DNA from: Alphaproteobacteria bacterium
Lineage (GTDB): Bacteria > Pseudomonadota > Alphaproteobacteria > Rickettsiales > SXRF01
Assembly: GCA_025360605.1 (NCBI GenBank)
Contig: JANYBV010000032.1
Span: forward strand, 1-59,170
DNA length: 59,170 nucleotides
Direction of reading: 5' to 3'
A program made the translations under genes and the position numbers. The notes beneath the pieces are model-generated. The model searched no databases and was not told the origin of the DNA. It saw only the letters and a program-made list of their open reading frames with translations. The stretch's first letter is position 1; each line of letters begins with the position of its first letter. Of this stretch, positions 1 to 59,170 are shown one piece after another.

Positions 1-170
1 ACGCCAGCTTTATCGCAGACGACTTGAACTCAGATGAATAAAACGTCAATTTCTTCTTGGTATTTATATTCTCAGGCATTGGCTCTTAGCTCCTTCAGTA
101 TCGCTCAAGCACACTGTCCGCTAAACTATAGCCACTTCAAAGCCCGAAGGCGACAAGCCCAAGGCGTAAG

Positions 171-248
171 TAAAGGCGGCGCAAGCTAGCCTGAAGAAGT
201 AACACAAGTCGGAAGGGAGGGCTCAAAAAGCCCCCCCTTCTGCATTTT
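171..248 (+). repeat. Cassette tail repeat, copy 1
   Basis: This stretch matches 1065-1142 with a single difference over about the first 70 bases and includes the same terminator hairpin. Here it follows only a short open remnant, so it looks like the surviving 3' end of a third cassette. Confidence 0.85.
212..240 (+). terminator. Hairpin terminator of the relic cassette
   Basis: GAAGGGAGGGCT pairs with AGCCCCCCCTTC across a CAAAA-type loop. The T tract after it is weak (TGCATTTT). Same design as the hairpins at 1106-1134 and 1712-1745. Confidence 0.7.
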
Positions 249-321
249 CAGCCCCTGCCATCTTCCCCACAAAATCCCTGATTCCAATGCTTTCCTATGT
301 TACGCTTACATGAAACCCATT

Positions 322-339
322 ATGACAGTTGCATGACTT
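322..339 (-). promoter_or_regulatory. Pho-box-like direct repeat
   Basis: On the minus strand this reads AAGTCAT GCAA CTGTCAT, a 7-4-7 direct repeat close to the PhoB consensus CTGTCAT-N4-CTGTCAT. A nearly identical site lies at 28900-28917. No minus-strand gene begins just to its left within the window, so its target is unclear; it lies about 110 bases upstream of the -10 of the 594 cassette. Confidence 0.4.
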
Positions 340-450
340 TATTTACATATATATGAAAAACAATAGCATAGATGGATTTTCATACTAATAAGTCTAAAAG
401 ATAGCCTGCCGGAAATAGCGTAATTTATTAGCGTTTTTTAACACATTTGC

Positions 451-456
451 TACAAT
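451..456 (+). promoter_or_regulatory. Probable -10 box of cassette 1
   Basis: TACAAT, 46 bases before the first strand of the leader stem at 497. The second cassette has TATAAT at 1214 at nearly the same distance from its stem. The -35 region is poor (TTAGCG with a 17-base spacer). Confidence 0.45.
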
Positions 457-462
457 AAACCT

Positions 463-593
463 GTTTTACTTACCCCCAATGGAAGTGAAACAAAACCTCG
501 GGGGTTAGTTATGGGATGTACCTATTTTCTATTCCCGAGCGTAAGCCTGCACGTAACGTGGGCATGCCAGTTTTCTCGATTGGAGAACCTTCA
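463..593 (+). promoter_or_regulatory. Structured 5' leader of cassette 1
   Basis: The leader aligns with 1226-1342. It has a first weak hairpin (ACTT...AAGT), then a stem CTCGGG (497-502) with CCCGAG (534-539) closing a loop that contains GTTATGGGATGTA, then GCC-TG-CACG/CGTG-GGC, and finally TTCTC-gattg-GAGAA, which covers the Shine-Dalgarno GGAGA just before the ATG at 594. The shared loop sequence and a compensatory pair change against the second copy argue for a folded RNA. I do not recognise the class. Confidence 0.55.
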
Positions 594-1067
594 ATGGTTC
601 GTCTCAGCGTCAAGTTGGTGGCGGCGGTCACGTTGGTGTGGTTCGGTACGCGCGCGTTCGTGGAGTTCGGGGAAAAGTCCCCCCTCCGCGACCACTTCGC
701 GGGCAGCATCACGCAGGTGAAGGCGCTCGTCGGTTTCAACCCCGACCCGTACCTCGCCATCGGCCTGCTGTTCCTCGCCGTCCTGCTCGTCGAGTCGTTC
801 GTGTGCCTCGTCAATGTGGTCTACCGGAAGCTCTTCACCCGCAAGGTGATGGAGTTGCCGGCCGTGACCCAGATGGAGCTCGTCAAGGAATTCCTCGACA
901 ACACGGAACTCCGAGACGTGATCCGCGCCGCGTCGATGCAGGACCTTCAGGTCATGATCGCCGACGACAAGACCCGCGCTGCGCTCCGTCGCCTGCTGCA
1001 GCCCCTCGTCACCGAAATCATCAAGAAATCGGGGACCAAGGCCAAGCCGGCGGAATCGCAAGTCTAA
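594..1067 (+). CDS. Small membrane protein of GC-rich cassette
   Basis: A 157-residue protein with hydrophobic segments at about residues 5-22 and 53-77, followed by a charged, helical cytoplasmic-looking region (residues 80-145) and a Lys/Pro-rich end. I do not recognise a family. The ATG at 594 is preferred over the in-frame ATG at 516 because it has GGAGAA seven bases upstream and because the longer start would lie inside the conserved leader. Third codon positions are strongly G/C, unlike the surrounding host genes, which suggests acquisition. Followed at once by the tail repeat and terminator. Function unknown. Confidence 0.7.
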   Translation: MVRLSVKLVAAVTLVWFGTRAFVEFGEKSPLRDHFAGSITQVKALVGFNPDPYLAIGLLFLAVLLVESFVCLVNVVYRKLFTRKVMELPAVTQMELVKEFLDNTELRDVIRAASMQDLQVMIADDKTRAALRRLLQPLVTEIIKKSGTKAKPAESQV

Positions 1068-1142
1068 AGGCGGCACAAGCTAGCCTGAAGAAGTAACACA
1101 AGTCGGAAGGGAGGGCTCAAAAAGCCCCCCCTTCTGCATTTT
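1065..1142 (+). repeat. Cassette tail repeat, copy 2
   Basis: Begins at the stop codon of the 594 gene and matches 171-248 almost base for base, including the terminator. The retained identity in non-coding sequence points to a recent duplication. Confidence 0.85.
1106..1134 (+). terminator. Terminator of cassette 1
   Basis: Stem GAAGGGAGGGCT with AGCCCCCCCTTC over an A-rich loop, then TGCATTTTTAG. Confidence 0.75.
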
Positions 1143-1213
1143 TAGCGCCTTCCACCCGCACATTTTCTCATGATTCCGCGATTATTTAATTTTAAAATTT
1201 TCCAGCCATATGC

Positions 1214-1219
1214 TATAAT
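1214..1219 (+). promoter_or_regulatory. Probable -10 box of cassette 2
   Basis: Perfect TATAAT, 47 bases before the leader stem at 1261. No strong -35 (TTTAAA at 1191-1196 with a 17-base spacer). Confidence 0.55.
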
Positions 1220-1225
1220 TATCCC

Positions 1226-1342
1226 GTTTTTACCACCTTGTGGAAAATCGTTTCGTTTTCTTTCGGGGTTTGGTTATGGGGTGTATCCTGTACATTCCCC
1301 GAAAACGGTTCTCACCCGTGAAGTGAGTCAGGAGTTTCTCCG
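1226..1342 (+). promoter_or_regulatory. Structured 5' leader of cassette 2
   Basis: Homologous to 463-593. Elements in order: CCAC-ctt-GTGG; stem TTTCGGGG (1261-1268) with CCCCGAAA (1297-1304) around a loop with GTTATGGGGTGTA; CTCAC-ccgtgaa-GTGAG; and GGAG-ttt-CTCC directly before the ATG, which would hide the Shine-Dalgarno GGAG. Compared with copy 1, the C497-G539 pair is replaced by T1262-A1303. Confidence 0.55.
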
Positions 1343-1681
1343 ATGGCGAAAGCTTTTCTGAAGTTCTACCTGTTTCTGGTGGGACTTTGCATCACGTTGG
1401 TTCCGCTCTCGTGGTTGGACATCAACGTCAACAATGCCCCTTCTACCATTTCCTCAGGGAATAAAGGAGGAGCAGCGCTCGAAGTCGTGATGGAAGTCTC
1501 CAACGCCTCCGCTCACATCCCCGTGATGGTGCGCGGTTTGGTTTCGGATTATCTGCTGTGTACAGCGCTGGTTGGTCTTGTTATCTTCCTTGCTTTCGCC
1601 GCCCATTGGGTTGGTGAAAGGATTCACAAGGATGTGAAGATCATGACCAACGAACACGGCACTACCGATCTGGGAATCTGA
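1343..1681 (+). CDS. Small two-helix membrane protein of second cassette
   Basis: A 112-residue protein with hydrophobic helices at about residues 6-25 and 70-90, a polar Ser/Asn-rich region between them and a charged C-terminal tail. No family is recognised and there is no clear sequence match to the 594 protein, although both have two helices and share leader and terminator type. The ATG lies behind CAGGAG inside a small hairpin. Composition is closer to the host than that of the 594 gene. Function unknown; a stress or phage-related small membrane protein is possible but unsupported. Confidence 0.7.
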   Translation: MAKAFLKFYLFLVGLCITLVPLSWLDINVNNAPSTISSGNKGGAALEVVMEVSNASAHIPVMVRGLVSDYLLCTALVGLVIFLAFAAHWVGERIHKDVKIMTNEHGTTDLGI

Positions 1682-1711
1682 GAAGATCCTGTCGGCAAGT
1701 CGTAGAAAACA

Positions 1712-1745
1712 AAAAGGGAGGGCCAAAAGCCCCCCCTTTTTGCGT
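1712..1745 (+). terminator. Terminator of cassette 2
   Basis: AAAAGGGAGGGC paired with GCCCCCCCTTTT over a CAAAA loop, followed by TGCG. Same family as the hairpins at 212 and 1106. Confidence 0.8.
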
Positions 1746-1755
1746 TCTAGGGAAT

Positions 1756-2511
1756 TTACTCCGAAGGTTTGGGAGCTTCTTTTTTAGCAGGCTTTGCTTT
1801 GCTTTTTTTCTTCTGCTGCAACACCACCATCGACGAAAATTTTCCTTCCACCGTTTTAGGTTCTGCACTTGCGGTGGGCAATGGCCGCCGTTCCTTTTTT
1901 GCTTTCACATTATCGGCCAGCACGAGCTTAAAACCACCCTCAGCCGCTTCGGCGATGCTCAGCGTCATTTTTTTAACCGGCGGCTTGGATTCACGCACAT
2001 ACACCAGCAGATGCACCTTATCCGCACCCGGAATTGAAATTTCCGGAAACTCCTCATGCAGCAATTGCAGTTCCTGACGCGCCGCTTCAATGGTGGGATA
2101 CATTTTACCGCGTGTGGCTGCACGCAAAATAGGATGGCCGGTGTCGGGGTGGCGTTTGTTGACGCGTGTTTTTTCGGGATGCTGTTTAAGTTCGGTGACA
2201 ATCTTCTCCGCTACGAGCGTAAACTTGCCCTTATCGGCGGTTTTTATGGCGATAACGGCGAAGTTTCCTTTATAGCCTTTTTTGATTTCCTCGTCAGTGA
2301 CGGCAAAACCGCTGATCCATAATTTCAGTGTCGGCGAATTATCCGGCCCGATGGGATTTTGGTCTTTGGATATCGTAAAATTTTTATAGATGCGGTCCAT
2401 CACCACAACAGCCTGCGCAGGCGTTCCGAAACGGAACCTGCCAGCGATTATAGCTTCCAGCGTTGGATCTTTCAGGCTGGCGATCAGTTTTTTACGTTCT
2501 TTTCCGCTCAT
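1756..2511 (-). CDS. Hypothetical protein with Lys/Pro-rich tail
   Basis: A 251-residue soluble protein with no signal peptide or membrane segment. The N-terminal 200 residues look like a mixed alpha/beta domain; the last 40 residues are low-complexity Lys/Ala/Pro. I do not recognise a family. It ends just beyond the terminator of the opposite-strand cassette, and the next minus-strand gene (methyltransferase) lies 91 bases upstream, so the two could share transcription. The Shine-Dalgarno before the ATG is weak. Confidence 0.75.
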   Translation of the reverse strand: MSGKERKKLIASLKDPTLEAIIAGRFRFGTPAQAVVVMDRIYKNFTISKDQNPIGPDNSPTLKLWISGFAVTDEEIKKGYKGNFAVIAIKTADKGKFTLVAEKIVTELKQHPEKTRVNKRHPDTGHPILRAATRGKMYPTIEAARQELQLLHEEFPEISIPGADKVHLLVYVRESKPPVKKMTLSIAEAAEGGFKLVLADNVKAKKERRPLPTASAEPKTVEGKFSSMVVLQQKKKSKAKPAKKEAPKPSE

Positions 2512-2602
2512 AAATACAAAAACTCAGGGCGATAGTATGGTTGCATACACCCTTTGTTTATAGCGCAAGTTGTTTAAAAATCGGTGAAAAATAGGTAAAG
2601 GA

Positions 2603-3343
2603 TTAGGATTTCAGGCCTAAAATCGGCTGATTGGCGGCAATGGAGACGACATACTTCTTACGCACCACCACAGGCTGGCGAATCGAGGCGTAGAGCTGCT
2701 TTTCAGCCTCAATCAGCAGCACACCACCAAAAAACGGGCATAAAAATTTACCAATTCTTTCTATTTTGCGGGCCAGACGCCATAAAAGCCGCCAGTGGGT
2801 GGGGGGCAGGAACAGGGCCGAGCTGGAGCGTGTAGGGGTGAATTGCTTTTCACTGAGCAGGTCACGCAGCTGCAGGATGGAAAACGGCCTGCCATACCCG
2901 AACGGGCTGCGCGAGGAACGCGACCAGAATCCGAGGCGGTTGGGCACGACTGCAATCATGCGTCCCCCCGGGGTTAGCACACGCCACATTTCCTCCACCA
3001 TCGCCGAAAGCGGTTCACTATGTTCAAAACTGTGAATCAGTAAAATGCGGTTGATACTGTTTTCGCGCAGCGGGAATTCCGATTCATGCGCCAGAAACGT
3101 CATATTCGCTTCCGATGACGGCCAGCACGCCGCGCCCTGCCGCGCCGGCATGCACACGATCACAGGCTCGGTACCGTTTCTGTAATTTTCGAGATACGGT
3201 GTAGCATAGCCAATGCCCAGCAGCGCATCTCCTTTAATGTCGGGCCAAAGATGCTGGATACTGGCAGCGATCAGTGAGCGAACCTCCTCACCAAACGGTG
3301 TGGCGTAAAACTGACGCAGGCTGAGAATGTCGGGTGCGAACAT
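2603..3343 (-). CDS. Class I SAM-dependent methyltransferase
   Basis: A 246-residue protein of the Methyltransf_11 type. The SAM-binding motif I has the form LLGIGYATPYL instead of the usual LDLGCGTG; the acidic and post-motif signals continue with LRENSINRILLIHSFEH, and the motif MWRVLTPGGRMIAVVPN fits the motif III region. The GYATPYL variant is, to my memory, typical of a conserved alphaproteobacterial subgroup of unknown substrate. Cytoplasmic. Divergent from the lytic transglycosylase at 3415, with 71 bases between the two starts that should hold both promoters. Confidence 0.8.
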   Translation of the reverse strand: MFAPDILSLRQFYATPFGEEVRSLIAASIQHLWPDIKGDALLGIGYATPYLENYRNGTEPVIVCMPARQGAACWPSSEANMTFLAHESEFPLRENSINRILLIHSFEHSEPLSAMVEEMWRVLTPGGRMIAVVPNRLGFWSRSSRSPFGYGRPFSILQLRDLLSEKQFTPTRSSSALFLPPTHWRLLWRLARKIERIGKFLCPFFGGVLLIEAEKQLYASIRQPVVVRKKYVVSIAANQPILGLKS

Positions 3344-3414
3344 AATTTTCGACTATTGACTTTATTACGAATACTGACACAAGAATAACTCGCAAACGCT
3401 TATGGAAGCAAGCA

Positions 3415-5376
3415 GTGTTCAGACTCGTTCAATATTTAATGCTTATCCTGCTGGTAGCCGTTACCGCAACGGATGCCTGTGCTAAATTATCCGGTGAAAA
3501 CCTCGAACATGCACGCAGCGCCTCTGAGTTTTCTGAGCGCAAAGACTGGGAAAATGCCCTCGCTCACGCCAAACATACGGGCGAACCTGCGTTCCAGAAA
3601 CTGATCCAGTGGCAATATTACCTCGATCAGGATTCCGGTGCTTCCTTTGATGAGATCACCCGATTCATTGAGCAGAATCCCAACTGGCCCGACCAGAAAA
3701 AACTCCGCATTCGCGCCGAAATGTCACTGAAGAAAGACAACGTGCCTGATCATGATGTGATTTCGTGGTTCAATGACAGCACACCCATCACCGGTATTGG
3801 AAAAGTGGCATTGGCGGAAGCGCTGAAACGCAACCGGCTTGCTTCGAAAGACAAGATCACCTCCCTCATCCGCGAGGCATGGAAAAATGGTGATTTTGAC
3901 GAACCGCAGGAAAAGAAAATCCTCGATAGCTACGGCGATATACTGACGCTGGACGATGACAAGGCGCGTATCGACCGACTCTTGTGGGAAGAGCGCGTTG
4001 CCCCTGCCAAACGTTTGCTCAGTTTCGTGCCGGAAGGATATCAGAAACTCTATAAAGCCCGCATGGCGCTGATCGAGGAAAAACGCCTCGCCATTATCGC
4101 TGTGGCGCAGGTTCCTTCCTCTCTCAGGAACGATGCAGGCCTCACCTATAACCGGATGGTGTTTCGTGCCCATCGTGACGACGACAAAGGCGTGCGCGAG
4201 ATGTTGCTGCTTGCGCCGGAAAAGCCGCCTTATCCCGAAAAATGGTGGCGCTACCGCGATGTGCATATACATCTGGCGATTGACGAAAAAAATTATGCCC
4301 TTGCTAAAAAACTGCTTGCCAATCATGGGCAATCCGAGGGGTCGGGCTATGCCGATGCCTTGTGGTTGCAAGGCTGGATTGACACGGAATTTTTCGACCG
4401 ACCAAGCGCAGGTCTGGATGCATTTGAAGATATGTATGACCGCGTAAAATACCCCGTCAGCAAGGCTCGGGCGGCCTATTGGGCGGCGCGTAGTGCAGAA
4501 AAATCCGGCGACAGCAAGAAAGCCGAAGAATGGTATAAAAAAGCAGCTTCCTACCCCACCACGTTTTATGGCCAGCTTGGTTCATTGAAATACAACGGCA
4601 CTTCTCCGCTTTCCCTGCCTTCCAGCCCTGCCATAAGTGCGAAAGACCGCGATAGCTTCGAGCAGGATGATTACGTCAAGGCAATTAAAATTACGATTGA
4701 TCTCGGTAATTATGACCTAGCCCGCCGCCTGATCACGCTGGCGGTTGAAAACAGTGATGATGCGGCGGAGGCTTCGCTCGTCAGTGAGCTTGGGGTGAAA
4801 TCGGGGCATAACAGTTTGAGCGTGCATGCGGCTAAAAAAGCGCTGCAACAAAATATAGTGCTTGTGGATGGTGGCTACCCGATGCCAAAAACACCATCCG
4901 GTAATCCGCTGGAACGTTCCCTCACCCTCGCTATCACGCGTCAGGAAAGCGAGTTCGATCCCAATGCCAAAAGCCCGTCCAATGCACTCGGTATGATGCA
5001 GTTGTTGCCAAGAACCGCCAAGGAAATTGCAAAGAAAAACGGCATTCCTTTTTCACCTGCCCGCCTGAGCGAACCAAGCTACAACATGACACTGGGGAGT
5101 TTTTATCTTTCGCGCCTTATAAACAGCTATGACGGCTCCTATATCATGGGCATTGCCGCCTACAACGCAGGTCCGGGCAATGTGCATAACTGGGTGAAGA
5201 AATTCGGAACTCCGAGCAACAATCTGAACAATGCGATTAACTGGATTGAAAAAATTCCCTTCACCGAAACACGCAACTACGTTCAGCGTGTGATGGAAAA
5301 TCTGCAGGTATATCGCTCCATCGATTCAGAAGACTCTGACAACAAGCTCAAGATAGCGGAAGATCTGATGCGTTAG
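3415..5376 (+). CDS. Soluble lytic murein transglycosylase (Slt family)
   Basis: A 653-residue periplasmic enzyme that cleaves the MurNAc-GlcNAc bond of peptidoglycan with formation of 1,6-anhydroMurNAc. A signal peptide occupies about residues 1-23. A long alpha-helical superhelix (residues 30-480) of the Slt70 U-domain type precedes the C-terminal goose-lysozyme-like SLT domain. RQESEFDPNAKS places the catalytic Glu at residue 511, followed by ALGMMQLLP and AYNAGPGNV, the usual SLT motifs. The start is GTG with GGAAG upstream; an ATG at 3402 is out of frame. Its product sugar links it functionally with AnmK at 25173-26294. Confidence 0.93.
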   Translation: MFRLVQYLMLILLVAVTATDACAKLSGENLEHARSASEFSERKDWENALAHAKHTGEPAFQKLIQWQYYLDQDSGASFDEITRFIEQNPNWPDQKKLRIRAEMSLKKDNVPDHDVISWFNDSTPITGIGKVALAEALKRNRLASKDKITSLIREAWKNGDFDEPQEKKILDSYGDILTLDDDKARIDRLLWEERVAPAKRLLSFVPEGYQKLYKARMALIEEKRLAIIAVAQVPSSLRNDAGLTYNRMVFRAHRDDDKGVREMLLLAPEKPPYPEKWWRYRDVHIHLAIDEKNYALAKKLLANHGQSEGSGYADALWLQGWIDTEFFDRPSAGLDAFEDMYDRVKYPVSKARAAYWAARSAEKSGDSKKAEEWYKKAASYPTTFYGQLGSLKYNGTSPLSLPSSPAISAKDRDSFEQDDYVKAIKITIDLGNYDLARRLITLAVENSDDAAEASLVSELGVKSGHNSLSVHAAKKALQQNIVLVDGGYPMPKTPSGNPLERSLTLAITRQESEFDPNAKSPSNALGMMQLLPRTAKEIAKKNGIPFSPARLSEPSYNMTLGSFYLSRLINSYDGSYIMGIAAYNAGPGNVHNWVKKFGTPSNNLNNAINWIEKIPFTETRNYVQRVMENLQVYRSIDSEDSDNKLKIAEDLMR

Positions 5377-5585
5377 CGGAAGTTGGTGTGTGACGGGCAG
5401 TTGTACAAATCGTCATCCACACAGCCGGTAACTGTCGGCGGGGTGTAACCACGGTCGTTTTCGCGGCGGTAGTTTTCACGCGCGATGCGGGCGTAATCAA
5501 GGTCTTCCCATTCATTCTTGCCATTTTTTTCGCACGCACCCAGCAATAGCAAAGTTAATAGTGCGAATGTAATGCGAGTGTTCAT
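5373..5585 (-). CDS. Small lipoprotein
   Basis: A 70-residue protein that starts MNTRITFALLTLLLLGAC, a lipoprotein signal with lipobox LLGAC and acylated Cys18. The mature part is short, charged and Tyr/Asn/Asp-rich with three further cysteines or near-cysteine turns (GCVDDDLYNC). The ATG overlaps the NhaA stop codon (ATGA), so it is translationally coupled to nhaA; a longer start 13 codons upstream would lie inside nhaA. Its end overlaps the slt end by four bases on the opposite strand. Function unknown. Confidence 0.72.
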   Translation of the reverse strand: MNTRITFALLTLLLLGACEKNGKNEWEDLDYARIARENYRRENDRGYTPPTVTGCVDDDLYNCPSHTNFR

Positions 5586-6688
5586 GACGGTACTTTTTTG
5601 ATTTTTATGGCCAACGCCATACATATAGTCCCTAAAACGGCAGATGCAAGCGAACCTGTAACCACTCCAAGCCTCGCATATTGCATTAACGAGTCATTGC
5701 TAAAGGCCAGTGTCCCTATGAATAGGCTCATGGTGAAGCCTATTCCGCACAGGATGGACATGGCGTAGAGTTGCAACCATGTCGCCTGAAGTGGCATTTT
5801 TGCCACACCAAATAGGATCATCAGAGCGGTGGTAATAAATATACCCAGTTGTTTTCCAAAGAATAATCCGGCTGCGATACCGGCACTGACAGGATGTGCC
5901 AGCGCGTTAAGATGCAACCCCTGAAGGCTCACTCCAGCGTTAGCAAATACGAATACCGGCACGATAACGAATACCACCCACCCATGCAAAAAATGCAACA
6001 CACGTTTGCCCATAGGTAACGGCAACAGGAAGCCCAGCGCCACTCCTGCCAGTGTCGGGCTGATACCCGCATCCAGTAAAGCAATCCACAGTGCTACACC
6101 GAGAAACACGTAAGGGGCCAGTAATTTGACGTAACGGTTATAGACGGCCAGCAGTGCTATGCATCCCAGCGCGAACAACAGCGCCGCCCAGTGCAGCGTA
6201 TGGGTATAGAAAAAAGCGATAATACCCACCGCCATCAGGTCATCGAATACCGCGATACATAGCAGAAAAATTCGCAGCGCCGCCGGAACGCGTTTCCCGA
6301 AAACGGATAATGCACCCAGTGAAAAAGCAATGTCGGTAGCCGTTGGAATCGCCCAGCCATGCAGGTTTTCTCCGCCTGCATTGAAATAATAGAAAAAAGC
6401 AGCAGGCAATGCCATGCCGCCCAGCGCAGCCACCACCGGAAGCACCATCTGCGATGGTTCGGACAGGTAACCTTCCTTGATTTCGAGCTTAATCTCGATG
6501 CCGATGCACAGGAAAAAAAGTGCCATCAGCCCGTCATTGATAAACAGCGTGCTGTCGGGGGTATGCAACTGGCTGTATTGCGCTGCCAGCGGCGTGTTGG
6601 CGGCCACCATCGCAAGGCACGTCATCATCACAAGCAGTATACTGCTGGCGGATTCCAGCTTCAGAAATGTTTTGAGGCGATAAATCAT
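5582..6688 (-). CDS. nhaA: Na+/H+ antiporter NhaA
   Basis: A 368-residue inner-membrane antiporter exchanging cytoplasmic Na+ for external H+, used for salt and pH homeostasis. Eleven or twelve hydrophobic helices are visible. Family signatures include NDGLMALFFLCIGIEIK near the N-terminus, the ATDIAFSLGAL motif with the paired aspartates of the transport site (one in ATDIAF, the next in CIAVFDDLMAVGIIA), and FGKQLGIF. Length is close to the usual 380-390. ATG at 6688 is chosen; a GTG at 6706 adds six residues. Coupled to the lipoprotein gene downstream; divergent from gltA. Confidence 0.95.
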   Translation of the reverse strand: MIYRLKTFLKLESASSILLVMMTCLAMVAANTPLAAQYSQLHTPDSTLFINDGLMALFFLCIGIEIKLEIKEGYLSEPSQMVLPVVAALGGMALPAAFFYYFNAGGENLHGWAIPTATDIAFSLGALSVFGKRVPAALRIFLLCIAVFDDLMAVGIIAFFYTHTLHWAALLFALGCIALLAVYNRYVKLLAPYVFLGVALWIALLDAGISPTLAGVALGFLLPLPMGKRVLHFLHGWVVFVIVPVFVFANAGVSLQGLHLNALAHPVSAGIAAGLFFGKQLGIFITTALMILFGVAKMPLQATWLQLYAMSILCGIGFTMSLFIGTLAFSNDSLMQYARLGVVTGSLASAVLGTICMALAIKIKKVPS

Positions 6689-6813
6689 GGAGGTGACTAT
6701 GCACACATGGCAGATTGGTTTACAAGATTATCGTTTGTATCAATGCTTTATTAACTAAAACTTGTCATATATAAAAACATTATTCGTACATTGTCACCTC
6801 AGGAGTAACTCTT

Positions 6814-8136
6814 ATGGCCGCTCAAGAAAAAAAAGCATCATCCGCTGCATCCACCCGTCAGGCGACTCTTGCGGTAGATGGTAAAACCGTTACCTTTCCG
6901 GTCTACGACGGAGTTGAAGGGCCAAGCGTATTTGATATTTCGAAGCTGTATGCCGAAACCGGCCTGTTCACCTTCGATTCCGGTTTTATGTCCACCGCTT
7001 CGTGTGAATCCAAGATCACCTTCATTGACGGCGACGCGGGTATCCTGCGCTATCGCGGATATGACATTGATATGCTCGCTGAAAAAAGCGACTTCCTTGA
7101 AGTATCCTATCTGTTGCTCAACGGTGACCTGCCGAATGTAGCGCAGAAAAAAGAATTCGACCGCACGATCACCTTGCACACCATGATTCATGAACAATTG
7201 CATTTCCTTTATCGCGGTTTCCCGCGTGCGTCGCATCCTATGGCCGTTATGGCGGGTGCTGCTGCGTCGCTGGCGGCGTTCTACCATGATTCGCTCGATG
7301 TAAACGATGTTGCCCAGCGTGAACTTTCCGCGTTCCGCCTTATCGCCAAAATGCCAACGCTGGCGGCCATGGCTTATAAATATTCTGTCGGCCAGCCGTT
7401 TATCTATCCACAAAATGACATGGGTTTTGCCGAGAACTTCCTTAACATGATGTTTGCAACACCATGCGAGAAATATACGGTGAATCCGGTTCTGGCGCGC
7501 GCCATGGATAAAATCCTTATCCTGCATGCCGACCATGAGCAGAACGCGTCCACCTCAACCGTCCGCATGGCGGGTTCGTCCGGTGCTAATCCGTTTGCCT
7601 GCATGAGCGCAGGTATCGCCTCGTTGTGGGGCCCTGCACACGGTGGTGCTAACGAAGCGGTGATCAACATGCTGCGTGAAATCGGCGATGTGAAGCACAT
7701 CCCTGAATTCATCACCAAAGTGAAAGACAAAAACAGCAACGTGCGCCTGATGGGCTTTGGCCACCGCGTGTACAAAAACTACGATCCACGCGCCAAGGTA
7801 TTGCGTAGCACGCTGGAAGAAGTGCTGGCGGAACTTGGCAAGATCGACGAGCCATTGCTCAAGATCGCTATCGAGCTGGAACGCATCGCGCTTTCGGATG
7901 AATACTTTGTGTCCCGCAAGCTGTATCCGAACGTCGATTTCTATTCCGGCATCATCTACCGTGCCATGGGCATTCCATCGAAGATGTTCACCGTGTTGTT
8001 TGCCGTTGCGCGCACCGCCGGCTGGATTGCACAGTGGAAAGAAATGATGGACGATCCTAAAAACAAAATTGCGCGTCCGCGCCAGCTCTTCACCGGTTCC
8101 CAGCCAAGGCCGTTTGTTCCGGTTGAAAAGCGATAG
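6814..8136 (+). CDS. gltA: Citrate synthase
   Basis: A 440-residue type II (hexameric) citrate synthase condensing acetyl-CoA and oxaloacetate. Visible are [16 protein letters not shown], the active-site block [13 protein letters not shown] with its His, [14 protein letters not shown] with the second His, and a C-terminal [10 protein letters not shown] with the Asp-carrying helix before it. About 15 extra Lys/Ser/Ala-rich residues lead into the domain. Clear AGGAG Shine-Dalgarno. Monocistronic: a strong terminator follows at 8166. Confidence 0.97.
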
Positions 8137-8165
8137 ATTTTTCTTGTTCGTTTCATTGACTCACA

Positions 8166-8194
8166 CCCGCCGGATAACTCCGGCGGGGTTTTTT
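8166..8194 (+). terminator. Terminator of gltA
   Basis: CCCGCCGG-ataact-CCGGCGGG followed by six T residues. Confidence 0.9.
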
Positions 8195-8322
8195 ATTCAG
8201 GGGTGTCGGCTGCCTCTTTTTTGTGCTTATTTTTTGTGCAATAAAATAATGCACATGCCTAAACATTAGGCATAAAATAAAAGTATAGCCATGGAAACCC
8301 GCAGAATACCTAGGGTTTCACG

Positions 8323-8351
8323 TTGGCACGCTTCTGGCTATATCTTATAAC
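8323..8351 (+). promoter_or_regulatory. Sigma-70-type promoter of the small RNA
   Basis: TTGGCA at 8323-8328 and TATAAC at 8346-8351 with a 17-base spacer. Transcription would begin near 8358. Confidence 0.6.
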
Positions 8352-8357
8352 GTTTCG

Positions 8358-8435
8358 GCGTAATTATATTACGTCTTTGTAAACGTCCTGCGACTTATAA
8401 GGGGCTGCGAGTTCATCTCACAGCCCCCTTTTTTT
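8358..8435 (+). ncRNA. Probable small RNA with own promoter and terminator
   Basis: About 78 bases lie between a good promoter and a strong intrinsic terminator (GGGGCTGcGAG-ttcat-CTCaCAGCCCC then seven T residues), with no plausible reading frame. The 5' half is AT-rich and unstructured with TAATTATATTA; TGCGA occurs twice, once just before and once within the terminator stem. It ends 28 bases before the xthA start, so a terminated leader of xthA (attenuator) is the main alternative. No known family is recognised. Confidence 0.55.
8401..8435 (+). terminator. Intrinsic terminator of the small RNA
   Basis: GGGGCTG and CAGCCCC with inner GAG/CTC pairs, followed by TTTTTTT. Confidence 0.88.
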
Positions 8436-8462
8436 ATTCTCAATCTATGCTATGAACCCTCC

Positions 8463-9269
8463 ATGACACTACGCATTGCCACTTGGAATATCAATTCTGT
8501 CCGTATCCGCATTCCCCTGCTTAAGAAGTTGGTGGATGAAAAGCATCCTGACATCATCTGCTTGCAGGAAACCAAGGTCGAGGACCATAGTTTTCCCTTG
8601 GACGAGGTCAAAGCGCTTGGGTTTCCGCATGTGTATTTCATCGGCCAGAAAAGCTATAACGGCGTTGCCATTCTCTCTAAAGTCACATTGAGCGATATGC
8701 AGGCGATGTCGATTGCCGGATCGGAAGACAAGCGCCACATCGCCGCCACGCTACCGGATGGTACGCAACTGCATAATTTCTACATTCCCGCAGGTGGGGA
8801 TATTCCCGATCCGGCGCTCAATCCGGCGTATGATTTCAAGTTGCGTTTTGTCGAGCATCTCACCGCGTGGTCAAAAACGCAGAAAAAGAACGCAAAGCTG
8901 ATCATTGTAGGGGATTTCAACATTGCACCATTGCCGCACGATGTCTGGTCGCACAAGCAGTTACTGAACGTGGTTAGCCACACTCCGGCCGAGGTTGAGC
9001 GGCTGGATGCGCTGAAGGATGCATTATCATGGTGCGATGTCGGGCGGCATTTTGTCGATAAAGAAGAAAAATTATACAGCTGGTGGAGTTACCGCAACCG
9101 CGACTGGGAGAAATCCAACCGAGGACGGCGCCTCGATCACATCTGGGTCAGCCCGTCCATTGCTCCGGCTTTGAAAGCGTTCCACATCCACACCGATGCG
9201 CGCAATTGGAAAATTGGCGAGAGCGGCCCGTCCGACCATGTGCCGGTGATGATTGACATTGCCCTGTAA
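8463..9269 (+). CDS. xthA: Exodeoxyribonuclease III
   Basis: A 268-residue AP endonuclease and 3'-5' exonuclease of base excision repair. The exonuclease-endonuclease-phosphatase fold shows all catalytic blocks: IATWNINSVR, LQETK with the metal-binding Glu, IVGDFNIAP with the Asp-Asn pair, RRLDHIWVS and GPSDHVPVMI with the catalytic His. Length matches the family. It follows the small RNA closely and is followed 20 bases later by hisI, with which it may be cotranscribed. Confidence 0.95.
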   Translation: MTLRIATWNINSVRIRIPLLKKLVDEKHPDIICLQETKVEDHSFPLDEVKALGFPHVYFIGQKSYNGVAILSKVTLSDMQAMSIAGSEDKRHIAATLPDGTQLHNFYIPAGGDIPDPALNPAYDFKLRFVEHLTAWSKTQKKNAKLIIVGDFNIAPLPHDVWSHKQLLNVVSHTPAEVERLDALKDALSWCDVGRHFVDKEEKLYSWWSYRNRDWEKSNRGRRLDHIWVSPSIAPALKAFHIHTDARNWKIGESGPSDHVPVMIDIAL

Positions 9270-9289
9270 CTCACTTAAGCCTGATTTCC

Positions 9290-9634
9290 ATGACACAGAT
9301 GCCAGCCATTGCCGATGTATTAGCTAAAATAACCTTCAACGAGAGTGGGTTAGTGCCTGTTATCGCGCAGCACTACCAGACGCGCGAAGTGCTGATGATG
9401 GCGTGGATGAACGCAGCCGCGGTGGAACTGACGCTCACCACCCATCAGGTGCATTACTGGTCGCGTTCACGGGGCGCCATGTGGCGCAAGGGGGAAACAT
9501 CGGGGCATTTTCAAACTCTGAAGGAATTTCTGATTGATTGCGACGGCGATACTGTTTTGCTGATCGTCGATCAGATTGGCCCTGCCTGCCATACCGGTGA
9601 AAAAACCTGTTTTTTCAATAAAGTAGCAATCTAA
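9290..9634 (+). CDS. hisI: Phosphoribosyl-AMP cyclohydrolase
   Basis: A 114-residue enzyme opening the purine ring of PR-AMP in histidine synthesis. Only the HisI domain is present, without the HisE part seen in fused forms. Motifs: EVLMMAWMN, HYWSRSRGAMWRKGETSG, the metal-binding DCDGDT, and GPACHTGEKTCFF with the zinc cysteines. No other his genes lie in the window, so the pathway is dispersed. Confidence 0.95.
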   Translation: MTQMPAIADVLAKITFNESGLVPVIAQHYQTREVLMMAWMNAAAVELTLTTHQVHYWSRSRGAMWRKGETSGHFQTLKEFLIDCDGDTVLLIVDQIGPACHTGEKTCFFNKVAI

Positions 9635-9667
9635 TTACCTGTTTTTTAAACAAGAAAAAAGCTGGCT

Positions 9668-9685
9668 TTGTCATCAAATATTCAC
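9668..9685 (+). promoter_or_regulatory. Pho-box-like direct repeat before the 9744 gene
   Basis: TTGTCAT CAAA TATTCAC, a 7-4-7 repeat with 11-base period. A -10-like CAAAAT starts 14 bases later at 9700. Confidence 0.45.
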
Positions 9686-9743
9686 AGACACCCCACCCCC
9701 AAAATGGTAGACTAATCAGAATGTAAACGTGTGAGTATCCCTA

Positions 9744-11153
9744 ATGGCGTTTGTTCCACTTTTCGAAGAAGGCCAGACAGAAGGCCCCGCAGCGACCATA
9801 CTGGCAGACAATACACCTGCGCCTGTGGTATCGCCCCAGTCTCCGGAAGTGCCCGCCGAAGAAAGCGTCACCCTGTCCAAACCGCAAGAGCTGCTTGTTG
9901 ACGGCGTCACAGATGCCCAGTTGGAAAGTTATCTGGGTAGTGGTCTCATCAACATCAATGACCTGATTGATTTTGCCGACAAGGAAAATCGCGATATCCC
10001 TGCGGTAAGAAATTTTATCGCCAGCCGTGATGAAGGTGAAACCGTGTCCGAAGCCGGTGCGGAAGCGATTGCTACTACTGAGAAGGCTGCTGAAGAAAAA
10101 CAACAGGAACAAACCCAGTTGGATGCTGCTACTGCTGCGCAGGTCGAGCAGGAAAAAGAAGACACAGAGAAAAAGGAACAAGAGCAGAAAGTCGACGCCG
10201 AACTTGCCGATATCATCATGGATGAAGCGGCTGGCATGTCATTCCAGAGCCCCGAGAGTTTGCTGGGGGCTGATTTTAATCCCGCTGCTGAGGAAGAATT
10301 ATTTGACGGTGAGTTTGAAGAAGAATTAGCCAGCGAACTTGACGCTGACGGTTTGGATTTAGATGGCGACCCAGATGCTCTGGCGGCGCAGGGTAAAGGC
10401 CCGACACTTGGTCTTGATGGCGCTGAACCTGATGCCGCTGATATGGAATCGCCCAACGCGGAAATTGACGCAGAGCTGACTGCTGCTGCTTTAAAAGCAG
10501 GTGAAGAAAAAGACGGAACCGATGCCAATTTGGACAATCCCGACATCACCTCGCCGGAACTGGCAGCGGGTGAAGGCGAAGAAATAGACGTGATGCCCAT
10601 CGAAGAGCTGATGGCTAAAACGAAAGCTGAAACTATAGATGCTCCTGCGGTAGAAGGTCCTGCCTCAGGAACTCCTGTTGTCGACGATCCTGAGCAGGCC
10701 ATCAAGGCAGCAACTGCCATGAACAGTGTGTTGGGTGACGGAACTGAATATAATGCCCTCAAAACTGCCGTGGAATCCGCTCAAAGTCAGGACGCGACCA
10801 GCGGGCAGACGACCGATGTGAAGCAGGTCATCGATACAACCCCAACGATGTCACCTCCGGCAGTAACTCAAGAAGCGCAGCTTTCGCCTGACGAACCCGC
10901 CAAAGAAGAACCATCTGTGGCTCCTCCTGAAGCGAAGAAAGATCCTTTGCCTGTGAAAATGGCTCCGATGGAACCATGGGTAGCGGCGCTAGCCGATAAA
11001 TTTTCCGGACTGGGTGTGGACCCGTCAAAATTCGTGAATCTCGCCGCCACTAAAATCTCCGATTCAGACAAAGTGCCTCCAGAACTTGGCACCGGTATGG
11101 TGGTTAACGCAGGCCTGCCAAGCATGGGCGGTGGTCAGTCCCTCGCCGTTTAA
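9744..11153 (+). CDS. Large acidic Ala/Glu-rich orphan protein
   Basis: A 469-residue, strongly acidic protein with no signal peptide or membrane helix. Residues 105-150 are a Glu/Gln/Lys-rich coiled-coil-like stretch; residues 165-260 are Asp/Glu/Ala-rich and low complexity; the last 75 residues (from about PMEPWVAALADKFSG) look like a small folded domain. I do not recognise a family. Preceded by a Pho-box-like site like those of other orphan genes in this window. It ends five bases before the end of the convergent AsmA-like gene. Low-complexity acidic proteins of this kind may be intrinsically disordered scaffolds, but that is inference. Confidence 0.75.
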   Translation: MAFVPLFEEGQTEGPAATILADNTPAPVVSPQSPEVPAEESVTLSKPQELLVDGVTDAQLESYLGSGLININDLIDFADKENRDIPAVRNFIASRDEGETVSEAGAEAIATTEKAAEEKQQEQTQLDAATAAQVEQEKEDTEKKEQEQKVDAELADIIMDEAAGMSFQSPESLLGADFNPAAEEELFDGEFEEELASELDADGLDLDGDPDALAAQGKGPTLGLDGAEPDAADMESPNAEIDAELTAAALKAGEEKDGTDANLDNPDITSPELAAGEGEEIDVMPIEELMAKTKAETIDAPAVEGPASGTPVVDDPEQAIKAATAMNSVLGDGTEYNALKTAVESAQSQDATSGQTTDVKQVIDTTPTMSPPAVTQEAQLSPDEPAKEEPSVAPPEAKKDPLPVKMAPMEPWVAALADKFSGLGVDPSKFVNLAATKISDSDKVPPELGTGMVVNAGLPSMGGGQSLAV

Positions 11154-11158
11154 TATCC

Positions 11159-13171
11159 TTACCTGTTTCCGCCAAGCCCTTGCAGTAAACCCTTCAGGTT
11201 TTTAGTTGCGGCTTTAGGATCCTTCAACTGGTCTTTCAGGACTTCGCGGCTGTTTTTAAGCTGCTCTTTCAGTTTTTTCGGGTCTTGCAATGCATCCTGC
11301 ACCACCGCTTGCAGATCGGGGCGATAGCGTGGATGGTCAAGGCTTCCTTCGATAATCAACGGCACGGCAAGGCCCTGCTTCACGGTGGTTTGTCCGGTGG
11401 CATTCTGCGTGGTCTGTGTCAGCTTGGGGATAACGCGGTAATTAATGGTATAGGCAGGCAGGTCAGCCGACCCCTCGCCCGATACGTTCAGTTCTTTCAC
11501 CTGCACGTTTAAATCACGATTGCTGACGATGCCCTGTGCGATGGTGAAGCTTGCCCCCATGTTGGTAAATTCGGTGTTCTGATTGCTGGCGGCATTGTCA
11601 AACGAGCCGCTGACATTGTGCAGCATGTCCCCCATGTTGATACCTTTGAGATATCCTTTTCCAACTTTCACCTGCGCGTCACCCGAAAGCGTGGTTACAA
11701 GGGTTTTTACGGTGCGGCAATTGCCTTTGAGGTTTATCTGCATATCACCAAAGCCAGTCAGCGTATCGATGTTGGCGGCATCTTGAAGCAGTGGCTGGAG
11801 TTCAACGCCTTTGAGTATCACGCCGCTAGAAAAGGTGGCGGGTGTTTCTTGGGCGTTAATGCTGAGCGAGAGAGTGCCTGTGCCGTGATAAAGGGCGACA
11901 TTAGGAATATCAGCCGTCAGTATGCCCTGCTGAATCTTTGTGTTGAGCATCGTTTTATCGAATTTCAAATTGCGGAACAAAATTTTGTCTGCACGAATGA
12001 CCGACGTAAGGTTGAACATACTCAGCACCGAGTAGTCGATATTCTGGTCGTTCCAGCGTTCGTTCACCTGCGCCATGGCATCCTCAATCAGGAGATTTTC
12101 GAGGGAGCTTTGCTTGGCGGGTGCAGGCAGGAATGGATTAATGTCCAGCTCCTGTATAGCCAGTGTGATTTCGATATTGGGTTTTTGGTCGTTGAAGAAA
12201 CTTTTGATGCCACCCTTGGCGTTCAGTCCGTCCAGCTTGAAATCGATATTGGCGAGATTGAAATAGTTATCACTTGCACGCACATCGCTTTCTGATTCAA
12301 ACGCCAGTGGTGCGGGTGTAGGCAACGGTTTTCCGCTGGGGGCAATCCACTTGGCAAGTTCTTTGAGCGATTGTACCTTGCTGGTTTCTTTGCCGTTGAA
12401 CGATCCTTTTTCATAATTACCATCGAGAGTAAGACTGAAAAGATCAGATTTAACTGCCAGCGACACTTCCATTTTTTGTTCTTCCAGCAGCGATTGCAGT
12501 GTCCCCAGCCCGCCCTTGAAATCGATTTGTTTACCGTTCCACAGGGCGTTACCTTCGAGGCTGGCAGCAGACGCGCTGGACTGGATAACGACAGTGGTGT
12601 TGAGGTTTTTCAGTTCAAAATTCGGTTTGCAGCATCCTGCAGAATACTGGATGGTGCCGTTTTTAATTTCAAAATTATTGAGCATGATATTTCCCGGAAG
12701 TAATCCGGGATTGACAATTTTCGGGCGGTCAGGTGGTAAATTACTATTAGGTTTATCTTGCGATTCCTGTACGGATTTGCTGGCAAATGTCCAATTTTTA
12801 CGCCCGTCCTTAGTGACCTGCATATGAATGAGCGGGTCTTGCAGGATAAAATTCCTGATTACGATATTTTTATTCAGCAGCGGCATCAACGCTACTTCAA
12901 TTTTCAGCGCACCGAGTGTGGCGAATGGTTTTGCATCATCAAAACCGGCGGGATTCGACAGCGTTACTTTTTCAACGGAGATACTGGCGGTAGGAAAAAA
13001 ATGGATAGATAGCGTGCCATCAATGGTCATCACGCGTCCGGTAGCGGCTTCCACTTTAGATTTAATCTGGTTTTTATAGGTGTCGACGGAGATGAAAAGT
13101 GGTGCGACCAGCGCGAAAAAAATGGCAACGAGCATCAGGCCAAGTGTTCCGAATACAATCTTTTTAATCAT
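11159..13171 (-). CDS. AsmA family protein
   Basis: A 670-residue inner-membrane-anchored periplasmic protein of the AsmA/TamB-like group, thought to take part in phospholipid transport and outer-membrane assembly. One N-terminal helix (residues 1-25) is followed by the typical AsmA opening VDTYKNQIKSKVEAATGRVMTIDGTL and a long beta-rich body; the AsmA_2-like part GFGDMQINLKGNCRTVKTLVTTLSG lies near residue 515-540, and a Lys/Leu-rich helix ends the protein. The ATG at 13171 with GGAAAG upstream is preferred to a start 33 codons earlier inside aroC. It starts two bases after the aroC stop, so the two form an operon. Confidence 0.9.
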   Translation of the reverse strand: MIKKIVFGTLGLMLVAIFFALVAPLFISVDTYKNQIKSKVEAATGRVMTIDGTLSIHFFPTASISVEKVTLSNPAGFDDAKPFATLGALKIEVALMPLLNKNIVIRNFILQDPLIHMQVTKDGRKNWTFASKSVQESQDKPNSNLPPDRPKIVNPGLLPGNIMLNNFEIKNGTIQYSAGCCKPNFELKNLNTTVVIQSSASAASLEGNALWNGKQIDFKGGLGTLQSLLEEQKMEVSLAVKSDLFSLTLDGNYEKGSFNGKETSKVQSLKELAKWIAPSGKPLPTPAPLAFESESDVRASDNYFNLANIDFKLDGLNAKGGIKSFFNDQKPNIEITLAIQELDINPFLPAPAKQSSLENLLIEDAMAQVNERWNDQNIDYSVLSMFNLTSVIRADKILFRNLKFDKTMLNTKIQQGILTADIPNVALYHGTGTLSLSINAQETPATFSSGVILKGVELQPLLQDAANIDTLTGFGDMQINLKGNCRTVKTLVTTLSGDAQVKVGKGYLKGINMGDMLHNVSGSFDNAASNQNTEFTNMGASFTIAQGIVSNRDLNVQVKELNVSGEGSADLPAYTINYRVIPKLTQTTQNATGQTTVKQGLAVPLIIEGSLDHPRYRPDLQAVVQDALQDPKKLKEQLKNSREVLKDQLKDPKAATKNLKGLLQGLGGNR

Positions 13172-13173
13172 AC

Positions 13174-14247
13174 TTACTTTCCTTGTTGGGCGCGGTGTAG
13201 CAATAGGTGGTCGGCGAGTACGCAGGCCATCATGGCCTCGCCCACCGGTACGGCGCGAATACCAACGCAAGGATCATGCCGTCCTTTGGTCATGATGGTG
13301 GTGTTGTGGTGATGGATATCGACCGTTTCAACAGGGGTGAGAATCGAACTGGTGGGTTTCACCGCGAAGCGTGCCACAATCGGCTGTCCGGTGGAGATGC
13401 CACCGAGGATTCCGCCGGCGTGGTTGGACATGAATTCCACTTTTTTTCCTTTGGCGCGCATACGGTCGGCGTTTTCAATGCCGCTCAACGCAGCCGATGC
13501 AAATCCGTCACCAATCTCTACGCCTTTCACGGCATTGATGCCCATGAGTGCGCTGGCGAGGTCGGCATCCAGTTTTTTATAAATCGGTGCGCCCCATCCG
13601 GCGGGAACGCCTTCTGCAATTACTTCAATAACAGCGCCTACGGACGAACCCTCTTTGCGGACAGCATCGAGCTGTTCTTCCCAGCGTGCGGCGGTTTCTT
13701 TATCGGGGCACCAGAACGGGTTTTTAGTGATTTCTTTCCAGTTCCAGTCGTCGGCATCGACCATGTCGTCGCCCATCTGGATCATAGCGGCGCGAATGAT
13801 AATACCTTTGCCAAGTATTTTGCGTGCAATAGCGCCTGCGGCCACGCGCATGGCGGTTTCACGGGCAGACGAGCGCCCGCCGCCACGGTAATCACGGATG
13901 CCGTATTTTTCCATGTAGGTGTAATCGGCATGGCCAGGGCGGAATTTGTCTTTGATATCGCCGTAATCCTTGGATTTCTGGTCTTCATTATAGATGATCA
14001 GGCTGATCGGGGTTCCGGTGGTTTTGCCTTCAAATACTCCCGAAAGGATCTTTACCGTGTCGGTTTCCTTGCGCTGGGTGGTATAGCGCGACTGTGCGGG
14101 TTTGCGTTTATCTAGCCATGGCTGGATATCCGCTTCGCTCAACGGGATATTGGAGGGTACGCCGTCTACGACGCAACCGATGGCTTCGCCGTGGCTTTCG
14201 CCCCAGCTGGTAAAGCGGAACAGATGTCCGAAGGTATTGAAACTCAT
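13174..14247 (-). CDS. aroC: Chorismate synthase
   Basis: A 357-residue FMN-dependent enzyme converting EPSP to chorismate, the last shikimate step. Family signatures are clear: [13 protein letters not shown] with the flavin-site His, [47 protein letters not shown], and the C-terminal [24 protein letters not shown]. Length matches the family. First gene of a two-gene unit with the AsmA-like protein. Confidence 0.97.
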
Positions 14248-14595
14248 GAGGCTAATTCGCTTGGTTGGGCTTTTGAGGACAGTGCAGCATTATTAACCAA
14301 GAATAGTATTAAATACAACGAGAATACAAAGCGGGAGATTGCGTTAAACCATTGCTTTTTAATCAGGCAGTGAACGTGGCGCATCTTGTCATTTTTGGGG
14401 CTAAATGACCTGATATGTCCTGCTTCCGGCTGCTACCTATCCTATTTCAATGATAAATAATCAATATAATACAATGTGTTGAAATTATGACAACGCTGTC
14501 ATAATTCATTTTGTAACGTTGCGTGAATGTTCACACTCAAAGACCCTGTTTTTAGGTATTATGGAACTATAGATTAGTAATACATGGAGAGTTTT
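14248..14595. other. Intergenic region between aroC and the 14596 gene
   Basis: No coding potential is seen. The region separates divergent genes and holds a perfect 10-base inverted repeat at 14483-14506; upstream promoters for both directions are expected here but none is sharp. GGTATTATGG near 14555 could be a -10 for the plus-strand gene. Confidence 0.5.
14483..14506. promoter_or_regulatory. Perfect inverted repeat, likely operator
   Basis: AATTATGACA and TGTCATAATT separated by ACGC. The half-site TGTCAT is that of the Pho-box-like repeats elsewhere in the window, here in inverted order. It lies about 90 bases before the 14596 start. A short hairpin in RNA is the alternative, but no T tract makes a terminator unlikely. 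Confidence 0.45.
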
Positions 14596-15024
14596 ATGGG
14601 TATCTTAGGGAATGTAGAAAATGGATGGTTTGCCCAGCTTTGCCACGGTTGCGAAGACCTTTCTTCCGGTGTGATCAATTTATTCAGCCCAGGTTCAGGT
14701 GAAAAATTTTACGGTACCATGAAAGATGTCGCTGACCAGCGCGTTGGCAAAATCAATCAGCAGGCATATGACGAAGCGAAAAAGAATGGCGCTACTGATG
14801 CAGAAGCGTATGCAAAGGCAAGTGCTGCTATGGACGGTCTGGCTAATCCGGAAAGCATGAAAGACTTTGGTAAATTGTTTGGCACCGGCCGCAGCGTGGC
14901 CGATGGCACCATGGCTAAATACGCTGGTCAGGGTAAAGAATTTGACCTTGGCGCTCTGACACCAGTACTGATTGGTGTAGGTGTCCTTGGTGGTGGTTTC
15001 CTGCTCGCTGATAAAATCTTCTAG
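14596..15024 (+). CDS. Small orphan protein with C-terminal glycine-rich helix
   Basis: A 142-residue protein: an amphipathic, Asp/Lys/Ala-rich body and a C-terminal hydrophobic segment LTPVLIGVGVLGGGFLLA that would span or dip into a membrane. No signal peptide. GGAGAG four bases before the ATG at 14596 makes this start better than the ATG at 14584. I know no family. It resembles, in having a Gly-rich hydrophobic segment after a charged region, the orphans at 18928, 27922 and 29044. Convergent with the 15030 gene, five bases apart. Confidence 0.75.
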   Translation: MGILGNVENGWFAQLCHGCEDLSSGVINLFSPGSGEKFYGTMKDVADQRVGKINQQAYDEAKKNGATDAEAYAKASAAMDGLANPESMKDFGKLFGTGRSVADGTMAKYAGQGKEFDLGALTPVLIGVGVLGGGFLLADKIF

Positions 15025-15029
15025 TATTT

Positions 15030-16304
15030 CTAGCTTCGGCGGCGTACGCCTTCATGTGAAGCTACCAGCGCCTCAAGGTGCGTTTCTTCCTGACCTTTCC
15101 CTCCGTTTTCAATAATTTCTTTCAGATATTGCACTACCTTTCCCTCACTTTCGGCTGGCAACGCATTCTCGTCATAATGCCCATGGGTATAGGCTGCATG
15201 GATATAGGGCGGCACTTCTTCTGCCTTAGCGGGCAGAATGGGCTCCGGTGCAGGTGTGTCCACATTAGTTTCCAGACTTTTGGCACGTGCATGTTGTTTT
15301 TCGAGCTGCTCTTGCAGTTTGGCAAGTTTGTGCCCGATGTTACGGCGCTTGCGTATCAGGTCAACGCCGAAGCATAGCCCTGCCACGCCTCCGATGATAA
15401 GCACGTTAGGATCACCCATTAGCAGGGCTTTGGTACCCAGAATCAGCCCTGTGGCTCGCAGCGCTTTCACCGCGACGGAAGTTTTTTCGCTTTGCAGGTC
15501 GCCGCCCAGCAATTCAAAGATAAAATGCTTGAAATCAACGCCACCCTGCGCCTGCGTATAGGCATCACGCACGGGGTCATACAACACACCATAAATGCTG
15601 CCGTCGTTATTCATTTCCACATGCACGACCACTTCTTTAAACAGGCGTGGGTCGCCGTGTGGGTGTGGCGTGTTAAATTCCTGTTCTTTGCGGTAGCGGC
15701 TTGGCTTGTGGCGTTCTTTCGGGCGCAGGTTACCATGCAACCCCATCAGCGATACAAATGGCAACACCCCTTCCCGTGATTTCCACCAGCCTTCGGCATC
15801 GGTTTCTTTTGTATAGGCATCGATGATTTTCTGGCTGTCTTCATGGATCTGGCGGCGTTCATCGGGGTCGGTAATTTCGCGGTCGAAATAAAATTTGGAG
15901 ATAACGCTGAGCTTGCCTGCCTGATTTTTATCGATGTTACTGCGAATTTGTGGCGCATCACTGCCTTCCGGAATTTCCGCTACAAAATGCGTGCCGGTAG
16001 ATTTGAATAATTCATTTAATAATTTGGTGGCGTTTAATGCGGTGTCTTTGCTTTGTAAGCGGATGATGATGGTTTTTTCATCCGGATGGAATGCCTTGCT
16101 GGTGTCGTTGCCAGTCAGGAGATCAGTGGCGGGTTTGTTAGAAAACTGTTCTACCGAAATACATCCTGAAGTCAGTTCTTTGCACACGGCATGAAGTTCG
16201 CTCCAGAAGGTCTGGTCGCCGTGATAACGTTCTGCATTGGCTTCAAGAAGAAGGAAGAGATTTTTATCCGGTGTATTCACCAGATGTTTTTTTCTACGGA
16301 ACAT
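15030..16304 (-). CDS. Hypothetical protein with a central membrane hairpin
   Basis: A 424-residue protein. About 270 soluble residues with mixed alpha/beta pattern are followed by a hydrophobic pair near residues 280-310 (TGLILGTKALLMG and VLIIGGVAGLCFG), then RKRRN and a Gln/Glu/Lys-rich coiled coil, and a charged tail. Tail-anchored in a membrane with most of the protein cytoplasmic is a fair reading. The ATG at 16304 (MFRRKKH) is chosen over one five codons upstream. No family recognised. Confidence 0.72.
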   Translation of the reverse strand: MFRRKKHLVNTPDKNLFLLLEANAERYHGDQTFWSELHAVCKELTSGCISVEQFSNKPATDLLTGNDTSKAFHPDEKTIIIRLQSKDTALNATKLLNELFKSTGTHFVAEIPEGSDAPQIRSNIDKNQAGKLSVISKFYFDREITDPDERRQIHEDSQKIIDAYTKETDAEGWWKSREGVLPFVSLMGLHGNLRPKERHKPSRYRKEQEFNTPHPHGDPRLFKEVVVHVEMNNDGSIYGVLYDPVRDAYTQAQGGVDFKHFIFELLGGDLQSEKTSVAVKALRATGLILGTKALLMGDPNVLIIGGVAGLCFGVDLIRKRRNIGHKLAKLQEQLEKQHARAKSLETNVDTPAPEPILPAKAEEVPPYIHAAYTHGHYDENALPAESEGKVVQYLKEIIENGGKGQEETHLEALVASHEGVRRRS

Positions 16305-16371
16305 GTACGGCTGCCTCAAAATTTTGGTTAAAGTATATTAACTAAAATTCGAGATCAAGCGGTAAAAATCG

Positions 16372-17163
16372 TTAAACAGTGCTAATGTCTGGGGCGTCGA
16401 CACTTTTCATGCCAACGACATGATAACCGGAATCCACATGCAGGATTTCACCGGTTGTTCCCTGTCCCAGTGATGACAATAAATAGAGGCCCGCGCCGCC
16501 CACATCTTCAATGGTGGTGTTGCGTTTCAGCGGGGAGTTATATTCATTCCATTTCAGAATGTAACGGAAATCGCCGATGCCGGAGGCCGCAAGGGTTTTG
16601 ACAGGGCCCGCCGAGATGGCGTTCACGCGGATATTCTTGCTACCGAGGTCAACCGCAAGGTAGCGTACACTGGCTTCCAGCGCCGCTTTTGCTACGCCCA
16701 TGACGTTATAATGCGGAACCACCCGCTCAGCACCCAGATAGCTCAGTGACAGCATGCTGCCGCCGTTAGGCATTAGCTCGCTGGCGCGGCGTGCCAGTGC
16801 GGTGAAGGAGTAGCAGGAGATGTTCATAGTAAGCAGGAAATTGTCGAGCGTGGTGTTGACATATTGTCCTTTAAGTTCGTTCTTGTCGGAATAAGCAATC
16901 GCATGAACCAGAAAATCAATGGTCTGCCATTTGCTTTTTAGCTGGGCGAACACTTTGTCCATGCTGTCGATGTCGGACACGTCGCAAGGTATCACTGTAT
17001 CGGAATTCAGGCTGGCTGCCAGCGGACGTACGCGCTTTTCAAGCGCTTCACCCTGATAGGTGAAAGCGATTTCAGCGCCTTGTGCGGAGAGATATTGGGC
17101 AATACCCCATGCGAGGGATTTATCATTGGCAACGCCCATGACAAGGCCACGTTTCCCAGCCAT
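16372..17163 (-). CDS. fabI: Enoyl-[acyl-carrier-protein] reductase FabI
   Basis: An NADH-dependent short-chain dehydrogenase-like reductase completing each fatty-acid elongation cycle. MAGKRGLVMGVANDKSLAWGIA is the classical FabI N-terminus; the catalytic Tyr and Lys fall in the SYLGAERVVPHYNVMGVAKAAL segment (Y-x6-K pattern), and PVKTLAASGIGDF follows. From ATG 17163 it has 263 residues, the usual length, with GAGGG as Shine-Dalgarno. In-frame starts at 17223 and 17235 would add 20-24 residues. The Shine-Dalgarno lies in a perfect hairpin (17171-17190), which could tune expression if the short start is right. Confidence 0.93.
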   Translation of the reverse strand: MAGKRGLVMGVANDKSLAWGIAQYLSAQGAEIAFTYQGEALEKRVRPLAASLNSDTVIPCDVSDIDSMDKVFAQLKSKWQTIDFLVHAIAYSDKNELKGQYVNTTLDNFLLTMNISCYSFTALARRASELMPNGGSMLSLSYLGAERVVPHYNVMGVAKAALEASVRYLAVDLGSKNIRVNAISAGPVKTLAASGIGDFRYILKWNEYNSPLKRNTTIEDVGGAGLYLLSSLGQGTTGEILHVDSGYHVVGMKSVDAPDISTV

Positions 17164-17170
17164 GAGATTA

Positions 17171-17190
17171 CCCTCGGGTATTCCCGAGGG
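17171..17190 (-). promoter_or_regulatory. Perfect hairpin over the fabI ribosome-binding site
   Basis: CCCTCGGG and CCCGAGGG with a four-base loop; on the minus strand the 3' arm contains the GAGGG used by the ATG at 17163. No T tract, so not a terminator. If translation starts upstream it is simply coding sequence. Confidence 0.45.
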
Positions 17191-17247
17191 CGCACTCGTT
17201 TCCTTTAAGCTTTCCTTGATCATTACAACAGACAACTTCGGTACAAA

Positions 17248-17757
17248 TTACTGTTGAACGATCTGCCAGCTGCCGTCGGGCTGGCGGCAAGCTTTGCCGT
17301 AGCCATCCTGCTTCTGACCGCCGACCACGATGGTCTGACTGTATTCGCGGCAATATTGCCCCTGATTGTTCTGATAGTAGTTCAGAGGCGTTACCGATCC
17401 GGAGTTTCCGGTCTGGGCGTTTTTCCATGGCAGGGTCTGGCCGGGTTGCGCGGTTTCCATCGCTTTTTGCGAGGTGGAGTTGTACGCAGCGAGGTCAGCG
17501 TTATCGAGCGATTTACCGATGGAGCTGCCAACGATACCGCCGAGCAGTGCGCCGCCGAGGGTAGCCGCGGTTTTACCTGCGCCACGGCCCATGGTGCTAC
17601 CGATTACGCCGCCGCCGATGGCGCCGCCGAGGGTTCCAATGTCCTGTTTATTGATGTTGCCACCGTTCATGATGCCTGCGCCTGGAGCGCCGCCTTGTTG
17701 GCAACCGGTGAGCATGGACACGATTGCGATTAATGCTGCTAACTTTGAAGTTTTCAT
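17248..17757 (-). CDS. Glycine-zipper surface lipoprotein (17 kDa antigen type)
   Basis: A 169-residue outer-membrane lipoprotein. The signal MKTSKLAALIAIVSMLTGC gives acylated Cys19. A glycine-zipper 2TM-like segment (GTLGGAIGGGVIGSTMGRGAG and a second LGGALLGGIVGSSIG) occupies residues 40-85, and the C-terminal domain NNQGQYCREYSQTIVVGG...GKACRQPDGSW matches the rickettsial 17 kDa antigen pattern with two conserved cysteines. GAGGAA eight bases before ATG 17757. Upstream of fabI on the same strand, 85 bases apart; role in envelope integrity is inferred. Confidence 0.88.
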   Translation of the reverse strand: MKTSKLAALIAIVSMLTGCQQGGAPGAGIMNGGNINKQDIGTLGGAIGGGVIGSTMGRGAGKTAATLGGALLGGIVGSSIGKSLDNADLAAYNSTSQKAMETAQPGQTLPWKNAQTGNSGSVTPLNYYQNNQGQYCREYSQTIVVGGQKQDGYGKACRQPDGSWQIVQQ

Positions 17758-17881
17758 AATCCGTATTCCTCTATTCGATATAATCATGTGACGCGCCAGT
17801 CGGGAGAGTGACGGCGATATATGAAGTGAGTCATATATCACACAAACTTACATCATTGGCAACTACCAAGACGTGTACCGA

Positions 17882-17899
17882 GTGTTACAAAAATGTAAC
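17882..17899 (+). promoter_or_regulatory. Pho-box/CtrA-like repeat between the lipoprotein and SUMT genes
   Basis: GTGTTAC AAAA ATGTAAC, 11-base period. It is also nearly palindromic (GTTAC...GTAAC), so it could serve either divergent gene. Confidence 0.4.
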
Positions 17900-18033
17900 T
17901 TACCCATAGAAAACTTATTTTCAAGCCGTAATCTTGCAGGTACAAGAAATATGGGCTATAGCGTGGTATTATATAGCGGTGCATGATGGCATTTTTGCAT
18001 CATGTGCGGATGAAAAAATCAGGAGATTTGGCG

Positions 18034-18855
18034 TTGCAATCGAATTCAACTGGAAAAGTGTCATTAGTCGGTGCGGGGCCGGGCGATCCCGACCTTCTGA
18101 CGGTTAAGGCGCTCAAAGCCATACAATCCGCCGATATCGTGGTGTATGACCGCCTTGTGTCTGAAGCGATTATGGCGCTGGTTCCGCATGGCGTGACCCG
18201 TTTTTTTGTCGGCAAATCCTGCAAACAAAAAGTGATGCCGCAAGAAGAAATCCACGAACTGCTTATTTCCCTCGCCAAAAAAGGTAACGACGTGGTGCGC
18301 CTCAAGGGCGGCGACCCGTTTATGTTTGGCCGTGGCGGCGAGGAAGCTATTGAATTGGCAAAGCATTCAATCCCTTTTGAAATCGTTCCAGGCATCACTT
18401 CGGCACATGGTTGCGGGGCGTATGCGGGTATTCCCCTGACCCATCGCGGGCTGGCTACGGGCGTGCGCATCATCACCGGTCACCGCACCGCCGATGAGGA
18501 CAAAGAAGAACCGCTGGAACTGGACTGGAAAAGTCTGGCCGACACCGAGACCACGCTAGTTGTTTATATGGGGCTGGCCAACCTCGCCCTCATTGTGCGC
18601 AAGCTTATGGAACACGGGTTGTCAGCCCACTATCCCGCTGCTGCCATTGCCCACGGAACCATGCCCTCGCAGCGCGTGGTGATTGCCGACCTTGCCACCA
18701 TCGCCGAAAAAACCAAAGACGCGCAGCTGGCCTCGCCGGTGCTGGTGATTATAGGCAAAGTGGCGGCATTGGGGCGAGAGCTGGAGTGGTTCAAATCGGA
18801 ACTTATTGATAATAAAGAAAATTATCCTGAAATATTCACAAAATTGTCACATTAG
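18034..18855 (+). CDS. cobA: Uroporphyrinogen-III C-methyltransferase
   Basis: SUMT methylates uroporphyrinogen III at C2 and C7 with SAM, leading to precorrin-2 for siroheme or cobalamin. Motifs: SLVGAGPGDPDLLTVKALKAIQSADIVVYDRLV, VRLKGGDPFMFGRGGEE, and VPGITSAHGCGAYAGIPLTHRGLA. I start at TTG 18034 because AGGAG stands eight bases before it and a TATTAT -10 near 17968 would leave the ATG at 17983 almost leaderless; ATG 18010 is the other option. No CysG-type fusion. Its last codons overlap a Pho-box-like repeat. Confidence 0.9.
   Translation: MQSNSTGKVSLVGAGPGDPDLLTVKALKAIQSADIVVYDRLVSEAIMALVPHGVTRFFVGKSCKQKVMPQEEIHELLISLAKKGNDVVRLKGGDPFMFGRGGEEAIELAKHSIPFEIVPGITSAHGCGAYAGIPLTHRGLATGVRIITGHRTADEDKEEPLELDWKSLADTETTLVVYMGLANLALIVRKLMEHGLSAHYPAAAIAHGTMPSQRVVIADLATIAEKTKDAQLASPVLVIIGKVAALGRELEWFKSELIDNKENYPEIFTKLSH
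18833..18850 (+). promoter_or_regulatory. Pho-box-like repeat before the 18928 gene
   Basis: TATTCAC AAAA TTGTCAC, 11-base period, lying in the last codons of cobA. A TATTGAT sequence follows eight bases later. Because it is also coding, chance is a fair alternative. Confidence 0.38.
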
Positions 18856-18927
18856 CCCTATTGATGTGCGAAAACGTACGTTGTACACTTAACGTAACGA
18901 AAACAAGCAAAAGTGCGAATTAAGGCT

Positions 18928-19392
18928 ATGTCATCCACCACCATAACCACCGATTCAGCAGAGGTTTCAGACGAAATCATCCACGATAAATTTGCCTTGG
19001 AAACCAAGCATAAAGTCATGGATAAGATGAAGCTGAATGCGCTTTTAGGAAGTATTGCCGAGTCGAGCAAGTTCATGGCAGGCCCATTAGTGGGTATTGG
19101 TTTGGGTGGTGTCATGGCCTCGGCTGCGTTTGCGGTTCCGGTATTAATTGCCGCCGCTGTATTCCTTACCGTCGGTGTTGTTGCCGGTTACGCATCCGCC
19201 CGCATCTGGCAGTCCGGCCAGTTTGACAATTTTGAACTGAATGCACAGAGCACCGCCCGTCACTTGGTACAGGAACTAAAAACCAGCCGCATGATGATTT
19301 CGAACGAGCATGGGCAGAATGCCCGCTCCGATGGTAAAAAATGGGTGCAGGTGGTTAGCCGCGATCCTCAGGGCCTTACCCCACAAACTTAA
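18928..19392 (+). CDS. Orphan two-helix membrane protein
   Basis: A 154-residue protein: about 45 polar residues, then a Gly/Ala-rich membrane hairpin at about residues 50-95 (GPLVGIGLGGVMASAAFAVPVL and a following IAAAVFLTVGVVAGYA), then a soluble tail of about 55 residues. The ATG at 18928 is preferred to GTG 18913. No known family. It overlaps the end of the convergent oxidase-like gene by four bases. Like other orphans here it is preceded by a Pho-box-like repeat. Confidence 0.75.
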   Translation: MSSTTITTDSAEVSDEIIHDKFALETKHKVMDKMKLNALLGSIAESSKFMAGPLVGIGLGGVMASAAFAVPVLIAAAVFLTVGVVAGYASARIWQSGQFDNFELNAQSTARHLVQELKTSRMMISNEHGQNARSDGKKWVQVVSRDPQGLTPQT

Positions 19393-20750
19393 GCCTTTTT
19401 GGCAACCACCGATTTAGCGACCACAATCACGAACATAAATCCGCCGATAATAGCAATCAGCCCGCCCAGCCCCATAAGGCCCATCGCGGCTTTCACGCTG
19501 GTTGACAGCGCGTCCATGCCCCCTGGGGTTTTACGCAGCACGCCGTAGCCGCCTGACCACGCAAGGCCGGAAATATGCAGCAGCTGGCCGCTGCCATAAA
19601 CAATGGGCTGCCAGTAGGCCATGCGCCAGTTGCTGACATCCTTATAGCCGAACGTAGGCAAAAACAGGTACGCCACCCCCATGAAACCAAGGGTAATACC
19701 GACAATCGAACCGTGGTAATGCGCCGGAATCACCACGTTTTGCCCTTGGATAATTTCGCCTAGCGTGCCGCCATACATAAACAGAAGCACCGACATGAGC
19801 AGTGCCGACCACAACGCACGCTGCGGGCTTTTCCTCATCCGGCGCGATTGGTACAGGGCGGGAATAACATAAACCGCAAGGATCAAGGGAGCCACTCCGC
19901 CGACATACTTCATACATTCGGTGAAGAATTCATGGTATTCCATTGAGGTAACTTCAAAATTCAGGCACGCATAAGGAACGATAATGGCCGCCGCAAGGCC
20001 AAAGCTCAGGGCCAGCCAGAGCATGGCACTGCGCACCGAAAAATCAGGCTTCACCGCCTTTGCAAGGAACAGCCAGCTCACCAGCAGTATCTGGGTATGC
20101 AGGTATTGCAATGTGTGCCCGCCGCCCCAGAACAGGAGTTCGTAATAGGTTTGCGCATCGTCGGCGGGGGTAATTTCACGCGGCATCTGGTGGAATGACC
20201 ACACAAACGCCGCTATGGCAATGGTAGCGATCACGCCAGCCGATATGAGTGCAAACACCACAAAATTAGAGTGCCCCTGATGGCTGCGTCCGGAGGTGAA
20301 AAGTTTCACCAGCATCAGCGCCACCCCGCACATCACCAACGAAAGCCCCAAGAAAAATAGCGGGCTGGTGATAACGGGAATGTAGTTACTCATCACCGCT
20401 TGTCCCTTAGGATCCATAGGTGATGCGGCAATAGCAAGATTTCCCAGCCCAAAGCATATCAGTGCGGTTTCTTCCAGTAGCGGAACCACCGATGGTTTCC
20501 CTGCTACTAAAAGGCTCCACATCAGGCAGGCAATGGATAAAAACCACACCAGCACCGACAAATCGACATGCACCACCAGCGCTTCATGGAAAAGCGTTGA
20601 AAATAAAGGGATATTGGACAGTGATGGCGTTCTGGCGATTACAAGGATAAGAGAAAACAGCCCTGCGAGTGCGAGGGCGGATACGCCCATCAGCAGCCAG
20701 TAACGTGAAAGTGCTGTTTCACGGGGTGTCGGTAAAAGGGAATTATTCAT
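19389..20750 (-). CDS. Lone heme-copper-oxidase-like subunit I
   Basis: A 453-residue inner-membrane protein with about 12 helices and the PF00115 pattern. HVDLSVLVWF fits the low-spin heme ligand His of helix II, GHTLQY has the His and the Tyr four residues on that form the CuB-side pair, PAHYHGS carries the two heme ligands of helix X, and GQLLHISGLAWSGG follows. The His-His dyad of CuB is not present anywhere; its place aligns with CLN or YHE. No subunit II or III gene is next to it. Divergent from ctaA (73 bases), whose product supplies heme A. Annotated as cbb3-type or NO-reductase-like in similar genomes; true activity uncertain. Confidence 0.8.
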   Translation of the reverse strand: MNNSLLPTPRETALSRYWLLMGVSALALAGLFSLILVIARTPSLSNIPLFSTLFHEALVVHVDLSVLVWFLSIACLMWSLLVAGKPSVVPLLEETALICFGLGNLAIAASPMDPKGQAVMSNYIPVITSPLFFLGLSLVMCGVALMLVKLFTSGRSHQGHSNFVVFALISAGVIATIAIAAFVWSFHQMPREITPADDAQTYYELLFWGGGHTLQYLHTQILLVSWLFLAKAVKPDFSVRSAMLWLALSFGLAAAIIVPYACLNFEVTSMEYHEFFTECMKYVGGVAPLILAVYVIPALYQSRRMRKSPQRALWSALLMSVLLFMYGGTLGEIIQGQNVVIPAHYHGSIVGITLGFMGVAYLFLPTFGYKDVSNWRMAYWQPIVYGSGQLLHISGLAWSGGYGVLRKTPGGMDALSTSVKAAMGLMGLGGLIAIIGGFMFVIVVAKSVVAKKA

Positions 20751-20823
20751 TGTCTGCGTGCGGGGATATGATACAAAATTGCGCTGACATTAGTGTGTAC
20801 AGAGACTTTATTCCATAAGAAAA

Positions 20824-21882
20824 ATGCGTTCCCCCCTCCTCTATCGTGACCGCCGCGCCGTTCTCCTCTGGCTCGGATTGTGTATTTTTCTGGTCGCCAT
20901 GATGGTTCTGGTTGGTGGCTATACGCGCCTGTCCGGTTCGGGATTGTCGATCACATCGTGGAAACCCATCCATGGCACAATTCCGCCGTTAAACGCGCAG
21001 GAATGGCAGGATGAATTCACCGCCTACCAATCCAGTCCGCAATACCAGAAAGTCAATAACAGCATGACGCTGGAGGAATTCCGCGTAATTTTCTGGCCGG
21101 AATTTATCCACCGCCTGCTTGGGCGCGTAGTGGGGGCGGTGTTTTTTCTTCCTCTGGCGGTATTGGGATTCCGCCGCAGCCTTAGTGGCCATCTTGCCTT
21201 ACGGCTGCTGGGTATCTTTGCGCTCGGCGGGTTGCAGGGGCTGGTGGGCTGGCTGATGGTCAAAAGCGGCCTCGTCGATACCCCGCAGGTCAGCCCTATC
21301 CGCCTTGCCGCGCATCTTTCGGTAGCGTTTGCCATTCTGGCGCTGTTGTTGTGGACATGGATGGATATCAGCTTTTCCCGCCCGCGTTTGACCGGAGTCA
21401 AAGCGCCGATGCTACATTATTATGTATTATGGTTCGGTCTTTTATGCGTACAGATTATCTTGGGAGCCTTTATGGCGGGGTTACACGGTGGACTTATATA
21501 CAATACATGGCCGACCATGGACGGTCAGTGGATTCCGTCCGATCTGCTCGCTGTGTCACCTTGGTACGCAAACATTACGCTGGTTCAGTTTCTTCATAGA
21601 AAATTAGCAATAATCCTTGCTGCTGGCTATGCTATCGCATGGATTGCGACGAGAAAATATGTTAGAAATATACAACTGAAAGTAGCAAGCGTTGCAGTGG
21701 CGGGGATTATAGGCGTGCAATTTATTTTGGGAATCATGACATTGTTGCATCAGGCGCCGCTTGCGCTGGCGCTCGCCCATCAGATGACGGGACTCTTGTT
21801 ATTTGCCGCTGCGGTGGTATTACTCCACACCTTGTCATCGCTTGCGGGCGAAAAAAGTTCGTATTCACCAGCAGTCGCATGA
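20824..21882 (+). CDS. ctaA: Heme A synthase
   Basis: A 352-residue inner-membrane enzyme of the COX15/CtaA type that oxidises heme O to heme A for aa3-type oxidases. It has eight hydrophobic helices in two four-helix halves. Visible signatures: [26 protein letters not shown] after helix 1, [12 protein letters not shown] and [10 protein letters not shown] with the paired heme-ligand histidines of each half, and HLSVAFAIL / HQMTGLLLF with the partner histidines. The paired Cys of Bacillus CtaA are absent, as in alphaproteobacterial forms. Sixteen bases before hemA, same strand. Confidence 0.95.
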
Positions 21883-21898
21883 CACATCGGGACACGAT

Positions 21899-23128
21899 AT
21901 GATTAATTATGAGAACTATTTCACTGCCAGCATCGACCGCCTGAAAAAGGAAGGCCGTTACCGTGTATTCAATGAGCTGGAGCGCAAGGCAGGTTCCTTC
22001 CCGCTCGCCAAAAGCCACATCACGGGGCGCGATGTGACCGTCTGGTGCAGCAACGACTATCTCGGCATGGGGCAACATCCGAAAGTCACCACCGCTATGG
22101 CCGAAGCCATTGGCCGCGTGGGTGCCGGTGCGGGTGGCACGCGCAATATTTCCGGTAACCACCACCACATGGTTATGCTGGAAGAAACCCTCGCTGAATT
22201 ACACCATAAAGAAGCAGCCCTTGTCATGACATCGGGGTATGTGACCAACGAGGCAAGCCTCAGCACCCTCGGTTCCATGTTGCCTGACTGCATTATTTAT
22301 TCCGATGAATTTAACCATGCGTCGATGATTCACGGCATCAAAAACAGCAAGTGCGAAAAGCACGTGTTCCGCCACAACGACCTTGAACATCTCGAATCGC
22401 TATTGCAGGCGTCTGACCCTGCCCGTCCGAAACTCATTGCGTTTGAATCCGTATATTCAATGGACGGCGATATTTCGCCGATCAAAGATATTTGCGACCT
22501 TGCCGATAAATATAACGCTATCACCTATCTCGACGAAGTACATGCCGTGGGTATGTACGGCGATCACGGTGCGGGTGTGGCCGAACGTGAGGGACTGATG
22601 GACCGCGTCACCGTTATTCAGGGCACTCTGGGTAAAGCTTACGGCGTTATGGGGGGGTATATCACCGGTTCGCACGCACTGATCGACATGGTGCGTTCCT
22701 ATGCCCCTGGATTCATCTTCACCACCTCGCTGCCACCTGCGCTTACCGCTGGTGCTAATGCAAGCATTCGCCACCTCATGCAGTGTGACGAGGAACGCGA
22801 ACGCCAGCGCTACAATGTTAAAGTTTTAAACGATATGCTGAAAAAAGCAGGCATCCCCGTCATGCCTACAATGAGCCACATCCTGCCGGTGTTGGTGGCG
22901 GATGCGGTGCTTTGCAAAAAAGCATCTGACATGTTGCTTAACCAGTTCGATATTTATGTGCAGCCGATCAATTTCCCGACCGTTCCGCGCGGCACCGAGC
23001 GCCTGCGCCTCACACCAACGCCATGCCATACGCATGAGATGATGTTTGAACTCACCCGCGCATTGGTGTGGGTATTTGAACGCCTCGGCATCAAGCCGGA
23101 TATGTCGGTGCTGAAAAAAGCTGCGTAA
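21899..23128 (+). CDS. hemA: 5-aminolevulinate synthase
   Basis: A 409-residue PLP enzyme condensing glycine and succinyl-CoA, the committed heme step in alphaproteobacteria. Starts MINYENYF..., the usual ALAS opening, at ATG 21899. Visible blocks: [31 protein letters not shown], the PLP-contact [21 protein letters not shown], and [16 protein letters not shown] with the Schiff-base Lys. Length matches the family. Cotranscribed with ctaA, placing heme supply and heme A formation together. Confidence 0.97.
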
Positions 23129-23151
23129 AAAAATCCCTGAAAAAGAAAAAA

Positions 23152-23177
23152 CCAGACTCCTTTGTTGAGGGAGCTGG
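23152..23177 (-). terminator. Terminator of the 41-residue gene
   Basis: On the minus strand CCAG-CTCC...GGAG-T-CTGG is followed by six T residues. On the plus strand it lacks a good T tract, so it serves the small gene rather than hemA. Confidence 0.75.
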
Positions 23178-23215
23178 CTCTTTCTCACCTGTGATTGCTC
23201 ACAGGGTTTGTGTTG

Positions 23216-23341
23216 TTATTTCTTGTCTTTCAACTCGTTCTTGATCTTGACACTCCAGCACCACAGCACCGTGCCGTAGATGAAGAAGAAGGCCGCGATG
23301 CTCGCCACGGCGAACCAGAGAACGTCTTCGATGAGTTCCAT
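23216..23341 (-). CDS. 41-residue single-helix membrane protein
   Basis: Starts MELIEDVLWF and continues with one hydrophobic helix (about residues 8-30, including AFFFIYGTVLWCW) and a basic tail ending KDKK. Thirty-five of 41 sense codons end in G or C, unlike the flanking hemA. It has a promoter at 23503-23532, a long structured leader and its own terminator, so it is a full transcription unit. GAGG of the ribosome site pairs into a hairpin that includes the ATG. Too short for routine gene finding. Family and function unknown. Confidence 0.62.
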   Translation of the reverse strand: MELIEDVLWFAVASIAAFFFIYGTVLWCWSVKIKNELKDKK

Positions 23342-23680
23342 GACGGAACCTCATGCAGCTATTACTGGTCCTTGGCGTATGTGCCTTGGATCAGTGGGGA
23401 GTTGCTACCGTCTCCCACTTGCTGATTATGTTCAACGCCCAATGCCCCTTAGTAGGAACACAGGCGAAATTGTCATTCATTACAAATAACTCGAACCTTA
23501 TGATTGTAGCGTACCCCGCAGAAATCCTCCAATGACACGATTATGACGTGCCGGATGACGGTTTCGTAACATTATTACCCATTGTATTTTAATAATTTAT
23601 TTTCCTAGAGTTAAAAAACTATACGAAATCCTCACCAAACCATGCTAAAACCATTGAAACGATAAGGTAACGGTGCCGAA
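23342..23680. other. Intergenic region with promoter and leader of the 41-residue gene
   Basis: On the minus strand a promoter (23503-23532) is followed by about 155 bases of leader; a hairpin GTGGGAG...CTCCCCAC framed by ATCAG/CTGAT is visible near 23390-23430, and the start-codon hairpin GAG-TTCC...GGAACTC closes it. On the plus strand AT-rich sequence from about 23560 must hold the promoter of the 23681 gene; none is clear. Confidence 0.55.
23503..23532 (-). promoter_or_regulatory. Promoter of the 41-residue gene
   Basis: Minus strand TTGGAG (23527-23532), 18-base spacer, TACAAT (23503-23508). The same TACAAT is the -10 of the 594 cassette. Confidence 0.5.
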
Positions 23681-24499
23681 ATGAATCTTGTGGATGTTGT
23701 AAATACGTTGGGGGATAAACATTACTCCATCGGCAGGCCGATTTATTTCGAGGCAGCTGACGATGAACAGCAATTTGTTCAGGTGCATGCGCATCCCGTG
23801 CTTCGGATGGGCGCGCCTGAAAGGATCAGCCAGATACTTCAGGAACGCAACAATGATTCCAAAGGTATCGCCATTGCTTATGGCGGGTTCATCGGCATTG
23901 ATATGGCCGCCGCGCATGATGCGGAAGGCATCTTGTTGCTGGACATCAATCCGGACCAAAAAAAATTCTGGCGCAGTGTCATTGATCTGATCAAGGAATC
24001 TCCCACCGCTGCATCCTTCAGGGAAAAATTTTCTGTTCTCAGTAATAGGTATCAGTTGCGGCAGGCATCCGGCGACGTGGCAGAAAAATACCCTTCATTT
24101 ATAGATGATGAAGACGTGTATAAAAAAGTCCATGACTGGGCTATCAAAGGGATGATGGCCAGCACCGACATGGATGTGCTGGATACGGATCGCCATCAGG
24201 AACTGGCGGGGTTATTGCAACAGAATGTAGGAATGATTTTCCTGACCAATGTGCCATATTTCTACAATAAGGGCAGGAATGACGGCATTAGCGCAGACAG
24301 TAAATTTCCAGCCAAAACCACCTTTTACAGTGGTGCCATCGCGCCAGATGATTATGCGCTTATTTTTCAGAACCAGAAAATACTGGCGGGTGACAATACG
24401 AAAGTGATTTATTGCGACCATTGCACCGGCCACGATGTTTTTCCCCTGAAAGAAGAATCACTGGGAGCCATTTTACCGCGCGTTGCAGTAGCGCGTTAG
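23681..24499 (+). CDS. Hypothetical protein, possibly methyltransferase-like
   Basis: A 272-residue soluble protein. GIAIAYGGFIGIDMAAAHDAEGILLLDINPDQ has the shape of a Rossmann glycine loop followed by an acidic strand end, and NVGMIFLTNVPYFYN later resembles the strand-4 region; the order recalls the LIC_10091-like group of SAM-methyltransferase-fold proteins. That assignment is weak and from memory. No signal peptide or membrane helix. Codon use is host-like, in contrast with the GC-rich genes on both sides. A bidirectional terminator follows. Confidence 0.6.
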   Translation: MNLVDVVNTLGDKHYSIGRPIYFEAADDEQQFVQVHAHPVLRMGAPERISQILQERNNDSKGIAIAYGGFIGIDMAAAHDAEGILLLDINPDQKKFWRSVIDLIKESPTAASFREKFSVLSNRYQLRQASGDVAEKYPSFIDDEDVYKKVHDWAIKGMMASTDMDVLDTDRHQELAGLLQQNVGMIFLTNVPYFYNKGRNDGISADSKFPAKTTFYSGAIAPDDYALIFQNQKILAGDNTKVIYCDHCTGHDVFPLKEESLGAILPRVAVAR

Positions 24500-24506
24500 G
24501 CAAAAA

Positions 24507-24533
24507 AAAGGCCTCCCTTTTGGGGGGCCTTTT
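24507..24533. terminator. Bidirectional terminator
   Basis: AAAGGCCTCCC and GGGGGGCCTTT with a short T-rich loop, flanked by A8 on the left and TTTT on the right, so it can end both the 23681 gene and the convergent 24972 gene. Confidence 0.88.
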
Positions 24534-24576
24534 CCAACACACTGAAGTGTTGTTTGTTGCTCGGAATCGTCAGGGT

Positions 24577-24972
24577 TTAGCTGCCCAACTCACCGAAGAT
24601 GAACCCGAGATCGAGTTCGATGTCGTCGATCGGGGTGGAGACCTCGAGCTGGGCCGTGTGGCCGTTGCAGGAGATCGCCTCCGTCACCATCATCATTCCG
24701 ACGTGGCTGCCGGTAGAGGTGAGCATGACGAAGCTCTTGATGAACACGACGTGCATGACCGTGAGGTAGTAGCACCCGTCGAGTTGGAACTCTTCGGTGT
24801 CGCCGGGGTCGATGAAGAAGACCAGTTCCTTGCCCTCGTCCGTCGTCAGCTTGATGCTGAGGCGGTTGCGGGTGTTGTTGAAGAACTGGGTTCCACCGAA
24901 CAAGGGACACTGGGTGACCTGAAGGCCGTGGAAACCGAGACTGGGACCGCTGATGCCGTTGATGCTCAGCAC
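24577..24972 (-). CDS. GC-rich small soluble orphan protein
   Basis: A 131-residue protein, beta-rich by eye, with no membrane helix or signal peptide; contains FFIDPGDTEEFQLDG and an acidic C-terminal part. The start is GTG 24972 with AAGGAG seven bases before it; an upstream ATG at 25014 lacks such a site. Codons are strongly G/C-ending compared with the neighbours. Promoter, leader and terminator are its own. The Shine-Dalgarno is one arm of CTCCTT-TT-AAGGAG. No family recognised; composition suggests horizontal origin. Confidence 0.65.
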   Translation of the reverse strand: MLSINGISGPSLGFHGLQVTQCPLFGGTQFFNNTRNRLSIKLTTDEGKELVFFIDPGDTEEFQLDGCYYLTVMHVVFIKSFVMLTSTGSHVGMMMVTEAISCNGHTAQLEVSTPIDDIELDLGFIFGELGS

Positions 24973-25078
24973 TGGACTGCTCCTTAAAAGGAGGGTCAAA
25001 CTTGCACTCGCCAAGAACCGAAGTTCAGGGAAAGTCTACTTCTTCTCCAGCTGGTTGCTGGTAAAAAAAGAAAGTAGT
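24973..25078 (-). promoter_or_regulatory. Structured leader of the 24972 gene
   Basis: On the minus strand: CCAGC-aacca-GCTGG, then GAAC-ttcg-GTTC (a UUCG-capped hairpin), then CTCCTT-tt-AAGGAG over the ribosome site. The opening TTTTTACCA...TGGAGAA resembles TTTTTACCA...TGGAAAA of the leader at 1226. Confidence 0.5.
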
Positions 25079-25084
25079 GACGCT

Positions 25085-25113
25085 ATAATACTTAATTTTT
25101 GTTAAATTTTCAA
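25085..25113 (-). promoter_or_regulatory. Strong sigma-70-type promoter of the 24972 gene
   Basis: Minus strand TTGAAA (25108-25113), 17-base spacer, TATTAT (25085-25090). Confidence 0.7.
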
Positions 25114-25172
25114 AATAAAAATGAATAGGTCATTACTCTATTTATTAATATATTGAATTATCAATGTATTGG

Positions 25173-26294
25173 CTATGTCCCTGCCCGATAAAATGCCCCG
25201 CCAGTAACCGCCCGCGCCGCCCCTGTGGTGGTGGGGAGCGATAGCGGAAGGCCTTTTAACGAGCGCACCGCAAGGAATGCAAAGGCCTGTGCTTCCAGCG
25301 CATCGGTGGTCCAGCCCATATTTTCCGCCGTTGCCACTACGGGGAATTTTTTCCTGAGGTTTTGCATCAGCGCAGGGTTATGCGCTCCGCCACCACAGAC
25401 AATCCATTGTTTGACTGGCGCAGGGAAATGCGCTGCTGCTTTTTCAATCGCCGCTGTCGTGAATTCGGTGAGCGTTGCCGCGCCGTCCTCGGTGGAGAGT
25501 GTGGACAGTGATTCAATCGTGAAATGGTTTCTATCGAGCGATTTGGGCGGAATGCGCGTAAAATATGCATCTTCAAGCATCGATGCCACGAAAGGGGTAT
25601 GCACCTTTCCGGCGAGTGCCAATTTGCCGTCGCGGTCGCAGTCGTGTCCGGTGTGTTTCAGCACCCATTCATTCAGCAGCACGTTGCCAGGGCCGGTATC
25701 AAATGCAAGGATATCGAGATCCATCAGGTCATCGCTCGCGCCTTCCGAGCGGCCAATCCACGTCACGTTGGCGCTGCCGCCGATATTCAGTATGGCAACA
25801 GGCAGTTCCATCGTCCGCGCCAATGCCGCATGATACAGCGGAACCAGCGGTGCGCCCTGCCCGCCTGCCGCCACATCGCGCCTTCTGAAATCGCACACCA
25901 CATCAATCCCTGTTTTTTCCGCCAGCAATGCACCATCGCCTATCTGCCATGTCATTTGTTCCTGCGGGCGGTGCGTCACCGTCTGGCCGTGGAAACCGAT
26001 GACATCCACTTCCTTGGCGGTTGCGCCCGCTTTTTTCAGCAGTTGTTTGACCGCATCGGCGTGCCTGAGTGTCAATTCATGTTCCAGCTTGAGAATATCC
26101 CCGCGCCCGTATACGGCTTCCCGTAACTGGTTTCTGAAGCTGTCCTCGTAAGGAAGGGTCAGCCACGTGCCGAAGCTTTCCACGGTTGTACCGTTGGTTT
26201 TCACCAGTGCCGCGTCAATCCCATCCAGCGATGTGCCGCTCATCAGCCCGAGTGCCCAGAATGTGTGGTGGGGGGCGGCTATTTCTTTAGACAT
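25173..26294 (-). CDS. anmK: Anhydro-N-acetylmuramic acid kinase
   Basis: A 373-residue cytoplasmic kinase that hydrolyses the 1,6-anhydro bond and phosphorylates MurNAc, returning recycled wall sugar to metabolism. ASKHA-fold signatures: LGLMSGTSLDGIDAALV at the N-terminus, GFHGQTVTHRP, NIGGSANVTWI, DTGPGNVLLNEW and IVCGGGAHNPALM. Length as expected. It uses products of lytic transglycosylases such as the 3415 enzyme. Divergent from tyrS by 83 bases. Confidence 0.96.
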   Translation of the reverse strand: MSKEIAAPHHTFWALGLMSGTSLDGIDAALVKTNGTTVESFGTWLTLPYEDSFRNQLREAVYGRGDILKLEHELTLRHADAVKQLLKKAGATAKEVDVIGFHGQTVTHRPQEQMTWQIGDGALLAEKTGIDVVCDFRRRDVAAGGQGAPLVPLYHAALARTMELPVAILNIGGSANVTWIGRSEGASDDLMDLDILAFDTGPGNVLLNEWVLKHTGHDCDRDGKLALAGKVHTPFVASMLEDAYFTRIPPKSLDRNHFTIESLSTLSTEDGAATLTEFTTAAIEKAAAHFPAPVKQWIVCGGGAHNPALMQNLRKKFPVVATAENMGWTTDALEAQAFAFLAVRSLKGLPLSLPTTTGAARAVTGGAFYRAGT

Positions 26295-26377
26295 CCTTAA
26301 TCCTGTTGCTTGTTTAATAAGAACTTAACTTATAGACATTAATAAGATAATAATAATCTTCATGGCACAATGAAAAT

Positions 26378-27802
26378 ATGAAAGAACAGCCTATGACGAC
26401 TTCCTACCAATCCGATTTCATGCAGGTGATGCAGGAACGCGGCTTCATCCATCAATGCACGAATGGTGAAGCGCTGGACCGCCGCCTGAAAAAAGAGCGC
26501 ACCGTTGCGTATATCGGTTTTGACTGCACAGCCCCAAGCCTGCACGTTGGCAGCCTGATCCAGATCATTGCGCTGCGCTGGTTGCAGAAGACCGGACACA
26601 GGCCTGTTGTCCTCATGGGTGGTGGTACGACCAAAGTGGGTGATCCTTCGGGCAAGGACGAAGCACGCAAAATGCTGACTCCCGATGACATCAAGAAAAA
26701 TATGGAAGCGATCAAGGATGTGTTCGCTCATTTCCTTTCCTTCGGCACCGGCAGCACCGATGCGATGATGTTAAACAACGCCGACTGGCTGGATAAGCTC
26801 AACTACATTGATTTCCTGCGCGACTTTGGCCGTTATTTCTCCGTGAACAGAATGCTGACGCAAGACAGCGTGAAGATGCGTCTGGAGCGCGAGCAGAATC
26901 TGAGTTTCCTCGAATTCAACTACATGATTCTTCAGGCCTACGATTTTGTCGAACTGTCGCAGCGTTATAATTGCAGCCTGCAAATCGGCGGTTCCGATCA
27001 GTGGGGCAATATCATTATGGGTATTGACCTGCAACACCGCCTTGAATCGGAAAAACGTTTTCAGCCGATGGATATTCTCAAAGGCGCGCAGATGTCGATG
27101 AAGGTGGTGGAAGTGCAGCCGATGATTCAATCCAAGCGCACCGATGCCAGCGACTACACGCCGGAAGCCTTTCTGAACTACATGAACAAAGGCGACAGCA
27201 AGGAACTCTTTGGTTTGACCACGCCGCTGCTGACCACGGCGGCAGGTGCAAAAATGGGCAAAACCACTAATGGCGCGGTCTGGCTGAACAAAGAAATGCT
27301 CACCCCTTATGAATACTGGCAATTCTGGCGCAACACCGAAGATGCCGATGTAGGCCGCTTCCTGCGTCTGTTCACCGAGCTGCCTATAAAAGAAATCGAA
27401 AAGCTGGAAAAGCTCAAAGACGCGGACATCAACGAAGCGAAAAAGATCCTCGCCAATGAAGCCACCAAGCTGTGCCATGGTGACCGCGCTGCCAAACAGG
27501 CAGCCGAATCCGCCAAGAAAACCTTTGAAGAAGGTGGTGTGGGTGAAGATTTGCCTGTTTTTCCTATTTCCGCGGCTGAAATGGGCAAAGGTCTTGCGGT
27601 GTACGAATTGTTCCGTTTATGCGGCCTTGCCGATTCCGGTGGAGAGGCTCGCCGTCTGATTCGTGGCGGTGGTGCGCGCATCAACGATAAAAAAGTTGAG
27701 GATGAAAACGAAGTGATTGGACAGGCGTTTTTCCAGAAGGATCAGACGATTAAGCTATCAGCTGGCCGCAAAAAGCACCTGTTGGTCAAGCTGAGCGGCT
27801 AA
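26378..27802 (+). CDS. tyrS: Tyrosyl-tRNA synthetase
   Basis: A 474-residue class Ic synthetase. [16 protein letters not shown] holds the HIGH-like [12 protein letters not shown] is the tyrosine/ATP site; the KMSKS loop is KMGKT (residues about 292-296). A C-terminal S4 domain begins near [18 protein letters not shown] 26378 is given; ATG 26393 is an equally possible start with no better ribosome site. Monocistronic, divergent from anmK. Confidence 0.95.
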
Positions 27803-27842
27803 CTCACTGCTTACGCTCGTAGAATCCACTATTTTTGTATAA

Positions 27843-27860
27843 ATGTAACAAAAGCTTAAC
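27843..27860 (+). promoter_or_regulatory. Pho/CtrA-box-like repeat before the 27922 gene
   Basis: ATGTAAC AAAA GCTTAAC. As GTAAC-N6-TTAAC it differs by one base from the CtrA consensus TTAAC-N6-TTAAC, so either regulator family could bind. Confidence 0.42.
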
Positions 27861-27921
27861 TTGAAAGACAGTAGCGCTTCGTATTACCCTGTAAAATAGG
27901 AAAAAAGGGTTTGTAACGCGC

Positions 27922-28737
27922 ATGGGCACAGATACTACTCCAAGACCGGATATGAATGACCCGAACTATCGCGACCGTCTGGCGGAAGCCAAACAGAAGC
28001 AGATAGCGGAGTTTCAGGCGTATCTTGCGCGCGACAAAGAGTTGTTCGTCAAGGCCATTGACACCGCTGCCGCCAAAAATCCAACCATCAAACGCGGTGC
28101 CTTCAAAGCCTATATTGCCGAGATTGACAACGCTTTCCCGCGCATGTCTGAGGAAATAACTCAGGCCTATGTGGACAACGACATTAAGCCCGATAATACG
28201 CGGCTGAATGGGAAAATAGACGAAATCCGCACCCGTTATGGCATGTCCATCCGCGATAAAATCTACGCTGATTTTAAAGGTGAAGGCGCTGCCGCTATGA
28301 GGGCTGTGGCAGTTGAACGTCAGCCGACCAGCATCTTCTCCGGCCCCATCAAAGCCGTCTATAACAGCGAAAACGGTGGTGTCCAGTGGGCGGGAGTGGT
28401 GGGCGGTGGCCTTGCCGGTTATCTCGGCTACAGGATGACAAAGGGCATGAACACTATTGTCAGTGTTCTCGGAACCGTTGGCCTTGGCGCGGCGGGGGCA
28501 TATCTTGCCAACCGCTTTATCGACCCCAAACCCAAGCCTGTTGAGGTTCCCAGCCTGCGTGCGGAAGGCCCTAGGGAAGGTGATAACATGAGTTCCTATG
28601 TGCCTCAGGAGCAGGATTACAAAAGAATGCTGGAAGAAGCGTCTAAAAGACCCTCCGATGCACCTGATGCTAAAAAATTAGGTATCAAGGGGGATGATAA
28701 ATTAAAGGGTGCTGCTGCCGCGCCCGCCCGCCCCTGA
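27922..28737 (+). CDS. Orphan protein with Gly-rich membrane hairpin
   Basis: A 271-residue protein. About 150 N-terminal residues are charged and helical (Lys/Glu/Arg-rich with many Ala). Residues about 150-195 form two Gly-rich hydrophobic stretches (WAGVVGGGLAGYLGYRM and VLGTVGLGAAGAYLA). A polar Pro/Lys/Asp tail follows. No signal peptide or known domain. The layout (charged part, short glycine-rich hairpin, polar tail) recurs in the 18928 and 29044 genes. Preceded by a Pho/CtrA-like repeat. Confidence 0.75.
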   Translation: MGTDTTPRPDMNDPNYRDRLAEAKQKQIAEFQAYLARDKELFVKAIDTAAAKNPTIKRGAFKAYIAEIDNAFPRMSEEITQAYVDNDIKPDNTRLNGKIDEIRTRYGMSIRDKIYADFKGEGAAAMRAVAVERQPTSIFSGPIKAVYNSENGGVQWAGVVGGGLAGYLGYRMTKGMNTIVSVLGTVGLGAAGAYLANRFIDPKPKPVEVPSLRAEGPREGDNMSSYVPQEQDYKRMLEEASKRPSDAPDAKKLGIKGDDKLKGAAAAPARP

Positions 28738-28899
28738 ATTGTGACACAATCTTCACAAAACTCTCTCACCTGTTAACCATTATATCCACTTCCATCTCAG
28801 ATACTGCCATACCCATAAATATGGTGGTATATTTACCTAATTTTCATTAGGTTATGTGTAAACTACGCTCTGAATATACGGTGACCGGAAAACCTGTTT

Positions 28900-28917
28900 G
28901 TGACAGTTGTATGACAA
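28900..28917 (-). promoter_or_regulatory. Pho-box-like direct repeat
   Basis: Minus strand TTGTCAT ACAA CTGTCAC, the closest match in the window to the PhoB consensus. Shares TGACAGTTGYATGAC with the site at 322-339. Confidence 0.5.
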
Positions 28918-28948
28918 AGCGCTTGATTAACAAATTGATTTTACTTGC

Positions 28949-28966
28949 TCGTCATAAAACCTTAAC
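28949..28966 (+). promoter_or_regulatory. Pho/CtrA-box-like repeat before the 29044 gene
   Basis: TCGTCAT AAAA CCTTAAC, 11-base period, 18 bases before a TATGGA/TAATGA -10-like sequence. Confidence 0.42.
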
Positions 28967-29043
28967 TTGTTCTGCCACCGCGCTATGGAATAATGAGACC
29001 ATGTAATAAAAGTAATTTAGCCTTACTCTAAAGGAATAGGTTT

Positions 29044-30951
29044 ATGGCAAGAACAGTAAAAGAGTACCTCGGTGTGATTGAAGGCCTTGTGAGCGGTATG
29101 GCTCAGGATACAGGGCTAATCAAAACCAATGCATCCGCACAGGAGCTTGTCAAATCGTACAGCGTTTACGCTAAATCCATGGATGGCAATCCTGACACCA
29201 AAAAATTCAAAGAATGGATGGCGGATGAAAAACTTGGTAAAGCGAAACTGGTTGAGCTGAAGCTTTCTGCAGAAGATGCAGCTGCAGCTGAAAAAGCTGC
29301 TAGCGACTATATGAATCCTAAAGAAGATGCATCGGATATTTTTAAGGAAGCATACGCAAATGGCAAACTGGCGGTTGAGAAAGGCGGTAACTGGCTGAGC
29401 CGTAACTGGCCGATGCTGGCTGCGATTGCCGCTCCGCTGTTGTTAGGAAATTTCTTCGAGCTTGGCACATTACCGCTTGTTGGGGTTGCTCTTGCCGGCC
29501 TTGGTGCGGCCACGTATTTTGCCGGAGAAGATAGTATGCTCGGCGGTGTGAAATCCTTCATTTATAAACAGTTCAATTTGGGTGATCCCTTCAAAAAAGA
29601 CGGCCCTGGCCCCTCACAAAATCAAAACAGAGATCCTAACCAACCACCCGTACCTACTTTGCAACCGCTTCTTGGTATGGACGGCGTTGCAGTAGCGAAT
29701 GACAAAGTAAAAGATGTCATGGTGGCTACCGGACAACAAATGACGATCAACGGCAAACTGGAATATGTTGCCCTTGTCGGCGCCAGAAGTGGGAATCAGG
29801 TCACCTTTGACCGCGTTGCTATCGTCGATAAAGATGGAAAAAACGCTGGTGTTCCTGTGGAACTGCCAAAAACGTTTGCTCCTATTAAAACCATGGTTAA
29901 TGCAACCAACAAAATTCCTCCGATTTCTACGACGGAATTAAAACCTGTTGTAGAAAAGATGACAGGCCTGATGCCGATCAAAGCAACTACTCCGGCTCCG
30001 GCAACCACCGCGCTTGAAGTGGATACAGGTAATACCGTAGTGGACAATTCCGTGGCAGCGACTCAACGAAAAGTTTTGGCGTTGGTTAGCAAAGATAACG
30101 CCACCGGAAAAACCATGCTGACTGGATATGCTGTTGCAGATGAGAGTGGGAAAGCTTCCTCTGTGAAAACTAGCATTACTCCGGTTGAAGTGAAGATAGT
30201 TGACAATAAATTGATGCAAATGGATGGCAAAACCCCATTCAATATGGGTGGTGCCGCTGATAAGTTACAGGAAAAAGCAGATCAAGAAGTGCCTCCTGTG
30301 GCTCCGTCCATTCCTACTAAATTAACGGATGCGCAGATTGCAGCATTAAAAGCAGCAAAGAAGAAGTTTGAAGAAAATGCACCAACCATTCTGACTTCAG
30401 TTGGGATGGGCGCTACTTTGAGCGGAATGCCGTTTGTTGGAGCATTAACTACTTTAGGAGCGTTAACTGGAGCATCTGCAAAAAATGCCAAGGCACAGGC
30501 GGATTTTTCGGAAGGCAAAGTGACGGTTTCTGCAACGGTGGATAATGCGGATTCCGTGATTCCAGGTATTGATGGTTCTGTAGGGCCGCAGCCAGTGACG
30601 GTTGTTGTTGCTTCGCAATCATCTCCAAATACTACGAGAACGTTTAAAGGCACAATGCAGCCTGATGGTCAATTGCAGATTGATACCCTTGTTGTTCCGG
30701 ATGGTGATAAAGGTGTTACAAAAGATTTCAAACTCAAAAACCCTGTGGTTATTAATGGCGCGACAATCTCGGAGAGGAATACGGATGGAACAACCGGTCT
30801 TAAGATTCAGGCAGAACTCCTGAGTGATCCGTTAGTATCAAGACCACTGACAGATCTGGTGAAAGAAATCGGTGCGGATGGTGGCAATATGGACGCAAGA
30901 AACGGTATGGGTATTCCAGCCAAAGTTACCACCACAAAACGCTCCAAATAG
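29044..30951 (+). CDS. Large orphan protein with two Gly-rich hydrophobic hairpins
   Basis: A 635-residue protein without signal peptide. Residues 1-110 are charged and helical. A hydrophobic hairpin lies at about 120-165 (WPMLAAIAAPLLLGNFFELG and LPLVGVALAGLGAATYFA). A long Thr/Val/Lys-rich beta-type region (200-430) follows, then a second Gly/Ala-rich stretch at about 452-480 (TSVGMGATLSGMPFVGALTTLGAL) and a beta-rich end. No family recognised. Good AAAGGA ribosome site. Followed by a strong terminator. Probably membrane-associated; role unknown. Confidence 0.78.
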   Translation: MARTVKEYLGVIEGLVSGMAQDTGLIKTNASAQELVKSYSVYAKSMDGNPDTKKFKEWMADEKLGKAKLVELKLSAEDAAAAEKAASDYMNPKEDASDIFKEAYANGKLAVEKGGNWLSRNWPMLAAIAAPLLLGNFFELGTLPLVGVALAGLGAATYFAGEDSMLGGVKSFIYKQFNLGDPFKKDGPGPSQNQNRDPNQPPVPTLQPLLGMDGVAVANDKVKDVMVATGQQMTINGKLEYVALVGARSGNQVTFDRVAIVDKDGKNAGVPVELPKTFAPIKTMVNATNKIPPISTTELKPVVEKMTGLMPIKATTPAPATTALEVDTGNTVVDNSVAATQRKVLALVSKDNATGKTMLTGYAVADESGKASSVKTSITPVEVKIVDNKLMQMDGKTPFNMGGAADKLQEKADQEVPPVAPSIPTKLTDAQIAALKAAKKKFEENAPTILTSVGMGATLSGMPFVGALTTLGALTGASAKNAKAQADFSEGKVTVSATVDNADSVIPGIDGSVGPQPVTVVVASQSSPNTTRTFKGTMQPDGQLQIDTLVVPDGDKGVTKDFKLKNPVVINGATISERNTDGTTGLKIQAELLSDPLVSRPLTDLVKEIGADGGNMDARNGMGIPAKVTTTKRSK

Positions 30952-30974
30952 ATTGGGTTTGACTGCATTCCAAT

Positions 30975-31005
30975 AACCCCGCCGCACTCATCCTATGGCG
31001 GGGTT
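30975..31005 (+). terminator. Terminator of the 29044 gene
   Basis: AACCCCGCC and GGCGGGGTT with a 13-base loop, then TGTTTGTT. Confidence 0.85.
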
Positions 31006-31054
31006 GTTTGTTATAGTGGGCGATAGTGTCACTCGCGATAACGAGGGCACCACT

Positions 31055-31083
31055 TTGACAAACAGGTTGATCTGTATTAATGG
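31055..31083 (+). promoter_or_regulatory. Promoter of the repressor gene
   Basis: TTGACA (31055-31060), 17-base spacer, TAATGG (31078-31083). The -10 overlaps the operator at 31082. Confidence 0.6.
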
Positions 31084-31100
31084 TTATCGATTAGATAACC
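31082..31100. promoter_or_regulatory. Operator, probably autoregulatory
   Basis: Perfect inverted repeat GGTTATC-gatta-GATAACC placed on the -10/start region of the repressor promoter. Position and symmetry fit binding by the dimeric helix-turn-helix repressor encoded just downstream. Confidence 0.62.
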
Positions 31101-31116
31101 TGCGGTGTGCAATGTA

Positions 31117-31803
31117 ATGTCTGGAAATAAAAACAAATCTGTTCCACATAAAACTTCGAATATCATCGGCCAGCGTCTGAAGTACGAAATGAAATCGCGC
31201 GGCGTGAGTTCGGCTGAGCTGGCAAAAAAAACCGATGTCAAAACGTCTTTCATTTATGATGTAATCAGTGGCAAGTCGACCAATCCATCGACGCTGAAAT
31301 TAGCGCGCGTGGCGGATGGTCTTGGCATTACGCTTGCCAGTTTGGTTGACCCGAAGCCATCTTTGGATGCGCAAACGATAAAAAGCAATACCCCACATTC
31401 CGCTGACGATTACATCGCCATACCGTATCTGGTGGTGGATGAGCTGAAAGCAAATGCTATCCCTGAGCCGTTTTGTTTTATGAGTTCGTGGATAGACAGC
31501 CACTTAAGAATTCCTGCCGCGAATCTGCGGGTGCTGGTTATTAGCGGTGATAGCATGGAGCCTACGCTCTGCCGCGACGATGTGGTGTTGGTGGATACGG
31601 CAAACAAAAATCCAACCCAGTCGGGGATTTTTGTATTGTTTGATGGATACGGGCTGGTGGTTCGGCGCGTGGAACGTATTATAAATGCAATCTCACCACG
31701 CGTTAGAATTTTGTCGGATAACCCGCAATATTCAATTTATGAGAAATTACCATCCGAAGCCGGCATCGTCGGGCGCGTAGTCTGGTTTTCTCGCAGCATA
31801 TAA
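31117..31803 (+). CDS. CI/LexA-type repressor with XRE and S24 domains
   Basis: A 228-residue transcription factor. The N-terminal XRE helix-turn-helix spans about residues 15-75 (QRLKYEMKSRGVSSAELAKK...FIYDVISGKSTNPS). The C-terminal S24 domain has VISGDSMEPTL with the nucleophile Ser; where phage repressors have VKRL with the catalytic Lys this protein has LVVRRVER, so self-cleavage is unlikely. Start ATG 31117 is chosen over GTG 31105. A symmetric operator lies on its promoter. Its 3' end overlaps the convergent regulator by 57 bases. No prophage genes accompany it. Confidence 0.88.
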   Translation: MSGNKNKSVPHKTSNIIGQRLKYEMKSRGVSSAELAKKTDVKTSFIYDVISGKSTNPSTLKLARVADGLGITLASLVDPKPSLDAQTIKSNTPHSADDYIAIPYLVVDELKANAIPEPFCFMSSWIDSHLRIPAANLRVLVISGDSMEPTLCRDDVVLVDTANKNPTQSGIFVLFDGYGLVVRRVERIINAISPRVRILSDNPQYSIYEKLPSEAGIVGRVVWFSRSI

Positions 31804-33198
31804 ATTCGACAACTCCATTTCCTCCACTTTGCGGTATAGCGTGGAACGGCCAATGCCAAGATTCTTGGCTGCTCGTGTCATACAGCCGTCCGAGTGTTTG
31901 AGAGCCAGCTGAATGGCTTCTCTTTCGATCGAGCGTAATTTTTTGATCTGGCCTTTCATATCAAGGTAATCAGAGTTTTCGGGGATTTTCAGTGTATTCG
32001 GTAACGTATAGTTTACAGGCTCAATCTGCTGGATAAGGCGTATCGTGGCGGCATCGACATAATCCAATTGGGTAAGCAGCACCACCCGTGATAACAAGTT
32101 AGCCAGCTGTCGCACGTTTCCTGCCCACGGGTAGGTTTTCAGCAACTCAATAGCATCTTCAGACAATACCGGAGGGAGCTTGTTTTCTGCTGTTGCTGCG
32201 CTGTTTAAAAAATAATTTGCGAGTGGGACAATATCCTCTATGCGCTCACGCAGTGATGGAATGGGAAGATAATTTTTACACATTTTACTAAACAGCACAT
32301 TACTAAATTCGCCGACGGCAATTAAATCATCGGCATCCCTGCTATTGCTGCAAATAATCCGCACATCAACAGGAATCGATAACGATGACCCTACCGGTTT
32401 AATTTCGCGGCTATCCATCACTCCAATCAGGCGCTGTTGCAGGTAATGGGGTAAACCACTTATTTCATGAAGATATAGTGTTCCGCCGTTGGCCTGCTGG
32501 AATTTACCGGATTGCGGCTTTAATGTTCCGTTGGGTTCCGCATTTCCAAACAGGGTATTTTCCGTTATTTCGTCAGAGAAGTGTTCACAATCCACTCTGA
32601 TAAAAGGTTTTCCTGCACGCAGGCTACTGCCATGAATGGCGCGTGCAAACGTTTCACGACCGCTGCCTTGTTCACCATGTATCCATACGGGTGTATCCAA
32701 TGACGATATCATTTCGCAGAGGTGGATGGTTTTTTGGAAGTGTTCACTTTTGCCGACAAGATCGGATAAATGGGTGTGCCCCATATTTTTACGCTTTTGG
32801 CGGGCAATCTCATTATTCATATGCTGAATTTTAAAAGCGTTTTCCAGCGTCAGTTTAAGACGGTTCAGGCTGACAGGTTTTGTAATAAAATCATCAGCCC
32901 CCGCAGCGATAGCGGGCGTAATTTGCCCTTCATTACCATATTGGGCCATAACAATAATGGGGAGTTGGCTTTTACAAGTTTTAATTTGCCGGACAATGCT
33001 TGCTATATCCTCACCGGAGCTGAGCATATCAATCAGGAGCAGATCAGGTTGAGGTTGTGAACAGGATTTAATCCAGCGGATACCGTAATCAGCTGAATCA
33101 GAGACAATGGTGTTATAACCAAACTTGTCTTTAAGAACCTGAGAAATGGTTGTTTCTTGAGTTGTATGATTATCGAGTATAAATATGGTATATGCCAT
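31747..33198 (-). CDS. Degenerate NtrC-type response regulator
   Basis: A 483-residue protein: receiver domain (1-120, phosphoacceptor Asp in LLLIDML, Lys in ITKPVS), AAA+ domain (about 150-380) and a Fis-type helix-turn-helix at the end (TRAAKNLGIGRSTLYRKVEEM). The AAA+ domain is damaged at every key point: Walker A is GEQGSGRE (Lys to Arg), Walker B is GTLYLHEI (Asp to His), and the GAFTGA loop that contacts sigma-54 is missing (LFGNAEPNGTLKP). The Arg-finger region SLRERIEDI and WAGNVRQLANL remain. It likely binds DNA without activating sigma-54, perhaps as a repressor or antagonist of FlbD. ATG 33198 with GGGGCGG upstream. Confidence 0.85.
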   Translation of the reverse strand: MAYTIFILDNHTTQETTISQVLKDKFGYNTIVSDSADYGIRWIKSCSQPQPDLLLIDMLSSGEDIASIVRQIKTCKSQLPIIVMAQYGNEGQITPAIAAGADDFITKPVSLNRLKLTLENAFKIQHMNNEIARQKRKNMGHTHLSDLVGKSEHFQKTIHLCEMISSLDTPVWIHGEQGSGRETFARAIHGSSLRAGKPFIRVDCEHFSDEITENTLFGNAEPNGTLKPQSGKFQQANGGTLYLHEISGLPHYLQQRLIGVMDSREIKPVGSSLSIPVDVRIICSNSRDADDLIAVGEFSNVLFSKMCKNYLPIPSLRERIEDIVPLANYFLNSAATAENKLPPVLSEDAIELLKTYPWAGNVRQLANLLSRVVLLTQLDYVDAATIRLIQQIEPVNYTLPNTLKIPENSDYLDMKGQIKKLRSIEREAIQLALKHSDGCMTRAAKNLGIGRSTLYRKVEEMELSNLYAARKPDYAPDDAGFGW

Positions 33199-33432
33199 TT
33201 TGAACCGCCCCAATTTGAAAAGACAACCAATGATATATAAAATAGTTATTTTTGCAACTATAAAATTATAGGTAGTAGCGTTTTGTATCGCATTTTTTCA
33301 TTAAACAGAGGCCATAAAGAATTTAGCGGCTCTGGCCATTAAATCTTTTTAAAACTGGATGGTAACCAGTTGTGATTCGTTGTTATCTAACGTTATTATG
33401 GTATGATGTCAGAAAGCTATTGAAGACTATTT

Positions 33433-34023
33433 ATGATGATCTGGCTACGAATTTTATTTTTGATATCTGCCCTGACGCTCACATCAGGATACCGTTTTCG
33501 TTGCTATCTCGCATGTACGGATCAGACCAGCACGCAAAATGATTACACCGAACAACGCGACAAATGCCGTGAATATGCTCAGCTTAAAGTAGATATGGCC
33601 ATGCGTGAGTCTGGCGGAATGGACGATCACTCGCGCAAAGCACATCTCGTATCGTTGTTCAGCCAGTGTATGGGTAATAATGGCTGGATTGTTCCCGATG
33701 GTAAAGGCGAAGGCCCTAAAACCGCTGCTCCGGCGGCTCAGGCAGCTGCTCCTAATACCGCACCATCCCAAGCCATAACCACCGCACCACCGCCGGCTGC
33801 GGTTGCTGCTGCTAATAAGAATGAAGAAAAGGCGTTGATTACACGTGCTTCGGAATGTGCGTTTGCGCGTTATTCCGCGTCCGTATCCAGTAATGCTGCC
33901 GCCCGCGCACAGGCTTGTGATATTGAATGTGAACATGCGCTGCGTGCTGCTCCTGGCGCTCCCCGCCCCGCATCCTGCTCGCCGGATGTGGTTCCGCGCC
34001 TTTCCAAAGGAAATGAAAAATAA
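33433..34023 (+). CDS. Secreted Cys-containing hypothetical protein
   Basis: A 196-residue protein with an N-terminal hydrophobic signal (about residues 1-20), a Cys-containing region (CYLAC, KCREY, QCMGNNGW), an Ala/Pro-rich linker at about 95-135 and a C-terminal part with four more cysteines (ASECAF, QACDIECEH). The periplasm is the likely place, with disulfides. No family recognised. Start MMIWL at 33433; ten bases before queD, so perhaps cotranscribed. Confidence 0.7.
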   Translation: MMIWLRILFLISALTLTSGYRFRCYLACTDQTSTQNDYTEQRDKCREYAQLKVDMAMRESGGMDDHSRKAHLVSLFSQCMGNNGWIVPDGKGEGPKTAAPAAQAAAPNTAPSQAITTAPPPAAVAAANKNEEKALITRASECAFARYSASVSSNAAARAQACDIECEHALRAAPGAPRPASCSPDVVPRLSKGNEK

Positions 34024-34032
34024 TTATTACCT

Positions 34033-34470
34033 ATGAAAAATAAATCCCCGATCACCTGCACCCGACGTATTGAATTTGATGCTGCCCACCGCGTGATGGA
34101 ACATGAGGGTAAATGCAAGCACCTGCATGGCCACCGCTATGTGCTGGAAGCTACCTTTGTAGCCAAAAACCTTGATGCGCTGGGGCGTGTTGTTGATTTC
34201 GGTGTTATCAAGCAGGAATTGGGCGGCTGGATTGATGATAACTGGGATCATACCACCATTCTATTTGATAAGGACAAAGCACTCGGAAAAGCCATTTCCG
34301 ATATCACCGGCCAGACCATATTTTATCTGCACACCAACCCGACGGCGGAGAATATGGCCGAGTATATTATGCAGCAAGTCTGCCCTAAATTATTTGCGCA
34401 CCTGCCGGTTGAATGCGTGCGCGTCCGCCTGAATGAAACTCCCAACTGCTACGCACAGATAGAGAATTAA
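34033..34470 (+). CDS. queD: 6-carboxy-5,6,7,8-tetrahydropterin synthase
   Basis: A 145-residue zinc enzyme converting 7,8-dihydroneopterin triphosphate to carboxytetrahydropterin for queuosine. FDAAHRV gives the first zinc His; CKHLHGHRY has the catalytic Cys and the HGH zinc ligands; NPTAENMAEYI and RVRLNETPNCYA complete the 6-PTPS pattern. Stop overlaps the convergent pdxH end by four bases. No queC or queE in the window. Confidence 0.93.
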   Translation: MKNKSPITCTRRIEFDAAHRVMEHEGKCKHLHGHRYVLEATFVAKNLDALGRVVDFGVIKQELGGWIDDNWDHTTILFDKDKALGKAISDITGQTIFYLHTNPTAENMAEYIMQQVCPKLFAHLPVECVRVRLNETPNCYAQIEN

Positions 34471-35057
34471 GGATAGAGCTTAGAAGTTTTCCACGCTTCA
34501 CTTGTGCTGGTGAATATGCGGGTGTAGATTTCCCTATCGTGCAGCCTGAAATCGTTCTGTTGCCAGAACTCAATAACTTCAGGCACCACGCGCCAGCCAG
34601 ACCAGAACGGCGGTCTTGGCACATCCTGTCCCTCAAATTTTTTTGTATTTTCGCTCACCGCCTGCATCAATTCCTCGCGGCTGGATAACGGGCGCGATTG
34701 TTTGGACGACCATGCGCCAATGCGGCTTTCACGGTGGCGGCTGGCAAAGTAAGCATCCGCTTCGGCGTCACTGGCGGGTTCAATTTTACCTTCAATGCGT
34801 ATTTGTTTGTCCAGCGCCATCCAGTAAAAGCAAAGCGCGGCAAACGGGTTGGCTTTTATTTCGTCACTTTTTCTGCTTTCCAGATTGGTAAAAAAAACAA
34901 AACCACGTTTATCATGTGACTTCAGCAATAGGATACGGGCAGAGGGTTTGCCTGCGGCAGTGGCGGTGGCAACCGTCATGGCCGTTGGTTCTATGATGGC
35001 TTTATTGCTCTTTGCTTCGTTGAGCCAATGCGTGAATTTATCGATGGGGTCTTCCAT
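34467..35057 (-). CDS. pdxH: Pyridoxamine 5'-phosphate oxidase
   Basis: A 196-residue FMN enzyme forming pyridoxal 5'-phosphate. Family motifs: PSARILLLKSHDKRGFVFFTN, SRKSDEIKANPFAALCFYW, RIEGKIEPAS, SRHRESRIGAWSSKQS, and the C-terminal PPFWSGWRVVPEVIEFWQ with RLHDR. Slightly shorter than the E. coli enzyme. Last gene of a minus-strand cluster, three bases after astA; two upstream enzymes (decarboxylase and AstC) need PLP. Confidence 0.95.
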   Translation of the reverse strand: MEDPIDKFTHWLNEAKSNKAIIEPTAMTVATATAAGKPSARILLLKSHDKRGFVFFTNLESRKSDEIKANPFAALCFYWMALDKQIRIEGKIEPASDAEADAYFASRHRESRIGAWSSKQSRPLSSREELMQAVSENTKKFEGQDVPRPPFWSGWRVVPEVIEFWQQNDFRLHDREIYTRIFTSTSEAWKTSKLYP

Positions 35058-35060
35058 GGG

Positions 35061-36074
35061 TTACACCTCGTAATAGCGCAGCGTATCGCCTTTTTTGAAC
35101 ATCAGTTGTTCAGCGGCCTCTTTGTTCAGGGTAACGCCGGTGGTATTTTTTTCCAGTCCGGTGTAGGCAACGCGGAAATTCGGCAGAGCCGTTGAAGACA
35201 CCATGTATTTTGTGTCCTCTGCGACATCTTTGATTTCCGTCAAAGTGGCGCGCTTACTCTTGCGAACCACGCGTATTGTGGTGCGTTCGCACTGAAGTGT
35301 TGGTCCGGCATCAAATACGTCAATATACCCCTGATAGCGGAAACCTTCTTTTTCCAGAAGGTGCATAGCAGCCTGTGACGCCGCTAGCGGCAAGCCGATT
35401 ACGTCCTGTGCCTTTTGGTTGAGTAGCTTGACGTAGATTGGGTATTTTGGCATCAGGTCGCTGATAAACTGACCGCCTTGCGTAGCATGGATAAAATCGG
35501 CGCGCTGGAATTCCATCTGGAAGAAAAATTTAGCAAGGTTCTGGTAGAACGGGGAATCTCCCTGATCGTCTTGTACACCGCGAATTTCAGAAATCACCAT
35601 ATCTGAAAATAAATGCGGCAATTCGGCCAGCATAAGGAAGCGGCTGCGTGAAAGGAATCTGCCAATACCATCGCGCCTATATTCCGGTAGTAAGAATAAT
35701 GAACCAATTTCCGAAGCACCGGTGTAATCATTCACCATGTGTAGCACGCGTTGATAAGAATATACATCCAGCTCCGAGGAAGCCTGAACAATCGTAGATA
35801 GCTTATACGAATAAAAAGGATGACGCAGACCGACATGTGCGACAACGCCCGTGGTGCCTACCAGCTTATTCGTTTGCGTATCCACGAGGACAAAAAGGAA
35901 CGCATCTTCTTTTTCGGCTTCCGGTGTGCCTTTGCAGGAGTTGACCGAGCGTTGGATTTTACGTTCCAGAACGCTGGAGTCCGGCGGCAGGGAAGTCATG
36001 CCGATGCCTGCTTCACGCGCTAAAGCCAGAATTTCATCATGATCCGAAAGAGTGACCGGCCGCACTAACATCAT
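35061..36074 (-). CDS. astA: Arginine N-succinyltransferase
   Basis: A 337-residue GNAT-related enzyme adding succinyl from succinyl-CoA to arginine, first step of the ammonia-producing AST route. N-terminal VRPVTLSDHDEILALAREAGIGMTSLP, LVGTTGVVAHVGLRHPFYSYKLS and GSLFLLPEYRRDGIGRFLSRSRF are typical. Full length. astB, astD and astE are not present nearby; only astA and an astC/argD-like gene are here. Confidence 0.94.
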   Translation of the reverse strand: MMLVRPVTLSDHDEILALAREAGIGMTSLPPDSSVLERKIQRSVNSCKGTPEAEKEDAFLFVLVDTQTNKLVGTTGVVAHVGLRHPFYSYKLSTIVQASSELDVYSYQRVLHMVNDYTGASEIGSLFLLPEYRRDGIGRFLSRSRFLMLAELPHLFSDMVISEIRGVQDDQGDSPFYQNLAKFFFQMEFQRADFIHATQGGQFISDLMPKYPIYVKLLNQKAQDVIGLPLAASQAAMHLLEKEGFRYQGYIDVFDAGPTLQCERTTIRVVRKSKRATLTEIKDVAEDTKYMVSSTALPNFRVAYTGLEKNTTGVTLNKEAAEQLMFKKGDTLRYYEV

Positions 36075-36090
36075 ATCATTTTACGCCTGA

Positions 36091-37419
36091 TTATTGCGAT
36101 AGGAATACTTTAATCGCCTTATGAAGACGCGCAATGCCTTCTTTCATTTCTTTTTCGGTGATGGTGAGCGAAGGAACAAAGCGCAATACGTTCGGCCCCG
36201 CCTGCAACAGCAGTACACCGTTTTTGCGGCCGATTTCACTGATGTCACCGGCTTTGTTGTGCCATTGCGGTTTAAGTTCCGCACCGATCATCAACCCACG
36301 GCCACGGATTTCAGAAAACATGCCGTGTTGTTTGTTTATCAGCTTTAGCGCGGCGATCAGTTGTTTGCCACGTTCGCGCACGTTGGTGTTGATTTCCACA
36401 GACTGAATTTTTTTCAAGACCACACGCGCCACTGAACATGCCAGCGGGTTGCCGCCAAACGTTGAACCGTGGCTGCCATACTGGAACGTGTTTTCTGCTT
36501 TTTCTCCCACCAGCATCGCGCCAATCGGTATACCACCGCCGAGTGCCTTGGCGATGGTAACGATGTCGGGTTTTACCCCTGGTTCAGCGAAATGGGAAAA
36601 TAGTTTACCCGTGCGCATCATGCCGCACTGTACCTGATCGAGCATCAGCAGCGCGTCTTGTTTATGGCAGAGATCCTGCACATGTTTTAAAAATCCGGGT
36701 TTCACCGGCGTAATACCGCCCTCGCCCTGCACCACTTCCGACATCACCGCGCAGGTGTTTTCATCAATCATATTGGCGATAGCTTCAAAATCATTGAACT
36801 GGCAATAGCGAAACCCGCCTGGGAGAGGTTCGAATCCGTGCTGGTATTTAGGTTGCGCGGTGGCTGTTACCGTTGCCATGGTGCGGCCATGGAACGAGCC
36901 AGTAAAGGTAATGATGTTGCGGCTTTCCGGTGGACGTCCTTTATCGGCGGCGTATTTACGTGCAATTTTAATGGCGGCTTCGTTGGCTTCCCCGCCCGAG
37001 TTGGTGAAGAAAACGCGCTTGGCAAATTTAGACGATTTGACCAGTTCCTCGGCAAGGCGTACCGGAGGTTCGGTGAAGAAAATATTGCTGGTGTGCCAGA
37101 GTTTTTTGGCTTGGTTTTTCAGCGCATCAAGCAGTTCGTCGTTGTGGTGGCCGAGTGCTGAAACCGCAATACCTGCACCCAGATCGACATAGTCATTGCC
37201 ATCCAGATCCCACACCATCGCGCCTTTGCCACGGTCGAGGATCATCTCGCGTGGTTTGTACGCATGGGTGTAGTATTTGCGTCCCAGCTCCAGCAGTTCT
37301 TTGGTTTTACTGGTGCTGTTGTGGCCGATTTTAGCAGGTTTTACACTGGTTTTTTTAGGTGCAGTCGCTTTTTTAGAAACGACTTTTTTAGCCGATGCCT
37401 TCGTTTTTTTCTTCGCCAT
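36091..37419 (-). CDS. Acetylornithine/succinylornithine aminotransferase
   Basis: A 442-residue class III aminotransferase. After about 40 Lys/Ala-rich residues comes the core: KGAMVWDLDGNDYVDLGAGIAV, FFTNSGGEANEAAIKIARK, FTGSFHGRTMAT, MLDQVQCGMMRTGKLFSH and the PLP Lys in TIAKALGGGIPIG. Next to astA it is probably AstC (succinylornithine), though ArgD activity usually goes with it. The Lys-rich N-terminal extension is unusual. Sixteen bases before astA, 23 after the DHS-like gene. Confidence 0.9.
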   Translation of the reverse strand: MAKKKTKASAKKVVSKKATAPKKTSVKPAKIGHNSTSKTKELLELGRKYYTHAYKPREMILDRGKGAMVWDLDGNDYVDLGAGIAVSALGHHNDELLDALKNQAKKLWHTSNIFFTEPPVRLAEELVKSSKFAKRVFFTNSGGEANEAAIKIARKYAADKGRPPESRNIITFTGSFHGRTMATVTATAQPKYQHGFEPLPGGFRYCQFNDFEAIANMIDENTCAVMSEVVQGEGGITPVKPGFLKHVQDLCHKQDALLMLDQVQCGMMRTGKLFSHFAEPGVKPDIVTIAKALGGGIPIGAMLVGEKAENTFQYGSHGSTFGGNPLACSVARVVLKKIQSVEINTNVRERGKQLIAALKLINKQHGMFSEIRGRGLMIGAELKPQWHNKAGDISEIGRKNGVLLLQAGPNVLRFVPSLTITEKEMKEGIARLHKAIKVFLSQ

Positions 37420-37442
37420 TACCTTTTCCCCCGAAAAAATGT

Positions 37443-38507
37443 TTAGGCAAATAACTTTGCAAATCCGCGTTTGGCACGTTTTTTCCAGTGACCGCGGTGG
37501 TAAGCGTCGCTGGCAATGAGTGGAAGAACGCTGGTCGCTTCGGCATACACCATCTGTTCATAGGTGGTGTCTACCTTACCCCAGCTCGATGCTTCCTTCA
37601 GCGTGGATGAGCTGCACGCCCCGTCGCGCACATCGGCAACGGTGATCTGCACCGCGTATTTATGCATTTCCGCGTCATGGCCGAGGATTTCAGCGCAAAC
37701 AACGGTATCCTGAGCGAAATTTTTAGGAACGCCGCCACCGATCATGAGCAATCCGGTGGTTCCGGCTTTGATCTTGATGTCGGTCAGTTCGCGGAAATCG
37801 GCGATCGAATCAATGGTGAGGTATGGTTTTTTCTTTTTCATGCGCTCAACCTGATGCACCACAAGGCCAAAACCAGCGGATGAATCGGTGAATGCCGGAC
37901 AGAAAATCGGCACGCCATGTTCGTAAGCAAGCTGGATCAGCGAATCTTTTTTCTTGGAATTTTTGACAAGCCATTTGCCCATCTCCCAAATGAACTCGCG
38001 TGAAGAGTATGGACGCGCTTCAAGGCTATCCGCAATTTTTCCGATGGTGTGGTCGCACGCCTGCAGCTGTTCTTCATCGATATAAGTATCGTAAATACGG
38101 TCGATGTAATTATCGCGCAGCACCTTGTCATCCATGAACTGGCTGCCCTGATAATGCTTGAAACCAAGTGCTTCAAAAAAGTCCATATCAATAATGGAAG
38201 CACCGGTAGCGACAATGGCATCCACCATGTTATTTTTCACGAGGTCGGTATAGAGTTTCATGCAACCGCCAGCGGAGGTTGAGCCTGCAAGGGTGAGTAT
38301 TACGGAGCATTTTTTATCTGCCAGCATCATGTTGTAAATTTCAGCGGCTTTCGCGGTATCGCGCGAGGTAAACGACATGCCTGCCATCTGGTCGATGATC
38401 GGGCGTGCATCGAAAGAGGTGATGTCGATGTGCTTCACCTGCTTATTCAGCAATTGTGCTTTCGGTGACGTTTTTACTTTGGCCTTAGCATTCGTCGCGG
38501 CTTTCAT
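37443..38507 (-). CDS. Deoxyhypusine-synthase-like aminobutyltransferase
   Basis: A 354-residue NAD-dependent enzyme of the deoxyhypusine synthase family. GGGVPKNF carries the active-site Lys, and DGACSSSTLKEASSWGK matches the GSDSGARPDEAVSWGK region of the eukaryotic enzyme with changed residues. Bacteria have no eIF5A, so the acceptor must differ; bacterial members are thought to make homospermidine or related polyamines. The decarboxylase directly upstream, which would make putrescine (or cadaverine), supports that reading. ITLAGSTSAGGCMKL and TGASIIDMDFFEALGF are further family blocks. Confidence 0.88.
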   Translation of the reverse strand: MKAATNAKAKVKTSPKAQLLNKQVKHIDITSFDARPIIDQMAGMSFTSRDTAKAAEIYNMMLADKKCSVILTLAGSTSAGGCMKLYTDLVKNNMVDAIVATGASIIDMDFFEALGFKHYQGSQFMDDKVLRDNYIDRIYDTYIDEEQLQACDHTIGKIADSLEARPYSSREFIWEMGKWLVKNSKKKDSLIQLAYEHGVPIFCPAFTDSSAGFGLVVHQVERMKKKKPYLTIDSIADFRELTDIKIKAGTTGLLMIGGGVPKNFAQDTVVCAEILGHDAEMHKYAVQITVADVRDGACSSSTLKEASSWGKVDTTYEQMVYAEATSVLPLIASDAYHRGHWKKRAKRGFAKLFA

Positions 38508-38544
38508 TGTATTCTATCCTTTTCTCGAAATGATATTTTTTAGC

Positions 38545-38584
38545 TCAAAAAAATCCCCCACCAGCTCAGGCCAGCAGGGGATTT
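38545..38584 (-). terminator. Hairpin between decarboxylase and DHS-like genes
   Basis: Minus strand AAATCCCC...GGGGATTT followed by a T tract (38545-38553). It can end the decarboxylase transcript or allow partial read-through into the DHS-like gene. Confidence 0.75.
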
Positions 38585-38597
38585 AGTATCACAGATT

Positions 38598-39878
38598 TTA
38601 GTTAACGCCAAGCATGGACAGCAAGGGTTGATCGCCTACTTCAACGACGGTATCGGACTGGAAACCATTGAAACGGGTTGCCATGGTCATCCCGTAGGAG
38701 CCAAGCTGGCCAATTTCGATCCAGTCGCCTTCGTTAATGTCTTCCGGCAGGTGGAATGGGCCTTTCATCGAGTCCAGACTATCGCAGGTTGGACCGAAGA
38801 AAGTGAATTCCGCCAGTTTATCGGAGAAGGTACCCTGCGTGCGTATGCCCTTAACAGGGAATACAAAACCAGGGGAACCGGCATCAAACAGGCTGCCATA
38901 CGTGCCTTCATTGAGGTACAGGGCGTTGCCTTTGCGCAATTCCACACGGGCGATGGTGGAGCCGCCTTCGGCAACCAGCGCACGGCCGGGTTCGCACATG
39001 ATCTGACACTCGGCAAACGCTGGATGCACTCTCAGGCCTTTTTTGATGGCTTTGATGAAAGAACCCAGAGATGGGGGCAACATTCCCGGATAGATGGATG
39101 GGAAGCCGCCGCCGATATCGAGGATATCAAGCTTTACACCCGTCTGGTTGATCAGGTTGGCAACACTCTGCATCGCATAGATGTATGCATCCGGTTCCAT
39201 GCATTGTGAACCTACATGGAAGCATACGCCCAGTTTTTTGCTGACCTTACGGATAGCAAGCAACAGGGAGGCAGCATTTTCCACGGAAATACCAAATTTG
39301 CCGGAAAGGCTGTAAGCGGCGTTGTCGTTAGAGACGGACAATCTAAGATACAGGTTCAGGTCTTCCGCATCATTTGTGACTTCCCGAATTTTCTGTAATT
39401 CTTCGAACGAGTCGAGCGAGAAATCGCGGATGCCATAGGTGTGGTATGCCTTTGCAATCGCTTCGCGGCTTTTGACCGGATGCATAAAATGCATAGAAGC
39501 ATCGGGCAAATGCTCGGCAACGAGTTTAATTTCAGCAAGTGAGGCAACGTCAAAATGTTGAACACCGGCCTTGGCAAGCCATCTTAGCACATTAGGATCT
39601 GGGTTCGTCTTCACCGCATAAAGCACATCACCCGGAAAGGCTTTCAGGAAGCGCTTCGCCATATTGGTGATGGTGTGTGGGCGCAGGCAGTACACAGGTA
39701 ACTCGGGGCGCAACTCATGCACCATGTCGTCAACGCTGCTATACGCGTGCAGAGGCAACTCTTCCAGAATGGAAGGAGCAGGTTTAAGGCGGGCTTTATG
39801 TAGGGGAATGACGTTGGAACGTCGTGCAATTTTTGCTAAGTTTTGGCGGCCTGGAGGCTCGCTAATGGTGTTTTTCAT
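38598..39878 (-). CDS. Ornithine/lysine decarboxylase (fold III)
   Basis: A 426-residue PLP decarboxylase of the alanine-racemase-like fold. YAVKTNPDPNVL has the PLP Lys, FHVGSQ and LDIGGGFPS the phosphate contacts, EPGRALVAEGG the pyridine Asp/Glu region, and FGPTCDSLD the active-site Cys and Asp from the partner subunit. About 45 N-terminal residues precede the domain. Ornithine to putrescine is most likely; lysine use cannot be excluded. First gene of the minus-strand polyamine/arginine cluster, with a structured leader upstream. Confidence 0.92.
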   Translation of the reverse strand: MKNTISEPPGRQNLAKIARRSNVIPLHKARLKPAPSILEELPLHAYSSVDDMVHELRPELPVYCLRPHTITNMAKRFLKAFPGDVLYAVKTNPDPNVLRWLAKAGVQHFDVASLAEIKLVAEHLPDASMHFMHPVKSREAIAKAYHTYGIRDFSLDSFEELQKIREVTNDAEDLNLYLRLSVSNDNAAYSLSGKFGISVENAASLLLAIRKVSKKLGVCFHVGSQCMEPDAYIYAMQSVANLINQTGVKLDILDIGGGFPSIYPGMLPPSLGSFIKAIKKGLRVHPAFAECQIMCEPGRALVAEGGSTIARVELRKGNALYLNEGTYGSLFDAGSPGFVFPVKGIRTQGTFSDKLAEFTFFGPTCDSLDSMKGPFHLPEDINEGDWIEIGQLGSYGMTMATRFNGFQSDTVVEVGDQPLLSMLGVN

Positions 39879-39914
39879 CTATTATTTATCCACTTATTGA
39901 TTGTTATACCCTAA

Positions 39915-39954
39915 GGTTCATTAATCAGAAAACCAACGAACCGTTTGCTAAACG
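39915..39954 (-). promoter_or_regulatory. Two adjoining hairpins in the decarboxylase leader
   Basis: Minus strand CGTTT-agc-AAACG followed at once by GGTTC...GAACC, about 40 bases before the start codon. Alphaproteobacterial decarboxylase genes may carry the speF leader motif; I cannot confirm that here. Confidence 0.35.
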
Positions 39955-40133
39955 ACTGTTCTTTAATTGATAAAATCACAAAATACCCATGTGTTGTTAA
40001 CGAAGCGACCCTTATAATAAGAATCGCAGGAATAATAAAGCAAAAAATTGATTCTGTATAAGTGTTTTTTTCATTTTCTTTCAATAATGTCACTACATGT
40101 CTGTTAACTATTATTTTGATAGTGACATTTTGA

Positions 40134-41639
<1,506 letters not shown>

Positions 41640-41694
41640 GTCATTAGGCTCTAGGGATAACAACCAGTTTTTCACCATTATATTTCCCTGAATT

Positions 41695-43020
41695 ATGACC
41701 CCCGGCGCACGCATCCAAGCCTCCATCGAAATCATCGACCAGATTCTCATGGCGTGGCAATCGCCCAAGCGCATTCCTGTCGATAAATTACTGGAGCGTT
41801 ATTTTAAAGGGCACCGCTACATCGGCTCCAAAGACCGTGGCGCGGTGAGTGAGTTGGTCTATTGGGTGCTGCGCCACAAAGCATCACTGGTTTGGTGGGC
41901 GGATCGCCTGAACCAGCGTTTACATGGTCGTACATTGATATTCGCCGCGCTTGTTCTGCGCAAGGATTACAATCCCGACAGCATCAAAAGTCTGCCAAAA
42001 GACAGCCAGTATTCCCCTCCCCCGCTCGATGAATTTGAAACGAAAATGGTTGCCGAACTCGTGCGCCATGATATAGCCCATCCCGATATGCCGGACTATG
42101 TACGCTTGAATTATCCCGAGTGGATGGACACAAAATTACACGAAAGTTTTGGCACATCGTTTGAAGAAGCACTCAAAGCACTCAATGGACAGGCACACAG
42201 CGATCTGCGCGTCAATACGCTTAAAACAACGCGCGAACAACTGGCGATCGACCTGCAAAAAGAAGGATTTGAAACCAGCCCTACATTATTATCACCCACC
42301 TGTTTGCGTTTGTCGAAACGCGGGCCGGTGTTTACGTCGGCTCCGTTTAAAGCAGGTCATTTCGAAATGCAGGATGAAGGTTCGCAAACAGTGGCACAAC
42401 TGGTGGATGCGCAACCTGGACACCGCGTCATTGATTTTTGTGCGGGCGCTGGCGGAAAAACATTGGCAATTGCTGCCGCGATGAAAAATAAAGGACGCAT
42501 TCTTGCATGGGACACATCAGAAAAACGCCTTTCGCAAATTGTGCCGCGCATTCGCCGCGCCGGTGTCGATAATATACAGACCCACATCATCACCTCTGAA
42601 AATGATACATTCATCAAACGCCACAAAGGTACGGCTGATCGCGTATTGGTGGACGCTCCATGCAGTGGTAGCGGCACGTGGCGGCGCAACCCCGATATCA
42701 AATGGTGCTTCAACCAAAAAGATCTCGATGAAGTGATGGCAATACAAAAATCGATTTTGCAGAGCGCCGCACGGCTTGTAAAAAAGGGCGGACGACTTAT
42801 TTATGCAACCTGTTCTGTGCTTAAAGATGAGAATGAGAGCCAGATTGCGGAATTGTTAAAAAGTAGCAATAATTTCAGGGTTGTTTGTCCGAAAGAAATA
42901 TGGGATAAAAAGGGCACCGAAAATAATACCACAGAAGGTGTGTCATATTTTTGGGTAACACCACACGAAGATGGTGTAGATGGTTTTTTTGTAGCAGTAC
43001 TTGAACGGGTGCAAGACTAA
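41695..43020 (+). CDS. RsmB/NOP-family rRNA cytosine-5 methyltransferase
   Basis: A 441-residue SAM-dependent RNA m5C methyltransferase. FCAGAGGKTLAIAAAMKNKG is the SAM site; DAPCSGSGTWRRNPDIKW has the Cys-release motif and YATCSVLKDENE the catalytic Cys. The first 140 residues replace the NusB domain of E. coli RsmB by a related helical region, so 16S rRNA C967 is a likely but unproved target. It lies 55 bases after guaB, on the same strand. Confidence 0.9.
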   Translation: MTPGARIQASIEIIDQILMAWQSPKRIPVDKLLERYFKGHRYIGSKDRGAVSELVYWVLRHKASLVWWADRLNQRLHGRTLIFAALVLRKDYNPDSIKSLPKDSQYSPPPLDEFETKMVAELVRHDIAHPDMPDYVRLNYPEWMDTKLHESFGTSFEEALKALNGQAHSDLRVNTLKTTREQLAIDLQKEGFETSPTLLSPTCLRLSKRGPVFTSAPFKAGHFEMQDEGSQTVAQLVDAQPGHRVIDFCAGAGGKTLAIAAAMKNKGRILAWDTSEKRLSQIVPRIRRAGVDNIQTHIITSENDTFIKRHKGTADRVLVDAPCSGSGTWRRNPDIKWCFNQKDLDEVMAIQKSILQSAARLVKKGGRLIYATCSVLKDENESQIAELLKSSNNFRVVCPKEIWDKKGTENNTTEGVSYFWVTPHEDGVDGFFVAVLERVQD

Positions 43021-43092
43021 ACTAGGCATTGGTTACAAGCTCACTATAAAAGCGAGTTTGCAAGCAGCGCCTTAAAGGGGAGATTGTTATAG

Positions 43093-44199
43093 ATGAAGTC
43101 ATTCATCACGGCGTTATCAAGTTTGTTCTCACGTTGGTTTCATAAACGTAATATCATCATAGTCTCGGAACGTAAGGTTAAGCACATTCCCGTCGGCGGA
43201 ATTGTTCAGTTCGTCACTATACTCTTAATGATTGGCGGTGTCGGCTGGGCTTCCTACTCTACAGGTAGTTATATTGCTGCACGTTCCGCGCTCAAGGAAC
43301 AAGGTCAGGCACTCCGCAGCGTCACCAACGCGCACATCGAAACAAGTTTCAGTAGTGTGTATCAATCCGGTGTTCGCAACAAACCATCGGTGGATGTAGG
43401 GCCTTATAAACATAGCCTGCCCAGCGTTTCGGTGGACGGCCCTATTGCCGCCCTCTCCGCTTTGGATAATGCCAAACTCGTTGCGCGCATCACACTGCTT
43501 GAAAGCAAAGTGATCGAACTTAAAAATACCAACGAAGCAATCGTTCAGCGCGTACAGGATAAAACTGCGGGCAAGCTGGAAGACTTAGAAAGTATCATTA
43601 AACATACCGGCCTAAGCACGTCCGATCTCAAGCGTCAGTATTCTGAAATTAAGGCGGAAAAGAATAAGCATGTGCATCCTGAAGGTGGCCCTTACATTCC
43701 TGTAGACAATGTAGTCTTGCCTCCGCAGGCAAAAGAAATGCTAAACAATCTTGATAGCCTTGCAGTGCTTACTCAGATTGTAGGCAACCTGCCACTGTCT
43801 AAGCCCATTAAAAACTATGAAGAGCAGAGCGTATTTGGCCACCGCATCGACCCTTTTAACGGTCATCTTGCGTTTCATTCGGGGCTTGATCTTTCAGCAC
43901 CAGCTGGTTCCAAGGTGTATAGTACTGCCGATGGCAAAGTGGTTTCAGCGGGGCGTAATGGTGCCTATGGTAATGCTATCGACATTGAGCATGGATTTGG
44001 CGTTTCAACTCGCTACGCGCACTTGAGTGAGATATTGGTTCATGAAGGGCAGATGGTCAAAAAAGGGGATCCTATTGGTGTGGAAGGCAGCACTGGTCGG
44101 AGTACCGGCTTGCATTTGCATTATGAAGTCCGCTACCACGATCAGGCGATGAACCCTAAAAATTTCTTGGAGGCTAAGCATGAAGTTTCGGAAGAATAG
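43093..44199 (+). CDS. M23 family peptidoglycan endopeptidase
   Basis: A 368-residue envelope protein: a short cytoplasmic start, one membrane helix at about 38-58, a coiled coil near 125-200, and a C-terminal LytM domain. Zinc ligands are seen in HSGLDLSAPAGS (HxxxD) and LHLHYEVRY (HxH). It should cut peptide cross-links in the periplasm. Its end overlaps the bactofilin start by 20 bases, a pairing known from many bacteria where bactofilins place the hydrolase for cell shape. Confidence 0.93.
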   Translation: MKSFITALSSLFSRWFHKRNIIIVSERKVKHIPVGGIVQFVTILLMIGGVGWASYSTGSYIAARSALKEQGQALRSVTNAHIETSFSSVYQSGVRNKPSVDVGPYKHSLPSVSVDGPIAALSALDNAKLVARITLLESKVIELKNTNEAIVQRVQDKTAGKLEDLESIIKHTGLSTSDLKRQYSEIKAEKNKHVHPEGGPYIPVDNVVLPPQAKEMLNNLDSLAVLTQIVGNLPLSKPIKNYEEQSVFGHRIDPFNGHLAFHSGLDLSAPAGSKVYSTADGKVVSAGRNGAYGNAIDIEHGFGVSTRYAHLSEILVHEGQMVKKGDPIGVEGSTGRSTGLHLHYEVRYHDQAMNPKNFLEAKHEVSEE

Positions 44200-44659
44200 T
44201 CCGGCCAATTCCATCGCTACGGTGGTGGGAAAGCAAAGCAAAAAAGAAGTCTCGCCTTCCATTATAACGCGTGATGTAAACTTGCTTGGCAACATTGTCA
44301 GCGAAGGCAATATCGATTTCGACGGCACGCTGAACGGAAATATTCGTTGCTCCACCCTCACCATCCGTAGCAACGGCTACATTAAAGGCGAAGTGGTGGC
44401 TAATAACGTGGTTGTGTATGGCAAGGTCAAAGGCCTGATCCGCGCAAAAAATGTGCAGCTCTGCTCGACATGTAACGTTGAAGGTATCGTGATGCACGAA
44501 ACCATCTCCATTGAAGATGGCGCATTCATCGACGGCAAATGTAAACGTACCGACAAGGTGCATACGTCTGATGAGGATGAATCAGAAAGCAGTGACTTTG
44601 TATTCGAAGATTCTTCTTCCGATACCAAAGTATTGGAAAACATCCGCCTCATCCGCTAG
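44180..44659 (+). CDS. Bactofilin
   Basis: A 159-residue polymer-forming cytoskeletal protein. Central right-handed beta-helix repeats run from about residue 30 to 120 (IVSEGNIDFDGTLNGNI, LTIRSNGYIKGEVVANNV, VYGKVKGLIRAKNV), with disordered N- and C-terminal tails typical of the family. Overlaps the M23 gene, so both are translated from one message. Forms filaments on the inner membrane; role in shape or stalk-type growth is inferred from family knowledge. Confidence 0.93.
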   Translation: MKFRKNSPANSIATVVGKQSKKEVSPSIITRDVNLLGNIVSEGNIDFDGTLNGNIRCSTLTIRSNGYIKGEVVANNVVVYGKVKGLIRAKNVQLCSTCNVEGIVMHETISIEDGAFIDGKCKRTDKVHTSDEDESESSDFVFEDSSSDTKVLENIRLIR

Positions 44660-44677
44660 CTTATTAAGCGTTTCCAT

Positions 44678-45178
44678 TTACTGCGGGCTGGCGTAAATTA
44701 TCACTTCCTGAGGTGAGTTATCACTCTTATATTCGGTGCTGGAGTGAACGCGCGTTGAAGCTATGCCCATTCGCTCAAGCTCATATAAAACCAGACTGGT
44801 ATTGCGCGCATAAATTTCATTGAGGCGTGCGGTTCTGCTTGGGCTATTAGTGTTACTACTAATAATAGTAACGACATCATAGGATGATCCTCTCGCATCT
44901 TTTTCATGATCCCCCACAGGACCGTCGATAATCTTGGCGATATTGATGCGCTGTTGATTGAATGTAACCACTGCAAGTGGTTGTTGCTCCTTAAGGCCCC
45001 CCTCTTGTTTATCACCTGTACCGTCATTTTTTTTGGGCAGGTTACTAGGAGTAACGGGCGAGCCGATTTTACCAATGGCAGGGCCACCAATTTTTCCGAT
45101 ATCAGCATTGGCGACTGACGCACCAAGCAACAATGACATAAATACTGTGACAGATTTTGTATATACGGAATGTGTCAT
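44678..45178 (-). CDS. Secreted hypothetical protein with weak OmpA-like end
   Basis: A 166-residue protein with a signal peptide (about residues 1-25, cut near ANADIG). After a Gly/Pro/Lys-rich linker, the C-terminal 95 residues (VTFNQQRINIAKII...VVTIISSNTNS...RLNEIYARNTSLVLYELERMGI...RVHSSTEY) follow the strand-helix order of OmpA-type peptidoglycan-binding domains, but the conserved Asp/Arg residues are not clear. Periplasmic. Convergent with the bactofilin gene. Confidence 0.6.
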   Translation of the reverse strand: MTHSVYTKSVTVFMSLLLGASVANADIGKIGGPAIGKIGSPVTPSNLPKKNDGTGDKQEGGLKEQQPLAVVTFNQQRINIAKIIDGPVGDHEKDARGSSYDVVTIISSNTNSPSRTARLNEIYARNTSLVLYELERMGIASTRVHSSTEYKSDNSPQEVIIYASPQ

Positions 45179-45310
45179 GAAGATTTATCCTCTAAACATT
45201 TTTCAATAAATTCACTATGGCTTTATTTAGGTTAATATATATTTAACGCATTGTCATTAATGTCCAAAATTAAGCGTGTTACATAACCAACAAGGTATAG
45301 ATAATTAAGC

Positions 45311-46111
45311 ATGTCTCAATATTTCATTGATGCGAGCGGAACAAAGGACGGCCCCCACGACCTTTTAACGATCATGCGCCGCATCCGCTCACAGAAAATT
45401 GGGCCAGAAACACTTATATTTGTGGACGATGCCGCAGCCAGCCTGCCCGCTACGCAGATTCACGACATCGCTATTTTCTTTAGTCAGTCCAATCTGGACA
45501 ACGCACCGAAGCTTGATTTACCGGCGGTAAATCTTATCAACGTGCTGCGAGACAGCCTGCGCTTTACTTTCGATCACAATATTATGACGGTCTATGCCGG
45601 TGCTATCGTATTGCTGGGCATTTTGCTGGCTGCTGGTCTGGTGGGGGTTATGGGCTCGTATATGGGCGGCTTGCTCTCATGGATTGTGTTTGTCATTTTT
45701 CACTATTTCTTTTTTGTCTGTACACTCCGCGCATACCGCATGCAGCCATTCTCACTGGATTTTATTAATAAACATCTTGCTCCCGTACTGCCTGTGCTAT
45801 GCTTTTCGGGTATTGTACTTGCCTTGATGATGTTTGGCGGATTTTTACTTCTGGTGGTTCCGGCTATTATCGTGGCGGTCTATTATATATTTGTACCGTT
45901 CTTTATTTATGATCGCCGCATGTCATTGGTTGAAGCCATGGTTGCTTCTCGCCTTTTGGTGCAAAAACATAACCGCCGTTACCAGAAAATCATCGAGATG
46001 CTGGTTATTATGCATGTTGGTTCAATGATTTTAATCTTTCCCATCCCTGTCACCATGCCTATGTTCGCAGCCTCTTTATCAAAAATATACGAAGACTTAT
46101 CCATCACCTGA
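45311..46111 (+). CDS. Membrane protein with N-terminal GYF_2-like domain
   Basis: A 266-residue protein. Residues 1-55 (YFIDASGTKDGPHDLLTIMRRI...IGPETLIFV) fit the GYF_2 pattern; then about six hydrophobic helices from residue 90 to 260, similar to bacterial proteins that join this domain to a DUF-type membrane part. Role unknown. Located between bactofilin and the flagellar operon, on the same strand, with its own upstream gap of 132 bases. Confidence 0.72.
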   Translation: MSQYFIDASGTKDGPHDLLTIMRRIRSQKIGPETLIFVDDAAASLPATQIHDIAIFFSQSNLDNAPKLDLPAVNLINVLRDSLRFTFDHNIMTVYAGAIVLLGILLAAGLVGVMGSYMGGLLSWIVFVIFHYFFFVCTLRAYRMQPFSLDFINKHLAPVLPVLCFSGIVLALMMFGGFLLLVVPAIIVAVYYIFVPFFIYDRRMSLVEAMVASRLLVQKHNRRYQKIIEMLVIMHVGSMILIFPIPVTMPMFAASLSKIYEDLSIT

Positions 46112-46213
46112 AGGCAAAAAAACTTTATTAACATCCCAACTATTCAGATTTTTTTGCTTTACGGCTTGCCAAATTCCCAAAAAAGTGGCAAACTAGGTAA
46201 AATTTTCCCTCAA

Positions 46214-46228
46214 TTAACAGATTATTTA
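46214..46228 (+). promoter_or_regulatory. CtrA-like box before fliF
   Basis: TTAA-N7-TTTA (TTAACAGATTATTTAC), one mismatch from TTAA-N7-TTAA, 112 bases before fliF. In Caulobacter the fliF operon is CtrA-controlled. Confidence 0.42.
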
Positions 46229-46339
46229 CGCTTCGAGACTATTATGATGAGAACTAAGGTATATAAACCACTCGGTCTTTCAAGTGTTTCGATTCTATTT
46301 GTGTTTTTATTCAAAAGCTTGATACAAGGAGCCTGACAA

Positions 46340-47983
46340 ATGACTGCATTAGCCGACACGGTCAAAGGCCTGAGTAAAGGCAACACAAGCATGATTCTTA
46401 CCGTTGCTATCATGGCGATTATTGGTTTTATGATTTTTGCCCTGAAGAGTTCTACCAGCAGCTTCACCCCCCTTTATACAGGCCTCTCCCTTGAGGATAG
46501 CTCCAAGATTGTAGCGGAGCTTGAGAAGTCGAACACTCCCTATGAATTGCTGGCTAATGGTTCAGAAATTACGGTTCCTTCCGATCGTGTATTGCGTATG
46601 CGCATGAACATGGCGGAGCAAGGATTGCCCTCCGGCGGTTCCGTGGTTGGTTATGAAATTTTTGATAAATCCGAAACATTCGGAAGTTCCAACGCGGTCA
46701 TCAGTATCAACGTCATGCGGGCGCTGGAAGGCGAGCTGTCGCGCACTATCGGCTCATTAGCGGATGTAGATACTGCGCGTGTGCATCTGGTGATGCCCAA
46801 GCATGAACTATTCACGCGTGAAAAAGATAAACCCAGCGCATCGGTGACCATAAAGATGCGCGGCGGGCACTCCTTGGAACATTCGGAAGTATCGGCGATA
46901 ACACATCTGGTATCTTCAGCGGTTCCAGGGCTGGATGTGTCACGCGTGACTGTGGTCGACGGACATGGCCGCCTGCTCGCACGTGGCGATGGTCTGGGGC
47001 TTGATGGCACATCAGGTAATGCCGAAGAGTTTAAAACGGCGTATGAAACCAAAACACAACAATCACTGGAAGATTTAGTCGAGAAAGTCATTGGTTCCGG
47101 AAAAGTACGCGTGCAGGTTGCCGCTGACATGAATTTTGATCGGGTGGTTACCAATTCCGAGAAATATGATCCGGATGGACAGGTGATCCGCTCGGTTCAG
47201 TCCAATACCGAAAAAGAAAATTCACAGGAAAAAACCGCGAAGGAAAATGTTTCAGTCAATAATAACCTGCCTGCCGGTGGCAGCGCTGGTGAAGGTGGTA
47301 GTAATAACCGCCTCAATGACCGTACCGACGAAACCACCAATTACGAAATATCCAAAACGGTGCAAAACCATGTGTCCGAAGGCGGTAAAATCAACAAGCT
47401 TTCCGTAGCTGTATTGGTGGATGGAACCTACACGGGGGATGATGGAAAGACCTATACACCACGCACTGAAGATGAACTTAAACAGCTCAAAACACTGGTG
47501 GCGTCTGCTGTGGGATATGATGAAAAACGGGGCGATAAAATCGAAGTGGTCAATATGCGCTTTACGCTCGATTCCTTCAATGTGGGTAGTGAATCATGGT
47601 ATGAACGTTTCAAACTTGAGGCACAGTCCATTATTCAGACATTGATTATCGCTATCGTTGCCATCCTAGCTATCTTGCTGGTATTGCGTCCGGCGGTAAA
47701 CCAGATGATCAAGCAATCACAATCGGCAAGCCAGCGTATCCAAGGTGAATTAGCAGCGCTTGGCAACGCCAAGACTGGCGGTGGTAATGCACGCCTGCCA
47801 AGTGGCGGCGATGGTGGCGGTAGAGGTGGTGGTGACATCCCTTCCGGCGAAAATGAAATGCTGATCGATGTAGCCAACGTCAAAGGCGGCATGAAATCAT
47901 CGTCTATTCGTAAGGTTAATGAAATTGTCGATAAATATCCCGAAGAAACCATGAACGTATTGAGAAATTGGGTTTCTAAGTAA
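46340..47983 (+). CDS. fliF: Flagellar MS-ring protein FliF
   Basis: A 547-residue inner-membrane protein building the MS ring at the base of the flagellum. Membrane helices lie near residues 15-38 and 430-452, flanking a large periplasmic YscJ/FliF domain (LYTGLSLEDSSKIVAELEKSNTPYEL..., RALEGELSRTIGSLADVDTARVHLVMP). The C-terminal segment after the second helix, ending in MLIDVANVKGG...MNVLRNWVS, is the FliG-binding tail. AAGGAG ribosome site. First gene of the flagellar operon. Confidence 0.96.
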   Translation: MTALADTVKGLSKGNTSMILTVAIMAIIGFMIFALKSSTSSFTPLYTGLSLEDSSKIVAELEKSNTPYELLANGSEITVPSDRVLRMRMNMAEQGLPSGGSVVGYEIFDKSETFGSSNAVISINVMRALEGELSRTIGSLADVDTARVHLVMPKHELFTREKDKPSASVTIKMRGGHSLEHSEVSAITHLVSSAVPGLDVSRVTVVDGHGRLLARGDGLGLDGTSGNAEEFKTAYETKTQQSLEDLVEKVIGSGKVRVQVAADMNFDRVVTNSEKYDPDGQVIRSVQSNTEKENSQEKTAKENVSVNNNLPAGGSAGEGGSNNRLNDRTDETTNYEISKTVQNHVSEGGKINKLSVAVLVDGTYTGDDGKTYTPRTEDELKQLKTLVASAVGYDEKRGDKIEVVNMRFTLDSFNVGSESWYERFKLEAQSIIQTLIIAIVAILAILLVLRPAVNQMIKQSQSASQRIQGELAALGNAKTGGGNARLPSGGDGGGRGGGDIPSGENEMLIDVANVKGGMKSSSIRKVNEIVDKYPEETMNVLRNWVSK

Positions 47984-48008
47984 AACAGTGTAGCGAGCAG
48001 GTTATTAT

Positions 48009-49043
48009 ATGGCACCTAAAGAGCCAAAAGATAGTAAGGACGAATATAAAAAACTCAGTGGCCCACAAAAGGCTGCCATGTTTCTTATGGCGGTTGGCGA
48101 AGAAACGGCCATTAAATTATTTTCTATGATGGAAGATGATGAAATCCGTGAAATTTCCAACATGATGTCAACGCTCGGTCAGGTACCGTCTGACATGGTG
48201 GAACGCCTGTTCATGGATTTTGCGGAAGGGGTGTCTGAATCGGGGGCTATCGTCGGCAACTATGAAAGCACTGAACGTCTTCTTGTGAAAGCGCTGGGTA
48301 AAGGGCGCGTAGATTCGATCATGGAAGAAATCCGTGGTCCTGCCGGTCGCACCACGTGGGATAAGCTTGGCAACGTCAACGAAGAAATTCTTGCTACCTT
48401 CCTCAAAAATGAATACCCGCAAACTATTGCGGTGGTGCTGTCTAAAATCAAACCTGACCATGCCGCAAAAGTACTGATGAATTTACCGGACGATTTAAGC
48501 ATCGAAGTCATCGCCCGTATGATCAGCATGGAGTCCGTCAAAAAAGACGTGATGGAAGGCATCGAAAAAACCCTGCGTATGGAATTCATGAGTAATCTGG
48601 CGAAACGCCAGACCCGCGACAGCCATGAAATGCTGGCGGAAATTTTCAACAACTTTGACCGCAATTCTGAAACCAAATTCATGGGCAAGCTGGAAGAGCG
48701 TGATTTGGAATCGGCTAACCGCGTTCGTGCGCTGATGTTCACCTTCGAAGATCTTATCAAAATTGATAAGTCTGGTATCCAGACGCTCCTGCGCGGCATT
48801 GACAAAGACAAGCTGGCAATCGCCATGAAGGGCGCATCCGACACGATCAAAGACCTGTTTATGGCCAATATGTCCGAACGCGCGTCCAAAATTCTGCGTG
48901 AAGATATCGAATCCATGGGGCCTGTGCGTATTAAAGACGTGGATGAAGCACAGATGTACATTGTAGGCATCGCCAAAGATCTCTCCACCAAGGGTGAAAT
49001 TATTATTGCTGGTGATAGTGAAGAAGAACAACTGATCTACTAG
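48009..49043 (+). CDS. fliG: Flagellar motor switch protein FliG
   Basis: A 344-residue cytoplasmic C-ring protein that takes torque from the stator. Three armadillo-like domains are visible: KLSGPQKAAMFLMAVGEETA, EYPQTIAVVLSKIKPDHAAKVLMNLPD (with HPQT-type region), and the torque domain MFTFEDLIKIDKSGIQTLLRGIDKDKLAIAMKGA with the usual charged residues. Directly after fliF. Confidence 0.96.
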   Translation: MAPKEPKDSKDEYKKLSGPQKAAMFLMAVGEETAIKLFSMMEDDEIREISNMMSTLGQVPSDMVERLFMDFAEGVSESGAIVGNYESTERLLVKALGKGRVDSIMEEIRGPAGRTTWDKLGNVNEEILATFLKNEYPQTIAVVLSKIKPDHAAKVLMNLPDDLSIEVIARMISMESVKKDVMEGIEKTLRMEFMSNLAKRQTRDSHEMLAEIFNNFDRNSETKFMGKLEERDLESANRVRALMFTFEDLIKIDKSGIQTLLRGIDKDKLAIAMKGASDTIKDLFMANMSERASKILREDIESMGPVRIKDVDEAQMYIVGIAKDLSTKGEIIIAGDSEEEQLIY

Positions 49044-49050
49044 GGCGAAT

Positions 49051-49818
49051 ATGAAGTTAGAACGTTTGGATTTTAAAGAACTGGAGTTTGGGGCGCAGAT
49101 TAAAAATGCTGCCGTCACGGGCAAGGTTTTTTTACCGTCGCACACCCGTAAAATTGAGCCGCCAGCGCCACCTCCTCCTCCGACTTTTTCCGAAGAAGAA
49201 ATGATGTTAGCCGAGCGTGAAGGCTATAAAAAGGGATTCGCAGCCGGAGAAATTGAAGGACGCAAACAGGCGGAAAATCAGCAGGCGGAAATCAATAATC
49301 AACTGGTTGCAATGATAGATACATTCACATCTTCCGTCGCCCCCATCTTCGACCATTACCGCACCATGACGCTGGACTTACAAAAAGATATTCCTAACGT
49401 TGCTCTGGCTATTGCGCGTAAGGTGGCGGGTGAATCGTTGCAGGCCAATGCCGAAGCTGTGGTGTGCGACATTGCCATGAAAGCCTGCGAGACGATGATT
49501 AGCGAACCGGAGCTTACCATCGTGGCACACGAAAGTTTTGCCGATACGCTGGAGAACAAGCTTCAGGAACTGGCGCAAAGGCTTCCGGCGGCTACCCGTA
49601 TTATCATTGTGCGCGATCCTGATATGCCAAAGGCGGATTGCCGTATAGAGTGGCACAACGGATCCCTCGAACGCGTAACAACAAACCTGTGGCAGCATGT
49701 GGAAAAAGCGATAGGCAATATGCAGGTGATCGGTAAGCGTGAAGCCACCGACCAGTTAGAAGAACTACAAGCAAAAGTTTTAACTTCAAATGAAACATCA
49801 GGAAGTGAAAAGGAGTAA
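49051..49818 (+). CDS. fliH: Flagellar export regulator FliH
   Basis: A 255-residue protein of the FliH/FlbE type, regulator of the export ATPase FliI. The Ala/Glu-rich helical middle (EREGYKKGFAAGEIEGRKQ with the GxxxG repeats typical of FliH) and the C-terminal domain DLQKDIPNVALAIARKVAGESL fit the family. Position between fliG and fliN equals flbE in Caulobacter. No fliI in the window. Confidence 0.88.
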   Translation: MKLERLDFKELEFGAQIKNAAVTGKVFLPSHTRKIEPPAPPPPPTFSEEEMMLAEREGYKKGFAAGEIEGRKQAENQQAEINNQLVAMIDTFTSSVAPIFDHYRTMTLDLQKDIPNVALAIARKVAGESLQANAEAVVCDIAMKACETMISEPELTIVAHESFADTLENKLQELAQRLPAATRIIIVRDPDMPKADCRIEWHNGSLERVTTNLWQHVEKAIGNMQVIGKREATDQLEELQAKVLTSNETSGSEKE

Positions 49819-49821
49819 GTT

Positions 49822-50109
49822 ATGGCTGATCAAATAGATACTATTGCGGAAGTAACGGGCGATAATTTAAGCCTTGAAACTGTGTATGATATTCCCGTCC
49901 AGATAACAGTTATTCTGGGACGTACCAGCATGCAGGTGAACCAGCTGCTGAAGCTTGGTCGCGGCGCGGTGATCGAGCTGGATAAAAAAGTGGGCGAACC
50001 GATTGACATTTTCGTTAACAACCGCCTTGTCGCTCGTGGCGAAGTGGTGGTGGTTGAAGAACGTATCGGTGTAACCATGACGGAAATCATTAAAGCAGAA
50101 AAACACTAA
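49822..50109 (+). CDS. fliN: Flagellar motor switch protein FliN
   Basis: A 95-residue C-ring protein with one SpoA domain: YDIPVQITVILGRTSMQVNQLLKLGRGAVIELDKKVGEPIDIFVNNRLVARGEVVVVEERIGVTMTEI. Length and motif are standard. Three bases after fliH. Confidence 0.96.
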   Translation: MADQIDTIAEVTGDNLSLETVYDIPVQITVILGRTSMQVNQLLKLGRGAVIELDKKVGEPIDIFVNNRLVARGEVVVVEERIGVTMTEIIKAEKH

Positions 50110-50137
50110 CCAACGCGCCTGAGGAGTAGTTTACACT

Positions 50138-51502
50138 ATGCGACTTTTGATTATCGGAGAACTCTACGGCCAGATTGGGGCCGCCAGCCGTATCGCCCGT
50201 TCGCGTGGCGCAAAGGTATCGCATGTAGGTGATATTGAATCAGCAATGAACGCGCTGCGTGATGGTCAGGGTGCTGACCTGATCATGATTGAAGTGCGCG
50301 AAGACATCGAAAAACTGGTGACGCTGCTGATGCGTGAACGTTTCAACGTTCCGGTGATTGCGTGTGGTGTGCAGGCCGACAAGGACCTTGCCGTGCGTGC
50401 CATTAAATCCGGTGCAAAGGAATATATCCCGCTTCCACCCAACGAAGAGCTGATTGCCGCCGTTTTAGAAGCCATCACCGAAGAAGCCCAATCCCTCATT
50501 TTTACCTCGCCGGCAATGACCAAGGTGATCGGCATGGCAGACCAGATTGCGCCGAGTGATGCCAGCATCATGATTACGGGTGAATCCGGAACGGGTAAGG
50601 AAGTCATCGCCCGCTATATCCATAAAAAGAGCAAGCGCTCCGGCAACACCATGATCAGCGTCAACTGCGCGGCTATTCCGGAAAATCTGCTGGAATCCGA
50701 ACTTTTTGGCTATGAAAAAGGTGCATTTACGGGGGCGGTTGCCCGCCGTATAGGTAAGTTCGAGGAAGCCGAAGGCGGCACCATCCTGCTGGATGAAATC
50801 AGCGAAATGGACATGCGGCTGCAAGCTAAACTGCTGCGTGTATTACAAGAACGTGAAGTTGACCGTATCGGCGGCAGCAAACCGGTGAAGGTCAATATCC
50901 GCGTCCTCGCCACGTCCAACCGCAATATGCAGGAAGAAGTCAAAAAAGGAACCTTCCGCGAGGATTTATATTTCCGCTTGAATGTTATCACCATGAATAT
51001 GCCTGCGCTGCGTGAGCGTGTGGAAGATGTCAAACCGCTGGCTGAATATTTCGTGGAAAAATATTCCAAAGCGAATGGCATTTCCCTGCGCAAGATCAGC
51101 GATGCCGCACTGGCCAAGCTTTCCAAATACCATTGGCCGGGTAACGTGCGCGAACTGGAAAACACCATGCACCGCACCATATTACTCGCCACCGGAAACA
51201 TCATCGAACCGGATGCTATTATGCTTCAGGGCATGGTGGAACAGCAGCCTGAAGTGGTCGCTGTGGCCAACACCTCGGGAGCCATGAGCAAACCCGCAAG
51301 CGGCAATACCGGCGGGTTGGTCGGGCGCACGGTCGATTCCGTTGAACAGGAACTGATTCTCGATACGCTCAGCTACTGCCTCGGCAACCGCACCCATGCC
51401 GCCAATATTCTGGGCATTTCAATACGAACCTTGCGTAACAAGCTGAAGCTATATGGCGAGAGCGGCGTTCCCGTTCCGCCTCCACCTACTGGTTCAGATT
51501 AA
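50138..51502 (+). CDS. flbD: Sigma-54-dependent flagellar regulator FlbD
   Basis: A 454-residue bacterial enhancer-binding protein. The N-terminal receiver-like domain lacks the acidic pocket and has Glu in place of the phosphoacceptor (LIMIEVRED), as in FlbD. The AAA+ domain is intact: GESGTGKEVIAR, GAFTGA, GGTILLDEIS, and LRERVEDV. A Fis-type helix-turn-helix ends it (THAANILGISIRTLRNKL). It should activate late flagellar genes with sigma-54. Gene order fliF-G-H-N-flbD matches Caulobacter. Confidence 0.92.
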   Translation: MRLLIIGELYGQIGAASRIARSRGAKVSHVGDIESAMNALRDGQGADLIMIEVREDIEKLVTLLMRERFNVPVIACGVQADKDLAVRAIKSGAKEYIPLPPNEELIAAVLEAITEEAQSLIFTSPAMTKVIGMADQIAPSDASIMITGESGTGKEVIARYIHKKSKRSGNTMISVNCAAIPENLLESELFGYEKGAFTGAVARRIGKFEEAEGGTILLDEISEMDMRLQAKLLRVLQEREVDRIGGSKPVKVNIRVLATSNRNMQEEVKKGTFREDLYFRLNVITMNMPALRERVEDVKPLAEYFVEKYSKANGISLRKISDAALAKLSKYHWPGNVRELENTMHRTILLATGNIIEPDAIMLQGMVEQQPEVVAVANTSGAMSKPASGNTGGLVGRTVDSVEQELILDTLSYCLGNRTHAANILGISIRTLRNKLKLYGESGVPVPPPPTGSD

Positions 51503-51511
51503 GGGGTTTTT

Positions 51512-53653
51512 ATGGCTGAGGCATCAGTACCTGCCCAACCGCCAGTTGTCTTTGGATTACCGTTTTTACGCATATTGGCGAAACAAAGCGCCAAGCGTGC
51601 CGATATCTTTTTCGCTATCGGCATTATTTGTATTCTTGTTATCCTTATCCTGCCGTTGCCTGCGTTCCTGCTGGACGTGGCGCTGGCGATATCCATCACG
51701 CTTTCGGTTATCATCCTGATGACGGTGTTGTTTGTTGAAAAACCCCTGCATTTAAGCTCCTTCCCTACTATTTTGCTGATTGTCACCATGCTGCGCCTGT
51801 CGCTCAACATTGCGTCAGTGCGCCTGATCCTTAGTCACGGGCATCAGGGAACAGCTGCTGCCGGACATGTGATTCAGGCATTTGGCGGATTCGTCATTGG
51901 TGGTCAGATCGTGATTGGTGCGATCACCTTCGGCATCCTGACCATCATCAATTTCGTAGTAATTACCAAAGGTTCCGGCCGTATCGCCGAAGTATCGGCC
52001 CGCTTCTCGTTAGACGCGATGCCTGGTAAGCAGATGGCTATCGATGCCGACTTATCGGCAGGCCTCATCACGGAAGATGTCGCTAAATCGCGCCGCAAAG
52101 AGTTGGAAGACGAAAGTAACTTTTTTGGTGCGATGGATGGTGCCAGCAAATTCGTTCGCGGTGACGCCATTGCGGGTATTCTTATCGTATTCATCAACTT
52201 TATTGCCGGTATTCTCATCGGGGTGGTGCAAAACGGCCTGACGTTCAACGCCGCGCTCCACACCTATACCATCCTGACCATCGGTGATGGTCTGGTGTCG
52301 CAAATCCCTGCCCTCATCGTCTCGATTGCCGCCGGTATCCTCGTCACTAAATCCGGTGTCGCCGGTTCGGCGGAAAAAGCCGTGATCGGCCAGCTTGGCC
52401 GCCAACCTACCGCACTCGGCATTACCAGCGCATTTTTGCTCGGTATGGCAGCACTTCCGGGGATTCCGCTTATTCCTTTTGTGGCGCTTTCCGCCGCAAC
52501 CGGATATGCGTGCTGGTATATGTTTAAAAACCCGAACGAACTCTTTCAGAAATCCGGTGCCGCTGCTGCCAAGAAACTCGAAGGCCCTGCGGCGGAAGGG
52601 GCTGAAGCCAAGGTGGCGGAAGAACAACCGTCCGACTTCCTGCAAATAGATGCGCTGCGTCTGGAACTTGGCTATGGGTTGTTGCCGCTGATCAACTACC
52701 AGAAAGGCCATCGCCTCACTGATCAGATTAAGGCACTGCGTAAACAGATGGCGCGTGAACTCGGGTTCGTCATTCCGGCCGTTCGTATTCAGGACAACAT
52801 GCAGCTTCCCGCCAATACCTATGTGGTAAAAGTCAAAGAAATCGAAGCCGCACGCGGTGATATCAAACCGGAAATGCTGCTGGTAATGAACCCCGCCGGT
52901 GGACAGATATCCATGCAGGGGGAAGAAACCACCGAGCCGACCTTCGGCCTGCCCGCCATGTGGATTACCGAAAATCACCGCGAAGAAGCCTTGTTCCGCA
53001 ACTATACCGTCGTTGATCCGCCAACCGTTATAACCACTCACCTGACCGAAGTGGTCAAAGATAACATGGCGGAATTACTGTCCTATGCCGAAACCCAGAA
53101 ACTGCTGGATGATCTGGGCAAAACACAGCAAAAACTCGTCAGCGAAACCATCCCGTCACAGATTTCTGTCGGCGGGGTTCAACGTGTCTTACAGAACCTG
53201 CTGCGCGAGATGATTTCCATCCGCGACCTGTCAACGATTGTGGAAGCCGTTTCGGAAGCCTCGCGCACCACGCAAAACCAGCTCATCATTACCGAGCATG
53301 TGCGCTCCCGCCTCGCCCGCCAGATCTCGCATTCGCAAACCAATGAAAATGGCTACATCCCGATTATTGCGCTTTCACCAATTTGGGAACAAACGTTCAT
53401 CGAAGCGATTTCCGGTGCGGGTGAAGAAAAAGTACTTTCTATGGCTCCGAGTAAAATTCAGGAATTTATCGGTATCACCCGAGCAACTTTCGATAAATTT
53501 GCCGCACAAGGAGAATTGCCTGTACTGCTCACCAGCCCGACCATCCGTCCGTTCGTGCGCTCTATCGTCGAACGTTTCCGCGCTACGACGGTGGTTTTGT
53601 CGCAGAATGAAATCTATTCCAAAGCGCGCATCAAAACCTTGGGGCAGCTATGA
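51512..53653 (+). CDS. flhA: Flagellar export gate protein FlhA
   Basis: A 713-residue inner-membrane export-gate component. About eight helices occupy residues 25-330, including the FHIPEP block (LRLSLNIASVRLILSHGHQGTAAAGHVIQAFGGFVIGG region) and SLDAMPGKQMAIDADLSAG. The cytoplasmic domain that docks chaperone-substrate pairs follows to the end. Nine bases after flbD. Confidence 0.96.
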   Translation: MAEASVPAQPPVVFGLPFLRILAKQSAKRADIFFAIGIICILVILILPLPAFLLDVALAISITLSVIILMTVLFVEKPLHLSSFPTILLIVTMLRLSLNIASVRLILSHGHQGTAAAGHVIQAFGGFVIGGQIVIGAITFGILTIINFVVITKGSGRIAEVSARFSLDAMPGKQMAIDADLSAGLITEDVAKSRRKELEDESNFFGAMDGASKFVRGDAIAGILIVFINFIAGILIGVVQNGLTFNAALHTYTILTIGDGLVSQIPALIVSIAAGILVTKSGVAGSAEKAVIGQLGRQPTALGITSAFLLGMAALPGIPLIPFVALSAATGYACWYMFKNPNELFQKSGAAAAKKLEGPAAEGAEAKVAEEQPSDFLQIDALRLELGYGLLPLINYQKGHRLTDQIKALRKQMARELGFVIPAVRIQDNMQLPANTYVVKVKEIEAARGDIKPEMLLVMNPAGGQISMQGEETTEPTFGLPAMWITENHREEALFRNYTVVDPPTVITTHLTEVVKDNMAELLSYAETQKLLDDLGKTQQKLVSETIPSQISVGGVQRVLQNLLREMISIRDLSTIVEAVSEASRTTQNQLIITEHVRSRLARQISHSQTNENGYIPIIALSPIWEQTFIEAISGAGEEKVLSMAPSKIQEFIGITRATFDKFAAQGELPVLLTSPTIRPFVRSIVERFRATTVVLSQNEIYSKARIKTLGQL

Positions 53654-53681
53654 TGCTCACTTATTCGGTTGATTAATCCTC

Positions 53682-54698
53682 ATGCGCCTTCGTACCTTTA
53701 ATGCCCACGATATGCCAACCGCCATGAAAATGGTGCGTGATGCGCTGGGCGATAATGCGATTATCCTTTCAACCGAAACGAAACAAGGTAGCGGCATCAC
53801 ATTGACAGCTGCGGTAGAGATGCACGATGATCCGGTAAAACCTAATGGTAAACCTCATACTGCCGCTCCCGTAGCACCCAATGCCAACCATCTGGCGTTT
53901 GAAATCCAGAACGTGCTGCGCTTCCATAATGTGCCTGAACATTTTGTATCCAAAATTGTACACAAGGCGACTGACAAGGAATTTGTGTCGCTGTCTGCGC
54001 TCCACCATATCAGCGCCAACCGCGATGAAAAACCACTGGTGCGTCTGGTGCTGGAAAAAGTGCTGAGCAATTATTTCAACTACAAGCCACTGTCGTCCGG
54101 TGATGAACCGCTTCGTATCATTCTGGTCGGCCCTCCGGGGATTGGCAAAACCCTGACGGTGGCAAAGATTGCCACGAAACTGGCGATGGAAAAACGCCGC
54201 TTTGCCGTATTCACCACCGACAATCAACGTGCTGGCGGTGTGGAGCAGTTGCAGGCATTTACGGATATTCTGGAGCTTCCTCTATTCGTCACGCCCAACC
54301 AAACCGAAATGGCCAGCCAGATTAAAGCGCTGCCTAAAGACAGTGATATCATCATTGATACGGCAGGCTGTAATCCCTACGATAGTAAGGAAATGCTGGC
54401 ATTAAAAAAACTTGTCGCGCAAAGCGGTGTGGAACCCATCATGGTTTTACCCGCTGGTGGTGACGCTTCCGAAACCATTGATATCGTCGAGGCATTCTCC
54501 GATTTTTCGATTAAACGGTTGTTGATTACCCGTGCTGATACCACAAGGCGTTTTGGCAGCATTCTGTCAGCGGCAGCGGCTCATAAACTCGCTTTTTGTA
54601 ATATCAGTACCTCTTCAAGCATCGTTAATTCTCTCGAACCCATGGATGGTAACGTATTGGCGCAAATGTTGCTGCGTTATCAATTGCAATCACAATAA
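53682..54698 (+). CDS. flhF: Flagellar SRP-like GTPase FlhF
   Basis: A 338-residue GTPase placing the flagellum at the pole. N-terminal MRLRTFNAHDMPTAMKMVRDALG is the FlhF opening; the SRP-type G domain has GPPGIGKTLTVAKIATKLA (G1), DNQRAGGVEQLQAFTDIL (G2/I-box) and IIDTAGCNP (G3), and TRADTTRRFGSILS (G4 region). Shorter basic N-domain than in gammaproteobacteria. Confidence 0.93.
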   Translation: MRLRTFNAHDMPTAMKMVRDALGDNAIILSTETKQGSGITLTAAVEMHDDPVKPNGKPHTAAPVAPNANHLAFEIQNVLRFHNVPEHFVSKIVHKATDKEFVSLSALHHISANRDEKPLVRLVLEKVLSNYFNYKPLSSGDEPLRIILVGPPGIGKTLTVAKIATKLAMEKRRFAVFTTDNQRAGGVEQLQAFTDILELPLFVTPNQTEMASQIKALPKDSDIIIDTAGCNPYDSKEMLALKKLVAQSGVEPIMVLPAGGDASETIDIVEAFSDFSIKRLLITRADTTRRFGSILSAAAAHKLAFCNISTSSSIVNSLEPMDGNVLAQMLLRYQLQSQ

Positions 54699-54722
54699 AC
54701 AAAGGTGTAATGGTGATTTATT

Positions 54723-55478
54723 ATGGCTGAACCTAGAAAAAATAATATAATAGCGGTTGCATCCGGCAAAGGCGGGGTAGGTAAGACTTGGCTTGCCGTC
54801 ACGCTTTCACACCTTTTTGCCCGATCTGGCCGCCATGTTCTGCTGTTTGACGGCGATATCGGCCTTGCCAACGTGGATGTACAGCTGGGGCTTACCCCGC
54901 AGCGCGACTTAAGCAGCGTTATTTCCGGCCGCCACACGCTTGAAGAAGCCATCACCCATTATGAAGAAGGTGGTTTCGATATTATCGCCGGACGTTCCGG
55001 TTCCGCCACCCTCGCCACCCTTTCCAGCGAAAAGCTGGAAGCAATTTGCGAAGACCTGAAGCAACTGCAAAAGAACTATGACTTTGTGGTTATAGATCTC
55101 GGCGCGGGTGTTGAGCAGCATGTGCAGTATCTGGCTTCGCTGGCCGCACGCTGCATCGTGGTTATCACCGATGAGCCCACATCGCTTACCGATGCCTATG
55201 CCTTTATCAAAATTACGCATGGCAATAAAAACGCTCCCGATGTCGGCATTGTCGTCAATCAGGCGGCAACGCAGAAAGAAGGCGAAGTTACCTACCATTC
55301 AATCAACAAGGCGTGTGTCAACTTCCTCAATATTTCACCACCGTTGCTTGGCATTATCCGCCGTGACAATAAGGTGAAAGACACTATTCGCGCGCAAAAA
55401 TCCCTGCTTATAAGGGCGCCGCACTCCACAGCGGCAACGGATGCGGCTGTGCTTTCTATCAAATTGATGCAAAAGTAG
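54723..55478 (+). CDS. flhG: Flagellar number regulator FlhG (MinD/ParA-like)
   Basis: A 251-residue ATPase partner of FlhF that limits flagellar number. Deviant Walker A in ASGKGGVGKTWLAVTLS, Walker B FVVIDLGAG, and DGDIGLANVDVQLGL are typical of FlhG/YlxH. Follows flhF by 24 bases and precedes the FliK-like gene by four. Confidence 0.93.
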   Translation: MAEPRKNNIIAVASGKGGVGKTWLAVTLSHLFARSGRHVLLFDGDIGLANVDVQLGLTPQRDLSSVISGRHTLEEAITHYEEGGFDIIAGRSGSATLATLSSEKLEAICEDLKQLQKNYDFVVIDLGAGVEQHVQYLASLAARCIVVITDEPTSLTDAYAFIKITHGNKNAPDVGIVVNQAATQKEGEVTYHSINKACVNFLNISPPLLGIIRRDNKVKDTIRAQKSLLIRAPHSTAATDAAVLSIKLMQK

Positions 55479-55482
55479 CGCC

Positions 55483-57528
55483 ATGTCAGACCTGAGCCAG
55501 ATTACGCTTCTTCCGGTTCAGCAACAGGTTCAGGGCCCTTCCCAAACCTCTCAGGGAACGACCTCGCAGGCGAATACGATTCTTGGGTCACTACCCACAG
55601 GCACGACCATTCAGGGATTCGTCATCAACCGTGACACCTCCGGTAATCCTGTCATCCGCACCGATAAGGGCGACATTCCGTTCAGTAGTAGTTTTTTTCT
55701 TAACATTGGCAGTGAAGTAGTGCTTCGGGTGGGTAATTCCGGCGGCAACGTGCTGGCGCATCTTCTCAGCGTCGATGGGCAGCCTCCGGAAGTAGCGCAA
55801 AATACGTCCGCTTTTTCGAATGATGCGGACGTAATTATCAGCCCACACCTCTCGCCAGCGCCTACAAACTCTGCTCAGTCCACCACCGCAACAACGAGTG
55901 CAACCGCATCGCAGCCTTCCATCACCTTATTGGGGACGATTGTGTCGCAGCCACCCGTCAGCGAAAATCCAACACCGCCGTTGCCTAACGGAACTCAACT
56001 AAGCCTTAAAGTGCTAAGCCTGAATACTCCGGCAGCGCCACCTGCTTCCGGCACACTTCCCGCAGAACCCAATGCGCCAGCCAACTCGTCCTTTTACGCC
56101 ACCTACGCACGCGCCGCAGGTTCTCTTGCCCCACCCATAGTGGCAAGCACTCCAGCTACTGAAACACCCGCACCCGTAACCACTGCGTTACCCGCCCAAA
56201 CGACAACCATCACAACCGAAGCAGCACCACCACCGGCGCAACCTGCAACACTGACCACCACTGCCACCGCACCGCAAACTGCCACAACACCTGCTCCCAC
56301 AGCAACCGTCCCCGCCGCGCCCGCTGTTGTGACTCCAACGCAAACACCAGCCGTTACCGTGGCACCGGCTTTGCCATCCACCACACCGCAAGTAACGGTT
56401 CCCGCATCTGCACAGGCTCCGGTGATTGCCCCCAGTATTCCGGTGAAAAACACCCTAACCGTTCCTGCTGCCCCAACAGTAACCACCACAACAGTGATTC
56501 CGGTAGCCCCGCCAACAGCACCCGTGGTTTCCACCGTAATAACGGGCGCTCCCGCTACGCAAGCCCCTGTAACACCCACTGCAAGCCCATCCTCGCTGAT
56601 TGGTTCCACCTTATCCGCTACGGTCATTGGCAAAGACCCTTCAGGCGAACAGCTGTTGCAATCCCCTATCGGTGGCATCAAATTTCAGATATCCACCGTC
56701 ATTCCCACCGGAAGCCAGATGGACCTTGAAGTGCTGGATACCATACCACCTTCCGCACAGGCGATTGCCGCCGCCCTTGCATCCGACAGTAAACCTGCGC
56801 CGCTGACGGAACTCGCACAGCAATGGACATCGCTTCAGCAGATATTCTCCCTGTTATCTGGCCGCTCCACCTTCACGGGGCTGGATGATTTACTTCAATC
56901 AAACGCCGCTACGACGGCGAATGTCAGTAATGCGGTAACCAGCGGCGTAACCGCGCAAAGTATATCGTCCGGATTATTTGTATTCATTTCAGCATTGCGG
57001 CGTGGGGATTTTAATAACTGGCTGGGTGACAGCAATATTCGCCAGTTGCAAACGCAAGGGCACAGCGATCTTGTCAAAAAAGCGCAAGGCGAATTTTCCG
57101 GACTGTCGCGCCAGTTCACACAAAGCCCGCCAGACCAGTGGCAGCCGCTATTTTTTCCGGTGGCAGTCGATGGCATGATTCATCAGGTACGTTTTTTTAC
57201 CAAGCGTGACCGCAAACAGGATGACTCACAAAACGATAAAAATAAGGAAGAAGATACGCGCTTTGTCATCGAGGTTGACCTGACCCAGCTAGGTGAAGTG
57301 CAGATGGATGGATTTGTCCGCAAACACGAAAAAGATCTGCAATTTGATATGATCATCCGTAGCCTGAACGGCTTATCGAAGGAAGTTCAGGATGATATCT
57401 TGAGTATTTACAATAATATGGGGGCTATCACAGGATATAAAGGCTCTCTTTCCTTCCAGTCAGTGCGGGAATTTCCGGTGAATCCCATGGAAGACATCGC
57501 CAAGGGTGGTGATGCCGTGATTGCCTAG
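55483..57528 (+). CDS. FliK-like hook-length/flagellar protein
   Basis: A 681-residue protein. Residues about 125-390 are a Pro/Ala/Thr-rich, repetitive, disordered region. The C-terminal 130 residues (WQPLFFPVAVDGMIHQVRFFTKRD... VDLTQLGEVQMDGFVRKHEKDLQFDMII) have the order of the FliK C-terminal domain, in which LxxLGxVxV is the hallmark. Position in the flagellar operon supports a hook-length or export-switch role; sequence alone is weak for naming it fliK. Confidence 0.7.
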   Translation: MSDLSQITLLPVQQQVQGPSQTSQGTTSQANTILGSLPTGTTIQGFVINRDTSGNPVIRTDKGDIPFSSSFFLNIGSEVVLRVGNSGGNVLAHLLSVDGQPPEVAQNTSAFSNDADVIISPHLSPAPTNSAQSTTATTSATASQPSITLLGTIVSQPPVSENPTPPLPNGTQLSLKVLSLNTPAAPPASGTLPAEPNAPANSSFYATYARAAGSLAPPIVASTPATETPAPVTTALPAQTTTITTEAAPPPAQPATLTTTATAPQTATTPAPTATVPAAPAVVTPTQTPAVTVAPALPSTTPQVTVPASAQAPVIAPSIPVKNTLTVPAAPTVTTTTVIPVAPPTAPVVSTVITGAPATQAPVTPTASPSSLIGSTLSATVIGKDPSGEQLLQSPIGGIKFQISTVIPTGSQMDLEVLDTIPPSAQAIAAALASDSKPAPLTELAQQWTSLQQIFSLLSGRSTFTGLDDLLQSNAATTANVSNAVTSGVTAQSISSGLFVFISALRRGDFNNWLGDSNIRQLQTQGHSDLVKKAQGEFSGLSRQFTQSPPDQWQPLFFPVAVDGMIHQVRFFTKRDRKQDDSQNDKNKEEDTRFVIEVDLTQLGEVQMDGFVRKHEKDLQFDMIIRSLNGLSKEVQDDILSIYNNMGAITGYKGSLSFQSVREFPVNPMEDIAKGGDAVIA

Positions 57529-57592
57529 CTTTTTTAGGGTAAACAACCATCTTCTGTTTGCGGTTTCCAATGTTTCCTAGTATTTTCCTGTC

Positions 57593-58603
57593 ATGATCAA
57601 AACCGCAAGTATTGAAGAAGAAAAAAAGACCGTATCCCTTGATGCGCTGTACGCGCTTATTCAGCAGGATTTAAAGCTGGTTGATGTGCTGATTTTAGAG
57701 CGTGTTAAAAGCGAAGTCCCACTTATAAGCGATATTGCAAGGCACATTATTGCATCCGGTGGAAAGCGCATCCGTCCGGCTCTCACCCTTATTTCCGCAC
57801 AGCTGTGCCATTACGAAGGACATCGGCATATTGCCCTTGCCGCCGCCGTAGAATTTATCCATACAGCAACCCTCTTACATGATGATGTGGTGGATGAAAG
57901 CAAGCTAAGGCGAGGCCTCGCCACTGCCAATGAATTATTCGGCAATAAGGCCAGCGTGCTGGTCGGGGATTTTCTGCTGAGTCAGGCCTTCCAGATCATG
58001 GTTGCGGACGGTTCACTCAAAGCACTTAAAATTCTCTCGGATGCCGCCGCTGTGATTTCCAAAGGCGAAGTCATGCAGCTGATGACCGAAGGCCAGCCGG
58101 AAACCACCATTGAAAATTACCTGCAAGTGGTCTTGTCCAAAACAGCGGTGCTTTTTGCTGCTGCCTGTGAATTGGGCGCAACCATTGCCGGTCAGGATAG
58201 GCATGAAGAAGCCCTGCGCGAGTTCGGTGTGTATATTGGCGTGGCGTTCCAACTGGTGGATGATGTGCTTGATTACGCCTCCAGCTCCAGCCAGATCGGG
58301 AAAAATATCGGTGATGATTTTCAGGAAGGCAAAATAACGCTTCCTGTCATTCTGGCGTATAGCGCTGGTAGCCGTGAGGAAAAGGTGTTCTGGATAAGGA
58401 CACTGGCTGAACTTCAACAAACGCCCCATGATTTTGAACATGCTCTGCTCCTGATGCGTAAGCATGGCGCGATTGAGCAAACAATTGCGATGGCAGAAAA
58501 ATATTGCACGAGGGCAAGAGACAGTCTTTCTGGCTTTACAAACAGTAAAGCCAAATCAGCCATGCTTGATATTGTGGATTTCTGTACACAACGGCTTTAC
58601 TAG
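57593..58603 (+). CDS. ispB: Polyprenyl diphosphate synthase
   Basis: A 336-residue trans-prenyltransferase making the ubiquinone side chain. First Asp-rich motif LLHDDVVDESKLRRG, second QLVDDVLDYAS, and GGKRIRPAL are visible. The residues before the first Asp motif (EFIHTATLLHDD) leave room for a long product, so octaprenyl or decaprenyl diphosphate is likely; chain length cannot be fixed. Follows the flagellar operon with a 64-base gap. Confidence 0.9.
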   Translation: MIKTASIEEEKKTVSLDALYALIQQDLKLVDVLILERVKSEVPLISDIARHIIASGGKRIRPALTLISAQLCHYEGHRHIALAAAVEFIHTATLLHDDVVDESKLRRGLATANELFGNKASVLVGDFLLSQAFQIMVADGSLKALKILSDAAAVISKGEVMQLMTEGQPETTIENYLQVVLSKTAVLFAAACELGATIAGQDRHEEALREFGVYIGVAFQLVDDVLDYASSSSQIGKNIGDDFQEGKITLPVILAYSAGSREEKVFWIRTLAELQQTPHDFEHALLLMRKHGAIEQTIAMAEKYCTRARDSLSGFTNSKAKSAMLDIVDFCTQRLY

Positions 58604-58648
58604 GCGTTTTTTACGCTCCTAGTTAAACCAGAAAATTTTATTTGATAA

Positions 58649-58975
58649 TTAGCAGTGACCGAGAGCGCCCAGATCCATGATGATAGTTGGAGCACCGAAC
58701 AACACCGCGCAGCCAACGCCGATAACAATTGCCTGAGTCCACGTTACCCTGCCGAGCAGAGCGAGGGTACCCAGTACGCTGATACCGATGGTTGCGATAC
58801 CACGGCCTGCATTACCCGAGAAATTGTCCGCCACGTAACAGATGTAGTTACCGACGTTTGAGTCTTTAACGGTAGCATACAGATCCGACATCAGTAAATA
58901 AGTGATGCAGACGAAAAGCAGCCCCACCAAATGCACAGAATGGTTTAACTGTTTATTCGTCGTTTCGATTACCAT
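58649..58975 (-). CDS. VirB2/TrbC-type pilin
   Basis: A 108-residue type IV secretion pilin-like protein. After a hydrophobic N-terminal segment (VGLLFVCITYLLM) the mature part has YICYVADNFSGNAGRGIATIGIS, LLGRVTWTQAIVIGVG and FGAPTIIMDLGALGHC, the TrbC/VirB2 pattern with two helices. Cys in the YICYVA segment and a terminal Cys are conserved in the next copy's end. ATG 58975. Part of a tandem array; other T4SS genes are outside the window. Confidence 0.85.
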   Translation of the reverse strand: MVIETTNKQLNHSVHLVGLLFVCITYLLMSDLYATVKDSNVGNYICYVADNFSGNAGRGIATIGISVLGTLALLGRVTWTQAIVIGVGCAVLFGAPTIIMDLGALGHC

Positions 58976-59009
58976 GACTTCGCCTGTGATTGAATAGATA
59001 ATTATGTAA

Positions 59010-59170
59010 CTAGCAGCTACCACCAGCGCCTAAATCGGTGATGATGACTGGTGCGCCGAACAATACCGCGCAGCCTACACCGATAACGATTGCTTGGGTC
59101 CACGTTACCCTGCCGAGCAGAGCGAGGGTACCCAGTACGCTAATACCGATGGTTGCGATACCACGGCCTG
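59010..59170 (-). CDS. VirB2/TrbC-type pilin, second copy, cut by window end
   Basis: The last 53 codons of a second pilin gene, beginning before the window end. It runs GRGIATIGIS...LLGRVTWTQAIVIGVGCAVLFGAPVIITDLGAGGSC. At DNA level 59047-59170 is nearly identical to the matching part of the first copy, while the codons for the last residues differ. The 34 bases between the two genes leave room only for a ribosome site. Confidence 0.85.
   Translation of the reverse strand, partial: GRGIATIGISVLGTLALLGRVTWTQAIVIGVGCAVLFGAPVIITDLGAGGSC

Follow-up and report, generated by a model that had tools for sequence, protein, structure and literature searches.

The window analysed here is the whole of contig C25 (59,170 bp) of genome G000 (2.68 Mb, 57 contigs), and its first 1,750 bases carry the end of one single-gene unit, C, followed by the complete units D and E (Table 1). 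An earlier note on this DNA had described units D and E as two tandem cassettes, 1 and 2; the array is real, but it comprises five units, A–E, which lie in a row in G000 and are split over contig C56 (left) and the window (right), with unit C reaching across the contig break. The leader of unit D matches C56:20734-20880 at 75%, the end of C56 lying at 21,479. In the locus L011 (C56:17000-21479), dnaN and a cyclopropane-synthase-like gene (CMAS match 2.1e-87) are encoded on the minus strand, followed by units A, B and C on the plus strand; dnaN was called from a 91% match to the gene of the congener G001, and the name is our own. The open reading frame (ORF) of unit A comprises 43 aa, that of unit B 103 aa and that of unit C 156 codons up to an insertion. 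The alignment of the unit C and D spacers reaches 99 of 166 aligned positions (60%) with 37 gap columns, and in the unit D leader a Shine-Dalgarno-like GGAG lies ahead of the ATG at 594.

Table 1. Features of units C, D and E at the left end of the window.
Feature	Position	Strand	Remarks
End of insertion sequence (IS)	1..139		interrupts unit C and breaks the contig
3' end of unit C ORF	140..169	+	AAG at 140-142 equals the three bases preceding the IS on C56
Unit C tail	171..251	+	79/81 (98%) identical to unit D tail; terminator-like hairpin by that identity
AT-rich spacer and promoter-proximal region, unit D	252..450	+	partly alignable with that of unit C
-10-like box TACAAT, unit D	451..456	+	read by eye; unscored by consensus scan
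Unit D leader	460..593	+	hairpins P1 497-539, P2 546-562
Unit D ORF, 157 aa	594..1067	+	two predicted transmembrane segments; GC3 0.90; homologue of unit C
Unit D tail, terminator-like hairpin	1065..1145	+	unscored by terminator scan
-10 box TATAAT (extended TG), unit E	1214..1219	+	scored by consensus scan
Unit E leader	1222..1342	+	held out from model R1 and recovered by it, E 1.8e-6
Unit E ORF, 112 aa	1343..1681	+	two predicted transmembrane segments; GC3 0.625
Unit E tail hairpin	1700..1748	+	minus strand: terminator-like site where the neighbouring gene ends

The interruption of unit C is caused by an insertion sequence, presumably IS3-like as judged from its TGA...TCA ends and 3-bp duplication. 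Positions 1-126 of the window occur in identical copies at 8 contig ends of G000, its own end included, and identity at all 8 runs to base 139 (TCA) and stops there, while the last 135 bases of C56 are found in 6 identical places in G000, each at most 2 bases from a contig end and preceded by TGA in 6/6 cases. The triplet AAG flanks the IS on both C56 and the window and is absent from the other 12 IS ends, and for five of six right ends a left end flanked by an identical triplet exists, the pattern expected of a 3-bp target duplication. Since the terminal repeats of C56 and the window sit at contig ends, the IS is placed between them, and the unbroken order dnaN, CMAS, cassette and methyltransferase in G001 (L038) lends independent support to joining the two contigs. 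Read from these sequences, unit C spans the contig break, with the IS separating its 3' end on the window from the rest on C56. What the earlier note took for a short coding relic ahead of the repeated tail is indeed coding DNA, but it represents this severed 3' end.

Adjoining unit E, a 251-aa ORF on the minus strand (1756-2511) gave no match in Pfam or NCBIfam and none in the corresponding 3.7-kb locus of G001; on that strand, the unit E tail reads as its terminator.

To compare the leaders, a covariance model (R1) was built from leaders A–D only, with a GGGR/YCCC pairing that was replaced by a longer hairpin once the leader of G007 had been seen. R1 recovered the held-out leader E (Table 1), and the two leaders of the window, D and E, are therefore related, as had been proposed from their alignability. 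In 55 genomes (G000 and relatives), R1 gave matches at E <= 1 in nine, of which those in G007 (3.8e-4) and G001 (0.92) were accepted besides G000. A second model, R2, built from leaders A–E and G, returned four of 343 genomes of the order at E <= 0.1 (G000, G007 and G011 accepted, G014 rejected), six of 16 family genomes at E <= 3 (G000, G001, G007 and G011 accepted; G014, rejected, and G009 outside the accepted count) and two of 385 class-sampled genomes at E <= 0.02 (G000 and G658, the latter rejected). Stricter filters apply to searches of more than 40 genomes, at the cost of weak copies, and the 343-genome search missed G001. Altogether, eight leader copies were accepted in four genomes, i.e. 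in 4/16 family genomes, and no accepted leader was found outside the family among the 343 order genomes and 385 class-sampled genomes. The three copies beyond the array are F, at the same site in G001, and G (G007) and H (G011), located elsewhere. The leader of F is near noise when taken alone (E 0.92 with R1, 1.58 with R2) and was accepted on site and anatomy; as read by eye, each accepted leader precedes an ORF that is followed by a hairpin tail. Viral contigs contained no match to an exact pattern derived from the array leaders, and a search of genome contigs with the G/H protein profile returned only the loci of G and H themselves (records JAGVLO010000008.1 and JAGVKI010000332.1, respectively). 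The prediction that the leader would recur many times around different small genes is thus borne out to the extent of eight copies before six protein groups, confined to one family among the genomes searched.

Matches at G014:C11:8166, G000:C13:393960 and G658:C2:47420 were rejected because they lie inside long ORFs (judged by eye for G000). R1 matches at E 0.2-0.9 in G054 (two), G021, G010, G025, G050 and G052 were not accepted, the alignments having been viewed for one of the G054 matches and for G010, and three weak G000 matches (E 1.4-8) as well as G011:C161 and G009:C120 (E about 1.1) were likewise left out of the accepted set.

The -10 boxes of units D and E end 43 and 45 nt ahead of the matching hairpin C, counted by hand, so that the equal distance reported earlier holds for these two and also for units A and C (45 nt), but not for unit B, where it is only 34 nt. 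In window 1-1800, a consensus promoter scan returned 4 promoter-like sites against 1.2±1.3 in shuffles; one, with two overlapping readings, lies at unit E, unit D being unscored. L011 2500-4480 gave 0 sites (shuffles 1.3). The terminator scan revealed no excess in window 1-1800 (3 sites, shuffles 2.3±1.6), where two of the three hits read the E tail along the minus strand. In L011 it gave 7 sites (shuffles 2.1±1.4), among them the plus strand of the A tail and the minus strand of the B tail. All seven tails that were folded (D, E, A, B, G, H and F) form hairpins; that of D (z -4.0) and that of E (z -4.9) are of one type, which has an internal 1x1 mismatch. The claim of a common terminator type can hence be kept for the hairpin, but neither the D nor the E tail scored on the plus strand. 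The repetition of the tail of cassette 1 was confirmed, 1065-1145 matching 171-251 at 98% (E 6.6e-34). As to a promoter and terminator around each single gene, the scans scored a consensus promoter for E only and a plus-strand terminator for A, with -10-like boxes read by eye elsewhere; the other promoter and terminator calls derive from alignment and folding rather than from the consensus scan.

The tail hairpins of B (L011 3525-3551), D (window 1107-1135) and E (1717-1737) have an A-C 1x1 mismatch in common, which is present in the unit C tail as well by its identity with D. On the opposite strand this mismatch becomes a G-T wobble, and the minus-strand stems of B and E score as terminator-like. 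By eye, the promoter regions of B and F (L011 3020-3060, L038 3500-3535) have TTAACTTTMRTTAAC in common upstream of the -10 box, possibly a regulator site.

Judged from the alignment, the leader is a two-hairpin RNA of about 110-130 nt with compensatory changes. The eight distinct leaders were aligned to R2, giving 17 pairs in three helices; six of them had been used to build R2, so that the alignment leans towards the structure, while H and F were not used in building. Of the leader cells, 86.3% were paired, compared to 80.5±1.7 in shuffles (1 of 500 as high), with 13 double-change cells (5.1±1.8; 0 of 500) and a covariation score of 0.422 (0.300±0.035; 1 of 500). Two measures were weaker: double-change pairs numbered 8 (4.4±1.5; reached by 7 of 500 shuffles) and further pair types 22 (19.6±1.6; 63 of 500). 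Sliding the alignment by 1-3 columns reduced the paired cells to 42-56%. Single-sequence folding was strong in leaders C and D (z -3.7 and -3.1) and weak in A, B and E (z -0.7, -1.2 and -1.7). No Rfam match at gathering score was obtained over the window, L037, L038 (G001) or L050 (G011), and the 7 listings of a search of L011 by E-value, like the 11 of a further search, all fell under the family gathering scores. The Shine-Dalgarno region is mostly paired in leaders C, D, E and H (unpaired probability 0.05-0.18) and reaches 0.34-0.51 in A, B, F and G, compared to a mean of 0.34 (sd 0.23) for 36 host genes. Its sequestration as the mechanism of the leader was therefore unsupported, occlusion not clearly exceeding the level of these host genes, and no translational occlusion is claimed.

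The eight ORFs A–H fall into six protein groups by sequence: A, B, C/D, E, F and G/H. Kyte-Doolittle windows revealed two hydrophobic segments in six of eight products, one above threshold in B and none in A (43 aa), i.e. seven of eight carry one or two predicted membrane segments. None of the eight has an accepted family in Pfam, PADLOC or NCBIfam, and the proteins of A–E gave no PHROGs match. No relatives were found in viral contigs (B, D, E and F, and profiles G/H and D/C) or in phage records (B, D, E, F and H), no plasmid matched the D protein or window 440-1760 as DNA, and a PDB sequence search with the G/H and D/C profiles returned nothing under E 0.47; AlphaFold models of G+H (pLDDT 57) and D+C (pLDDT 39) were too poor for a fold search. 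Pairwise comparison identified C and D as homologous (BLASTP 6e-05, 25% over 159; z 9.2, 0 of 300 window-shuffles), as are G and H with 46% protein identity. Four of the other 26 pairs exceeded z 2, namely B-F (4 of 300), B-D (8), D-F (12) and E-G (12), and after 28 comparisons a relationship of any of these pairs is not convincing, B-F being borderline. The earlier observation that the proteins of cassettes 1 and 2 are unlike each other stands, D and E having no common sequence signal. The wider claim of a swapped coding part is only half right and unsupported as an outright swap: most of the proteins have no convincing relationship, but C-D, whose leaders match best of all pairs, and G-H are diverged homologues.

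Codon usage sets most of these orphan genes apart and looks foreign. GC3 amounts to 0.79-0.90 in B, C, D, F, G and H, exceeding all 107 sampled G000 genes (mean 0.55, maximum 0.674; mechanically called ORFs of at least 150 aa from about 157 kb), while A (0.605) and E (0.625) are not outliers; F, G and H also lie above the neighbouring ORFs of their own genomes, with ORFs overlapping the cassette left out. When the six high-GC3 ORFs are pooled, 95% of their Lys codons are AAG and 56% of their Leu codons CTC, compared to 28% and 16% in 81 G000 genes. Neither the leaders (GC 0.47-0.53) nor the spacers (0.24-0.39) are rich in GC. The codon use of the six ORFs correlates best with that of G014 (r 0.63), and at 0.34-0.58 with the cassettes' own genomes. 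In G014, a family genome without an accepted cassette, GC3 climbs to 0.83 in genes of ordinary appearance, so that the source may be a relative with a higher G+C content. High expression was rejected as the cause, the CAI to fusA/rpsG/rpsL being under the host average except for E. The simplest reading is a common foreign source of the six ORFs; selection on the coding sequence is possible. One of 30 unverified host ORFs of 100-179 aa, a 145-aa ORF on the minus strand at 24577-25014, also reaches GC3 0.85; a 191-aa ORF overlaps it on the other strand, and it may be spurious.

The interval between dnaN and the methyltransferase gene holds five units in G000, one in G001 and none in G002, all within one genus (g1). 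It further contains CMAS and the 251-aa ORF in G000 and CMAS in G001; in G002 (79% complete, site on a 5.5-kb contig) CMAS is missing, and dnaN and the methyltransferase gene directly adjoin with about 300 bp between them. The immediate neighbours in G000 and G001, the dnaN, cyclopropane synthase-like and methyltransferase genes, lie outside a recognised prophage. Units G and H occupy other chromosomal sites and have no neighbour in common: among ORFs of at least 120 aa from L075, L050 and L038, the comparison of L075 with L050 yielded no match apart from the cassette and an ORF lying antisense to it. Two of the last ORFs of a flagellar-like run followed by a polyprenyl synthetase-like gene (window 46340-58603, labels by eye) have homologues a few kb from unit H in G011 (L050). 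Inspection by eye revealed no mobility gene, att site, cassette-own target duplication or recombination site. The proposed duplication is reflected in the 0, 1 and 5 units at one site and the proposed mobility in the other sites, movement being inferred from position only.

The two homologous pairs have diverged differently. In C-D, identity amounts to 72% (99/138) from -10 box to ATG, 46% in the coding part and 98% (79/81) in the tail, compared to 57% (70/123), 57% and 68% (55/81) in G-H. A kept leader beside a lost coding similarity is hence clear in C-D and absent in G-H. For G-H, dN is 0.49 and dS, close to saturation, 1.39, and the second codon position is the most conserved, which speaks for constraint on the protein; for C-D, dN and dS are saturated (0.95 and 0.90). 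The mixed identities of C-D suggest recombination in the flanks, most likely a recent exchange or gene conversion affecting the tail.

We lean, at somewhat better than even confidence, towards reading the units as moron-like accessory cassettes that duplicate in tandem and relocate as self-contained single-gene units. Each would consist of a promoter, a structured leader RNA of about 110-130 nt, a small fast-evolving ORF, mostly for a membrane protein, and a terminator-like tail, and units would accumulate in tandem at the insertion-prone dnaN/methyltransferase site, with single copies elsewhere in a related genus. Promoter and terminator would be functional, and copies would multiply by duplication and by recombination at the conserved leader and tail, so that the control elements could persist while the coding parts diverge or are replaced. 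The common leader would impose a common, probably post-transcriptional, control on products that would serve as accessory membrane proteins. For these products a role in conflict, e.g. phage exclusion or immunity as in phage morons, would be the most plausible, though this step, taken alone, seems rather unlikely.

A sizeable minority of our confidence goes to ordinary tandem duplication, in which one ancestral two-transmembrane gene is inherited vertically and nothing is swapped or mobile, the regulatory DNA being constrained while the ORF diverges fast under diversifying or relaxed selection. The homology of C-D and G-H, the borderline pair B-F (4 of 300 window-shuffles reach its score, as one of 28 pairs), the two hydrophobic segments in 6/8 proteins and the equal divergence of leader and coding DNA in G-H are consistent with it, whereas most proteins behind similar leaders have no recognisable similarity, the C-D tails are 98% identical beside 46% in the coding part, G and H lie at different chromosomal sites, and six ORFs in four genomes share a use of AAG and CTC unlike that of their neighbours. 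We also consider it possible, if doubtful, that a new cis-regulatory RNA, responsive to a ligand as a riboswitch, to a protein or to an sRNA, controls several unrelated small membrane proteins; the array would then be its regulon, and what matters would be the shared leader rather than mobility. The two hairpins with compensatory changes over eight leaders, the RUGU apical loop of P1 and the ACG loop of P2 (each in 6/8, by eye) and the lack of Rfam matches at gathering scores argue for such an RNA; there is no evidence of an alternative fold, however, the Shine-Dalgarno unpaired probabilities (0.05-0.51) are not clearly under those of the 36 host genes, and the leader is confined to one family, while most riboswitches are not confined to one bacterial family.

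Repeats of type I toxin-antitoxin systems, i.e. small membrane toxins with structured translation-inhibiting leaders, would account for tandem units, structured leaders and membrane products, but are very unlikely, given that type I toxins are typically shorter than the 103-174 aa of seven of the eight ORFs and that no Rfam antitoxin match was obtained. An integron-like gene-cassette array whose tails serve as recombination sites for an integrase is the most improbable of these alternatives. One ORF per unit, a single orientation and the repeated 3' sequence of the tails resemble integron gene cassettes, whereas each unit here has its own -10 box and leader, no attC core (GTTRRRY/RYYYAAC) was seen in the tails by eye, and no integrase was recognised by eye among the ORFs of L011 or window 1-6000.

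Among known systems, phage morons are single accessory genes with their own promoter and terminator, and the cassettes resemble them as single-gene units with their own control ends, a composition unlike their surroundings and orphan products. They differ in forming a chromosomal array outside a recognised prophage and in a conserved structured leader common to different genes, and no phage relative was found for the cassette proteins searched, so that the comparison is without homology support. The yybP-ykoY leader stands upstream of unrelated membrane proteins, and such shared-leader regulons likewise place one RNA architecture before non-homologous membrane-protein genes; unlike them, the cassette leader has no known ligand, is arrayed with conserved tails and occurs in one family. 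Lambdoid phages undergo modular exchange at conserved boundary sequences, similar to the conserved flanks with variable genes between them seen here, except that exchange among the cassettes is inferred from the pair C-D only. The term 'moron' is used in PMC7067206, and a literature search covering titles and the openings of abstracts found no description of this cassette arrangement, which is not proof of absence.

Reading the units as duplicating and relocating moron-like cassettes, they would provide a natural case of regulatory ends that stay conserved around coding parts that have been replaced or have diverged past recognition, headed by a leader RNA with covariation that lies outside the Rfam families at gathering score. 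With 0, 1 and 5 units at one site within a genus, tandem growth and flank recombination become directly testable. More tentatively, the units may be a mobile expression cassette, in which the two-hairpin leader and the terminator form an exchangeable frame for hypervariable small membrane proteins with a codon signature of their own. That orphan genes of four genomes have such extreme codon usage in common is a hint of a carrier element so far unseen, and, if true, this mobile-cassette signature would point to a common carrier moving among related alphaproteobacteria.
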